This document shows, one piece after another, positions 1-64,000 of a stretch of 64,000 nt of DNA. The first letter of the stretch is position 1; every line of letters begins with the position of its first letter. The notes under the pieces were generated by a model. That model made no database searches. It saw only the letters and a program-made list of their open reading frames with translations, and was not told the DNA's origin. The position numbers and the translations under genes were made by a program. This DNA comes from Membranipora membranacea (taxonomy: Eukaryota; Bryozoa; Gymnolaemata; Cheilostomatida; Membraniporidae), in contig OU612074.1 in NCBI GenBank assembly GCA_914767715.1, positions 4,169,501 through 4,233,500 on the forward strand, written 5' to 3'.

Positions 1-2110
1 GAGTAACAAAATGAGAAATGCTAATAATTTTTGAATTTGAGATGGCTGTGTTATCGCTTTACGCTTTACATTTAACACTTTCTATGCCTTTTGTACTCTT
101 TAAAAAAACACGAATATGACCAGACTTTAATCTCCTTCAGTAGTATACTATAAGAGTCTATATCAGGGGCTTTTACTCGCCCAGAAGGGGAATTCCCTAC
201 AATTATTGATTTTAAAAGCCAAAGCCAATAAACTAATAGCCTAATACTGGCATAAACATTCACAGTATGTCAGCTGTCTAGAACACTTATATCATTCACA
301 TAAGGCTGTGGATATTTTACATTATAGGGGATTCCCCGCTGCTAACAAACAGTATTCATAACACAGAATGCACAATCTGAAAGCTTTATCATAGCAATCT
401 CAATCACCCTTCATCAACAAGTTATAACTAATAGTTAACTACAATACCTTATTTGCGTTGGATAAGCCAGTCATGAGACACGTTCATAGCAAGTTCATAC
501 CCCACTCACACTTGAGAACTGTTAGAGACACCAAAAGCTAAGGGAGGACTTCACTTAGGTATGTGTATTAGAAATTATACATTTCAAGATAGTGGTCTGC
601 ACTGAATATCCTTTTACAATGGACTGCCTTCTCTGTAGTTTATACAAGTCCAGTGGAAAGGCCTCTACAACCGGGGCATGCAACTGCTGGACTTGCTCAA
701 ACTAAAGAAGGCATGTGCTTTTAACAGCTGCGTTGCAATGATTATGTTTATTAGTAAATGATCATACTTAAATAAAAGATGTACAGAACAAGTGTTATCT
801 CTGAAACTAGGGGTTTTAGGAAAACTAAACTCAATACAATTGATAGAACAGGCTCACCTCAAATCACTGTTACAAATGTCTGACTTGCTCAAGCAAGATC
901 TTCTCAGTACCGAGCTATCAGTGGATTGTCCTCTCTACTAGCCGCCAGCCTTTTGGGTGACTCTACAAGTAATATAATTCTCATATGAGTAATCTAGCTG
1001 TCCTCACGAGTATAGGCTTCATGTTGCACAGAAAACAGTCATGAGTAGAGTCCCTTGCCCAATCTTGCCTACTTCTTTTTCTTTTGTTTTTTGGTTGTAG
1101 CGTCCTTCAAGTTTTTCATTGTTTTGATTGGATCCATAATATGTAATAATATATATGTATATATGTAGTTGGTACAAAGGGATAATATGATTCCTCAGTA
1201 TGAAATATGATAGTAGTCTGCATGCATGTTTGCCGCTACGTGGCTGACTGGTTTTTGGCTGAGTCATGTTGTTTAAACCTTTGTACACAACTACATGTAA
1301 AAATAGGAGTTGCCTTCCTTTTTATGTGTGGTGGGGCAACTCCAAAGTAATATATGATGGCTTTTAGAATTTGACTAATATTCAATATAGCACTAGTGTG
1401 AATTTCCCAATGTAGTTTGCAGTAGTACTCCATTTTGACATATCCCTGCTACTGTATGTAGGCTTCACGCTTGCAAACTTTGCTATGTTTACATGTTTTA
1501 TACATACTGCAGAAGAGAGTCTGCTGTAGACATTAAGTCACCCCAATAAGCTCAGCCAGAGGCTAGCCAAACTTTACTCATTAAGTGTAAATTAACTCTG
1601 TGTGGGCACAACTCTGAACATTTAATTCTGGTATTATTACTCTGTCTAACTAGATCTATGTTTTAATGTTAAAATCATTTTTTGGTCATACGACCTGAAC
1701 ATTCTTTTCTCTAATGCTAAAATAGGCTCGTACAATAATGAGGACGCTTGCATCCACTCCCCTGCATGCCACAAACTAAACATGGTCTGATAACAACGCA
1801 TTTAAGATAGTTCTATATCAGAAGCCGCAGCTGACAGAGAGAGATGGCAGGGATTTTATATAAATTCCATTGACACGGGGTAGTATGGATGGATTTATTA
1901 CAATCACTGACAACGAAGCAGTGAAATTGGCACTGGTAAAAGACAAAATATAGAAAAATCAGGTCTCTGTGGTAAAAGTTAAAAATGAATATTGTTTAGT
2001 GTGAGAATCAGATGTCATAAAAACCAGTCTAGGCCCCAAGCACCTCTGTACTTCATGGTGCGGTAACGAGTAGGCCTAATAGGGCATAATTTGAATACAC
2101 TTTACCATAC
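1..2110. repeat. Segmental repeat R1, copy a
   Basis: Non-coding segment nearly identical over its whole length to 49165-51260 and, apart from transposon insertions, to 22495-26030. The window starts inside it. It runs directly into R2 near 2110. Around 1502-1534 it carries a 'tacatactgcag' stretch followed by a degenerate match to the first 20-odd bases of the RING exon of gene A (6590 onward), so R1 seems to include a decayed 5' flank of a gene-A-like copy. ORFs here are short and not conserved between copies. No gene is called. Confidence 0.85.
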
Positions 2111-2111
2111 C

Positions 2112-4740
2112 ATAATGATAATCTATGAATTCTGTCAATTTATGAAGTTTTTTGTCTGAATTTATTCCTTGATGAAGCCGCCTAATCTATATTCAGGCTC
2201 ATTTCTGCCCTATAATACAGCAAACTTGAACTTTTTTCCAGGGGCACCAAACAAAATGTGGGGAAAACTTTTTAACAGGGAGGTAATGTCCCACAAAATG
2301 AGGTAAGCTCTGACTGAAGGGGTCAAATGCTATAACCTCAGGCCCTCTGCATGGTATTTTGATTTTGGGAGAAAGCATGCACTCAATAGTAATTTATTTT
2401 CAGTTAAATATTATTATATAACTGATATGGGTAATATTTCACACAATTCATACACAGACTATTGATGTTGTTGCTCCTATAAATAATGATGCAGAGATTA
2501 TGTCTATGGCTGAACTGGAATGCACAGTTGGTGTGTGACTGATGTATATTATACTGTATTCAATTATATTATTATAAAATAAAAACAATGATCCCCTGGA
2601 GTATCTAGTCCTATAGATGTACGCCAGAATAATTATAGTAATGAAGTAGCTCAGCCAACAGCATGGTAAACTGGTGGAGCAAACATAAAGACATACAAGG
2701 AACATTGACATTCTTCAGATACCTAACGATTTTGTGTCAACTCTGGTCACAGAGAATGAGACTTCCTGATCAGTGAAATTGTCCCCTTCGCACAATGATT
2801 ATCAACTGAACTTGATTGACAAAATGAGTCGACAAGATCTGCTACATCAAAGTATGTTCTGGTGATGCTGATGATAATCAACTCTTCAAGATATAAGCAT
2901 ATTATTGGTTTTGGGATTGCTTTCGTTTTTGGGAAATTAAAAAACAGCCAACTCAGTTTGGTCATCTCAGACATCCGGTTTGGTCAAATGGTTGTCCCAG
3001 TATGTACGACAACCAGGAGACGACCTTTCTATGCACAATCTCAGTTTCTGTGAGATCATACATGTTTTATCCAGTCATGAGGTCAACTATAATATTGTTC
3101 TTATGGTACTGCAAACAGGTAGGGAGTAGTAGATCGCTTAGTTAGATAGAGAGAGGTCCCTTAGCAACCAGGTGCAGGTGTTAGATTTTAATCTCATTGC
3201 AGTCCACTGTGGTTGTTGAGGCCCCTGGTGTGCTCCGACCTGCTTCAAAAAAGGAGCAATATGGTGAAGTAATTGCAGCCTCAGCATTGTTGAGGGGACC
3301 AATTTTATGCACACACTTCCTTATTAGAGTTATTAGTACCAGCATCCTTGGAGTTATCTGCTCAGATGATGAAGTGTGACAACTTCAACGCAACAACCTT
3401 ATTTTTGTGCTTTTGTCAGTTGGGAATTTTTGATTCTTGTTTTAAACATGCTGTTAATATACAAGTTCAACACAAAGCGCTTTTGACCCCCCTACGAAAA
3501 ATTAAGGGACATGATCAATCCTCCAATGAGAATAATGTGTAATCAGAACCTAGACCAGTGTGGGACGTGCAAAACATCAGTGCAATTTGCTAGTATCATA
3601 TACATTGCCACTCAGAAGAAGCATGCAAAAGTGCTGATAATAATGGCTACCTGGTGGCAACGAATTGATTCTTAGCAGATTGAAATAGACGGCAATTATA
3701 AAATACTGTTGTCTTTAAAAACAAACATTCTAATAATGGTATCACGTTGACAATGCAAACAGCTTCTTCTCTGAAAAAGTCGATGCTGGCATCGACCCAT
3801 GATTTGACTTCATTGATAGTGCAATGAACTCCCCTTCGTTGGATATTGCCCAGATGGCAGTTTATTTGTTATGTAGGTAGACTCTGACAAGTTGACCACC
3901 ACTGCTAGAGCTTTGATGGTGATGCAGCTATTGACGGTGGGTTCGGTTAGAGAGTGTCAGAGCAATACTCAGCTGTATTAGCTGTAAATGTTAAAAAATT
4001 TCATACCGTTTAATGTTGGTATATGACGATAGACTGAATAGTAGGCTGTTTGTAATCAATCTTTTACATGTATTGCAAATGCGCTGGCTTGATAGGTCCA
4101 CTATTTTTAGTTTGGTCATCATATGGAACTTGTGTTGGTGATGAACTAACTGTTCAGTGTTTCCCAAAGAACTTCAGTTCATGGCTAAGGATAATGTCAA
4201 GACATCTACATTCTGTGGAATGCTATATCATTGTATCAATGATGAGAAGATCTGTCAAGCTGAGGAGTCTCTGTTTAAGAAAAGGGATAGTTTTGATTTT
4301 ACTTGCGTTTAATAGACGGTTGTGCTGTTTAATGTTTCTATCCGTGTTGATCTATGTTTTGGAAAGATAACTCCAAATTCAGAATGTCATCGCATGTATA
4401 TTCTGAGATGTGCAGCGGAGTACATCTGAGAAATTGGGGTTCACCACACAGCCCTGTGGGCTACCTGTAGACATGATGATAAGAGCTGCCTGCTTTCCTG
4501 ATGAAATAACTTATTATTTAATCTAAGTACATATAGCTGATGATGTTTGGTAGTAGGTTGATCATTTTGTTCATGTGTACTACTTGAGATATCATGTTGT
4601 CATCGCTCTAGACCTAGAGAAAACATCCCTCCTGCCTGACCAATACATTGACCCTATAAAAGTAAGGTGTTCGCATGCTTGAGATTTAAGGCTTATATTA
4701 CATTTATTCAATCTCTTTATTTCATATAATCACCAACCTC
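2112..4740. repeat. Segmental repeat R2, copy a
   Basis: About 2.6 kb of non-coding DNA similar to 16657-19260 and 43231-44950. Each copy starts at the same 'atgataatctatgaa' boundary; in copies b and c this lies about 150-700 bp behind the stop codon of an eIF4G W2 exon. That suggests R2 is the ancestral 3' flank of the gene and has been duplicated with it. Short ORFs are broken at different places in different copies, so no protein is called. Confidence 0.8.
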
Positions 4741-4769
4741 AGTTAACCAAAGTTTAATGCTAGCTAAAG

Positions 4770-5225
4770 TTAAGTCACCCCCACTAGCTGAGCCAGAGGC
4801 TAGCTGACATTTACTCATCAAGGGTAAATAAAGCCTGCGTGTGGGTACAACTCTGAAAACCTAGTTCTAGTATTATTACCCTGTCTTATTAGATCTAAGT
4901 TTCGTTTTTGTTAAAATCCGTTTTTGGGCAGACGACCTGTGAAGTGAAAGGATAACTCCTATCTCTTGTGCTACATTAGGTTCGTACAAAATGTGTGAAC
5001 CTGCATACAATCCCTTGCTATACAATGTCACATCATCCAATATACATGGTCTGATAATATGCATTCAAGACAGCTCTAAATCAGCAGTCACAGCTGGCAG
5101 TGACAGATGGCAGGGACACCTGGTAGAAGGCCAAATATATTCTTGCAGAGTATAATTCACTCTAACCCAAACTTCTGCACCTACACATTCTGATTTAGGT
5201 CTAAAGACAGCATTATGGAAAAAGA
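4770..5225. repeat. Segmental repeat R3, copy a
   Basis: Linker segment found between R2 and R1. Related sequence lies at 19262-19720, 48840-49164 and, as a short piece, 45030-45070; the opening 'taagtcaccc...gagccagaggctagc' portion is also found inside R1 (about 1533-1660). No coding potential seen. Confidence 0.65.
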
Positions 5226-5450
5226 GCCGGTAACAAAATGAGCAGTGCTAATAATTTTTGAATTTCAGATGGCTGTGTAATCGCTTTACACTTTACACTT
5301 AACACTTAACAATTTCTGCCTTTTGTAATCTATAAAAAAAACTTGAATAAACCATAACCACTAACATTACCACATTATATATCACTTCTATAGTTGAATA
5401 TTATAAGAGTTTATATCAGGGGATTTTTCTCCCTCAGAAGGGGAATTCCC

Positions 5451-5630
5451 CACAATTATCGATTTTAATAGCCAAAGTCAATAAGGAGAGGTATACACCC
5501 GAGGGTGCTGGGGGCTGGAACAATCAACAATGAAAGCTCCCCCAGTGGGGCTCGAACCCCACTGGGGGAGCTTTCATTGTTGATTGTTGATTAAAATCAC
5601 AATTATCGATTTTAATAGCCAAAGTCAATA
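5451..5630. mobile_element. 114-bp insertion with 33-bp flanking duplication and a perfect palindrome
   Basis: The 33 bases at 5451-5483 are repeated exactly at 5598-5630. Paralogous R1 copies have the sequence once, so 5484-5597 is an insertion. Inside it, 5521-5550 and 5557-5586 are a perfect 30-bp inverted repeat around a 6-base spacer. The palindrome centre reads GGTTCGAGCCCC on the minus strand, a tRNA T-arm/box B, so the insert may derive from a tRNA-like SINE. Confidence 0.7.
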
Positions 5631-6071
5631 AACTAATAATCTAATACTGGCATAAACATTCACAGTATGTCAGCTGTCTATGACATGGATAACATCATAA
5701 GGCTGTAGATTTTTAACATTATAAGGGCATTCCCCATTGATAACAAACAATCTACATTACGCTGAACGCACAATCTGGAAGCTTTATCATTGATGTATCT
5801 GACATCCTTTATCAACAAGTTAGAAGTAATAGCTCACTACACGTTCATTACTTATGTGATAAAAGTCAGTCATAAGACACGTTTATAGCTCGATCGGTCA
5901 CACCTGAGAACTGTTAGAGACAACCCAAAGTTAAGGGAGTAAAAATTGCGAGAAAAAGGTTGCTGGTACATGTACTCTGCTAAAAAATAATGAAGTTGCC
6001 TTGCATGCAAAAATAATATTATTAAAAAGGAGTTAAAAAACTTTTATTATTAATATGAATGCATGTGTGTC

Positions 6072-6377
6072 TCAAAAAGCAGTCTTTGCCCCAGGCAGTG
6101 CGGTATTTAGGGTGTCTAAGCAGACCTGAGGGCATCGTTCGAGGTAGTTCTGGATAAAATGTTCGCCATCAGTGAACATCCGCATTACACAACTTTTTGA
6201 ATGAGTGTTAACTAGAGTGTCGAGATCATAATTAAGTTGTGATCCGAGCGAGGAAGCATCTTTAAATATTTTGCGCATGGCCTTCTCATCTCGTTGATAA
6301 ATGGCAGGATAGAGGACTGCCCTTTTCTGTAGTTCATGCAAGTCCAGTTGAAAGGCCTCTACAACCAGCGCAGGCAA
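6072..6377 (-). CDS. Unassigned coding-like ORF fragment
   Basis: Open reading frame of about 100 codons on the minus strand in the part of the R1 copy that does not match other R1 copies. The translation has a protein-like composition (for example DGEHFIQNYLERCPQV) but I do not recognise the family. Its 5' end overlaps sequence shared with R1, so any start codon is arbitrary. It could be the 3' end of a transposon gene or of a minus-strand host exon. Low confidence. Confidence 0.25.
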   Translation of the reverse strand: MPALVVEAFQLDLHELQKRAVLYPAIYQRDEKAMRKIFKDASSLGSQLNYDLDTLVNTHSKSCVMRMFTDGEHFIQNYLERCPQVCLDTLNTALPGAKTAF

Positions 6378-6609
6378 CTGCAGGACTTGATCAAATTACA
6401 GAAGGCCTGTGCTTTTAACAGTTGCGTTGCTATGGTTATGTTTATAAGTAAATGATCAACATCAAAAAAGAGATGGACAGAACTAGTGTGAATTGGAAGA
6501 TGTAGTATGCAGTAGTACTTTTTTTTTACATGTATGTAGGCTTCACGTTTGCAAACTCTGTTATGTTAACTGTTTTATACATACTGCAGGTGAGGAAACT
6601 GCAGTAGAC

Positions 6610-9600
6610 ATGGATTTACCTGCTGACTATGAATGTAACTACTGTTTTGATACGATCGAGGCTATGAAGGATCCCCGTAAGCTGCCCTGTGGTCATGTCT
6701 TCTGTTATCAATGTCTCAAAGATGACCCATGGGCTGGTTATATAATCGTCTGCCTCACATGCAGGTGAGCAGTGATAGACCATGGTTACTGTAACGCATC
6801 GCATCCTTAGCACTCGCTGGTTAAACAAGGCACAGGTAGATGTCATTGTCTTGGGCTGAGTAATAATATTGCTGCAGATTTGGTGCTAAGTTTTCCTCAG
6901 GCTGAAACCTGCAGAGACCAGTATCCAGAAGGCTTCACCAAGATTTAAACTACATCTTTCTAATCTGACCTGACCCAAACTTACCTACTCTCCACTTGAC
7001 TAATCCAAGTCAGTTATTTCTTTGGATGAGATTTTTTCATCCAGCAAATCAGAATTTTGAAGGAGAACTCTTTTTTGTATACTTCCCAGTTCATAAAAAG
7101 TCTCTAAGCTGGTAGTTGAAAGGTGAGGCGGATAATTGTTGGTGGTTCTTGGAAGATTTTGTTAACATTGCAGGTTATGATATTAATGTAGGAACCGGAT
7201 GAAGCATGAAATTAATTTTACATCTTGCTAAGTCTGTATTAACCGAACCGATATTTACATCGTATTTCCTTATTTCAGCTCATCTCATGAGAACCTTGAT
7301 TTAGGTTCATTACCTTTGTATCAACCCGTGCAGCAAAGAACCGAGGGCAATAGGGCAACAGAGGTTAAAGGTGAATGTCAGGAAGATGAAAAAATAGAAA
7401 CTCTGCCTTACTCAAAGTCTAGTTTTACAGACAATTATGTCAACTCCTGCGGGAACGGTGACACTATTTCCTGTGTCAAACAACAACAGGTAAGTGGCAG
7501 AGCTACAAACATGTTCTATGTAGTCATATAAATGCAGCATTCAGAAAAAAAACATAACGGTTATTATCCATGCTAATGGTTTGTTTTGTTCTATAGATTT
7601 CATGTGGGTTGCACAAGAAAGAAGGAGTTAGGATCCTTTCGAGAATCAGCAGCAGTAGTTTGGGACAGCGCCAGATTGTTAGAGTTATTCAACATCGAAT
7701 ACAGAAAGCAGAATTAAAAAATGTAAGTCCAACACTCACTGGTTTAGTTTTTATAATGATTATATCAGCATCTAGGAACAACTCCTCTGAATATGCCACT
7801 GCTGTTCAACAGGGTGCTGTGACAGTGGCTCAATAGATTGGGACCTCAGGAACAGCTTGGTGCTGGCTATGCTCTGACAATGAACATATAAGGTGAATGG
7901 AGCCTAACTTAAGCTGTTATAAGGTGTCCTGTGTAGGTTAAGTGTTTGGGTATAACTGGCAGTGTCTTTGGAGGAAAGCGTGTCACTTAAGTATAAGAGA
8001 AAAGTAGGACAATCTGGTGATACAACACTAAGAATAACTCCTATACTGTGAATTGTCAACGGAAGCATTTTGATAGAGTCCTGTCTGCACCTTTATAGTT
8101 TCAAACGATTGACTGAACTAATTGGTTGGCAAACTACTTGGTGGAAGATAAATTGGGAATCATACTTTGTATGGTCAAGTTAGAGCTCATTTTTTCCCGA
8201 CGAAGTGACTGAGTTTACTGTTGTTTGACTTTAATTGACAGAGAGCAGAGAACCCATGGAGACTCGGAGGTAATGAGCAGGAAAATGCTACAGAAGCAGA
8301 TAAAGCCCACAATTGTTTGATCAGAACTATGAGAGGCATGCTCAACAAAATCACAACACAAAAATTTAGGGTTATTCTCGAAAAGGTAGGGACGACAGTA
8401 CAATTGATGGAATTGCCTCCTTCCGGTGACACTTAAGTGCTCTTTTTGCCTTTTTAAAAATAATATCATTGCATAAGAGACAATCATTGAAGATGATACG
8501 AGAGAATTGAAATGAGAAAAACCGGCAAATCATTCTCAAAGTAGTGCTGCATTTAAAGAGTTGCCTGGTTTTTCTAAACTTGCAGAAGTTAAACAGAAAA
8601 ATTTCATACTTTCAATTATGTGTGAACAATCATTGGACCATATGGTCACAGTCTTTTCAATTTTTGATTTGTAGATATTAGAACTATCAGTAATCTCAGA
8701 GAAAGATCTGACAGGAATTATGAACCTTTTGTTTGAGAAGGCCATTGCAGAACCTTTATACAGTAGCACGTATGCATCTCTTAGTGAGAATCTAGCTAAG
8801 GTAACTGATTTAACAGGGTCATACTTTCTCTGTCATTGCATGCCTATGGGGTGGTGATTTTGTCACTCCTAGAAAGAGGATAAAACATTTTTAATGTAAA
8901 CATTGTTCATTTTCACCAAATCAATAAAGAAGGTGCCATTGAATTCAATTATTCATTCAACCAAGGACTGAATGTTAAACTTACAGTGAATATTCTGTAG
9001 ACCTGACCAGCTCAATGCCACCCCAGTGAATATGCTGTTGGCATTAAAGTTGTATTTCAAGCCACTAGGCAGAATAGCTGTTAGCCACCATAAATTGATG
9101 CTTTAATTTAAATTCCAATTGAATTAAATTCCAACTACACTGACACACAAGATCTGCCCAAAGTGAGTTGGAGACAGAGTGGTTGTTTTGTTAAGATATG
9201 TTTCCAAATAGGTATAGCAGTTGTGAATCAAATACAATTACAACCCAGAAGATGTGAATGTGAATGATAACGAAAAAAGTTTTTGTCGCATATTAATAAA
9301 AAGAACGATCCAAGTTTCAAGATGGCTCTTTTCTCTGCTGTAGGAGTTCAAGGTACCACTAGCTGATGACCCAAATACATTTGTGAGCTTCCGAAAGCTG
9401 CTACTCATACGATGTCAAAAAGAGTTTGAGAGATCACATGATGATGATGTAGAGATGGTAACAAAAAAAGCATACCTGCGCAAGGCCACGGGTGATGAGA
9501 AGGCTCAACTTCAAGTGGAGTTTGATAAATTTGAGACAGCTGCTCGACGCAGGAAGCTAGGAAATATCAGGTATATTGAACAACTATAATAGAGGAGAGC

Positions 9601-12600
9601 TTAAGGTGTCATTGAATTGATATGCGTTACTCTTTGTTTGTATTCTGTTAGAAAAGCTCTCATATAGGTTTAGATTAGAATATATACAATTGAGAGGGTT
9701 TCTTGCTTTACAAATCGCTGTTGAAAAGTCGGACTTTCCCTAACCTAGAATTAAAAATTAGGTGATTGAACATCTTGTGGTCGAAACACACTTAGGGTTT
9801 TAACTTCAGAGGTTTGCACACAACACAAAAAATTGAGAAATGTTTATTTATAGATTCATAGGAGAATTGTTCAAGCTTCAAATGTTGGTGCACAAGATTA
9901 TGCATGACTGTGTGGTGAGCTTACTGAAGGGAGCTGATGAAGAAAGTCTTGAGTGCGTCTGTTTACTATTCACCACAATAGGAAAGGAGCTAGATACTGA
10001 TAAGGCAAAGGTACAAATCATTCTTTGACCAAAAAGCCTAGATTTGCTGCCATAGACAGAACACAAGGCGAATCTGTTATGAGCCCAGGGCTGTATTCAT
10101 GGGTTTTGAAGTGGTAGAGCCAGGCGGGCTGGGGCTGGAGGGGCGCTGTAGGGCCTTCCCGCCAAGGGGGTATGGTGGGCCTTCCCCAGGAAAATTTCAA
10201 AGATCGAAGGCATTCCCGCCCTTTTTGAGGAGAAAATTGACAAAGAAGTTTGCTGCTGGAACCTTAGTGTAACAGGACGTACATCATCTTATCCCTCCTG
10301 TGATCGATACGTGGAATTGAGAAAAGCCAGCAACCGTATTATGGAATGTGGAAACAGGACAAACAGTAAAAAATATGAAGAATGTTAACTGCTTACAGTT
10401 AAGAAGATGAATAACAATCATTCAAATGTGTGATATTGATAAATTTATGTCTAAATTCTTTTTTTTTGACCACCAAAGAAAAGGCTTGTGGGACGAGATC
10501 CCATGAAGTTGGCAATATTGAATCGCAACCAATCAAGAACATGTTATATTTAGTGGCTGACTGTTCAAGTTTGGCCCAAGGTGTGTTTTAGGGCTGGCCT
10601 TGGCGCCGAAGGATAGCTCACATGTTTCAGTTTTAGATGATGCTCTAAACCTCATAACAAGCTGAAATTTGCAAATTTTTCATTATAAACAGCTTTATCG
10701 GTGCTAACACTTCATAATCCCTACATATAACTCAGGGGCCGCCTGAGCACCTGTTATTGCTAAATGAAATAGAGCCAATGTGTATTTTTAACACTTATGA
10801 CAACTTTTTTGGTTTTTTTTTTATTGAGCCCTTTAACTGTATGTGCAAAGCCAGTGAGTCAATATGGCGCAATGCTTACTGAGTTTATTAGACATATAAA
10901 TGAAGTGTCAATGATTACTCACATATTTTTGAGCAATTTAGGACAGATTTTTAAATGATAACTGTAGGGTAACAATGTAAGAAAAGTCATATAGATTTGC
11001 ACCAGTATTATCCTTCCAACCTTAATCTCACCTTACACAAAATACAATAAATATTTTGGAACTTCACCTTTGCAGCCGAGAACAAACCAGTATTTTACTG
11101 AGATGAAGAAGATAGCCAATGGTCAGTCTCATAAGAAGGTCTCATCTAGGATTCGGTTCGCTCTGCAAGACACTATTGAGCTTAGAGATGTGAGTCACCC
11201 ATTTGCACACAAACAGCCTAGAAAAGTTTGAGAGAATCAGGGGCATGATGATGTTACTGCCATGCCCCTGACAATAATTTTCACCTCAGCTCTCTGTCAT
11301 ACAAGATCTATCCTGATTATGATATCTTTGCTTTAAAATAACTGGAAGCCTCGTAGAGAAAGCAGTGGACCCAAAACAATAAAGGAGGTTCGAGAGGAGG
11401 CTGCACTTAAGGCTCATGAGATGCAGATGATGGTAAATTCGGCTCAGATACCAAACCTGCCATATATAAGAGTGTATATATTATGTGTAAACCATGTATT
11501 ACTGTGTTTTAAGTATTATCATATGATAAATATGTATTTATATTTGAGGTTGAAGCTATATTCTGTGTGATATATGAAAGACCATGCAGTAAGATAACAC
11601 CACAAGTCACTTCTGTCCGACTAATTACTGATATAACTACCATGGGGCTATATTTACTTTTCCTTTTAGAATAACTGGAAGCCTCGCAGAGAAAGCAGTG
11701 GACCCAAAACAGCAAAGGACATTCGAGCAGAGGCTGCACTTGAGGCTCATGAGAGGCAGATGATGGTAAATTCAGCTCAGATACCAAACCGAGGCAGCCA
11801 GAGCCGAAACTTTGCACAGCCCAGGTACGATAGATGTGTAAAATGGTTTGACTTCATCCTATGAGGGTTAATTAAATGAGATTGCCGCTCACAACTCCTC
11901 TATCAATAGCTAGAGCTGTTTTGCTAGGTAAAAGACCTTTTACCCGTTACATTACCATGAGGATACATTATAATATCACTCTAACTATACTAGGCTCACA
12001 AGTCCCAGAACATTATATCAAAGTTGCTACTTTCCCATTACTTTAATGGCACTTTTAAAAGACATTAATTTCTTAAAGTTATTTATGTGAACCAGACAAA
12101 CTGCTCATAGGACGTAACCATCACTTTGGCTAAGAGCAGTATTTATAGTCAAACAAGTTCCACAGGGCTTATTTTCCAACATGGCTGAATGATCTAAGCA
12201 GGGACATCATACTTCCCCCTCTTTTATGGAAGGCATCCATGAGTTGTCACTGTCTTGCAAGAACGACATATTTTGTCATCTTTTTAATTTGTTTTGGTTG
12301 CCATGGTTAACTGAAGGTAAATATCTATACCTCTACAAGGAAATACTGTAAGCGGGTACTTTTTTACTCCTCATTTTTCAATCAATTTGTCCAAATGTTT
12401 CACCACTGGTGTTTTTTACATCAGTACTGTACAGGGGGAAATTTCACCATTGGAACATTCACATGATGCAATGAATGGTTCAAGCTGTTGCAAGACCCCG
12501 CTTCCGGATCACTGTGGTACGGTGCAATTAGATGAAGCGTTTAGTGTTAGAACTTTCCTGATGTTCAGCATATAGAGGTCAACATTGGGCAATTATATTC

Positions 12601-15600
12601 TAGTCGATTGGTCTAGGTAACTGTTCAGCCAAAATCAGTGGACAGAAGGATTTTTATCATGGATGCTGAAAATTTAGACATATCAGTTTTTTCCCTCATT
12701 TACATGTGTCAGATTGTCTAGATCAGAGCATTAGTTTGGAGTGGATAAAAATAAATAAGAACTCCTATTAATAACTATCCATCTACTTTGCAGACAACAA
12801 AGAGGTGAACAGGATGGCTGGAATCAGGTAGGAGGTAGTATAAAGCCTCAGCGTATAGACCCCAGTAAGCTCAAGCTCAGCAAACCTACATTTGGGGCAA
12901 GTGACACAGCTCAACTCGGACCAGGTGCTGGATTCGGCAGTGGATCCAGCTGGGGTAAGGGATACGGCTCTGGAAATAATACACCACCTCAACAAGAGGA
13001 ACGTCCTAACACTCCAACCAAAAGATTCTCCGTAAGTGCCTACAAAATGAGATAAATAGTTACTGTTAAGTTTTAACTGTTCTCTGTTGTTTTGCAGGAG
13101 ATCTTTTATTACTATAATATGCTTATTTGTCAATAGCTTATTCTTGATGATTTTGGTGCACAGGATTATCATGAGTGGATAGTAATTTACTAGAATCACC
13201 GATTGTGAGCAGTTCACATATTTAGGAGTGAGCACCTCCTCCCTTACCAAATATTCCTGTTTCACTTGAGAACTTGAGAGCATAGATTGCGCTAATTGAA
13301 CCATATGACACTGCGTGATTTGAATAAACTTAATCTTGTGAATTAAACATCTGCTGAACCAGGAAATAAATGTCAGTTCCAAATATATTATACCAGACTT
13401 TCTTCCAATCGTTGGCAGACAAAGTCAAAACCTAAAAAAAAAGTATGCTCCAATAGTGTGCCAGTTTTATAAAATAAGATAGAACTATAACCTGTCAACG
13501 CAGATCCACAGGAACCCAATATGTTCACTTACGCTTTGATCGTCTTACTGACAGGCACTTAGCATGGGTGGTGATCAAGATGCAGGTAGAGATGAGAGAT
13601 CTAGGTCAGGTCAGAGGTTACCTACTGGTAGGAATAGTATGGGCCGAGGTAGAGGTGGTCGAATGAATATCCCTCAACGTGGCTTCATGGAGAAAGACAG
13701 GTAAGTTGTCTGCTTTTGATTTCTCATGGAGGTGACAAAAGCTTAGGTAACTAGCTTTAAATCGTAATTAATGGATATGGGGTAGAACCTTATTTTACCA
13801 AACCATTATCATGACTCACAGACGCACACATGTTCTAAGTTCGGAGGCTCACTGAGGGCATTCTATCAGTTTTCGCCATCAAGAAATACCATCTTATCCC
13901 TGCTCTATGTTTACTTCAGATCTAGTGCACTAGCAGCTGCACGACAGTTCTTTAGACCAGGAACTGGCGGTCCTGGTTCTCGTGGTGCTTCCAGAGAGAG
14001 TAGCGTTGAGGGGCGCGGTATGAGGACACCGACCCCTACCAGACAGGGTGCCTCAGCTGGAGGATCTAGGGCTGCCGCCGCTGCTCCTGCTGTCAAACAG
14101 CTGAGTAGAAATGAATGGAGTCAGAAGATGGGTTCTATAATAGATGAGTTCATCCACACCAAAGACCTGAAAGTGAGTCTGCACAACATATGTTTTCACC
14201 TCACCTTGCATTCTTATGTAATCTTGTCACATGAAAGTTAAAGTCAAATAGCTGCCAAGTAGTCTGTAATGGCATACACAAATAATGAGGAGATCAAACA
14301 CTTATTTTCGTCTGGATACGGCCATGTGTAGCTTATTTAGTGGCACAGAATTTAAAGATGAAAGTGCATGATATAATGTTGTGTTCAAACTTTTGATTGA
14401 GGTAGATGTTGGGTATCAATCAGTAAACACCCCCAAACTACCATGATCGTAACCTAAATCACATATCATTGATTGACTCACTTAATCGAGACATCATTTA
14501 TTTCTGTTTGCAGGAAGCCATTGAATGTGTTAAGGAGATAGGAACACAGTCTAGTGCTGAATTACTAACAGAAAGTTCGATCAACCATATATTAGAACGA
14601 TCTTCTCAGGCCCGCAAAGCCTCTGGACAATTACTAGCCGAACTTATCAAAGTAAACTTATTGACATTGGATGATCACATGAAGGGACTAAGCTCTGTGA
14701 TAGAATTTGCTGATGATCTGGCCATAGATATACCAAATGTGTGGCAATATTTCGGAGAGCTCATATCACCTACATTTATGCACGCCAAGGTTCCGCTAGC
14801 AAAGCTGGTGGATGTCTGTAGCCCTCTATTATCTGTAGGAAAATCTGCTAAACTGGCTGCTGCAATACTAGAGGAATCTTGTCATAGCATAGTAAGTTAT
14901 CTTCTTATTTGCATGTATTTTCAACATCAATTGTTGTATATTTTTCTCACTTCAGTGAAAAGTTAGATATTTGAGTTTTGCTTCCCTGCTTATCACTTAC
15001 AGTCACTGATGGTCAAAGATAACCGATAGCCCTTAATGACTCAGAAGAAGTTTTAAACCTTAGATTGTTTCTGATTTACGTGAACATCTTCACAGATAAC
15101 CTCGTCATGCATATCATTACCTACTTTGGTCCACTTGGCTCTGAGGCAAACTTACTAAGGCTATCCTTATTTTGTAGGGTCATATAGAAGTAGGTAAACA
15201 ATGGAATGAGAGCAATATAAAGTGGTCTTTGTTCCTCTCAGCTGAAGAAGATGAGAAGGAATTCATCAAGTCTAATGTTAGTACAATGTCATCACACTGT
15301 TTAATTTTCCTTTTAAATCACCTCAAAGTTCTTGGAAACAGGTAGAAATGAAGTGGGCTGCAACTTCTCATTTTGTTGTTGAAAGATGTAAGAGTGTATG
15401 TCACTATCTACAAAATAATTTATTAGTATTTATCACCATTGTGATGTGTTCACCACAATGATGCCCTTTCCTACTTGTTATCTACAGAAGCTAGAGTACA
15501 CATTATCAGACACAGTAGCCCAGAGTACATCATCAGCCTCACGCAAAACTTCCTCAGAGGATATCAGTGAAACTCTGAATAAGTTATTACTGAAAGACTC

Positions 15601-16500
15601 AGCTCCCAACGAAACTGTCTTTGACTGGATCGACGGTAACCTGACGACTGAGAAACGAAAAGAACCTAACTTCATAAGATCTCTAACTCGAACAGTCGCC
15701 AAAGCTTGCATCAGTGAGTTTTCAACCAACTTGGCTTCAGAAGTAAAAATTCCTGGCATAGATAGTGTGTGAATCATGATCTGTCAAATATTGTTTAGAT
15801 TTGGTTCACTAAACAGCCACTAAGTGCCCTGAATAATAGCTATCAAGAGATTCATTATGATTTTACTTAACATAATATAATGTTGATGATGTACTCCATT
15901 CCTCCTCTTAGTTTTACTGTTCCGATGTTACATCATTGTACAATGTGTGCTTTTTAATTAACAGAGTCTAGTGAGTTGCAAGAGGAGACTTTGAAGACTC
16001 GTGCTCCCATGTTATTGAAGTATTACGACGGTAAACCCGATACAGAGTTGGCTGCTCTCAATGCACTAGAGGAATTAATGGATGAGCTTCAACACCCTTC
16101 CAGTAAGTCCATAAATAAGTGGAAAAGGTTGCAAAATAACCTCAGATTTGGCAAAGCTTGTCATTTTTATCAGAATTATACAGGACACAAGAATCACTGG
16201 AACAGTAATGGATGAGTTTAGCTGTCATGTATCTGGCATCAAAATAGCTTGTACATCCGCAATTCTAACTGAAGCTGCAGAGATAGTCTCACTTGCCCAC
16301 ACCGCATAATGGCATTTCATCAAACTTTCACATATATTTTCGTTTTTATTTTAGAATTGCTCAGCGATATCTGTTATGCTCTCTCTGAAGAAGAGCTGAT
16401 ATCAGACGATTCATTCTTTGACTGGGAGAAAAATAGTAAAAATGGAAAAGCTATCAAATCTGTATCACAATTCTTCCAATGGTTACGGACTTCTGATTAA
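6610..16500 (+). CDS. EIF4G: Gene A: RING finger fused to eIF4G core (MIF4G-MA3-W2)
   Basis: Proposed 17-exon gene, 3039 coding bases, about 1012 aa. Exons: 6610-6764, 7279-7489, 7597-7722, 8242-8385, 8675-8800, 9344-9570, 9854-10010, 11076-11189, 11670-11824, 12794-13031, 13555-13700, 13920-14172, 14514-14891, 15178-15276, 15488-15713, 15965-16102, 16355-16500. All junctions are GT-AG and keep phase. Residues about 9-51 form a RING-HC (CNYC ... CGHVFCYQC ... CLTC). From about 165 'AENPWR' leads into MIF4G (to about 420; [32 protein letters not shown]), then eIF4G linker motifs (SSWGKG, TPTKRFSAL), MA3 (about 660-810) and W2 (about 843-1012; [18 protein letters not shown]). MIF4G normally binds eIF4A/eIF3, and W2 is a C-terminal HEAT domain that binds Mnk in vertebrate eIF4G. 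The usual N-terminal PABP/eIF4E-binding part is replaced by RING. The exon at 6590 is open upstream of ATG 6610, so more 5' exons are possible. A separate RING gene ending before 7597 is the alternative. Confidence 0.85.
10011..11075 (+). other. Long intron of gene A between MIF4G exons
   Basis: About 1.07 kb between the exon ending ...DTDKAK and the one beginning PRTNQYF. It has a GC-richer patch at 10080-10260 unlike its surroundings, possibly an inserted element, but no terminal repeats, ORF or RNA gene that I can support. Confidence 0.5.
11336..11458 (+). pseudogene. Decayed tandem duplicate of a gene A exon
   Basis: These bases translate as [20 protein letters not shown]..., a close copy of the true exon at 11670-11824 ([21 protein letters not shown]...). 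The similarity stops after 'ataccaaac'. The genuine exon has acceptor 'ccttttag' while the copy reads 'gctttaaa', so the acceptor AG is lost; the last part of the exon and its donor are missing too. It is therefore read as a non-functional pseudo-exon inside the intron 11190-11669. Confidence 0.8.
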
Positions 16501-16656
16501 ACGGCTTAGTTTTTTCAAATTACTGCATGAAATACTGAGTTAGGAGTACAATACTAAATTTTCTTCAGAATACTGATGTTTGTATTCCCCAAAGTTTCCC
16601 ATATATGGAGGACAACTCCCAACTCTTACTGAGCGACTTGGAATTGTGCTATAAGA

Positions 16657-19260
16657 TGATAATCTATGAAATCTGTCAATTTAGTCAAGTTTTTTTGTCT
16701 GAATTTATTCCTTGATGTAGCCTCCTAATCTATATTCAGGCTCATTTCTGCCCTACAATACAGCAAACTTGAACTTTTTTCCAGGGGCACCAAACAAAAT
16801 GTGGGGAAAACTTCTTTACTGGGAAGTAATGTCCCACAAAATGAGGTAAGCTTCGACTAAATGGGTCAAATGCTTCCCCTCAGGCCCTCTGCATGGTATT
16901 TTGATTTTGGGAGAAAGCTAGCCTGTCTTGACGAGCTTTGTTCACCGAACAAAGCTTGTCAAGACAGGCTAGGAGAAAGCATGCACTCAATAGTATTATA
17001 TAACTGATATGGATAGTATTTCACACAATTCAAACATGGACTATTGATGTTGTTGCTCCTATAAATAATGATGCAGAGATTTTGTCTATGGCTGAACTGT
17101 AATGAACAGTTTGTGTGTGACTGATATCTATTATACTGTATTCAATTATATTACTATAAAATAAAAACATTGATCCCCTGGAGTATCTAGTTGTGTTAAT
17201 GTACTAAATAATAAATAAATAATAAAGTAATCCATGAGCTCAGCCGGCAGCATTGTTAAACTGGTGGAACAAACATAAGCCCAACCCTATACATTGAAGC
17301 CATATGAGCCACTCTGACATCATTAAAGAAAAACAACAATTTTGAGTCAACTCGGTTCACAAAACATAAGACTTTTTAAATCAGTAAATTGTCCCTTCTG
17401 CGCAACATTTATCGAGTAAACTTGCATGACTTGCAAGAATGTTGTCGATTTTCGGATGCCTTACAGCTTTTATTTTTGGTGCATTGAAGTACAGTGTATA
17501 ATATTAGTCACGTCACCTGAGATTGCTCAACAACCAATAGATGTACAATCCAAGTTTCAGGGAGATCATACATTACATAACCCTGTGATGAGGTTAACTA
17601 AAATAATGATCTTACTCAGTACTGCAAACAGGAAAGGAGTGGTAGGTGGCTCAACTGGACATGTTGAAGGTCCCTTAGCGAGCAGGTCCTGGATTTGAAT
17701 GGTGCACTGTGTTGTTGAGATCCCCCATGGCGTGCTACAAACAAAGAAGCACTTTGATGCTGCAATATTTCACAAGCTCTGCACACTTTTCTTGGTACAA
17801 CAGGGAGTTTAGAACAAGCTCCTTTGCTAAAAGTGAACGTACCATCGGAGTTATCTGCTCAGCTAATGAAGTCTGACAACTTCAACTCAACAACTTTATT
17901 ATTACGCTTTTTGTGAGTTGAGAGTTTGGGTTATTATATTCAAAACTTCTTGTTGGCATAGATCAACACAAAGCTCTTTTGGCCCTCTCCTCCCAATAAT
18001 TACAGAGTAAGTAGTTCGATCCTTAATCACAACAATGTGAAAACACAGCCTAAACCTAGCCTGGGCTAACCTAAAACAGTGTGGTCAAATCGGTCATCTG
18101 TAACATCCAGTGTATTCTTATAGTATCATATCATATACCACCAACAGAAGGAATGAAAAATTGCTGATATGAATGGCTGTGAATGATAAAACACTGCTGT
18201 CTTTTAACACAAAAATATTATCGATGGATACAAACCTCTACGAAAACGTACTATACAAATTTCTTTTACTACAGACAGCTTCTGCTCTGAATGAGTCCAT
18301 GATGGCGTTGATTAATGATTTTAGTTATTGATAGTGCCCTGATGGCAGTTTATCAAATGTGAGTGTACACACGTTGGCCACCACTCCTAGTGCTTTGCTG
18401 GTGATACAACTATTGATGGTGTCCTTGGGGTTTGGTGAGAGAGCGTCAGAGAGCTTCTCAGCTGACTTAACTATTGGTTGAAATTTCTCTGCCATATGAT
18501 TCTAGATGATATTGGACTTAGGCTTTTGATCAAGCGTTACAATCAAGGTATTGCAAATAAGCTGGCATGGCTCAGCAGCTTTTCACTCAGTTGGCTCATG
18601 GAATGGCGTTGGTGGTGAGCTGTTCCGTGTTTGCAGAAAATTTCAGTTTTTGGATCAGGAATTTGTTAAGCTACTTATGCTATGTCAAAAACTCAATCAC
18701 TGTATCATTGATAAGAAGATCTGTTATGCTTTGAGAGTCTATACTGTTCAGAAAAGTGTGGGTTTTGGTTTTACTTGTGTTTAATCAAGGTTTAATAGAA
18801 GGTTGCGCTTTTCATGTTTCTTAGTGTCGATTTATTTTTTGGATAGATAACTCCGAATTGAGAATGTCGTTGCACGTATACTCTGTGATGCGGAGTTTAT
18901 CTGTGAATATTGAGAACAGTTTGGGGTTCAGCACGCAGTCCTGTGGGCAACCTGTACATATGATGATAACAGCTGCCTTCTTTCCTGATGATATAACTTA
19001 TTATTGGCTCCAGGTACATATAGCTGATGATGTTTGGTTGCAGGTTGGTTGGTCTGTAGCTGTTTTTTTATTAGTACTGTCGTGTTGGGGTTGTGTGACA
19101 ATGTCAAGAGAAAATAACCCTCCAGCTCTACCCTTATATTTACCCTAGAGGAGTAAAGTGTCCACACGGAAGGAAAAGTTCGCTCGCCATTTTGAGCACC
19201 CTTGAGATGGCTGAATTTAAGGCTAAAATTCACTCTTTACTTTATAAAGACTCCAACTAG
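16657..19260. repeat. Segmental repeat R2, copy b
   Basis: Follows the stop codon of gene A by about 150 bp and matches 2112-4740 and 43231-44950. It carries a small palindromic insertion at 16919-16971. AATAAA-like motifs near 17205-17225 could serve gene A polyadenylation but cannot be verified. No conserved ORF. Confidence 0.8.
16919..16971. mobile_element. 53-bp palindromic insertion with 9-bp target duplication
   Basis: Arms 16919-16943 and 16947-16971 are inverted repeats with one mismatch (termini TAGCCTGTCTTG) and a 3-base loop. 'ggagaaagc' flanks both sides. The paralogous positions in R2-a (about 2365-2380) and R2-c (about 43485-43495) have this 9-mer once and no palindrome, giving two empty sites. 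Nine-base duplications are typical of Mutator-like elements; that class is only a suggestion. Confidence 0.8.
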
Positions 19261-19261
19261 G

Positions 19262-19720
19262 CTAGCCAGAATTTACTCATCAAGGGTAAATGATCCCTTT
19301 ACGGTTACTCTGAAAACTTCATTCTAGCATAATTACTTATTCGTTTTCTAATAGCTATATCCTATTTCCCGATGTCCTGGGAAATGCAAGGAAAACTTTT
19401 CCTCATACTACAACAGATTTGTACAAGGTTGAGGAAACTTGCATCCACTCCCCTGCCAACAGTGTCTGGTGATTACGCCTTTAAGATAGTTCTATATGAG
19501 CAGCGACAACTGACAGGTAGAGATGCAGGCATTTTATGATAATTTCGATGGAAGGCAAGGTGATTGGTTTAATTAACACCTGGTAGGTCTAATATATTTT
19601 TGCAGAGTATAATTCATACCACCCCAAACTTCTACACCTTCACATTCTGCTTTAGGTCATAGACAAGTTTATGTAAATAGAATCAGAATCAAAATCAAAA
19701 TGAGCGGTGCGATTAATTGT
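19262..19720. repeat. Segmental repeat R3, copy b
   Basis: Matches 48840-49164 closely (for example 'gatgtcctgggaaatgcaag' and 'gcagagtataattca') and 4770-5225 more loosely. Non-coding. Confidence 0.65.
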
Positions 19721-20261
19721 ATTCAATATAGATATGAATTTGTGCTGTTAAGAGCTCTGAGTTTGATAAATCTTTTGTATTCTTTTAAAAAACCTAAATA
19801 AACATAGGGGTTACTTGTATGATTGTTATATCTGGATATTGACATTTTAATTAAGGTTTCATTACCAGAGGAATGTCCGGGGGGGGGGGGGGGGGGGCCC
19901 CCCATGAATAATTTATAAGCAGATTGTGTTAATTAAAGATAATGAGCAATTAATTTCCCTGGTATGTTAATAATGTTTCCTTTCAATGCTGTACATCACT
20001 AATAAGTATCATATATAATGTAAGGTTCCCCTAACTATCGTCAGTTGTGATATTGGGATCGAGAATAAAAGTAGCAATTCTATCAGCTCACTCTTTCCTT
20101 ATTAACATCTCACACTTTCCAACTCTTAAGAATTCTCCCAATATAACTCACCATCAACACACAACACTAAATCATTACACGCAGCATAAATACAGGACAT
20201 TGTGGTGGATTTTCCACCACAGCTGAACATTCAAATATAAATTCATGAATCATGAGTTCAG

Positions 20262-20995
20262 ACTTGCCAACCTAATTTTTCCAAAATGAGTACAAAAATT
20301 TGCAAAATGCTGAAAAATGAGTACAAAACTCCAGGGTGCCTCAAATGACCAGAAAACGCCCCAAAAAATTTTTCGCGCTACGCGCGAAAAATGATATTAT
20401 CACAGTAAGTAGTCCTTAGTGGCGTAGGAGTGCAGATCACTCAACATTAGTCTTTTTCCCTTTGCGTTGTAAGGTGCAATCTGCTAATAATAAATGAGAA
20501 ATTGTTTGTAACCTAGCCTGTCTGGACAAGACAGGCTATTTAAAACCCTGTTTGCCCATCCTCCCTGGTCTGCCCTTGAAACACTGGGGCAGGAGATCTG
20601 AGTTATCTCACCCCAACAAGGAGGTAGACAACTTTGTTACTCTGATTAAAGAAAAGTTGAAGTTGGCAGAACCACCATATTCTACAATGGATTACTAGTT
20701 ATGTTGTGTCTCATTGAAGAAAAGTTGCAATTTGGCTCATGCAAAACTTGGACAGGTAAAAAGTCAACTGTAAATCAACATCATGGTTTTCTGCAGCCAA
20801 TACCAGATTTTTAGTCTATTATTTAACCATGACAACCAAGTAAACACTAAAGATAAAAGATGCGTTTTTGATTGCCTAATTAGATGAACAGGCGTTTGGA
20901 AAACCATAAATGAGTACAACTAGCGTTTTGCGTTTAAAACTCAATTAGTGTCAAATAAGCGTTTACAAACGCTTTATGCGTACAGGTTGGCAAGT
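20262..20995. mobile_element. Non-autonomous element with 12-bp terminal inverted repeats
   Basis: ACTTGCCAACCT at 20262-20273 is exactly inverted at 20984-20995. The interior has paired motifs ('aaatgagtac' in several copies), a perfect hairpin at 20369-20391 (TTTTTCGCGC, TAC, GCGCGAAAAA) and a small palindrome at 20514-20538. I could not define a flush target-site duplication, so the superfamily is open. No transposase ORF. Confidence 0.5.
20514..20538. repeat. Short palindrome of the TAGCCTGTCT family
   Basis: Perfect 10-bp arms (TAGCCTGTCT/AGACAGGCTA) around five bases. The arms match the termini of the palindromic insertion at 16919-16971 and the hairpin at 53729-53804, so this is probably a shortened family member. 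Confidence 0.6.
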
Positions 20996-21600
20996 ATGTG
21001 AGTTGTCTTCCCCTTTCATCATTTTTATAACTTTTCTAATTTTAATAATAATATGTTTTTAATAACTGAATTTAACTATAACAATCCATCATATATATAT
21101 ATATATATATATATTTCATCAGCCAGTATTATAATAATGCTTTTAATTACTGATTTTAACTCTTACACACCCATCCAGAATGTTCTCTGTTTCCTGCTGT
21201 TGCATCAGCCAGTATCATATTACATTATGCTTTTTATAACTGAACATCAGAAGAGTCTAGTCAGTTAGTATGTAGCAGCTGAAGCAACAAGACCTTATAT
21301 TTTCAAACTAGTAAACAGATCACCAATAAAGTGCCTTACAACTGAACACAACATATTGAAGTAAGTTTCTTGAGTTCTGCCTGCTGGCAGACCTCCCTGC
21401 CTTGACATAATGTTGCCTTGTTTGTACTCTGTTGTTAGACTGTAGCCTCCCTTGGGTAGTAGGTAGAGGCCAAGTGAAAACCCCCATTGCACCACTGCAT
21501 CCATTGTCCTGATTGCCAGTCCAGTCCAGTTAAATCTAGTCCAGTTCCAGTCTAGCCCAGTCAAGCAATCTCGCAAAGATAGTTGTAAACCCAGAGCCAT

Positions 21601-22160
21601 TCCCTCCCCCCCCCCCCATTTGGTTATTTATTTTATCTATACCCCTTCCCTCCCATTGATTATATTGTCCAACGCTCTTCCCCTGGCCCATTTGCTTCCT
21701 TTTGTCTCGCCCGACGAATAAGTAGTAATAATAGTTTGTCCATCTCCCTTCCCTCCCCTATTTATTTTGCCTGATAAATATGTTAATAGTTTGTCCATAT
21801 CCCTTCCCTCCCCAATTTATTTTGCCTGATAAATATGTTAATAGTTTGTCCATATCCCTTCCCTCCCAAATTAATCTCGCCAGATAGATAATCCTACTAT
21901 CTTTGTCCACATATCCCCCCCCCCCCCAAAGCCAGCCCCAAAGTCAGTTCAATTATATTCCCAGCCCAGATAGAGTCGTCGTACTCGTCACCCACCCCCC
22001 TCAGTTAGAGTCGTCGTACTCGTCACCCAACCCCCCTCAGTTAGAGTCGTCGTACTCGTCATCCCCCCCCCTCAGTTAGAGTCGTCGAACTCTGTATATT
22101 CACAGGCAGATAGAGTCGGCGCACTCGCTTTAGAGAGTCGGCGTACTCAGTAGAAATAGG
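21601..22160. repeat. Pyrimidine-rich tandem repeats
   Basis: Two arrays. At about 21690-21900 a unit of roughly 60-66 bp containing 'aatagtttgtccatatccc' recurs three to four times. At about 21965-22160 a unit of roughly 35 bp containing 'agagtcgtcgtactcgtca' followed by a C-run recurs about five times, decaying rightward. The repeats are directly adjacent with no unique spacers, so this is a minisatellite and not a CRISPR array. Confidence 0.75.
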
Positions 22161-24000
22161 CAATGTGCGTGGTTGCAGTGGCGGGTATCGCCGCCTTAGG
22201 GTAACCCCCTCAAAATCCTCTACAACATTATCAGACACAAAGATGTAACTATACCATCAAACAAAAGAGATCTTTTCAGTTACATCATGATCAAGCATTA
22301 TATGAAGGCAAATGACGATAACTACCTCTATGCTTAATCGATATCTGTAATGTAATAATGCAGCCTTTCATGGTGTCATTGAGAGGGCTGTTTTAACAGT
22401 AGATGAACTGAAACTGCTTGCTGACTGGTATCAATAAGTACCTCTGACTTCTGACCTCTAAACATGAATAAACATAACGACATTTTATTTCTCCTTTAGT
22501 TGAACACTAAAAGAGTTTATATCAGGGGATTTTTCTCCCTCATATGGGGAATTCTCTACAATTACCGATTTTAATAGCCTAAGTCAATAAACTAATAACC
22601 TAATACTGGCATAAACATTAACAGTATGTCAGCTGTCAGGAACGCTTGTATCATTCACATAAGGCTGTGGATATTTTACATTATAGGGGATTCCCCGTTG
22701 ATAACATACAGTATTCATTACACAGAATGCACAATCTGAAAGCTTTATCATAGCAATCTCAATCACCCTTCATCAACAATTTATAACTAATAGTTAACTA
22801 CACATACCTTATTTGTGTCAGATAAGCCAGTCATGAGACAAGTTCATAGCTCAGTCACACTTGAGAACTGTTAGAGACACCAAAAGCTAAGGGAGGACTT
22901 CACTTAGGTATGTGTATTAGAAAATACATTTCAGATATCTGCACTGAATATCCTTTTACAATGGACTGCCCTTCTCTGCAGTTTATACAAGTCAAGTGGA
23001 AAGACCTCTACAACCGGGGCATGCAACTGCTGGATTTGCTCAAACTACAGAAGGCATGTGCTTTTAACAGCTGCGTTGCAATGATGATGGCCAGAACTAG
23101 TGTTATATCTGAAACTAGGGGTTTTAGGATAACTGATACAACTAAACTCAATACAATCGATAGAACATGCTCACCTCAAATCACTGTTACCGTGCTATCA
23201 GTGGATTGTCCTCTCTACTAGCCGCCAGCCTTTTGGAAGATTCACAAGTAATATAATCCTCATATGAGTAATCTAGCTGTCCTCACGAGTATAGGCTACA
23301 TGTTGCACAGTAAACAGTCATGAGTAGAGTCCCTTTCCCAATCTTGCCTACTTCTTTTTCTTTTGTTTTGTCGGTTTTATTTACTTTTTTGGTTGTAGCG
23401 TCCTACAAGTTATTCGTTGTTTTGATTGGATCCATAATATGTAATCATAATATATATATATATATGGAGTTGGTACAAAGGTATAATATGATTCCTCAGT
23501 ACGAAATATGATAGTAGTCTGCGCTATCTGTTTTCCGCTATGTGACTGACTGGTTGTTGGCTGAGTTATGTTATTCTTTGTATACCAACTACATGTAAAA
23601 ATGGAAGTTGCATTCATTTTTATGTGTGGTGGGGTAACTCCAACGTAATATGTGATGGCTGTTAGAATTTGACTAATATTCAATATAGCACTAGTCTGAA
23701 TTTCCCACTGTAGTTTGCAGTAGTACTCCATTTTGACATATCCCTGCTACTGTTTGTAGGCTTCACGCTTGCAAAATTTGCTATGTTTACATTACATGTT
23801 TTATACATACTTTATACATACATACATACATACATACTACATTAAGTCACCCCAAATAGCTAAGCCAGAGGCTAGCCAAAATTTACTCATTAAGTGTAAA
23901 TTAACTCTGTGTGGGCACAACTCTGAACATTTAATTCTGGTATTATTACTCTGTCTAACTAGATCTATGTTTTAATGTTAAAATCCTTTTTTTTTGGCAT

Positions 24001-25621
24001 CACTGCGTTTCAGACCCAAGAATACTTGGACAATTCTGTACAATTCTAGAATTGTCGGAAACTGACCCATATATCATTACCCAACCATGCAGCAACCATT
24101 ATTGTGTAATTGACCCTGCCTGCTAAATAAATTACATTCATTCTTGCTATTGTATAGTTATAGTATAAGCCTTTACAGTTCTAGTCAATATTACATAATT
24201 GGATTGACATTGTATCATAGACTTATTAATAAACCTAGACAGGACACTGCATATAGCTGAAGTGAGGCACTTAATTATGGTGACGCGACGTCACTGTAGG
24301 GTGTAGAACCAGTGATTTTTACTCATAGCTATCATTGATTTACCGGTCCCAGCTCTGGTTAAATGTTGATAACTCGATTGGCTTCAATCGGAATTTAAGT
24401 TTGAAAATCGTAATAGATTCAGCGGCTTCTGGCGATCATTTTGATAGTCTATTTAGCTTTGTAGCTCAAAAATTATTCAGAAGGCAAGCTATTGAAAACG
24501 GTGCATAGACTGAAAGCTATAAATTTTTTTGCAGTTTCAGTTCTGATTAAATGCTTATATCTCAAACAATTTTGATGGAATTTTCAGTTTGAAGATTGCA
24601 ATAGATTTAGCAGCTTCTTGTGATCGTTTTGATAGTCTATTTAGCTACGTAGTTCAAACATTATCAAGTGAGCAAGCCATTGAAAACGGTGCATAGACGC
24701 AAAGCTATAATTTTTTTTGCAGTTTCAGTCCAGAATAAATTCTTATAAACTTAAATTCCGATTGAAGCCGATCGTGTTATCTACATTTAACCAGAGCTGG
24801 GACCGGTAAATCAATGATAGCTATGAGTAAAAATCACTGTTTCTACACCCTCCAGTGACGTCGCGTCACCATAATTAAGTGCCTCACTGCCTCAATGCGA
24901 ATGCTTCATACAGTCTCCTGTCTAGGTTTATTATTAAGTCTATGCATTGTATTCAACTAGTTTGTATTTAGATGACCAGGCAAGATCTTCTGTAAGGAAT
25001 AGATATTCCTGTGCAAGGTAGCATCAAAGTCTATAACGTGGGAGGCCCAGGTTCAAATCCCCTCCGGGGCAAATCTTTTCTTTTCGTCATGATGGAAATC
25101 GAAAGCATTCCATTTGAATTGTCCGCATACAATTTTTGTAAGCACAGAAAACTCTTTGTAATGAGTATGGTGACCCGTCAAAATAATTATGTTCAAATCT
25201 TCTGTGTTGTACTGTACCCTACGTTATATTTTGTGCAATCTTTTAATATTGGCAGCAACTGCATAAATAGAATACATCAGCTAAACTATGCTAGCAGAAT
25301 TATCAGGAGTGCCAAAGGTTGAAATTGGTTTGTTTGTTTTCAGTCCCATCCAGTGGACAAGACAAATATAAAGCATCACATTTCAGTAGTAAGTATCTGT
25401 CGTGTAAGAGGAAAAACTCAGCACAAGTCTGAATTCCCCTTGGAAAAATCCCAATCGAGGGGGATTGTGAGCTGATATTTAGAGCTGAATTAAATTTATT
25501 TAGCAGGCAGGGTTAAGTACACAATGATGGTTGCTGGTTGGGTAATAATGTATGGGTCAGCTTCGAACAATTCTATAATTGTACAGAATTGTCCGACAAT
25601 TCTTGGGTATGAAACGCAGTG
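24001..25621. mobile_element. 1.6-kb element with CACTG termini and 3-bp target duplication
   Basis: Starts CACTGCGTTTCA at 24001 and ends with its inverse at 25621. The inverted repeats run about 140 bp with mismatches (24001-24138 against 25490-25621). 'cat' flanks both ends, and the R1 copies at about 1695 and 50840 show the unoccupied site. CACTG/CACTA-type ends with a 3-bp duplication fit the EnSpm/CACTA-like superfamily. No transposase seen; a non-autonomous element carrying a second transposon (24216-24944). A tRNA-like box B lies near 25050-25068. Confidence 0.8.
24216..24944. mobile_element. 729-bp inverted-repeat element nested in the CACTG element
   Basis: Begins CATAGACTTATTAATAAACC and ends with the inverted counterpart. 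The terminal inverted repeats are about 180 bp long, extending to about 24405 on the left and 24747 on the right, so most of the element can fold back. The 8-mer CATTGTAT flanks it at 24208-24215 and 24945-24952. An 8-bp target duplication fits hAT or P superfamilies. No ORF, so a MITE. Confidence 0.8.
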
Positions 25622-26030
25622 CATACAGCCTGGAGATTCCTTTCTCTAATGCTAAAATAGGTTTGTACAATAATGAGGACGCTTGCATCCACTCCCTGCA
25701 TGCCACAAACAAAACATGGTCTGATAATAACGCATATAAGATAGTTCTATATCAGCAGCCGCAGCTGACAGAGAGAGATGGCAGGGATTTGATATAAATT
25801 TCATTGACACTGGGTAGTATGGATGGATTTATTACAATCACTGACAACGAAGCAGCGAAATTGGCACTGGTAAAAGAAAAAATATAGAAAAATCAGGTCT
25901 CTGTGGTAAAAGTTAAAAATGAATATTGTTTAGTGTGAGAATCAGATGTCATAAAGACCAGTCTCGGCCCCAAACACCTCTGTACTTCATGGTGCGGTAA
26001 CGAGTAGGCCTACCAGGGCATAATTTGAAT

Positions 26031-28132
26031 TCATAGCTATGCATTCTGCTTTTAGATAAAAAAAAACCAATAACAAATTGAGCGGTGCTAATAGATATGA
26101 AATTGTGCTGCTAATAGCTTTTGAACTTAATATGCCTTTTTTATGCTTATAAAAAACCTGCATAGACACGGCGGCTATAGAAACAAGGGTTACTCGTAGA
26201 TAGAAAAGGGCATTATATGATAACAAAGGACTATAAAGGCCGTTTGCTCAATCAATATCTCTATGTAATAATCTAGTCTTTCATGGTGTCATTGAGAGGG
26301 CTGTTTTAAAAGTAGATGAACTGAAACTGCTTGCTGACTGCACTTCAATAAGTGCCACTGTAACATTGTGAATAACGCTATTACTAAATTTAGCCGAGTT
26401 AGAGGCTGTCACTGGTGTTTAGGAGGTGCTTTTCAGAGTCAGATAATATGAAAGGTCGGTGATCAAATCTCATGCCCAGTTTTCGTAGTCAGACTCTTTA
26501 CCGCTGAAACTACCTCGTTCCAACATGTAAGCAAGATCATGATTTGTTCGATGATTAAACTGAGAGTAACCATATTTATTTGTTTTACACGAAAAGCGAC
26601 TCAAAGCATGATGTACCATCGACTTTATCAGTTGTGACAGAGGCAGTTAAATCAAGTATATTGATTGAATCTGTCTAACTAAGCTGCTTAGTAGTTTCTT
26701 GTTCCCCAGTCTGAGTGTAAATTGATAAACCATGAACATGTATCAGCGATCAGGGGTTTGTACAAAATATAGAACCGCTCAATACAACACATTTCTTTTA
26801 CAAAACTTTAAGTATTTCATGGTATCATATTGCGCTGGTAGAGCACTAGATTTTTAAACCTCATAGGTGCAACTGATGAAGTAGGGGGGCAGTTTCTAAA
26901 GCTACACATATTTTTTACCTGGAAGAGATAAAAACTTTTCCAACCTCAAAATATTGCATAACTACTGCAGAACTAGTTGCCAGACTATTAAGCTCCGGTC
27001 CTTCTGTATTTTCCTGGTCTTCAAGTGTTGTAATCTATAATTCAATCAATTTCAGCCTTACGATGGCAATAAAACATCACTATAGGTAGTCATTCAACTG
27101 TAAACTCAATCCAAACTCAATGATACACTAATCTCTACACTATAACTCAAGTGTGCCATTTACTCTATGATTATCTGATAACGGAGCAATATAAATGCTC
27201 ATGTACCGGCCAAGTCATGGTTATTCTTGTCATCTGCGCGATAGTGAATTGAGGGTTGCTAAACTGAAACTTCAAATGTAATGAACCCAACATTATAATT
27301 GCTGTAAGTACTATAGTTATTGTTTAGCAGGTGCCTTCCAGAAGATAAAGGAATCCTGGACGATCATAGTAACGCAAAAAGGAAGCAGGGTGATCATATC
27401 TTATGTCCTGTTAATCTAGAAAATAAGAGAACCGAGAAATATCCAATCACAGTGCTTGAGATTGACATCAGTGTTGTACCAGAAGTCATGTCAGCTTAAA
27501 CTCTAATATACGGCAGGTAGGAATTTGTGTTCTAATTTAAAGCTTTATATGCGTATAATAACGTTGGTACAGGTGATGGCCAGTACCATAACTACTTGTG
27601 TGTCTGAGGGTCCTAGATTTGACATCTGGGGTTTGTTGTGCCACAATATGTGCTCAAACCTTCTCAAAAACAGAGAGAAATCAACATCAACCAATTATAC
27701 TGTATTTTTTTATCATTGAAAAGCTAGGATTACCAGCATCACAAAAACTTACTTTTGAATACGTCAGGTGACATGACACGATATCACAGCTGACATGAAT
27801 ATGCAATCATATTTTCATGTGTCTGAAATGTTGGTATCATAATTGTTCAGCCTTCTTACCGCCTTCTTGCTCTAAAATGCATTATTATAATTGCTTTTCT
27901 TGAGAATCTATGGTAGTCTTTGAAGTCTTTTTACTGATGATAGCATATGATAGTTAACAGCTTTGTTTAGACCGTTCAGGAGACCAGTGATGATAAATCC
28001 ATCTATTCTATGAGATTCTTGTCAGTTTTGAGTGAAGTAGATGGACTCCATATTAACAACTTTGATGGCATTCCTCATTCTCAGTGTAATTTGTACACAT
28101 AATGCATCTTTTGTCATGCTTGATTTCACCAG
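26031..28132. other. Gene-free stretch upstream of block B
   Basis: 26035-26160 resembles 51260-51370. 26240-26350 resembles DNA just upstream of the RING exons of genes B and C (about 38020-38110 and 55310-55385), and 26390-26440 looks like a decayed version of the following RING acceptor region with no RING codons after it. The remainder shows nothing recognisable; earlier exons of gene B could be hidden here. Confidence 0.4.
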
Positions 28133-31100
28133 CAACGTGCCATGTCACAGCCTAGAGGAATACCCACCAATCATCAACGGGGACACAATATACACGGTAT
28201 GAGCGGAACTTCGCCTCAAACACAGCCAATGCACTTTTCCCCTCAACATCCACAGTATATGATAGCTAATATGCCGGGACAAGCTATGGTATGTTTTATT
28301 GGAACTTATCATCAATTTCTACGTCAAAGTGTGTGAGTTTAATCGGCTGACAAGCTTTACCAAAATCTGTGTCATGCCGGTTAGAATCGGCTCCGAAACT
28401 TCAGTGCGATGAAATTTGGATTCAAATTGGGTTGTGCCGTTTGAAAATTTCCAAGAAATTGTTACAAAGGGTGCAGATCTAACCTTCTGGTCTGGTATTT
28501 ATTTCGATCAGAATTCAGATGTCCTTGTTACATATTGTCAGGCTGGTAAGGTGGGCTTTTGGTTTTATGCCGTTAGTCAATACTGATTTTCTCAAGTTCC
28601 TAGCAGGGGTAATATCTCAAAATACTATGTAATAATAAGCTTTAAATTCTATGATCAATTAATACTATTCAACTGTAGTTACTCAAGACAGATTAACTGA
28701 GGGAATTCCCTCCTAAATACTACAAAGAAATCTCACTGGGAAACCCTATTGTAATTTCCTTGTTATGACTGTACTTGTGTAATGTGTACAAGAATGCGAT
28801 AAATTATGTATGACCTGTCTATGTTTATTTGTCTACACACTATGCTAATAAACCAAATTGATATCTCAAGTAAGCTATTATGTCAATAATCAAGTGCTTC
28901 GCTCAACAATAGGCAACTCAAAAATAGACTTCGTTCTACCGTTCACAGTTCTGGACAGAAAAGGCTACTTGGTAGAACTAAGACTATCCTCACCCTGACT
29001 CGCGGGAAATGTTACTTCAATGATCTTGTATGAAATTATAATCAAAAGTTAACAGTAAAGATTAGCTTTACTATTACCTGACATACAACTGGATAGTTTT
29101 CTATGGTAACAAAATTAAATTTCAGCCTTATAAATAACTAATTTCAATTACATCAAAGGATGACTTTAATTCAAGCTCTACAACAGTTACTAAGCTATGT
29201 TAATTGAAACTATTTGACCCAAGCGAAGCAGTCTCAATTGCCAAAACAAACTGCTTTACGCCCCATTTTTGGTATGCCAATATATACCCTGAAGTGCCAC
29301 CTGCCCGGCTAGTAAATATTAGCCTCTTGCAAATTTTGAATTAATTAAAAACAAAAATCAAATGACACTTTAACTTCATAAAAATTGAGGTACAAATAAA
29401 CTTCCAAAGTCTCAAAAATAATTACCTTATAAATAATAATACGGTACTTACTATATTCCAGTGAAGTCTGTCTAAGTTAAACTTGTACTCCTCAAGTCTA
29501 TATTTCTTCTTTGAGAACGCCTCTGTCACTGTGTCGTCAAACTTGTACTCCTTATGTCTCTATTTCTCCTTTGTGAACGCCTCTGTCACTGTGTCTTAAA
29601 ACTTTTATTCTTTACGTCTGTATTTCTCCTTTGTGAACGCCTCTGTCACTGTGTCTTCAAACTTGTACTCCTCAAGACTGTATCTCTTCTTTGTGAACGC
29701 CTCTGTCACTGTGTCTTAAAACTTTTATTCTTTAAGTCTGTATTTCTCCTTTGTGAACGCCTCTGTCACTGTGTCTTCAAACTTGTACTCCTTAAGTCTG
29801 TATCTCTTCTTTGTGAACGCCTCTGTCACTGTGTCTTCAAACTTGTACTCCTTATGTCTGTATTTCTCCTTTGTGAACGCCTCTGTCACTGTGTCTTCAA
29901 ACTTGTACTTCTCAAGACTGTATTTCTCCTTTGTGAACGCCTCTGTCACTGTGTCTTAAAACTTTTATTCTTTAAGTCTGTATTTCTCCTTTGTGAGCGC
30001 GTCCCGGTCGCTACCCATTCTGCTGAAGGAGGTGAGCTCTCCGATCAATGGCCTAGCTTGCCCACCCTTACATTGTACAAGGGTGCGCTAATTAGATGAG
30101 TCATATTATGTATCATGTATCATGTGTCATGTGTCATGTATTATGTGTCATGTGTCATGTGTCATTTGTCATGTGTCATGTGTCATGTGTCATGTGTCAT
30201 GTGTCATATGTCATGTGTCATGTATCACGTATCACGTATCATCAATCTTATGTATCACGTATCACGTCTCACGTATCACGTATCACATATCACACTTGGG
30301 GGCCAACCAAACCCCAGTAGTTGATGGACTTTAGTGGGTTTTCAACCCACGACCTCCAATATCCTTCCATGCTAAAGGAATGGCGCTCTAACCAATTGAG
30401 CCACCTCCTACTCCCTCGTCATTATCACATGTGATGAATTACACTTTGAAATTAGTTCTGGGTACCAATGACTTTACGACAGGGGAATTTCATATAATAG
30501 TATCAACAGTCGATGACTCCGCAATTATACATTCCACCATTACACACATAAAAAAACTACATCGCATGTATGTAGATTTGAAACATGGGTTTAACCTGGA
30601 GTTATGCTTTTACAGTTCTATCATGCGAGTGTCAAAGATGGGATTATAATTGCAAGGACCTGCAAAGTCAGCAAACCATTGTCATTTATATGTATGTACA
30701 GGTAATGTGGAATAGGAATATGGAATATGCTCATGATCTAAAATTGATAGCTAAAGATGATTGCGCAATTTATGAACAGGTATAAAAAGGAAGGTGGTAT
30801 GGTGCAGCACATGTGTGATATACTAAATACAAAGAATGATGAGACTCAGATACTATCAAGGTCCATAAATCTCCTATAGCCTATGACTACATGTAATAAT
30901 TCATATAATGTATGTAAATAATAACATTCAGACGACGGGACGTTGCCGCAGCGGAGGCGTAACATCTTAATTATGGATGGCTATTGCTGCACTTCTAGCT
31001 CTATCAAAATTAGGGTTGGAACGACCTCTTGAGGTTGGAGTTGAATTTCAGATATTTGACGTCGGATTCAACCACAAACCGGATGGATATGTGTTATGTC

Positions 31101-34100
31101 TGATCCGAGATGATACGTTTTTAATCAACACTTACTCAGCATCATTTATCCCACTAAAAATGACAAGGAAGGAAGTATGATAGTCATTAATTTGTGGTTC
31201 TGATTAGATAATGGAGTTTGGCTGAAAGCACTCGGTGATCAGTAGGCAATCAATACCTATCTTATTTTCATAGCTAGTTATATTGTTGCCGATTAAGTTT
31301 GATGGATGTGTTTTTCTGCTGAAATTGAGAGAAGCATCTTTACTCAGATCGTTGTGAATAGGGACATAATTTTTCTCCAAATATGTTCCCTGTAACAAAC
31401 TATCTAGTTTAATGTACAAGGTTATCCTCTTCTTCAAAGTAGGAGGACAATTCCTATCCTAATCACAGCAGAGAGTTTGGGACATATGAGCAGGGAGTTT
31501 GTTCAAACTCAATGATTACAAACATTGGGGTTTGAGTGATCCTGGCAAATTGAGTCAAGAGATATTTGTACTCATTAAATGATACTTTCAAATATACTAT
31601 TTGTGTGATCATTGCACCGTGGCTGTTTGAGTGATAAGTTGGTCCTTGTAAAGTATTATATCCAAGCAGATACATACGCATTTAAATTGGGGTAATGGTT
31701 CAGGGAAAAGATTGTTGATGCTGTTTATCCATGTATTCAATGACCTTAACTGTATATTATGGTGCAAAGGTACAGCTGCTTGGACTTAGCATTTGTACGC
31801 GTTATCCGGATCCGATCCGAGGTTGAATCTAACGACCGATTCGATATCCGATCCGAGGTTGCCTAACCCTGATCCGTTCCACCCCTAATCAGCATTACAA
31901 CGAAGACAAAAACGCATATATCACAACCCTGACAACTACTGATGGCAACTGTGTCCCAACTGCGCCAGCGGTTTTGCAACCGTTGGGCGTGTTGACCAGA
32001 CACACCGCTACATCACATGACTCTGGAATCCAACAGCATGCTATAAAGAGCATCTGTTGCCCAACCAATTCAAGCGCTACAAAACAATCGACTGCCAAAC
32101 AAAGAATCTTCAGGCAAATCAAGCTAAAACAATAAACCAGCTAAATGTAGACATCGGCCTATGTCCAATTAACCCTTCACCTCAGCTGGCCCGCATTGAC
32201 CGGCGACTGACTTGCATGGCTGGAACATCTGGCCCAACCAACGCGGAATCCTCACAGGTGTTTGCCTCACCTTTCCATTTGTCCCAGTATTCATTTCTAA
32301 GCAATACACCATGGTCAAGTGATATAAATTTCCACATGTTCAAGGACTACTCTTTGGCAGCTTCAAAAAAATCAATCCTATATGCCGTGAAAAAGATGGC
32401 ATTACTTAATTTATTTTCCTAAAAGCTGCCAATATTAATGTTCACTCACAATTGAGTGATGATGATATTTTTTGATATATATATATACTTTTTATTGGCA
32501 TCAAAAGTCATCTCATTCGAAATGTTTTGCACTCAGTGCCAGAAAACAATTTTTTTTTATAACAAAAAAGGAGAAACAGAAGGGAAATAATATCATCAAT
32601 GATGTTGGTCAAGTCGATAATATATGGTTGAAAAGTAAAGTTTTGAATGAACTGAACTTCTCTTTAGATCTCAAATGTAACGGTAAAGAATTGTATGTAG
32701 CAGAAACTTTGTATCTTAGATTGTCTGTATGATATAAAAGTAAATGTTTATCACGAAAATTGAACTTGGTAGTGTTTTTAAATCCTCTATATATAAATGG
32801 AGGTGTTAAAAAATTGTTTATCTTATGCGCAAAAAGTGAAGTGAAATAACAAACAAGCTTAGGAAGAGGTAGGAGTTGTAATGATTGTGTAATGGATTCG
32901 GTTGAAATGAGATAATACGGGATGTAATGCACATTGGCGATAATGCGTAAAGCCCGTTTTTGCAAGAAAAAATAATCTATTGAGGGCATTATTGCAGGAC
33001 AAGTTGCCAATGATATGGATACCATATATAAGGTGACAATAGATAAACTGGAAGTAAAATGTGCAGGCACATTGATGATGGCTAATTGATGGCAATGATG
33101 GCAGAGATGGCTAATGATGGCTAATTGATGGCACTATGGTTGGTTATCCCTAAAATGTCTTTTACCTATCAACATTCATCAATTTGCAGTGGTGCCCAAT
33201 CCATGTTTATTTCCAAGTTAGATGCAGTAATTTACATTGGCAATAGCTTGTTCGAATTTACAGTAGACAATTAATCCCCTAATTACAAAATTTTCAGAAT
33301 GAGTCAGACAGCCAGAATGGTTTCATTTGTGATAATCCAAATAAATCTGAATGATAAACATGACTGAGCTAAAAACAATGCAAACAGATATTACCTTGAG
33401 AATTCCATGAAATTAAGAATTAAGCCTCATTTAATTTCGGCAATAGAATGTCAATACACAGTGTTGAGATTAGTGTCTCTCATGGAAGAAATTTTGTTAT
33501 TACACAATTGGAGCAGGGCTTATGTTTGATAATATCTACATATTGCCATGCCGGAAGCAGATTTTGTGCTTTTCTTAATCACCATGTCTTTACTCCCACA
33601 ATAAATTTCCGTGTTCTCGCTGAGCGCAATAAACCGAACTTAAATTGGGTATACACAAATTGGAATACAAAAATTGGAATACAAAAAATGCTCTGCGAGT
33701 CATTAAGGGAATTGGACCAGGGGGTCACATTTCCAGTCATTTTGAGAAAATTTAAAATCAAGCCATTGCAAATGCTTTTTGAATACAGAACTTTAAAACT
33801 TTTATTAAAATCATATTCAATTCAAGATATTTTAAATATGAAAACAAACCATGAGTACAACACTAGATCCAACAAACAAAATTATTAAGACAAGCAACAA
33901 GCGAGGAGAGAGGTCCTTGTTGAGCAATGGCATAGCCTTGTTCAACAATTACCTTTCGGAAGTTTGGACGGGGCTAGGATGCAATCTCACAGTTGGGCTG
34001 GCGGGGCGTCTCTGGTCGTGCAGTGGATAGCGGGTACGGTGGGCATGTTTTGCCTGGGCTTTTCATGTTGTTCGTGTGGTGTTCTTGTAATTAGTTGGAG

Positions 34101-36870
34101 GGTTGGCCGCCACTCTCGTCGCAGACTATCTGGCTGACCAATGCTTTTATTTAATTTATTTGAACATTTAATCGCTTAATTTACAATGTTTCTTTATAGC
34201 AAAATACAATATCTAGTGAAAATTGCCTCAATCAATATTGAATTAGGCCGGTATTGCTTTGTACAATCTGTCTAACAATTTTTGTGGTTTTCCTTTGTAC
34301 CAACCATGATACAGTACACCTAGCTTACTTGGTGTTGACAATTACCCACACATTTTTCTAAGGTACCTGTCCATGACTTACAGATCAATGGTGATCATTT
34401 CTGGTCCCTGATAAGAGAGCAAACAGTAATACAATATTTTGAGCTTACCGCAGCTACTCTAAAATGAAGTTAAGAGCAGGTGACCTTCAGAAACTTAATT
34501 ATTTTAATTTCGTAGTGATAACGACCGATAAAGAATTTTTTGGCTCTATTCCCTGTAGGTAGATGGATATTAGTTCAATCAAGTTCGTTGTAATTTGCCT
34601 GCAGTTATGAGTTTTTGGTGCCAGTCAATATATGCAAAGGGCAGCTCCAAGTGCACGCATACCAGAGCAAATCCAATATATTTGTTTATAAAAATACAGC
34701 ACAGTTGTTCAATAAGAAAAAAACAATGTTGATCTCCCACAAGACAAGTCTTATTCCTCATAATTACATAATAGAAATATATTTCATACCATGATGCATC
34801 CTTGGTAACTAATACCTGAAGATCATCATTTGAAAATTTATAAGGATGGACTTATTATGATATGTTCTTTTTGTGTTTACAGTATCATCCTCAACAACAG
34901 ATAGCACAGCTCTCACAGTACCCAGGGCAGCCTGGATATTATCTACTTCCTGCTGGTGGCCAACCACAACCCCAAGGTTTGATGTCCTTTAAATTGATTT
35001 GTTGTGACTTACTAAGCTATTTCCAACCATCGGTTTCCTAAATAAATTGAAGAACAACGATGAGATGTGAATGGAGATCTACTCTCTCAATTCAATACAA
35101 TTTATCCGATTGAATAAAAGAGAGTAATATTAGTTTGCTCATTGAAAAATCTCCGATTCACTATGGAGTTATATGAGGGCGCACCAAACTGCTGCAAGTG
35201 CAGTGTTGTAGTGTTCAATTCAACCACTTTGTTCAAAATGAGCGAATGTTACTATATAACAGTTTTTGTTTTGGCAAACATATCATATCATATCACAGGT
35301 CAAGGAGAAAAGGATTGGATAAAATGTATTGATCAATGGAGAAGGGGAGTCTTCATCCTTCAAATTGTATTCTTTCAGGTATGCAGTATGCAGCTTATGC
35401 TGCTGCTGAACAACAACAGTTGCAGCAGCAGCAGCAACCACAAGGGATCCCCATGCAAGCACCTCCACAGGGACCTCCCCAACAACAACATGGCGGTCAG
35501 CAGCAGGGACGTCCCGCTTCTCAGCCTGGTATGGGAGGTATGCCTGTACAAAAACTTAACAATGCTGCAATGAGCCAGTCTATGTCAGGCAGTTTCCCTC
35601 AAAGTCAACAACCCCAACAGTCTCAAATGGTAGCACCGATGCCTCAACAGCAAATGCAACCACGACAACCTTATTCATACGCTCCTGAATTTCTACCGCC
35701 GGTGAGTAAAATACTATAATGAAGAATGCAAGTTTCTTGTTTGCTTTAAAACATAGCATAATTCTCATCGTCAGAAGTGTTTATGCGCCGCCGACAATAC
35801 CTCAGGAATTTCATAAAATGGTTCTCATCCAAGGAAACATTCATGTTAGCAAATGTTTGTATTTTCTAATATTGGTACAAAAAACTTACAGTGTGATATT
35901 TTTACTGATATATAATGTATCCTTAGTTAACTAAGCCCAGCAGAAGGTTTAATCCACAGTAACTCCATATACTGACCTAATCATATATGTTGTTTCCACC
36001 CATTGGTTATTTTTGACAGGCTGCTTTACAAAAGAGGGAGCGCAAACCACTAGCTATAATTATCCCAGACACACACGAGACTGTGAATAAAGAAGCACTC
36101 ACTAAACCTTCGACTAGTGCAGCCTCAGATTCTACTAGTAAAACAAGCACGCCACCACCTAGCACAGATAGACAGATGTCCAATGAACAGGCTCAACCCG
36201 CTGCCCCCACTGAGGCAGACAAAACTGTAAGATAACCAGTATGTTGTTCCGTTTTTTTCTTAGATTGTATACTTAGAAGTGCCACATCCTTGCATACATA
36301 AGACAAACTGAACGAGTAATGCTTCATCGCTGTGATGCCATGGATCGAGGGAAGATCTGATTCTTAGTGTAAATTGTGCTCATTGGCCCAGAAGTTATAT
36401 TAAAAGGCTAACTTATGGAAATTTCATATTCATGTTCATATTGATTTTATTTTTTATTTTATCATCATTATTTGGAATTGGTCCTTTTAAAGGTACCTGC
36501 TGCTGAAAAGTATGTATCTGCCACCGATAAAGCTTCCTCCCCAAAACCACCACCTAGTGAGAAGCCACAGAAAAATAACAAAAAAACCTCTGCTACAAAA
36601 AAAGCGAGATCACCTAAAACTAAAATAGCACCAAAAACTGCTGCTGTTGAAACTCAAAAATCTGTCTCAAAAATTGGTAAAACAAACAACCTGGCATGGG
36701 AAAAGTCCCCAACGACAAGTAAACCTGATAGAGAGAGTGTAAAACAGGAGCCATCAGCTAAACTAGAGCAAACTAAACCTGTATCAGAAAGTAATCCAAC
36801 TGCCAAGGAAAGTCAAAAGGAGGTAGAGAGAGTTGGCAAGGCTACAACCAAATCATCAGTAGCTACAAAG
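28133..36870 (+). CDS. EIF4G: Gene B, part 1: eIF4G-type N-terminal exons
   Basis: Five exons in one consistent frame: 28133-28288, 34883-34976, 35379-35701, 36020-36226, 36493-36870 (386 codons). The translation is Gln/Pro/Met-rich (RGIPTNHQRGHNIHG; YHPQQQIAQLSQYPGQPGYY; GMQYAAYAAAEQQQ), then QKRERKPLAIIIPDTHE, which matches the KRERK...IRDPN motif of animal eIF4G, then a Lys/Ser/Pro-rich tail. This is the disordered region lying ahead of the eIF4E-binding site. No eIF4E-binding exon or MIF4G follows. The last exon ends at AAG before a weak donor gttcgc, kept in paralogue C (gttcgt); in phase 0 it joins the RING exon at 38175. If unspliced, the frame stops at 36990. The first exon starts at an acceptor, so upstream exons are missing. 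Confidence 0.7.
29461..30000. repeat. 60-bp minisatellite, nine units
   Basis: Nine consecutive 60-base units with phase preserved exactly, each containing 'cctctgtcactgtgtc' and 'tctcctttgtgaacg'. Units alternate between variants ('tcttcaaacttgtac' and 'tcttaaaacttttat'). Because 60 is a multiple of three, a plus-strand frame stays open through the array and the minus strand gives a 20-residue repeat (TEAFTKEKYRLKEYKFEDTV) interrupted by TAA in the 'cttaaaac' units. Confidence 0.9.
30100..30295. repeat. Heptamer satellite (TCATGTG)n
   Basis: About 27 head-to-tail copies of a 7-bp unit, mostly TCATGTG in the left two thirds and TCACGTA in the right third. The period is not a multiple of three, so all three plus frames are open and read the same MCHVSCV-type peptide. 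These ORFs are artefacts of the repeat. Confidence 0.9.
30329..30412 (-). repeat. tRNA-derived sequence (SINE head or tRNA pseudogene)
   Basis: On the minus strand it reads GGAGGTGGCTCAATTGGTTA (box A-like D-arm), an anticodon-like arm with TTTAGCAT between TTCC and GGAA, and GTGGGTTGAAAACCCAC as a T-arm. The T-loop is altered, the anticodon loop has an extra base and the 3' acceptor strand does not pair, so it is not an intact tRNA gene. It resembles a decayed tRNA-Ala (AGC). Confidence 0.55.
32471..33100 (-). mobile_element. 3' end of a LINE-type retrotransposon
   Basis: Minus-strand frame 33070-32609 (153 codons) has the typical C-terminal tail of non-LTR reverse transcriptases: FFLQKRALRIIANVHY, then a leucine-rich stretch, then YNSLPLHLRSKEKFSSFKTLLFNHIL. 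The catalytic core is absent, so the insertion is 5'-truncated. A TA-rich run at 32476-32489 lies where the element's 3' tail would be. Confidence 0.7.
33448..34190 (+). mobile_element. Probable retroelement remnant
   Basis: Plus-strand frame to 33888 ends LLLKSYSIQDILNMKTNHEYNTRSNKQNY; the 'YNTRS' ending after a Leu-rich helix resembles the C-terminal region of some LINE reverse transcriptases. The GC-richer tail at about 33950-34140 looks like part of the same insert. I cannot assign a clade and the frame may include unrelated codons at its start. Confidence 0.35.
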
Positions 36871-38174
36871 GTTCGCTATCTTTATTGCGCAGATTGTATT
36901 TCCCATTTGCCGATTGGTGGTTTTGTTGGTCCAGATCAAGTGGATAGAAAATTAGGCATTATTAGTCTATTTGGTGTCTCTAAAAGCTAAACATAAACCG
37001 TACCAAATTCTCATCAATCATTGGGCACCACCATTACCCTACAATTATGTGATTAACTTATTCCACTATACCTATGTGGAATTGTAAGACATAATTTATA
37101 TTAATATCAATCTTTTCTACCCCTATATTCATTTTATTTCATTCAAATTAACATTTTCGCTAGCAGGATGAGAAAGTTATTTACCCCTTTTTGAACCGAC
37201 CTAGTTCTGAAATATACAAGCAATTTCCCACCACCATTGAACCACCACTCTCTGGGTCACAAATCTAACCGCTGGTACTTTTCCATTGCCGAACTTGTCT
37301 ACCCAAAAGTCTTGTGACATTTTCACCCACAAAACCTAATTCATCAATGGGGTGCAGAGTCTAAGTCTGTAGCATCTGTTCTAAAAACGATGCGGAAATA
37401 AATGTGGAAAATACAGCGTTTTTTACAACTAAAGAACTCATTTTTTCTTGAGCAATGTGACAAGGCTCAGTTATTTAATAACACAGTAGTGTGTTATAAC
37501 TTGTAAAATTTACTAACTATAACCTGGCCTTTAAGCCTCATATTTTGTAGTTATCTTATCTTACCTCTAGCATTATCTAGTACCACGGCACGCCATATGG
37601 CGAGTTATGCTAATTTACTTATCTCGTCAGTTCGCGGGTTTTTCTCGTTCCTATTATTCTAAATAACTGAAGAAGCAAATCGTCTTTTCCCAATTACCAC
37701 CCTCCCACCCTAAAGTACTACCTAATGTTACTATATTTCTCAGTGTGTGAAAGGTGACTTGGGTGCATGTGTGGTTGGTGCTAAATTTTCCGCCTTTTCT
37801 AAAGTATCAAGGCCGCTTTTCCTCCTATAAAGTTTTTGCCTGCCCATGTTGTTCTCCAGCAACTTACTGTACTTACTTAAACATTTTATTTCTAAGTTAT
37901 TGGGGTTAACCAGGAAATGGCGTATTAGTCACCCCCTTCCTATAGGGGAAGCCCCAGCTATCTTGTTAATCATTGAGGTAAATGAAAAACATGTTTCAGA
38001 GGTTCTCTAAACTAAATTTATATCTAGCTATTGTGATAGTGAGAGGGCTGTTATACAAATAAATGATCTAAAATTGCTTGCTGACACTGTACCACTATAA
38101 AAACAAGTGAATCAATGTGAAGGCTGCTAGCACTCGAGTGAGCAGACTAACAGCCTGTCGCTGACATGTTTTAG

Positions 38175-41100
38175 GATGTTAGGGGAATCATGAGCGTCCA
38201 GAGTGATCCTAGCAGTGCGTTAGAAGATCACATCTCATGTCCTATCTGTACAGAAGTTGTGCCCCTAAGGATACCTCCATGTCAGCATCTCATATGTGAC
38301 AACTGTATAGGTGAGATTATTTGTAATTGACTCTTTGCCCTCACATTGACTGAATTTTCTAAGAAATTTAGACCCTACTTATTGAGATGTTCTCTTGTCC
38401 AAATGGATTTTTCTATTTATTCTATTCTTGTGAACAGGTTATTCGCTGAGGAAAACTTCTTTTTCAGCCTGCGTATGTTTTTACCAGTTATCCCTTCTTT
38501 GCTAATAGAGTATAGCCATTTTCAGAATTACCACAGATACTCAAGCCAATAATCAAACACCAGCATTGTCAATTGGAATGATAATTTCTCGTTTGATCAC
38601 TCCTTTTCCATTTTTCTTAATGTATTATTTCAATAGGAAGCTGGAGTGCCCGCTCCAAATCGAGGGATAAATTTAGCTGCCCAACATGTAGGAAGGATTG
38701 TGATGTTAACCTGCCTGTGCTCAGAATCTTAGAGAATATCAAAGATTCACTCCTAAGCAAAACTCCTTGTAAGTACATATTTATTCAAATTACACTGTGA
38801 CAAACTTTGTGTACAAAATACCCAACATGATATATCTGAGAAGAGCAGAATCACAAGGAGTATTTAAGAGTCGATACTAAGCAAAGCTCATCTATGGAAC
38901 TATCAATACCTAACAAATTATATGCTGAGGGGGTATGAAGGCATTTTATTGTTGCCCTTTATATAAAATTGTAAATGGGTGAATTGTACAGTATACCAGT
39001 GTGGAAAGGGACAATCACTAACTTGAGCAAAACTTTATGAGCTGATTATAAATTTTTGTTTTTGTATTTATGCAGGGAAAGACTCAAGAGTATGCGATAC
39101 TTCTAGTTGTAAGCGCATGGTAGATTTTCGCTGCAGTGATTGCAAGAAATTTATCTGTTTTAAGTATGTTAATCGATTTTGTCAAATGTTTTGCAACATT
39201 TCCATTGAAATTCAAGTCTTCCCCATCCTCATAGAGTAGAAAAATTGCGAAATTCCGGTCTAAATGTTTTGAATTTTTACTTGCTTAATGGATGTGATAC
39301 TTCTGAAATAATCTGAGCATTTAGAACCTCATTGTTTTCTTAAAGACTTAGTTTGAGGCTGCTCTTTTGTATCACATCTGATTCTCAATATTCTATTCTA
39401 TCATGTGAGCAATTTTCAGCTTTAGAATCCAAATATTGAGGAAGTTATTGCCTCTCAAACTTCCAGGGTGATTGCCTTCAATCGGCATTGGGAATAAGCG
39501 GATGTTTCCCCTGGGGTACGTCACAACCATAGACATGTGCTTTGTCTATGGTCATACTTACTATGAGTTAATACACTAATAATCACACAGATAAGATGGG
39601 AATCGAACACGGGTCCACAAACCTATAGGCAACGACGCTACCATCGCTCCACTTTGACCAACTAGGTGAGGCTGTAGACAATATAGCTCAGTGTTAGCGG
39701 CGTTGCCTGCAAAGCCATTTTGGGTTCGAGGCCGTTACAGATCTGAACATTTTGATGATCAAAATATTTATTAGTGTATCGTAATAAATATGATGGTTGT
39801 GACGTACCATAGGGATTGCCGGCTGATTCTTACTGCCGATAAATTGCCGTCACCTTGGAGGTTTGAGAGGCCATAGCTTCCTCAATATTTGGATTCGAAA
39901 GCTGGAATTCACTCACATGATAGAATAAAATATGGAGAATAAGATGTTATACAAAAGAGCAGCCTCACACTAAATCTTTAAGCTAGAGCCCCTGAAGTTC
40001 TGGCTCTCTAGGCAATGTAAATCATGGATATAAATTTTATTTTCATCTCAGATGCAGTAAGCATGGATTCTGTGAGGCTAGTGTCAGACATTCTGGTTGC
40101 AAAGAGGTACATGAACTGGAGGTTGAAGCTGAGCAGAAATTATTTCAATGGAAACAGTCTATAACAAAGCAGGTAGTCAACAACAAAAGTGTCATCTGTG
40201 TGCTGTGAAGATGTCAGACTATTTTTCATATGGGCCAAAAACATCTTATCCTACTTATACCTGCTTACGAATAGCAAGGTACTGGGAACGAAACGCTTGA
40301 AAGCATGAACAGTTTTGAGGTCATAATTCTTTAGTCACACATTGTCATAACCAGTATTATTGCACTGTACTTGGGTTAATGTCGTTATCATGCGATAGCC
40401 TGCCCCTATTGCCACAATAAACTCAGATGTTCCACGATAAACTTTTTAGTTCTCAATAACAGTACAAATACCAGATATTATGAATATCTATACTGCTCAT
40501 TACTTTAAAAAGATGAGCAGGGTATTTCTTATAGGAACTCAAGGACATTTATGTTCAAATAAAATATTTTAGCAATACAGCTGTGCTCTCGAGCCATAGT
40601 GACCAACGTGTTTATTGTTTATACAAATCTTCTTTCTCGATTTCTACTCGTCAATTATTTTGAGATAACAAAAAAATTCACCATCCAGTGCAATTCCTGA
40701 AACAGGCCATATTCCTTTTTTTCAGATCGAAAAGCTGAGAAATCTACTTGAAGATGTGGAATGTGTCTGGGACAAACACGAGGATGCTGTTAACCGCATA
40801 TTGTTGGCCGAGCAACTAGGTACTGTAGAAAATATTAATTTCTAACCCAATCAGTATACTGGCATTAATCATCTTCTCTTTTCTACCAAGCCCAGTTAAA
40901 AAATAACATAGCTGTAGATAGATAGCAGTTTGTCCTTGAAATCCATTGAGTAAACAGAGTCTGTCAAAATTCTGAGATAATCTGGAAGCTAATTTGGAAG
41001 AGACTTTTTAAATGTTGTTCATAGAGTGATTATGGAATATTCATGGTTGAAACTAAGGTAAATAAATAGCTAATCTATCTGACAATGAACTATTTTATTT

Positions 41101-41323
41101 TTTAGGAAACCAAACAGATGCTTTTGAAGATCAGCCATATATGGTGGGGATGGGCAAGATCTCAATTCAATCAACTCTTAACGAACCTTCTTATATCAAA
41201 CAAGACACTGGGGTAAAAATAAAATCATGCTTCAACTTCATCAAACCCACCAGAGAGCCGGAGATAAACAATAGGATGAATACAAAGAAGGCAGGTGCAA
41301 CGGTACGCAAAAAACACGTTTAA
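38175..41323 (+). CDS. Gene B, part 2: RING plus B-box-like zinc fingers and coiled-coil
   Basis: Exons 38175-38310, 38637-38768, 39076-39163, 40052-40172, 40726-40819, 41106-41302, all phase-consistent. ATG 38190 (A at -3) could start an independent TRIM-like protein; the exon is also open from its acceptor in frame with the exon ending at 36870. RING-HC: CPIC ... CQHLICDNC ... CPTC. The next zinc-binding segment is C-x4-C ... FRCSDCKKFICFKCSKHGF ... H, like a B-box, followed by a helical region rich in E, K and L. RING/B-box/coiled-coil is the core of TRIM E3 ligases. The last exon reads through to TAA at 41321, but splicing at 41302 (gtacgc) or at a GC donor after 41290 joins it in phase 0 to the W2 exon at 41509. 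In that form ATG 38190 to 42532 encodes 420 aa. Confidence 0.75.
39340..39982. mobile_element. 640-bp foldback element with tRNA-like arms
   Basis: Lies in the intron between RING-gene exons 39163 and 40052. Long imperfect inverted repeats: 39340-39520 against 39800-39982 ('gaggctgctcttttgtat' pairs with 'acaaaagagcagcctc'). Nearer the centre, a minus-strand tRNA-like stretch (about 39604-39660) faces a plus-strand one (about 39685-39735; 'tagctcagtgttagcg' ... 'gggttcgaggcc'). It has no ORF and seems to be two inverted tRNA-derived units or a MITE carrying them. Termini not exactly resolved. Confidence 0.6.
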
Positions 41324-41508
41324 CTGGAGAAAAGTTTCACTTGCGCAGTCAGTAAATTTGACCAAAAAAAAGATTTTGGGGGTATGACAAATGCAGAAAG
41401 CTATATTTAAAGTAACTCATTTGTTGTTGATAGATGAAGTAGTAGGAAAACCGTCAGCATTGTGATATGTTGAAAATAGTCATGCGTTTTACTTCATATT
41501 ATCTACAG

Positions 41509-42532
41509 AAACTAGAGTACACATTATCAGACACAGTAGCCCAGAGTACATCATCAGCCTCACCTCAAACTTCCTCCGAGGATATCAGTGAAACCCTGAA
41601 TAAGTTATTACTGATAGACTCAGCTCCCAACGAGACTGTCTTTGACTGGATCGACGGTAACCTGACAGCTGAAAAACGAAAAGAACCCAACTTCATAAGA
41701 TCTCTAACTCAAACAGTCGCCAAAGCTTGCATCAGTGAGTTTTCAGCCTACTTGGCAACTGAAGCCAAAATTTCCTGGCATATATCGTGTTTGAATTATG
41801 ATTTGTCAATTATTGTTTAGATTTGATTCACTAAACAGCTGCTAACCACCCTGAGAAACAGCTATCAAGAGATTTATTGACATTTTACTGACCATGACGT
41901 TGATTCTGTACTCAATTCCCTCTCTTAGTGTTACTTTTTCCACGGTCACATCATTGTACATTGTGCGCTTTTGTTTGCAGAGTCTAGCGAGTTGCAAGAG
42001 GAGACTTTTAGGGATCGTGCTCCCATGTTATTGAAGTATTATGACGGTAAACCCAATACAGAGTTGGCTGCTCTCAATGCACTAGAGGAATTAATGGATG
42101 AGCTGCAACACCCTTCCAGTAAGTCGATAAATATGTCAAGCGTGATAGAAAAGGCTGCAAATACCCCCATTTGTCTTATTTCTTCAGAGTTGGCAAAGCA
42201 TGTTATTTTTATCAGAACTATGCAGGACACAAGAATCACTTTAGTTGTCATTGATGTGTTTAGCTGTGATGTATCTGGCATCCAAATAGCATACCTATCG
42301 CAATTCTAACTGAAGCTGCAGAGATAGTCTCACCGTCTCACTCTCACTTATCAAACTGTCACATATATTTTTCCGTTTTATTTTAGAATTGCTCAGCGAT
42401 ATCTGTTATGCTCTCTCTGAAGAAGAGTTGATATCAGACGATTCATTCTTCGACTGGGAGCAAAATAGTAAAAATGGAATAGCTATCAAATCTGTATCAC
42501 AATTCTTCCAATGGTTACGGACTTATGATTAA
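41509..42532 (+). CDS. EIF4G: Gene B, part 3: second eIF4G W2 domain
   Basis: Exons 41509-41734, 41981-42118, 42387-42532, with stop TAA at 42530-42532. The three exons, their introns and about 130 bp of 3' flank are near-identical to the last three exons of gene A (15488-16500); the few amino-acid changes leave the W2 core intact ([43 protein letters not shown]). No MIF4G or MA3 exon precedes it; the nearest coding exon upstream is the last exon of the RING/B-box gene, whose phase fits. W2 is the C-terminal HEAT domain of eIF4G. It could instead be a 3'-only duplicate that is never translated, but all splice sites and the frame are preserved. Confidence 0.75.
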
Positions 42533-42685
42533 ACGGCTTAATTTCTTCAAATTACTGCATGAAATACTGAGTTGGGAGTACAAAACGAAATGTTCTTCAA
42601 AATACTGACGTTTGTATTCCCTAAGTTTTCCATATGTAGAGGAAAACTCCCAACTCTTACTGAGCAACTTGGAATGGTGCTATAA

Positions 42686-43230
42686 GCTTACCATTACAAC
42701 CAATATTATTATCAATATGGTATATATATATATTCCATGTTTATTCTGGAGAAGAATAAGTCCTTAGGACTTGTACCCAGAAAACAGAAAAATTGATAAA
42801 AATATGGTGTAGAATTAAAAAGACATGTAACTAAAAATCAAGAACAATGACAGGTAAAATTACAACGTACACGCAGGCATTAGTTAGCAGTAAAACATTA
42901 CACAAGTTGATACACAATAGCTAGGAAAAGAAAAGTTAGAACAATGTAGCAGTAGGCTAAAATGAAATGATAAGAACTGACTCATTAATTGAGAAGTTTG
43001 AGGACGTGGCTCCGAGTGGCATTTTTGAATGTAGCAAGGGATTGACTCAGCTTAACATGATTGGGTAATTCCTTAAACTTCTGAGCACCGAAATTAGCTA
43101 AAGCAAATCTAAAATTTTCCTTGGATAGTCTAAACCCAGAACTTTTAGCAAGCCGAGTTTCACTAGTTAATTTCTCGGGGAGCAGATTGGTATCAATTAT
43201 TGGGACTAAACTATTAACAATTTTAGTATA
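42686..43230 (-). mobile_element. LINE 3' fragment inserted in the 3' flank of gene B
   Basis: Minus-strand codons from about 43225 to 42982 read ...FGAQKFKELPNHVKLSQSL ATFKN..., the usual end of a LINE reverse transcriptase, followed by a stop, a 3' UTR and a TA-rich tail near 42718-42735. The same spot behind gene A (about 16653-16657) is uninterrupted, which defines the insertion. Confidence 0.7.
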
Positions 43231-44950
43231 TGATGATAATCTATGAATTCTGTCAATTTAGATGTTTTTTTGTCCGAATTTATTCCTTGATGAAGCCTCC
43301 TAATCTATATTCAGGCTCATTTCTGCCCTATAATACAGCAAACTTGAACTTTTTTCCAGGGGCACCAAACAAAATGTGGGGAAAACTTCTTAACAGGGAA
43401 GTAATGTCCCACAAAATGAGGTAAGCTCTGACTGAAGGGGTCAAATACTTTCCCTCGGGCCCTCTGCATGGTATTTTGATTTTTGGAGAAAGCATGCACT
43501 CAATAGTAATTTATTTTCAGTTAAAATAATATTATGATATAGCTGATATGGATAGTATTTCACATGATTTAAACATAGACAATTGATGTTGTTGCTTTTA
43601 TAAATAATGATGCAGAGATTTCGTCTATGACTGAACTGTAATGCACAGTTGATGTGTGACTGATGTCTATTATACTGCATTCAATTATAATATTATTGAA
43701 TAAAAATAATGATCCCCTGGAGTATCTAGTTCTATCAATGTATGCCAGAATGTATATGGTTATTCAGGAGCTCAGCCGGAGAGATTGTTAAACTGGCGAA
43801 GCTATACATAGAAGCCATATGAGGAACTCTGACATTCTTCAAAAAACTAATGATTTTGTGTCAACTCTGGTCACAGAGAATGAGAGTTCCTGATAAATGA
43901 AATTGTCCCCTCAGCACAATGATTATCAGCTGAACATTTGAGCAAAATGAGTCAACAAGATCTGCCACATGCTACATGATAATCAACTCTTCAAGATTCA
44001 AGCATATTATTGTTTTTTGGATTGCTTTCGTTTTTGGGAAATCGAAAAACAGTCAACTCAGTTTGGTCGTCTCAGTCATCCGCTTTGGTCAAATGGTTCT
44101 CCCAGTTTGTACGACAACCAGTAATTGCAGCCTCAGGATTGTTGAGGGGACCAATTTTAAGCACACACTTCCTTATTACAATAGGGAGTTATTGATTAAC
44201 TACTCAGTTATTAGTACCAGCATCTTTGGATTTTCTGCTCAGATAATGAAGTGTGACAACTTCAACTCCACAACTTTATTTTTGTGCTTTTGTCAGTTTG
44301 GAATTTTGGATTCATGTTTTAAACATGCTGTGGATACACTAGTTCAGCACAAAGCGCTTATGACTTGTATATATCACTGCAAATGCCTTGGCTTGATGGG
44401 TCCGCGTTTTTTCACTTTCATTTTGTATTGGTGATGAACTTACTGCTCAGTTTTCCTAAAAGACATTCAGACATCACATTCCATGAAATGCTAAATCATT
44501 GTATCATTGATGAGGAGATGTTGTTTGAGAAGGTGAGAGAGTTGGTTTTGCTTGTCGTCAGGATTACTGTTTTGAAGAGATAAGTCCGAATTGAGAATGT
44601 ATATCCTCTGATGCGGAGTTTATCTGTGTATATTGAAAACAATTTGGGGTCAGCTCGCAGTTCTGTGGGCTTTCTGTCGACATGATGGTTAAAGCTGCCT
44701 TCTTTCCCGATGATGTAACTTATTGTTGGCTCTAGGTACATTTAGCTGAAAATTTTTGGGTGTAAGTCGGTCTGTAGCAATTTGTTTATTAGTACTGCCA
44801 ATGATTTCGTGTTGACATCACTCGTAAAACCTTTGAAGAGAAAATGTCCCTTCAGCTCGATACATATATTTACCCGAGAAGAATAAAGTGTTTGCAGAGA
44901 GAAAAGTTTGCGAATTAGAGCACACTTGAGATTGCTAAATTGCATGATAA
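43231..44950. repeat. Segmental repeat R2, copy c
   Basis: Matches 2112-4740 and 16657-19260, shorter through internal deletions. A 152-codon plus-strand frame at 43976-44434 is broken in the other copies, so it is not called as a gene. Confidence 0.8.
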
Positions 44951-45468
44951 CATTTAATAAACCTCTTTAAATTATGTAGACTCCAACTACAGTGAGCCAA
45001 AGTTTAAGTTTTAAGCTAGCTCACATTAAGTCACCCCTACTAGCTCGGCGGAAGACTAGCCAACCTTGAGTTTCTCTCTCTCATTCTTGCAGTACTAACT
45101 GAAACTCACTCACCCACACTAGTAGTAGTCCATGGCCAATAATCCCTACTCAATTAAAATTGATAGATAGACTGGACCCACTTATTCATCATGACAATAC
45201 TTATGCTCTAATTCTAACTGGTTGTCAGTGAGAGTGATACAACTTTCATGAGTTTTGGAAATTTACACAATAGCACACTAGGCCTATCACTATGATCACT
45301 GGAAAAGGTTTGGTTATTCAAGGACATGTTGCTTTTAAGTAGGTTTTTTAGTGAGATGGGACTGGAAATATCACTATTACAAATCAGTTACATCTATCAT
45401 TATAAAGCAAGCATGCAACTACTTACTATGACTCCCCAGGCTGTTTCACATTTGCCTTAATTTACCAG
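44951..45468. other. Gene-free stretch before the hAT-derived gene
   Basis: A short R3-like piece at about 45030-45070, otherwise nothing recognisable. Upstream exons of the hAT-derived gene may lie here, as its first visible exon starts at an acceptor (45468/45469). Confidence 0.4.
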
Positions 45469-48217
45469 GAGGAAAACTGATCTTGATACTGAGGACAATA
45501 AAGCTAGCACTTCATCTACAGCCAACCAGGTAGTAATTATTCAGGTAAGAATGGTTGATCGCATCAACTGATAGACACATGTGTTGATTTTTGGCTCGTT
45601 AGTTGTCACAGATGCAGCCTTTTGAGACTATGAAACGCTATTTGGGATCGGTCAAGGTTGTATGTAGTTTCGTCCTGTATTATAATAGTCATAATATGAT
45701 TATTATATAACAGAACGAAACTACATAGTCAAACTCTGTGTGGTGGCTAAGCTATGCTAGTGCACACATATGTTTTACATAATGTGTACTGTTGTAAGTG
45801 GAACATGAATCAGATGTGATGATAATACCAAATATCTGTGATAACATTATCCATGTCAACTATAATTTACCATAGGATGAACAAGAGACTGGTAGCCAGA
45901 CTACAAATGATACAGAAACAACTATAGAAACACCAGTAAGACACACAAATATGTTACAACCTATTGTCGAAGATTCATAGGATGTCAATTTTATTCGCTT
46001 CAAATTCTTATTCCCTTGTAATAGAAAAAAAATTATTGAATACTGTGGTGAATCTTGCCCAGCATAGTCAAAATGAAGCAATTTTGATATGATATTCACG
46101 CTAAAGTTCGGGTTAATTATTTACCAATTACCAAATATGCCTCAGATAGTTTTTTTTTAATTCACATGGCACTTATACAAGTCAACAATTCTCTTATAAA
46201 CCTACGCTACGTTTTGCTTATTTACAGGAGACAAACAAAATCTTGTCCATCTACACACCTGATGAGTTCGAAGACAAATGTAGGGAGTATCCATGGCTCA
46301 CGACAGGCAAAGAGGGCAGGCTGCTTTGTAGCACATGTATAGAGGTGAGCGCCCTCAAGATTGATCAGGCTAAGGGTGTGTACATTCGCAGCCAATGGGT
46401 GACAGGTGGTGTATGTGGTAGTGGAGATGATGTATCAAAACAGAAGACATCTATACGTCGTAAGATTTTTGACCACAGAAAATCTGCGACACACATTAAA
46501 GCTGAAGGGATTTTGCATCAGGCAAATAAAGAACAGTTGGAACAGGGTTTCAGGGAACAAAATAAGGGCCAATTTGAGACTACTGAAAGACTGATTTGGT
46601 CAGCATATGCTATGGCCAAAAACAATAGACCATATGTTTCCTATCAGGCGTACTGCGAGTTGCAGCAAGCCAATGGCTTGGATATAGGTACTTGTTTACA
46701 TTCCAGATATGCTGGAACTGCTATGATAGATAGCATAGCAGAAGATATGATAAAAATTCTTTGTGAGTCAATAATTAAAAACTGCAAGCGCATAAGCATT
46801 ATGCTGGATGAATCCACCACAGTCAGCAGGAAGTCCTGTCGGGTAGTGTATGTAAGATCAGCATGTCCTCAGAAAAACTCTGATGAGAGTCAGTGTTTTG
46901 CATTCCCGTTGGGTTTAGTTGAACTGCCATCCCTGAAGTCTCAGAATATCACAAAGTGTACTCTGAAGCTTTTAGCTGAGCATGGCTTCACAGATGAGTA
47001 TTTAGCCTCAAATCTAGTGGGTGCATGCTCAGATGGTGCTTCTGTGATGCTTGGAAAGTACTCAGGTGTGCTAACCAAGCTGAAAGAGACACATACAAAA
47101 CATCATATTCTGGCATTGTATGTGTCACAGAGTAGAGCTTGCCATAGGTGATGCGGTTAAATCTGACAAACTCTACTCTGTATTTAGCCAAAGCCCAAAA
47201 GCTCAGCGTGAGCTTGAAGACTGCGCTCTTCAAGTTCATTCAGAGTTGCTAAAGATAGGTAGGGTGCTGGATGTATGTTGGGTCGCATCTAGTTTTAGTG
47301 GTTTACACGCTGTCTGGAAAAGCTACTCTGCCCTTCACAAATTTATGACCACCTCTGACACAGCTACTAATTCAAAACATAAATCTATGTGTGAAGGTCT
47401 GAAAAATATTCTCGCATCTGATGGGTTTGTACACAACCTAGCTGTTATGTTAGATGCATTAGAGGCCATTTCTGATCTGTCTAAGTCTCTACAGCGTGAG
47501 AACTGCTCACTTGGTGAGGCTTATGGTATGGTTACCCGTACAATCAGGGATTTGAGGCTACAAAAATCTGATGCGAAAGGGCATTATTGTTTCCTCTACG
47601 AGAAAGCTTCAGCAGGGGGAGAATTCAGAGGTGTGACTTTGGATGGCAATCGCCACAGCATGCTAAATAAATCAGCTTTCCTCCAAGCTCTGATTGACAA
47701 CTTAAATAGCAGGCTGTACACCCAGGTTGGTTTTTCAAACCACCAGGAAGAAATAGATGTACTGAACCCACAAAAGTGGCCAACGGGTGTTTTGAGCCCA
47801 TGGGTAAAAGGTGAGACCCAGCTGGGTTCACTTTGTAAGAGACTATCTGTAGACTTTGGGACCGTTAGTGGGCATTTTAGAGATTTTGTTGACAACCCAA
47901 ACACTCAGCCCGCAAAAATCACTGAGCTAAAAACTATCATAAATACACTGCCAGACAGTAGTGCTGACTGCGAACAAGGGTTCTCGACCATGTATGTCAT
48001 TTGTTCTGATTTACGAAATAGCCTGACTGTCACACATATAAGCAACTTAATGTTCATTTCTTTGGTGGGGCCACCGGTCAGCAAATTCAAGCCTAAACGC
48101 TATGTTGACCGATGGCTCTTATCTCATAGACATGCAGATTACAAAAAGAGAGAGCTTAACGTGAAGAAGGATTGTGCACCCCAAGAGCGGTACCAAATGC
48201 TCTGGGAATTATTTTGA
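45469..48217 (+). pseudogene. KIAA1586-like hAT transposase-derived gene with frameshift
   Basis: Exons 45469-45544 (RKTDLDTEDNKASTSS), 45876-45935 (acidic, Thr-rich) and 46228-48217, joined in phase. The large exon has an N-terminal zinc-finger-like region (CREYPWL ... LLCSTC), the hAT RNase-H-like core (IMLDESTT; ACSDGASVMLGKYSG; then CHRVELAIGDAV) and a C-terminal hAT dimerisation region (DCEQGFSTMY ... LRNSL), ending TGA 48215-48217. Codons run in one frame to about 47110 and in the +1 frame from about 47114, where the conserved 'WHC..HR.ELA' motif is split: one extra base (or two missing). Family members include domesticated vertebrate KIAA1586-type proteins. The upstream exons favour a host-like or intron-containing gene over a bare transposon. 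The frameshift may be real decay or an assembly error. Confidence 0.75.
45661..45726. mobile_element. 66-bp palindromic element in an intron
   Basis: Ends TATGTAGTTTCGT and its inverse; the arms pair over about 30 bp with a few mismatches and an AT-rich centre. It is a miniature inverted-repeat insertion in the intron between 45544 and 45876. No clear target duplication. Confidence 0.6.
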
Positions 48218-48839
48218 CTTTTGTGTGTCAGAAAGTTGCAACGGATTTGTAACACAACGCTATTAATAGTTTTTTAATAGTTATACCCTTTTAGTTTATT
48301 AGTTTTATTTCAATTTTATAGAAAACCTGTCAGCGCTAGCTTGTAAGTCAAAAATTTATATTTATATGTTTTTGTTCTTCTAACAGCTTTCATAATATAA
48401 CTCTCAACCTAATCATGTCGCTAGTGGGTGGTATGGTGGTTTTGTTCCATGTGCCTGTCTTATGATGTCCTCGCTTCAAGCTAACAATTTAAGAATCTTA
48501 ACAGCGGCCCTTTGAATGTCGTAAGGACTTGATGCCTCTCAGTGATTACGAGTTTGAGATGTTTGAAAAACCTGCTTTAAACTGTTTACTACTCATAATG
48601 GTAAGTTTGACCCCATGATATTGTTACTGGTAATCATTTATGATTGTAAGAAAAATAACACATGTATATCTGATTGCATAATTTCACTGTGAAATGGATA
48701 GATTTACTCTATTTTGCTCCTTCATCTCAAAATTTTTCCGAGGCAGGAGGCCGCTCTGCCGCCCCTCCCGCACCCACCCCGGCGTCAGGCCGTTGGCCTG
48801 ACATTGTTGGGATACTGAGTTGGGGTAATAAAATTTTCC
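48218..48839. other. Gene-free stretch after the hAT-derived gene
   Basis: AT-rich with a short GC-rich island at about 48738-48805 that ends in a perfect 19-bp palindrome at 48783-48801 (GTCAGGCC, GTT, GGCCTGAC). No gene recognised. Confidence 0.4.
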
Positions 48840-49164
48840 TCTCGACACCACTGGCTATATCCAATGTCTCGATGTCCTGGGAAATGCAAGGAAAAATTTT
48901 CCTCATGCTACAATAGATTTGTACAAGGTTGAGGAAACCTGCATCCACTCCCCTGCCAACAGTGGCTGGTAATTACGCCTATATGATAGTTCTATATGAG
49001 CGGCCACAGCTGACAGGTACAGATGTCAGGCATTTTATGATCATTTTGATGGAAGGCAAGACGACAGGTTTAATTGACACCTGGTAGGCCTAATATATTC
49101 TTGCAGAGTATAATTCACACTACCCCAAACTTCTACACCTACACAAGATTACGTAAAAAGAGGG
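48840..49164. repeat. Segmental repeat R3, copy c
   Basis: Close match to 19370-19660 and continuous with R1 copy c. Non-coding. Confidence 0.7.
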
Positions 49165-51260
49165 AGTAACAAAATGAGAAATGCTAATAATTTTTGAATT
49201 TGAGATGGCTGTGTTATCGCTTTACGCTTTACATTTAACACTTTCTATGCCTTTTGTACTCTTTAAAAAAACCACAAATATGACCAGATTTTAATCTCCT
49301 TCAGTTGTATACTATAAGAGTCTATATCAGGGGCTTTTAGTCGCCCAGAAGGGGAATTCCCTACAATTATTGATTTTAAAAACCAAAGCCAATAAACTAA
49401 TAGCCTAATACTGGCATAAACATTCACAGTATGTCAGCTGTCTAGAACACTAATATCATTCACGTAAGGCTGTGGATATTTTAAATTATAGGGGATTCCC
49501 CGTTGCTAACAAACAGTATTCATTACACAGAATGCACAATCTGAAAGCTTTATCATAGCAATCTCAATCACCCTTCATCAACAATTTATAACTAATAGTG
49601 AACTACACATACCTTATTTGTGTCAGATAAGCCTGTCATGAGACAAGCTCATAGCCCACTCACACTTGAGAACTGTTAGAGACACCAAAAGCTAAGGGAG
49701 GACTTCACTTAGGTATGTGTATTAGAAAATACATTTCAAGATAGTGGTCTGCACTGAATATCCTTTTACAATGGACTGCCTTCTCTGTAGTTTATACAAG
49801 TCCAGTGGAAAGGCCTCTACAACCGGGGCATGCAACTGCTGGACTTGCTCAAACTAAAGAAGGCATGTGCTTTTAACAGCTGCGTTGCAATGATTATGTT
49901 TATTAGTAAATGATCATACTTAAATAAAAGATGTACAGAACAAGTGTTATCTCTGAAACTAGGGGTTTTAGGAAAACTAAACTCAATACAATCGATAGAA
50001 CAGGCTCACCTCAAATCACTGTTACAAATGTCTGACTTGCTCAAGCAAGATCTTCTCAGTACCGAGCTATCAGTGGATTGTCCTCTCTACTAGCCGCCAG
50101 CCTTTTGGGTGGCTCTACAAGTAATATAATTCTCATATGAGTAATCTAGCTGTCCTCACGAGTATAGGCTTCATGTTGCACAGAAAACAGTCATGAGTAG
50201 AGTCCCTTGCCCAATCTTGCCTACTTCTTTTTCTTTTGTTTTTTGGTTGTAGCGTCCTTCAAGTTTTTCATTGTTTTGATTGGATCCATAATATGTAATA
50301 ATATATATGTATATATGTAGTTGGTACAAAGGGATAATATGATTCCTCAGTATGAAATATGATAGTAGTCTGCATGCATGTTTGCTGTACGTGGCTGACT
50401 GGTTTTTGGCTGAGTCATGTTGTTTAAACCTTTGTACACAACGACATGTAAAAATAGGAGTTGCCTTCCTTTTTATGTGTGGTGGGGCAACTCCAAAGTA
50501 GTATATGATGGCTATTAGAATTTGACTAATATTCAATATAGCACTAGTGTGAATTTCCCAATGTAGTTTGCAGTAGTACTCCATTTTGATATATCCCTGC
50601 TACTGTATGTAGGCTTCACGTTTGCAAACTTTGCTATGTTTACATGTTTTATACATACTGCAGAAGAGAGTCTGCTGTAGACATTAAGTCACCCCAATAA
50701 GCTCAGCCAGAGGCTAGCCAAACTTTACTCATTAAGTGTAAATTAACTCTGTGTGGGCACAACTCTGAACATTTAATTCTGGTATTATTACTCTGTCTAA
50801 CTAGATCTATGTTTTAATGTTAAAATCATTTTTTGGTCATACGACCTGAACATTCTTTTCTCTAATGCTAAAATAGGCTCGTACAATAATGAGGACGCTT
50901 GCATCCACTCCCCTGCATGCCACAAACTAAACATGGTCTGATAACAACGCATTTAAGATAGTTCTATATCAGAAGCCGCAGCTGACAGAGAGAGATGGCA
51001 GGGATTTTATATAAATTCCATTGACACCGGGTAGTATGGATGGATTTATTACAATCACTGACAACGAAGCAGTGAAATTGGCACTGGTAAATATAGAATA
51101 ATCAGGTCTCTGTGGTAAAAGTTAAAAATGAATATTGTTTAGTGTGAGAATCAGATGTCATAAAAACCAGTCTAGGCCCCAAGCCCCTCTGTACTTCATG
51201 GTGCGGTAACGAGTAGGCCTAACAGGGCATAATTTGAATACACTTTACCATACTCCTTCA
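49165..51260. repeat. Segmental repeat R1, copy c
   Basis: Almost identical to 1-2110, including the relic of the first gene A exon near 50650-50680. It ends where an intron of the block C eIF4G copy begins (about 51370), so this repeat has replaced the exon that should precede it. Confidence 0.85.
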
Positions 51261-52096
51261 CACCTACGCATTCTGCTTTTAGATAATAAAAAAAACCAAT
51301 AACAAATTGAGTTGCTAAAAGATAATATGAATTTGTGCTTCTAATAGCTTTTTAACTTGATATTCCTTTTGTATGCTCATCAATTTCTATGTCAAAGTGT
51401 ATGAGTTCAATTGGCTGACAAGGTTAACCAAAATCTGTGTCATGCCGGTTAAACTTCAGTGTGAGAAAACTGGGTTTTCAATCGGGTTGTCCCGTTCGAA
51501 ATCTTTTAAAGAAATGCTACTGTCAGCTAAAGGGCCGGGTGCAGATCCAACCTTCAGCACAGTATTTAATTCATTGAGTTGACACTGAATCCAATTGGAA
51601 TTCAGATATCCTTGTTAAATTTCAATATTTTGATATTTTATTATTTAATTTCAATTGTAGTAGAAGCTAAAGAAAGTTATTTTTAAATAACAGAGGCGCG
51701 TTTCAAGCAAACAATTCCATTGCTTTCTTTGATGGTTTAAACATAATTTTAAGAAATAAAGAAATTTTTGGCGCAGTTCTCTGTAGTTTTGTCAGATGGA
51801 TATCAAGTTTGATGTAATTTGCCTGCATTTCTGAGCACTGGGTTCCAGTCAGTAGGAAGCGGCAGCTCCGAGTGCACACATACCTGATCAAACTCACTAT
51901 ATTTGCATGTAAATACAGCACAGTTTGTTCAATAAGAAAAAATCAATGTGGACCCCTCACAATTCTTATTCCTCATATTTATATAATAGAAATTTACTTC
52001 ATAACATGATGCATCCTGGTAACTAATACCTGAAGATCATCATTTGAAAATTTATAAGAATGGACTTATTATGATATGTTCTTTTTGTGTTTACAG
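51261..52096 (+). other. Intron remnant at the 5' break of gene C
   Basis: 51261-51370 resembles 26035-26160. From about 51375 to 51560 the sequence matches the intron that follows the exon ending ...NMPGQAM in blocks B (after 28288) and D (after 62650), but that exon itself is missing. 51780-52096 matches the end of the long gene B intron. No exon seen. Confidence 0.6.
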
Positions 52097-53011
52097 TATC
52101 ATCCTCAACAACAGATAGCACAGCTCTCACAGTACCCAGGGCAGCCCGGGTATTATCTACACCCTGCTGGCGGCCAACCACAACCTCAAGGTATGATGGC
52201 CTTTATATTGATTTGTTGTGACTTACTTACAAGATATTTTCAACCATTGTTCTCCTAAAAAGTTGAAGAACAAGGATGAGATGTGAATGGAGATCTACTC
52301 CCTCAATTCAATACAACTGTATTAGATCGAATATTTAGACAGCAAGATTACTTTGCTCATTAAAAACTCTTTGATTCACTATGTAGTAGGTTTGGGGCTC
52401 TACTGGCTGCAACCGCCCTTGGAGTGCAGCTGCACAGGATAGTTAAAGTTGGCAGGGTCGTAATTAAAAGCTAGAAATCCCCCCTGGTTGTATCATTCAA
52501 TTCAACCACTTCGTTTCAAATGAGTGAATGTTACCATATACCAGTTTTTGTTTTGGCGAACATATCATTTCACATGTCAAGGAGAAAAGGATTGGAAAAA
52601 GGTAGAGATTAATGGAGAAGGGGAGGGGAAGGTTTGCAAAGATCGATGCTATTGACATGACTTCACATGCTTGCACATCCCATGATAAACAGTACAGCAA
52701 AAGCAAGACAATTGCAGCATTAGCAAGATGTCAGACCCACAGAAAATAGTCAGCAGATGCTCAGCCATTGACTCAAAAGCGTTTGCAGTTGGTTAGGGTC
52801 ACTCTCTGAGGTCTTCATCCTTCAAATTGTATTCTTTACAGGTAGGCAGTATACAGCTTATGCTGCTGCGGCGCAACAACAGTTACAGCAGCCAGCTGCT
52901 GAACTAGAGCAAGCTAAACCTGTATCAGATAGTCAGCCAGCTACAATGGAAAGTCAAAAGGAGGTAGAGAGAGTCAGCAAGAATACATTGGTAGCAGCAG
53001 TAGCTATGAAG
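52097..53011 (+). CDS. EIF4G: Gene C, part 1: shortened eIF4G-type N-terminal exons
   Basis: Exons 52097-52190 (YHPQQQIAQLSQYPGQPGYY...) and 52842-53011, joined in phase 1 and ending in phase 0 at AAG before gttcgt. The second exon starts like gene B exon 35379-35701 (GRQYTAYAAAAQQQLQQ) and then, without an intron, continues as the end of gene B exon 36493-36870 (LEQAKPVSDSQ ... KEVERVSKN). About 1.4 kb present in B, including two introns and the KRERK exon, is missing in frame. It would join the RING exon at 55463 as in gene B. With the upstream exon lost to R1, gene C is either a 5'-truncated pseudogene or has recruited a new start. Confidence 0.6.
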
Positions 53012-53163
53012 GTTCGTTATCTAAAGACAGTTTTCTGAGCTCTAATTTGAGCCTCTATTCCGAGTTGTCCTCTATCTAGTTTATTACTTTTAATCCACGC
53101 CGCAAAGGAAAATGGAGCTGAAAAGAGGGTTATCTTGAACACCGCTTATAATAGGATGAACAT

Positions 53164-53433
53164 CACTGTGCAAAATTGATTCCTATTCAGAGCTTATTCC
53201 ATGCGGGATAATGATTGTATAAATTATAGATGAAGTTTTACCTTAATTGTATAATTACAATTGAATTGAATAAGTTGTCTACTTATACCATACATTGAAT
53301 AATTATAATTGCATTATTTTGCCAGGAATGTGTTATAATCATTGTATAAAGTGGAATAATGAAGGTATAAACATGATAATTCAGACTTATGCCCAGTGTA
53401 TAATCATTGAATAGGAACTGATTTTGCACAGTG
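53164..53433. mobile_element. 270-bp CACTG-ended MITE
   Basis: Starts CACTGTGCAAAATTGATTCC, ends with the inverse, with 'cat' on both sides (53161-53163, 53434-53436). The interior is AT-rich with repeated 'ataatcattgtataa'-like motifs. Same terminal CACTG and same CAT duplication as the element at 24001-25621, though interiors differ; EnSpm/CACTA-like by structure. Confidence 0.75.
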
Positions 53434-53728
53434 CATGTGTTTTGATTCGGTAACTGTAAATTGCTGAACAGGCTGAACAGAATTTCTCAGACTAAAATTA
53501 TTATTTGTATTATTGTCTCTGGCTGACTATCACTTCTAAAACACATTCCTCCAAGCCAAAGGATTTAATGAGTCACTAAGTTCCTGTTGGCACCTAATAT
53601 AACTTATTTAGGGCAAGCAAATGAAGCAATCAATTTGCCAGTTCTGACAAATCTGATGGTGTTCAGGAAACCAGAAACATTATCCAGCTTAACCTTCCAT
53701 CTACCCAGGGATGTTTTACTCCTTTATC

Positions 53729-53804
53729 TAGACAGTCTTGACAAGCTTTGTTACATGGGGGGGGGTGGGGGTCCATCCCCAACGAAGCTTGCCAAGACAG
53801 GCTA
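53729..53804. repeat. Hairpin of the TAGCCTGTCTTG palindrome family
   Basis: Arms 53729-53752 and 53781-53804 match the arms of the insertion at 16919-16971 with several changes, around a G-rich loop. Lies inside the foldback element 53449-54040. Confidence 0.6.
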
Positions 53805-54877
53805 CTTTCCATCCATTCACTAGGGTCATGCCAAAGAATTGAAAAACTAACTGGGATTGAAATTAAAAGAAACCCAGGCAAATGCAAACTTAATATAAAT
53901 AAATTAACAGCAGAATATAAGGAATTGTCTTTCACTTATGCAAAATTAGCCAATCGTGTAAATAATCAAACAAATAGTAGTCTGAGATATTCTGTTCAGC
54001 TGTTCAGTCCGTTCAGCCTGTTCAGCAATTTACAGTTACCGGTTTTGAATCAGCGTCGGCATCATTGAGAACCCTGAGCTCAGAAAACTGGCTTTTATTT
54101 GCAGATTGTCATTGGCCTGTTATATTGATGGGATGTCATGAGTTCTAGATTAAATGGATAGCAAATAAGGCATTATTAGTCTATTTGGTATCTCTATAAT
54201 CTAAACATATACCAAATTATCATCGATCATGGAGCGCAACCAATACCCTACAATTATGTGATAAACTTATTCCACTATACCTATGTGGAATTAAAAGTTA
54301 ATATTAAATATAATTGATATTAATATCAAGCTTTTCTACCCTTATGTTCATCTTATTTTATTATCGAATTATCTCATTCGCCAGCAGGATAAGAAAGTTT
54401 TAGAAAATATTGCTATTATTGCCTCTTAGTTCAAAACTTGGTGTGTGACTGATTGATATAAATAATAATTAGAAGTTCTCTTCTCATGCCGATTAGATGA
54501 GTAGACAACTCTATGATATTTACATTCAGAGTAATATCCGTATCTCCCTGATAAGACTGCTCAAGTGGTTGATATTACTCATCTAGAGAACAACTCTGAT
54601 AATTTGATTGTTTGCGTCCGTCAATTTTTTTTACTAAAGATTTCACCTTATTGAATCGGCCTATCTCTAAATAGACAAGCGATTCCCTATCACCAAGCAT
54701 TTTCACCACCATTTTCTGGCCCACAAATTTAACCAAACTTGACTACTGAAAATTCTTGGGAGGTGTTCATCCACAAAAGTTAATTTATTATATGGGTACT
54801 TAAACTAATGCTGCCACTCATGCAAATTTGTACTCTTTGAATTCTGGATAGCTCCAAGATAATTAATTGAGACTTAA

Positions 54878-55091
54878 ATCTCATAATTGTCACCTAATGG
54901 GCAAATAATTTGCACAAACTGATCTTCAAAATCAGGGCATGAAATCTACGCACCAGCTAATGACGTGTACAGTATGCACTACTAAGATGGTAACTACGTC
55001 TCCCGTGCCAGTAGATAATTAATTTCATACCCTAATTTTGACGATCAGTTTGTGCAAATTGTTTGCTCATTAGATGACAATGCTGAGATTG
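54878..55091. mobile_element. 214-bp MITE with about 66-bp terminal inverted repeats
   Basis: 54879-54945 pairs with 55021-55090 ('tttgcacaaactgatc' against 'gatcagtttgtgcaaa'). Internal loop of about 75 bp. Situated in the gene C intron upstream of the RING exon and absent from the gene B intron. Target duplication not resolved. Confidence 0.65.
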
Positions 55092-55462
55092 CAGCCTCAT
55101 TTTATTAGTTTTGAGCTATACAGAATTCTATAAGCACACATTTGGCTGTGTGGCAGCAGTGGTTTAATCCTTAGTCTGAGGCATACGTTATAAAAACGAT
55201 GCAAAATAAGAGCTCAGTATTTTTATAGTGGAAGGCTTGAATAAAATTATGAACAAAAGAATGATGTGAAAAATATGCTAAAGAGGTTCTCTCAAATAAA
55301 TTTATATCTAGCCATTGTGATAGTGAGAGGGCTGTTATGCAATAATGGATCAACTGAAATAGCTTACTACTGTACTGTACTACACTGAAAACAAGTGTAT
55401 CAACGTGACGGCTGCTAGTTCTAAAGTGAGCAGACTAACAGTCTGTCGCTGACATGTTTTAG

Positions 55463-58400
55463 GATGTTAGGGGAATCATGAGCGTCCAGAGTGATCCTAG
55501 CAGTGTGTTGGAGGATCATATCTCATGTCCTATCTGTACAGAAGTTGTACCTCTGAGAATACCTCCCTGTCAACATCTCATATGTGACAACTGCATAGGT
55601 GAGGTTTTTACTTCATGTTTTTAGCCTTTCAGTGCAGTGACTGCTGCGAGTTTGTATAAGGTTAGGCGTCTCTCTGCAGAATCTTTGATTTCTCAAAGCA
55701 GTTCCTTCTCCTCTTTGTATACCTTGTTCGTCACCAATAGCAACTTATAATCTCGTTCACACCAGCAAGTTTGATCACTAAACATCCTTTTACTTAAGGT
55801 CAGCTGATAGTGGCTACTTTCACAGTCACTCAAGCCAACAATCAGACACGGGAATATTTTGTATGTTTGTCCAAATCACTATGTTGTGTCCAAAGACTGA
55901 GAAATCAGGGTGCCTTAAATGCGCAGCCGCCATGTTTTGCGCCAAATGACACAGAGCCCAGTAGTCGTTAGACTGCGACGGGATCCAAACCAGTAACCAG
56001 GTTGGTGCTCTTACTTACTGAGTACCAGCTGACTCCTACATTCATCTAAAACAGCTTTGCTTTTGAAGCACATATTATTGTTATCACATTTTTGTAGGAA
56101 GCTGGAGCGCCCAATCAGAATCAAAAGATAAGTTTACCTGTCCGACATGTCACACAGAATGTGATGTTGAACTACCAATATGCAGAATCACGGAGAGTAT
56201 TAAAGATTCAATTTCAAACAAAACTCCTTTCTGTAAGTAGACCAAGAATACAAATAGTGAGTGGATGACAACCTCCTCCTACGGCAAAAATCACATTTTT
56301 TCAGGATTTAGTATTATGGTGGCTGAGGCTAACCAGGTTGAAATCTCAATGATGCTATAGCTTTGATGACTGAGCTGAGCTGCTGATTGTTGAGGAATAT
56401 CATAAGTATTGTATTGTCTAAGAAAGTCTAAGTCTTCATTGAGGAGAGGGTTTTCCGCTCCAGAGTACATACACTGGGACCCATCGTACTCAAGCTGCGC
56501 CCTCTAACCTTGCCTGCCGGAATTTTTGTCGATGAGGGAGAGGGATCTCTTTTTACTGCATGTGGGGTGTGCAAACACACAGTTGTCCTCCGGTATTTTT
56601 AGTCCTGTTCAAGGACCTGGCTGGGATGAATGGCACGCCAGTACCACACCAAGAATGACTGCCCGCGCTGGGTATTGAACCTGGAGCTCACAGATCACAA
56701 GTTCGCACCCTTAACCATCAAGCTACTCCTGACTTGGATTGTCTTTTCCTTAGCCAACTTGCCTCTGCGCCTCCAATCCCTACATAGCTTAAATCTATAT
56801 TACACAAAAACCCTTTCTAACCTAATATATACTTTACTTTAACAGCAGTTCAAAAAATAGCCTTACTTATCTTTGCTATTTACTGTCAAGTTCAGAATGA
56901 AATTTGCTTCAACTAACGGTTACACAGTAGATATTCGGGTAGGGGCCTCTTTTTATGTGCGCATAAGGAATTACCGCGTGTGAAATACTAATTGTTCTCT
57001 ATATTTTTCAGGGAAAGATAAAACACTTTGTGAAACGCCTAGCTGTGAGCGAATGGTCGACCTTCGATGCAGTGACTGCAAGAAATTTATTTGCTTTCAG
57101 TAAGTTACTATGTGTCAGCTGTTTCATATCATTGCTATAGGCCAGCGGCTTCAATTCATACCCCTCTCCCAATCGTGAACCAAAATTATGGATGAGCAAA
57201 ACATGCACAACCTATCACATGCTGAATAAATCAATCTTCAGGATTCACCTTCATTAATTTTTTAATGAGAATATTCAGCGTTAAATTGTATTCTTCAGTT
57301 ATATCCTCAAAGTTTAAGAGCCTTTGGGCAAATGCAGACCATAGTAATAAATTATCCTATCCTCATAGATGCAGTAAGCGTGGATTCTGTGGATCTGATG
57401 TCAGACATTCCGATTGCCAAGAGCTACAAGAACTGGAAGATGAAGCAAAGCAGAAATATTTGCAATGGAAGCAGTCTTTGGTAAAGCAGGTAGTGTACAA
57501 CAAAAGGCTCATCCAGCAGTCAAGAACTGTTTGCAGTCACCTCCACTGAGCCTAATACCAAAGAAGTATCATATTCTGTTGATGTTAGGGTGGGCTGATT
57601 CGGTCATTTACCAACTGGAGAGACCTTCACAAGACAAACTTGGTTTTGTTACATCCTGATGTTGAATTATCAGTACAAGGTTCAACAAATGCAACATTTT
57701 ATGATAACGCACAATAGACATGTCATACCAGCATCAAAAAGCACTTCTTTACTAAACTGTGTTAACCTTATTTTCAGATTGAAAAGCTGACAACTCTGCT
57801 AGAAGACGTGGAATGTGTTTGGGATGAACATGAGGATGCTGTGAATCGCATATTGTTGGTGGAACAACTAGGTACTGGTAAGTTGTTTTCTAATGGTTGA
57901 AGAGAAAGAAGGGCAGATTTCAGTATTTCACAACAAGCTGCAGTGTAACAGTAAGATGAAATTTTAACAGAGATTTGACCACTTCTATTCATTGACATTA
58001 ATTGATGTCTGCAGCACACCAATCATTATAAAACAGACTTGGGAAAACTTTTCCATTGTTGTAAACTCCAAATGCAAAGATGGCTCGGCTGTAAAGCAGG
58101 GTGTACCTTAGCATGAATAGACAATAGACTTGCTTGCCATTAATTAAAATAATGATTAAGACATATACAAGTCCTGTATCAAGCAGTGTTTTTATTTATT
58201 ACAAAGGAGTTTCAATTGTAATCAAGATGCTGCCCATGTCAGCGGCTTCCGTTTTCTCTAAAATTCATAAAAAACTGGTAATAAGATTAGTATTGGATAA
58301 TTTGCTTCTATAACAAAGAAACTGTCTTTTGTTCAAGAAACTGAAACAGATTATGTCAAGGATCCACCAGCAATGTTTGTCATGAGCAAGATCACAACTC

Positions 58401-58525
58401 AACCTGACCTTACAAAAGCTTCAAATTTTGAAAAACGCACTGGGGCAAAAAGCGAATCAATCTTTAAAAACATAATAAAGCCTAGTAGCGCACCTGAGAT
58501 AAGCAACAGTCTCACTCTAAGTAAG
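55463..58525 (+). CDS. Gene C, part 2: RING plus B-box-like zinc fingers and coiled-coil
   Basis: Exons 55463-55598, 56098-56232, 57012-57099, 57369-57489, 57778-57877, 58338-58525, all phase-consistent. Paralogue of 38175-41323: RING CPIC ... CQHLICDNC ... CPTC, then C-x4-C ... LRCSDCKKFICFQCSKRGF B-box-like finger, helical segment, and a tail with a conserved 'FKNIIKPSSAPEI' motif (gene B: FNFIKPTREPEI). ATG at 55478 could start it; the exon is also open in phase with 53011. The last exon ends in phase 0 at AAG before a strong donor (gtaagt), so coding should continue downstream, but no W2 copy lies between here and the window end. All zinc ligands are kept, suggesting selection on the protein. 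Confidence 0.75.
55960..56035 (-). repeat. tRNA-like SINE fragment
   Basis: Minus strand reads GTCAGCTGGTACTCAGTAAG (box A-like) followed by CTGGTTTGGATCCC (box B-like). It lies in the gene C intron 55599-56097. Stems are incomplete, so this is a SINE fragment at best. Confidence 0.35.
56430..56735 (-). mobile_element. tRNA-derived SINE
   Basis: On the minus strand, 56735-56655 contains AGTAGCTTGATGGTTAAGGG (box A region) and CCAGGTTCAATACCC (box B), a clear tRNA-derived head, followed by about 220 bp of body to about 56430. It lies in the gene C intron between 56232 and 57012. The full 3' end is not defined. Confidence 0.65.
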
Positions 58526-59220
58526 GTAAGTGGCATATAAGCTACAGAATTTCAACAACTGATTGGTAAGAAAGCAAACTATCACATATAAGAAGCAACA
58601 ATGCAATGGGAGCGAATCCCATTTTTAGATAGTACTGAGTATGCTAAGGTTAGCAATATTTGATTGTCTTGCAAAACATGAATAAAAGTTTCTTATTAAG
58701 TTGTTTATTCAAAATCAACAGTATTCTTCAAATTATCATTCAAATTGATACTAATAATCAAAATTCTATGGGGCTCCCTGCACACGAAGCTGTCTTCAAT
58801 TTCTTCAGAGAAAATAGAGCAATCTTCATTTTTAACACTCTCATCTTCAGACTTAATTCTTCAAAACAACTGGACCGTGGTGTTATCTACTCATTTCTGC
58901 TTAGAATGACCCATGTGCTTGAGTTTTGGTTTTGTTTTGATAGGCTGATGAGTTTCAGTTTGTTATTGCTTGGAGTTGTCTGTCCAAAACACCTTATCTG
59001 AGTGGCTAACTCAAATTGTTGTACTGAATTGAAGTCTAAAATCTTTTATTAATTTTTCGTTTAAACTGACTAAATCTTTTCTTCAACTTTAAAGTGATTG
59101 TAAAGGAAACAGGTTTTTGGTATCATTCTAGAGCTCTCAGTCTAGTTTAGAACATTATGCTATGTCCAAAAGCAGCCTGTGGCCCAGTTAAGAATTATTT
59201 TCACTCAAAGTTGGGATGAG

Positions 59221-59295
59221 AAGGTACTAAAAAGGTACTATTTTTCTCCTTTGGAGTTGTGATCACTTGTAGAAAATAGTACCTTTTTAGTACCT
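59221..59295. repeat. Palindrome built of GGTACTA repeats
   Basis: 59221-59243 (aaggtactaaaaaggtacta...) is inverted at 59272-59295. Each arm itself repeats 'aaggtacta' twice. A long near-perfect hairpin, probably a MITE. Confidence 0.65.
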
Positions 59296-59513
59296 TAGAT
59301 TATAATGGGAATATACAGTATCTCGTAAATAAGACTTTTTGTTATGACACAGTGGTTTTGATATTCCCTGCATACAATATTAAACCACACAGAATTTATC
59401 TATTGAATGAATGAGTGAATACAATGCAAAGTTTATCTGTCCCATGTTATGTGGCTTAGCTGGTAAAATGGGATAGTGTATAAAATTTCATAATTGAAAC
59501 GATCGAAATCAAG

Positions 59514-59672
59514 CACGGCAAAAATTACAACTCTAGCTCATCCGACAGCGAGAGTGAAAATTATAGGGAGATTAACAGATCCAGTGAGAGTGAGATTGAA
59601 TATCATTCAGGAGGCAATTGTAGCAAATCGATGTCGAGTCCATGTGATTATCATAGGGAAAATGTCCCTGAG
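59514..59672 (+). CDS. Possible exon, serine/acidic-rich
   Basis: 53 codons open in the phase expected after the gene C exon at 58525 (phase 0 to 0), reading HGKNYNSSSSDSESENY... and ending CCT GAG before gtagtc. The upstream AG ('atcaag') has no pyrimidine tract and a stop lies a few codons further up, so the acceptor is poor. It is coding-like in composition only; it could be an exon of gene C or chance. Confidence 0.25.
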
Positions 59673-59680
59673 GTAGTCAC

Positions 59681-59703
59681 ACCAATTAACTTAGTTAATT
59701 GGT
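59681..59703. repeat. 23-bp palindrome
   Basis: ACCAATTAACT with its exact inverse around one base, flanked by gtcac and cacacca. It sits just after the possible exon donor at 59673. Possibly a small insertion. Confidence 0.5.
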
Positions 59704-61329
59704 CACACCACTAAGTTTAAATCTGTATGATTTCGGCCACTTGAAATAACCCACAGTGCTTTGACAGATACAACATTTTCTGTTAACCATGGTTACTGCT
59801 CGAGATAGAAATTGGCAACATAAAGGCAGATCAATACATGGTTAAAGTATTTCAAGGTTTTGTTTATATTTATTTGATGAATAAATGAGATTGTGGCTAC
59901 ATGGATTGTATTGAAGATTATAAATACTAAGATATGACATTCCAATCAAACTCTGTCTTCAGCTGTTATGCTTTATGATTAGTGGCTTTCAATAGAATTT
60001 CAATGGAAGATACAAAATTTACACATGTAGACTGGATGTTTTTCTAATTTGCACAAAAATCTAAAATAACTTGTTTTTAAATCTCGACATTTCAGGCATT
60101 AGGATGATGTTAAAATCCAAAGCATGCGATGATTAATACTGAGTGATTTGAAGTTTTGAGAATCTTTACAACAATTTTTGCAAATATTCTGATGTTTGGA
60201 CTCACAAGATTTTCTCGGGTAAACTTTGTTGTTTACATCAAAAACTGGAATTTACAAGTCACAAAGTAAATTAAAGTAAATAAAATTGTCATCTAGTTAT
60301 TTCTGACTTCAGGGTGATGAAAAATGTAAATGAATTTGACTGCCTCCTAAAGAGAGGAGTATTGATAATTGTGTAAGCAGTGGAATACCTTGAGAAACTT
60401 TCTATATTATTTTACATCAGATCTTGTCCATCTGTGCATCACAGATACTCAGCACATCTAAACATGGACTATCAATATTACTGACTGAGTGCAGCATGCC
60501 ATATGAGAACCTATGTCAAAGCACACATCAGTCACATAGGAAATTAATTTGTCGAGTTTTTGAGTTATTTCATCAGTATGGATCTTATTTTGGGGGCTAG
60601 TGTTAGATATTATCGCAAGATTTGGTACTAACCATAAAGCATTGTATGGACCATTTTTAGGTAAATCTGAAATAAGCAAGGAAGAATCCATTGCTCCAGT
60701 GTAATCTTATTTAAACAGAGCAAACAAGCGCAGCGGTATGAAATGAAAATCACTCTCTTGAAAAGCTGTGGACAGGGAATGGGTCATAGTCATTGATTGT
60801 AATGTACAGTCAGTATTTATAATCTTTGGTACAGTGGTTCTTCTAATCTCTTCTTCAACATGGGCTCATAACAGAAATGAAGGTTGTTTTGATTAGCGGT
60901 CTCAACTCATTAAATTTGAACTTTTATGTCATCGACAGACTTGTGAGTGACTTTGTCATGTATTTGCAAATGTTGTCATCTGACCACAATAGTCACTAAT
61001 ATTACTGTATTTCCCCCATAATAGGCTCATTACAAATCGCCTGGACCAGTTGGGATGTGCATGAGTAGGCAACTCAATAGTGTTAACTTATAACCCCCAA
61101 ACCTACCAGACCAAGTAACCCTGAAGACTTATTTTTCATGCAAATGCATGTGTGATAGTTGTCTTAATCTCATTTCAAGCTCAAAAATGATACCAAGAAC
61201 CCTGTTCCTTTACAAACACTTTAAAACACTCGATCTTCAATCTTCTGTAAAATACGCGGGAGCCCCGTCTATGACTGTACTGAGGAAGCAAGTAACAAGA
61301 TACTAGTGAAATGACTGACTAGGCCTGAG

Positions 61330-61420
61330 GATACGGGTAATTAGCGAAGCTGAACACCACCTCCACCCGGTACTCACCCGAGGTGGCTAAATCCGACCCC
61401 CCAGGACCGGGTTCAAACCT
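61330..61420 (+). repeat. Weak tRNA-like sequence
   Basis: Plus strand has 'ggatacgggtaattagcgaagc' -like box A spacing and GACCGGGTTCAAACCTGTTG with a good box B. Stems do not close convincingly. Possible SINE head. Confidence 0.25.
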
Positions 61421-62357
61421 GTTGCGGCCTTAGCATTTTCATCGTATAATTGGTGAATGATTTGTTAATTTTATCTGTGTTTACCGGATCATCCACTACA
61501 CCAGAAATTGAGGCTGTCACTTCACCCAGGTACTTGATTACTTTAACTTTTATAAACTTTTATTTTTACCTGGTAATTTGAGCCTGTCAATCTGTTTCAA
61601 TACATAATAAATATCAATCACCGTGTGCCCTCAAACCATGCTCTAGAGTTGCCGGAATTGCTTCGTTTTCAAAAACAATTTGCTTATTATTTAAAAGTAA
61701 ACACATACTACGAGTCACTAGACTCCCAAAAAAACCATTTCAAAGACACAACGCCTGCGTTGAATCTTTACACTATTACAAGTCATACAATGGCCAACAA
61801 AGGGAAAACATGATTTTGATATATTACCTGTCTACATGTATCATTTGATAAATCACCTTCATATAAAAGTCTTTAGTGACTTTATTATGAGTAGTCTGTC
61901 TAACAAAGCTATAGCTAAAGTTCATAGTTCCAATACAGGGCTGATTGTAAGCAAGGTTGGTTCTTGTCTGTGTTGTGCAGAGAATGAAAGGATACTATGT
62001 GCCATGTGTTTTGGATATAAAACTATAACACAGCTATAGTAGCGCCTCCCCATAAAAAGTATTATTGATGTTCTTAGTTTAATTTTAATTGAGAGCACAC
62101 AGCAAGATTTTCAATATCTTATGGACACAGTTGAAAGTATGAGCTTTACTTACCATAGAAATCTGCTCAATTTTTCTTGGCTGCTAAAGTTGCCCTCTCT
62201 TCATAGATCTATGAGGTATATATATATTTATGAAACGCTCTAATTTCAGAGCATGGTCATATGAAGTTAGGTCAATCTTTTGAAAAAATAGCGCAAAGCC
62301 TTTGGTGCTACTTTAGCTTTGAGTAAAAAGTGATTTTTAAAGTAAAAATTGTTCCAG

Positions 62358-63902
62358 ATACCGGAGCAGATGATGTTGATTATCCGCCAGTTAAAGAAGT
62401 CACCAGCAAGATCTCACCTAAACCTGCCCATGAAGTAGCTGACAATGTTAAAAAGGACATCGGAGAGAAGGAAAAACCAGTCCATGACAAGCTTGTAGAG
62501 CCAACTGCAGAAACTAGAGGAATACCCACCAATCATCAACGGGGACACAATATACACGGTATGAGCGGAACTTCGCCTCAAACACAACCGATGCACTTCT
62601 CCCCTCAACACCCACAGTACATGATAGCTAATATGCCGGGACAAGCTATGGTATGTATTATTGGAATTTATCATCAATTTCTATGTCAAAGTGTGTGAGT
62701 TTAATTGCCTGACAAGCTTAACCAAGATCTGAATTCAGATATTTTGTTATTCAATTTTAATTGTAGAAAAAGCTAGAGTAAGATATATTTTTGCAATTAC
62801 AGAGGCTCATTTCAAGCATGGTCTATATATAATTTTGAAAAATAGGTTTCATCATAATCATGAACGGGGACACCGTATACAAAGTATGACCGGGTTGGTA
62901 TCCGGTTAGAACCCCTAATCTGAGATATATCTGTTGTTGTAATACAGTATGTAATTCTTATAAAGCACTGTTAGTCCCTCAATATTCTAAATAATTGTTG
63001 TTATTCGAGGAAACACTCCCCCAATTGCTTGCTGTCCTGGTTTTCTCATCTTGGTAACTGTAAATTAGTTTGTTATGCTTTTTACTGATATGTATATGTG
63101 TACAACTGCAATTGAGCTGTGGTAAATATATATGCCATATCCAATACCCCATACTGCCTAACCATCTATATTGTTTCCTCCCACTGGTTATTTTTGACAG
63201 GCTGCTTTACAAAAGAGGGAGCGCAAACCACTGACTATAATTAACCCAGACACACACGAGACTGTGAATATAGAAGAACTCACTAAACCTCGAAGGGATT
63301 CAGATGCTAGCGTGCCTGATTATTATTCATATACAGAAGGTGAGGATGTGTAAGGGAAGCCAATCTCTGATATTTAGTAAACAGTTCTTACCGTGATATT
63401 TTAATGATTGAATTTCATTGCTCCACACACCCTGATGCATCCATCACCCAGGCTCTGCCTTATACTATTTCCAAATTTGAAGCTATAATAGTCAAGAGAC
63501 TGCCAATTTCAATATCATTATGGTGCATAACTGACTGCATAAAGCTGATGTTGCCATTTTCTCTGAAGTTGATTTAAGTTTGTATTCGTCTTGCACTCCT
63601 TGTAATCAGTGTATGGATCTGATATTTTCTTGATGTAGATCTAACACGACCTTTGAACCCAGCAGGAAAGAAGGTATACGATCGAGACTTCTTGATGAGC
63701 CTTAGGGCAGCTGGTCCATCTAAAGAGAAACCTGTAGGCCTGTCAACACCCACAGCACAACAACCACAGTCTAGTCAGCAATCTTCCCCCACCACCACTG
63801 CATTACCGGTAGACAAACTGGCAGCTAATGTGTCTATGAAAGGCTCCAAGAGTATGGCTGACTTCACAAATAGCACAACCGCCAATTATTCATACAAAGA
63901 GG
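62358..63902 (+). CDS. EIF4G: Block D: eIF4G N-terminal region with eIF4E-binding motif (partial)
   Basis: Exons 62358-62650, 63201-63339 and 63639-63902 in one consistent frame, continuing beyond the window. The first has an acidic, Lys/Pro-rich start and then the segment shared with gene B (RGIPTNHQRGHNIHG ... NMPGQAM). The second carries QKRERKPLTIINPDTHE. The third has KKVYDRDFLMSLR, a canonical eIF4E-binding motif (YxxxxL plus hydrophobic) at 63677-63697, as in animal eIF4G. This is the ordinary order of an eIF4G N-terminus, so D may be the conventional eIF4G, with MIF4G downstream of the window. It lacks the YHPQQQ and long Gln-rich exons present in gene B. The first exon needs an upstream exon ending in phase 1, not found. 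Confidence 0.8.
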
Positions 63903-64000
63903 GTAAGTTTGTGTAAGGGCAGCCAATCTCTGCAATTCAGTTTGGTGTTCGTATAGTCAGATACCAATGATTGAATCTCATTGCTCCACACACCCTCTTT
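63340..64000. repeat. Tandem duplication of exon end plus intron in block D
   Basis: The exon ending at 63339 codes ...YYSYTEG and the next ends at 63902 with ...NYSYKEG. The DNA after each donor is similar for about 95 bp (63340-63432 against 63903-64000: 'agccaatctctg', 'attgctccacacaccct'). This shows a tandem duplication of exon 3' end and intron. Confidence 0.7.

What the first reader, a model, noticed from the sequence alone, without database searches (positions are those of the whole stretch)
6590..16500. A RING finger is spliced in frame onto the core of eIF4G
Gene A reads through 17 exons without a frame error, from a RING-HC motif to intact MIF4G, MA3 and W2, replacing the PABP/eIF4E-binding N-terminus. 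Known eIF4G and DAP5/eIF4G2 families have no RING that I know of. If real, it is a ubiquitin ligase built on the eIF4A/eIF3 scaffold. Seen: motifs, splice phases, total coding length divisible by three. Inferred: that one transcript joins exons 6610-6764 and 7279-7489 to the eIF4G exons.
Basis: partly seen in the sequence, partly recalled or inferred. Interest (0 to 1): 0.92.

Follow-up and report, generated by a model that had tools for sequence, protein, structure and literature searches.

The report
RING finger joined to eIF4G core
In a tandem cluster of genes for the translation factor eIF4G, one copy appears to have swapped its cap-binding front end for a RING finger, a module typical of ubiquitin ligases, and a few annotated freshwater-mussel proteins show the same combination.

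Summary
Seventeen exons (6610-16500) splice at GT-AG sites into a 1012-aa open frame: RING (8/8 zinc ligands), linker, then eIF4G1/3-type MIF4G, MA3, W2. The window is a tandem eIF4G cluster. Copy A carries the RING, right after pieces of a 5' flank that in copies B and C precedes conventional N-terminal blocks. No in-frame ATG lies between the RING exon and codon 194, inside MIF4G. Exon 2 bridges in phase; 0 of 1000 shuffles did so at its splice scores.

The architecture is not unique: three annotated unionid mussel proteins (Potamilus, Sinanodonta) carry RING+MIF4G. Placing the window gene inside Unionida is rejected (AU p 0.0007), suggesting separate fusions; a long branch and gene conversion are caveats.

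No transcript was available, the organism is unidentified (genome search did not complete), and the RING departs at three positions usual in active ligases. Most likely: an eIF4G paralogue without eIF4E/PABP sites that brings a RING to eIF4A/eIF3-type complexes. Ligase activity is inferred.

The parts
5230..6611 (+). 5' flank of copy A: discontinuous pieces homologous to the 5' flank of copies 0, B and C; the match to copies 0 and C runs to 6611, at the RING exon's ATG (to 6585 for B)
   Evidence: blastn self-comparison, pieces 77-86% to copy 0, 70-86% to B, 76-86% to C; alignment
6610..6764 (+). exon 1: start codon and complete C3HC4 RING finger
   Evidence: Pfam RING models, 8/8 zinc ligands, donor score 6.9
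7279..7489 (+). exon 2: linker, phase 2 in, phase 0 out
   Evidence: splice sites and phase, shuffle test; no Pfam match
7597..7722 (+). exon 3: eIF4G region just before MIF4G; no ATG
   Evidence: BLASTP to conventional eIF4Gs P0005, P0013, P0020, P0033 begins at aa 142-153; Met list
8242..8385 (+). exon 4: start of MIF4G
8675..8800 (+). exon 5: MIF4G
9344..9570 (+). exon 6: MIF4G
9854..10010 (+). exon 7: MIF4G
11076..11189 (+). exon 8: MIF4G
11670..11824 (+). exon 9: last residues of MIF4G and linker
12794..13031 (+). exon 10: linker
13555..13700 (+). exon 11: linker, Arg/Gly-rich
13920..14172 (+). exon 12: linker and start of MA3
14514..14891 (+). exon 13: MA3
15178..15276 (+). exon 14
15488..15713 (+). 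exon 15: region before the Pfam W2 match
   Evidence: 94% identical to copy B
15965..16102 (+). exon 16: start of W2
   Evidence: 94% identical to copy B
16355..16500 (+). exon 17: end of W2 and stop codon
   Evidence: 97% identical to copy B
41509..42532 (+). copy B: C-terminal exons matching exons 15-17 of copy A; tblastn with gene A found no MIF4G or MA3 for this copy
   Evidence: dN/dS 0.26 against copy A
63623..63916 (+). open frame with a conventional eIF4E-binding motif (YDRDFLM), near the window's end
   Evidence: PF21140 E 4e-04 but 20.8 bits, below its cut-off of 27; tblastn by eIF4Gs P0005, P0013, P0020, P0033

Best explanation
Gene A is a paralogue in a tandem eIF4G cluster whose eIF4E/PABP-binding N-terminus has been replaced by a RING finger plus linker, spliced to the eIF4G exon just before MIF4G. 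Shown by sequence: the open spliced frame, the domains, the array, and no trace of the tested conventional N-terminal blocks at this copy. Inferred: recombination in the array placed a RING-bearing stretch behind a copy of the eIF4G 5' flank, giving it a promoter. The protein keeps the eIF4A/eIF3-type scaffold, cannot be recruited through eIF4E or PABP by the usual motifs, and carries the RING to initiation complexes. There it either ubiquitylates complex members or clients, or, if the RING cannot engage an E2, acts as a scaffold that competes with eIF4G.
For: Open 17-exon model; MIF4G, MA3, W2 and one RING model above cut-off; eIF4G1/3-type core, MIF4G 49-53% identical to five eIF4G-type proteins compared. 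The RING exon holds the only in-frame ATGs before codon 194; the upstream open frames of exons 2 and 3 have none. Flank homology to copies 0 and C runs up to the RING ATG. No significant match of seven N-terminal blocks to 4500-11000. Bridging exon 0 of 1000 shuffles at its own scores. Constraint on the C-terminal exons since duplication: dN/dS 0.26 from 13 synonymous and 13 nonsynonymous differences; exons 94-97% against introns and 3' flank 75-90%. The same architecture is annotated in two unionid mussels of different subfamilies, joined at a similar point before MIF4G; one Sinanodonta RING protein groups with the Potamilus one (100/99, 17-row tree).
Against: No transcript or peptide. Codon usage of exons 1-3 is not like the core. 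dN/dS covers only the C-terminal exons, was not tested for significance and may reflect constraint on copy B. The RING departs from three usual residues. A region search of aa 1-254 found nothing at E 10 or less among 936 candidates. The other Sinanodonta RING protein groups with that species' conventional eIF4G (80/84), and the 27-row tree leaves the unionid rows unresolved apart from the two cores of P0001. Non-AUG starts in exon 2 or 3 cannot be excluded.
Confidence: 0.55

Rival explanations
1. The RING exon belongs to a separate small gene or relic, and the eIF4G core of copy A is transcribed without it, for example with a non-AUG start like that recalled for DAP5, or from an unseen upstream exon.
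For: Codon usage of exons 1-3 is weak. Read without splicing, the RING frame stops right after residue 52. The core alone would be DAP5-like in layout (recalled).
Against: Exons 2 and 3 have no ATG and the next one is inside MIF4G. Exon 2 links RING and core in phase with strong sites. The eIF4G-type 5' flank abuts the RING exon.
Confidence: 0.2
2. The join is real but the RING is inactive as a ligase; the protein works as an eIF4E-independent or competing scaffold, with the RING serving for dimerisation or other binding.
For: Y11, L49 and S52 stand where active RINGs usually have I, P and R (sequence, S52; usual residues recalled).
Against: All eight zinc ligands are intact. RNF146 as aligned has A instead of P and is a ligase (recalled), so single departures are tolerated. 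The mussel counterparts have I, P and R.
Confidence: 0.3
3. Copy A is a decaying or misassembled product of the tandem array with no function.
For: The array holds broken copies: copy 0 is 5' flank joined to 3' flank, copy B shows no MIF4G or MA3, and exon 9 has a second copy at 11337 whose acceptor position reads AA.
Against: 17 exons open over 3039 nt; dN/dS 0.26. Copy A's 5' flank pieces differ by about 14-30% from the other copies, so a misjoin through near-identical repeats is unlikely.
Confidence: 0.12

Closest known systems
Unionid mussel RING-eIF4G proteins (P0001 Potamilus streckersoni CHS0354_017146; P0121 and P0122 Sinanodonta woodiana ACJMK2_007788 and _007790)
   Same: N-terminal C3HC4 RING, short linker, MIF4G and W2; MA3 above cut-off in P0001 and P0122, partial and below cut-off in P0121.
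   Different: Their cores lie inside unionid eIF4Gs; adding gene A to Unionida is rejected (AU p 0.0007). Their RING has 11 rather than 14 residues between ligands 2 and 3 and keeps I, P and R.
eIF4G1/eIF4G3
   Same: MIF4G, MA3, W2 in order; match to eIF4G1 from just before MIF4G to the end.
   Different: No PF21140 eIF4E-binding match in gene A and a RING instead.
DAP5/eIF4G2
   Same: eIF4G core without the cap-binding-protein site (start of abstract of PMC9977666 seen in the listing; loss of PABP site recalled).
   Different: Core is closer to eIF4G1/3 when like constructs are compared; DAP5 has no RING (recalled).
TRIMCyp fusions
   Same: Ligase-type N-terminus joined to a host protein, independently more than once (PMC6677749, passages read).
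   Different: No retroposed domain seen here; no B-box match in aa 52-164; coiled coil not tested. A closer analogue is Potamilus P0123, with B-box, MA3 and W2 above cut-off, a RING pattern below Pfam cut-off, and a TRIM28 match over aa 6-220.

Membership tests
eIF4G (eIF4G1/3 type) | MIF4G, MA3 and W2 in order | tested here: met
   match to eIF4G1 over aa 162-1011
eIF4G (eIF4G1/3 type) | eIF4E-binding motif and PABP-binding N-terminus | tested here: not met
   No PF21140 match in gene A at E 0.001; seven N-terminal blocks of other copies, one with the eIF4E motif, give no significant match at 4500-11000. PABP binding has no separate test.
DAP5/eIF4G2 | Core closest to DAP5 | tested here: not met
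   MIF4G constructs: 249 and 245 bits (eIF4GII, eIF4G1) against 138 (eIF4G2); C-terminal constructs: 203 (eIF4G) against 31 (eIF4G2)
RING E3 ligase | Eight zinc ligands in RING spacing | tested here: met
RING E3 ligase | E2-contact residues and linchpin | tested here: inconclusive
   Y11, L49, S52 depart from the usual I, P, R (usual residues recalled)
RING E3 ligase | Ubiquitin transfer | not testable with these tools
   needs a biochemical assay
TRIM | B-box after RING | tested here: not met
   no Pfam match in aa 52-164; a B-box-like CxxH start at exon 3 is by eye only
Unionid RING-eIF4Gs | Core groups with unionid eIF4Gs | tested here: not met
   gene A with the five unionid rows: AU p 0.0007; with the three RING rows: p 0.0012, but those three are not one clade by themselves in the free tree. 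Groups were named after the tree was seen; gene A is a long branch.

The most novel reading that the evidence does not exclude
Animals have repeatedly built eIF4G-baited ubiquitin ligases: RING or TRIM front ends captured inside tandem eIF4G arrays, at a similar point before MIF4G, in at least two lineages. Losing eIF4E/PABP contacts would bias them to eIF4E-independent (stress or viral IRES) initiation complexes, so they could serve as surveillance or antiviral ligases that use eIF4G as bait, in the manner of TRIMCyp.
Probability: 0.15. Interest if true: 0.92.

Novelty: new variant of a known kind. Interest (0 to 1): 0.7.

Why it matters
eIF4G is the central scaffold of cap-dependent translation. 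Replacing its cap-binding front with a RING would link the initiation complex directly to ubiquitin signalling in one polypeptide. That the combination is annotated in mussels and appears, apparently separately, here would make it a testable case of recurrent domain capture, and tandem eIF4G arrays a place to look for more.

Tried and rejected
B-box remnant in exon 3 ([12 protein letters not shown]): no Pfam match at E 10 (HMMER's filters drop most weak matches), and the same stretch aligns with the region before MIF4G in the mussel proteins; dropped. Structure of the RING exon: two AlphaFold jobs, mean pLDDT 55.7 and 55.2, uninformative; no fold search was made. Region search of gene A aa 1-254: 936 candidates, none at E 10 or less. 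Single origin with the mussel fusions: the AU tests speak against it, but the three mussel RING rows are not one clade themselves, gene A is a long branch, and gene conversion is possible, so it is disfavoured, not excluded. Structured RNA and tRNA: no hit by Rfam at gathering scores or by ARAGORN. Organism: not identified.

Literature: five searches aimed at such a fusion (20 of 32 papers listed, 20 of 41, 20 of 78, 8 of 14, 1 of 1) listed no title or abstract start that describes a RING-eIF4G fusion. Only the listings were seen; the unlisted papers were not. The library holds open-licence papers only.

The annotation of Sinanodonta used Potamilus proteins as homology evidence as well as RNA-seq (PMC12048480, passages seen), so the two mussel gene sets are not fully independent.

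Full report
What is there. The 1012-aa product has a RING (zinc ligands aa 9-51), MIF4G 192-422, MA3 669-770 and W2 946-1012. The core matches human eIF4G1 from aa 162 to 1011 (E 3.3e-159). Compared construct by construct, MIF4G scores 249 and 245 bits to eIF4GII and eIF4G1 against 138 to eIF4G2/DAP5, and the C-terminal part 203 against 31. In five eIF4G-type proteins compared (one of them a mussel RING protein), MIF4G is 49-53% identical to gene A, MA3 41-50% and W2 40-42%.

The RING. Four Pfam RING models pass their cut-offs on the translation of 6610-6765, which includes one base past the donor; in the spliced protein only zf-RING_UBOX passes. Eight zinc ligands are present and line up with the mussel RINGs. 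Y11, L49 and S52 stand where active RINGs usually have I, P and R (usual residues recalled), so activity cannot be assumed. AlphaFold models of the exon were too poor to use.

The join. Exon 1 ends in phase 2 and exon 3 begins in phase 0, so exon 2 is needed. In dinucleotide shuffles of the gap, a bridging exon with scores as good as exon 2 arose in 0 of 1000, with 5 bits and 150 nt or more in 6 of 1000, and with 4 bits and 60 nt in 95 of 1000. The splice matrices came from the 13 introns between exons 4 and 17 of the same gene. Codon usage does not help: exons 1-3 score about zero or below, lower than the core on which the measure was trained, and exon 3 scores higher in a wrong frame. The only in-frame ATGs before codon 194 are in the RING exon, and codon 194 is inside MIF4G. 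A full MIF4G therefore needs the RING exon's start, an unseen exon, or a non-AUG start.

The setting. The window is a tandem array of eIF4G copies. Copy 0 (1-4600) is a 5' flank joined directly to a 3' flank. Copy A (about 4770-19050) is the gene studied. Copy B has N-terminal blocks shared with copy C and the C-terminal exons (41509-42532), but tblastn with gene A found no MIF4G or MA3 there. Further N-terminal blocks follow, and a frame at 63623-63916 has an eIF4E-binding motif (PF21140, E 4e-04, below its cut-off). That these blocks are eIF4G N-terminal exons is my reading of their position, their B-C conservation and this motif. The 5' flank of the other copies recurs in discontinuous pieces before gene A; the match to copies 0 and C runs to 6611, at the RING exon's ATG, and that to copy B to 6585. 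Blast of seven N-terminal blocks found nothing significant at 4500-11000. Copies A and B share the last three exons with dN/dS 0.26 (13 synonymous, 13 nonsynonymous differences, no significance test) and higher identity in exons (94-97%) than in introns and 3' flank (75-90%), so at least one of them has probably been under constraint.

Relatives. The best of 120 listed homologues (2965 at E 0.001 or less; 7990 scored) was a Potamilus protein with RING, MIF4G, MA3 and W2; it was the only one of the 120 with a RING in the Pfam column. Part of its lead may come from its two MIF4G copies. A search with its first 190 residues returned 7 proteins among 124 candidates: itself, two Sinanodonta RING-MIF4G proteins, two conventional eIF4Gs, a Potamilus protein (P0123) with B-box, MA3 and W2 but no MIF4G, and a weak moth eIF4G. 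P0123's RING is below Pfam's cut-off but fits the RING pattern, and its first 220 residues match TRIM28. Of 124 proteins held, 4 match a RING pattern. The species belong to different subfamilies, Ambleminae and Unioninae. In the 17-row tree one Sinanodonta RING protein (P0122) groups with the Potamilus one (100/99), which suggests a fusion older than their split, while the other (P0121) groups with the conventional Sinanodonta eIF4G (80/84); the 27-row tree does not resolve this. The Sinanodonta annotation used Potamilus proteins, so independence is partial.

One origin or two. Adding gene A to the five unionid rows is rejected (p 0.0007). Holding it with the three mussel RING rows is rejected too (p 0.0012), but that test is weaker evidence because those three are not one clade on their own. 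The groups were named after the first tree had been seen. The RINGs align over only about 30 residues at 39-43% and differ in spacing. Two origins is the simpler reading. Gene A's branch is long, and gene conversion in arrays could have overwritten mussel cores, so one old origin is not excluded.

How it may work. Shown: architecture and array. Inferred: recombination put a RING behind an eIF4G promoter region; the protein binds eIF4A and eIF3 through the retained core but not eIF4E or PABP by the usual motifs; the RING modifies the complex or its clients, or is silent and the protein competes with eIF4G. An antiviral bait reading, by analogy with TRIMCyp (PMC6677749, passages seen), is speculative.

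Limits. There is no expression evidence.

Noticed in passing
1-4600: 5' flank (1-2110, 97% identical to 49164-51253) joined at 2110/2112 to 3' flank sequence, with the eIF4G body missing: a copy that looks deleted by recombination.
   Followed up: partly
11337-11432: Second copy of part of exon 9 with an open frame and a GT donor, but its acceptor position reads AA instead of AG; probably a dead exon duplicate.
   Followed up: partly
26000-42532: Copy B has N-terminal blocks and C-terminal exons with intact splice sites but no MIF4G or MA3 by tblastn with gene A; if spliced it would be an eIF4G lacking its core.
   Followed up: partly
46150-48217: Two overlapping open frames of a transposase-like gene, in different frames (hAT-like by eye; Pfam gave no match at E 0.01).
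   Followed up: partly
24001-25621: Element bounded by roughly 140-nt inverted repeats (86%) inserted in the 5' flank of copy B, with another inverted repeat inside.
   Followed up: no
29419-30275: 60-nt tandem repeat array followed by an array of 7-nt units; a frame through the 60-nt repeats is open for 194 codons.
   Followed up: no
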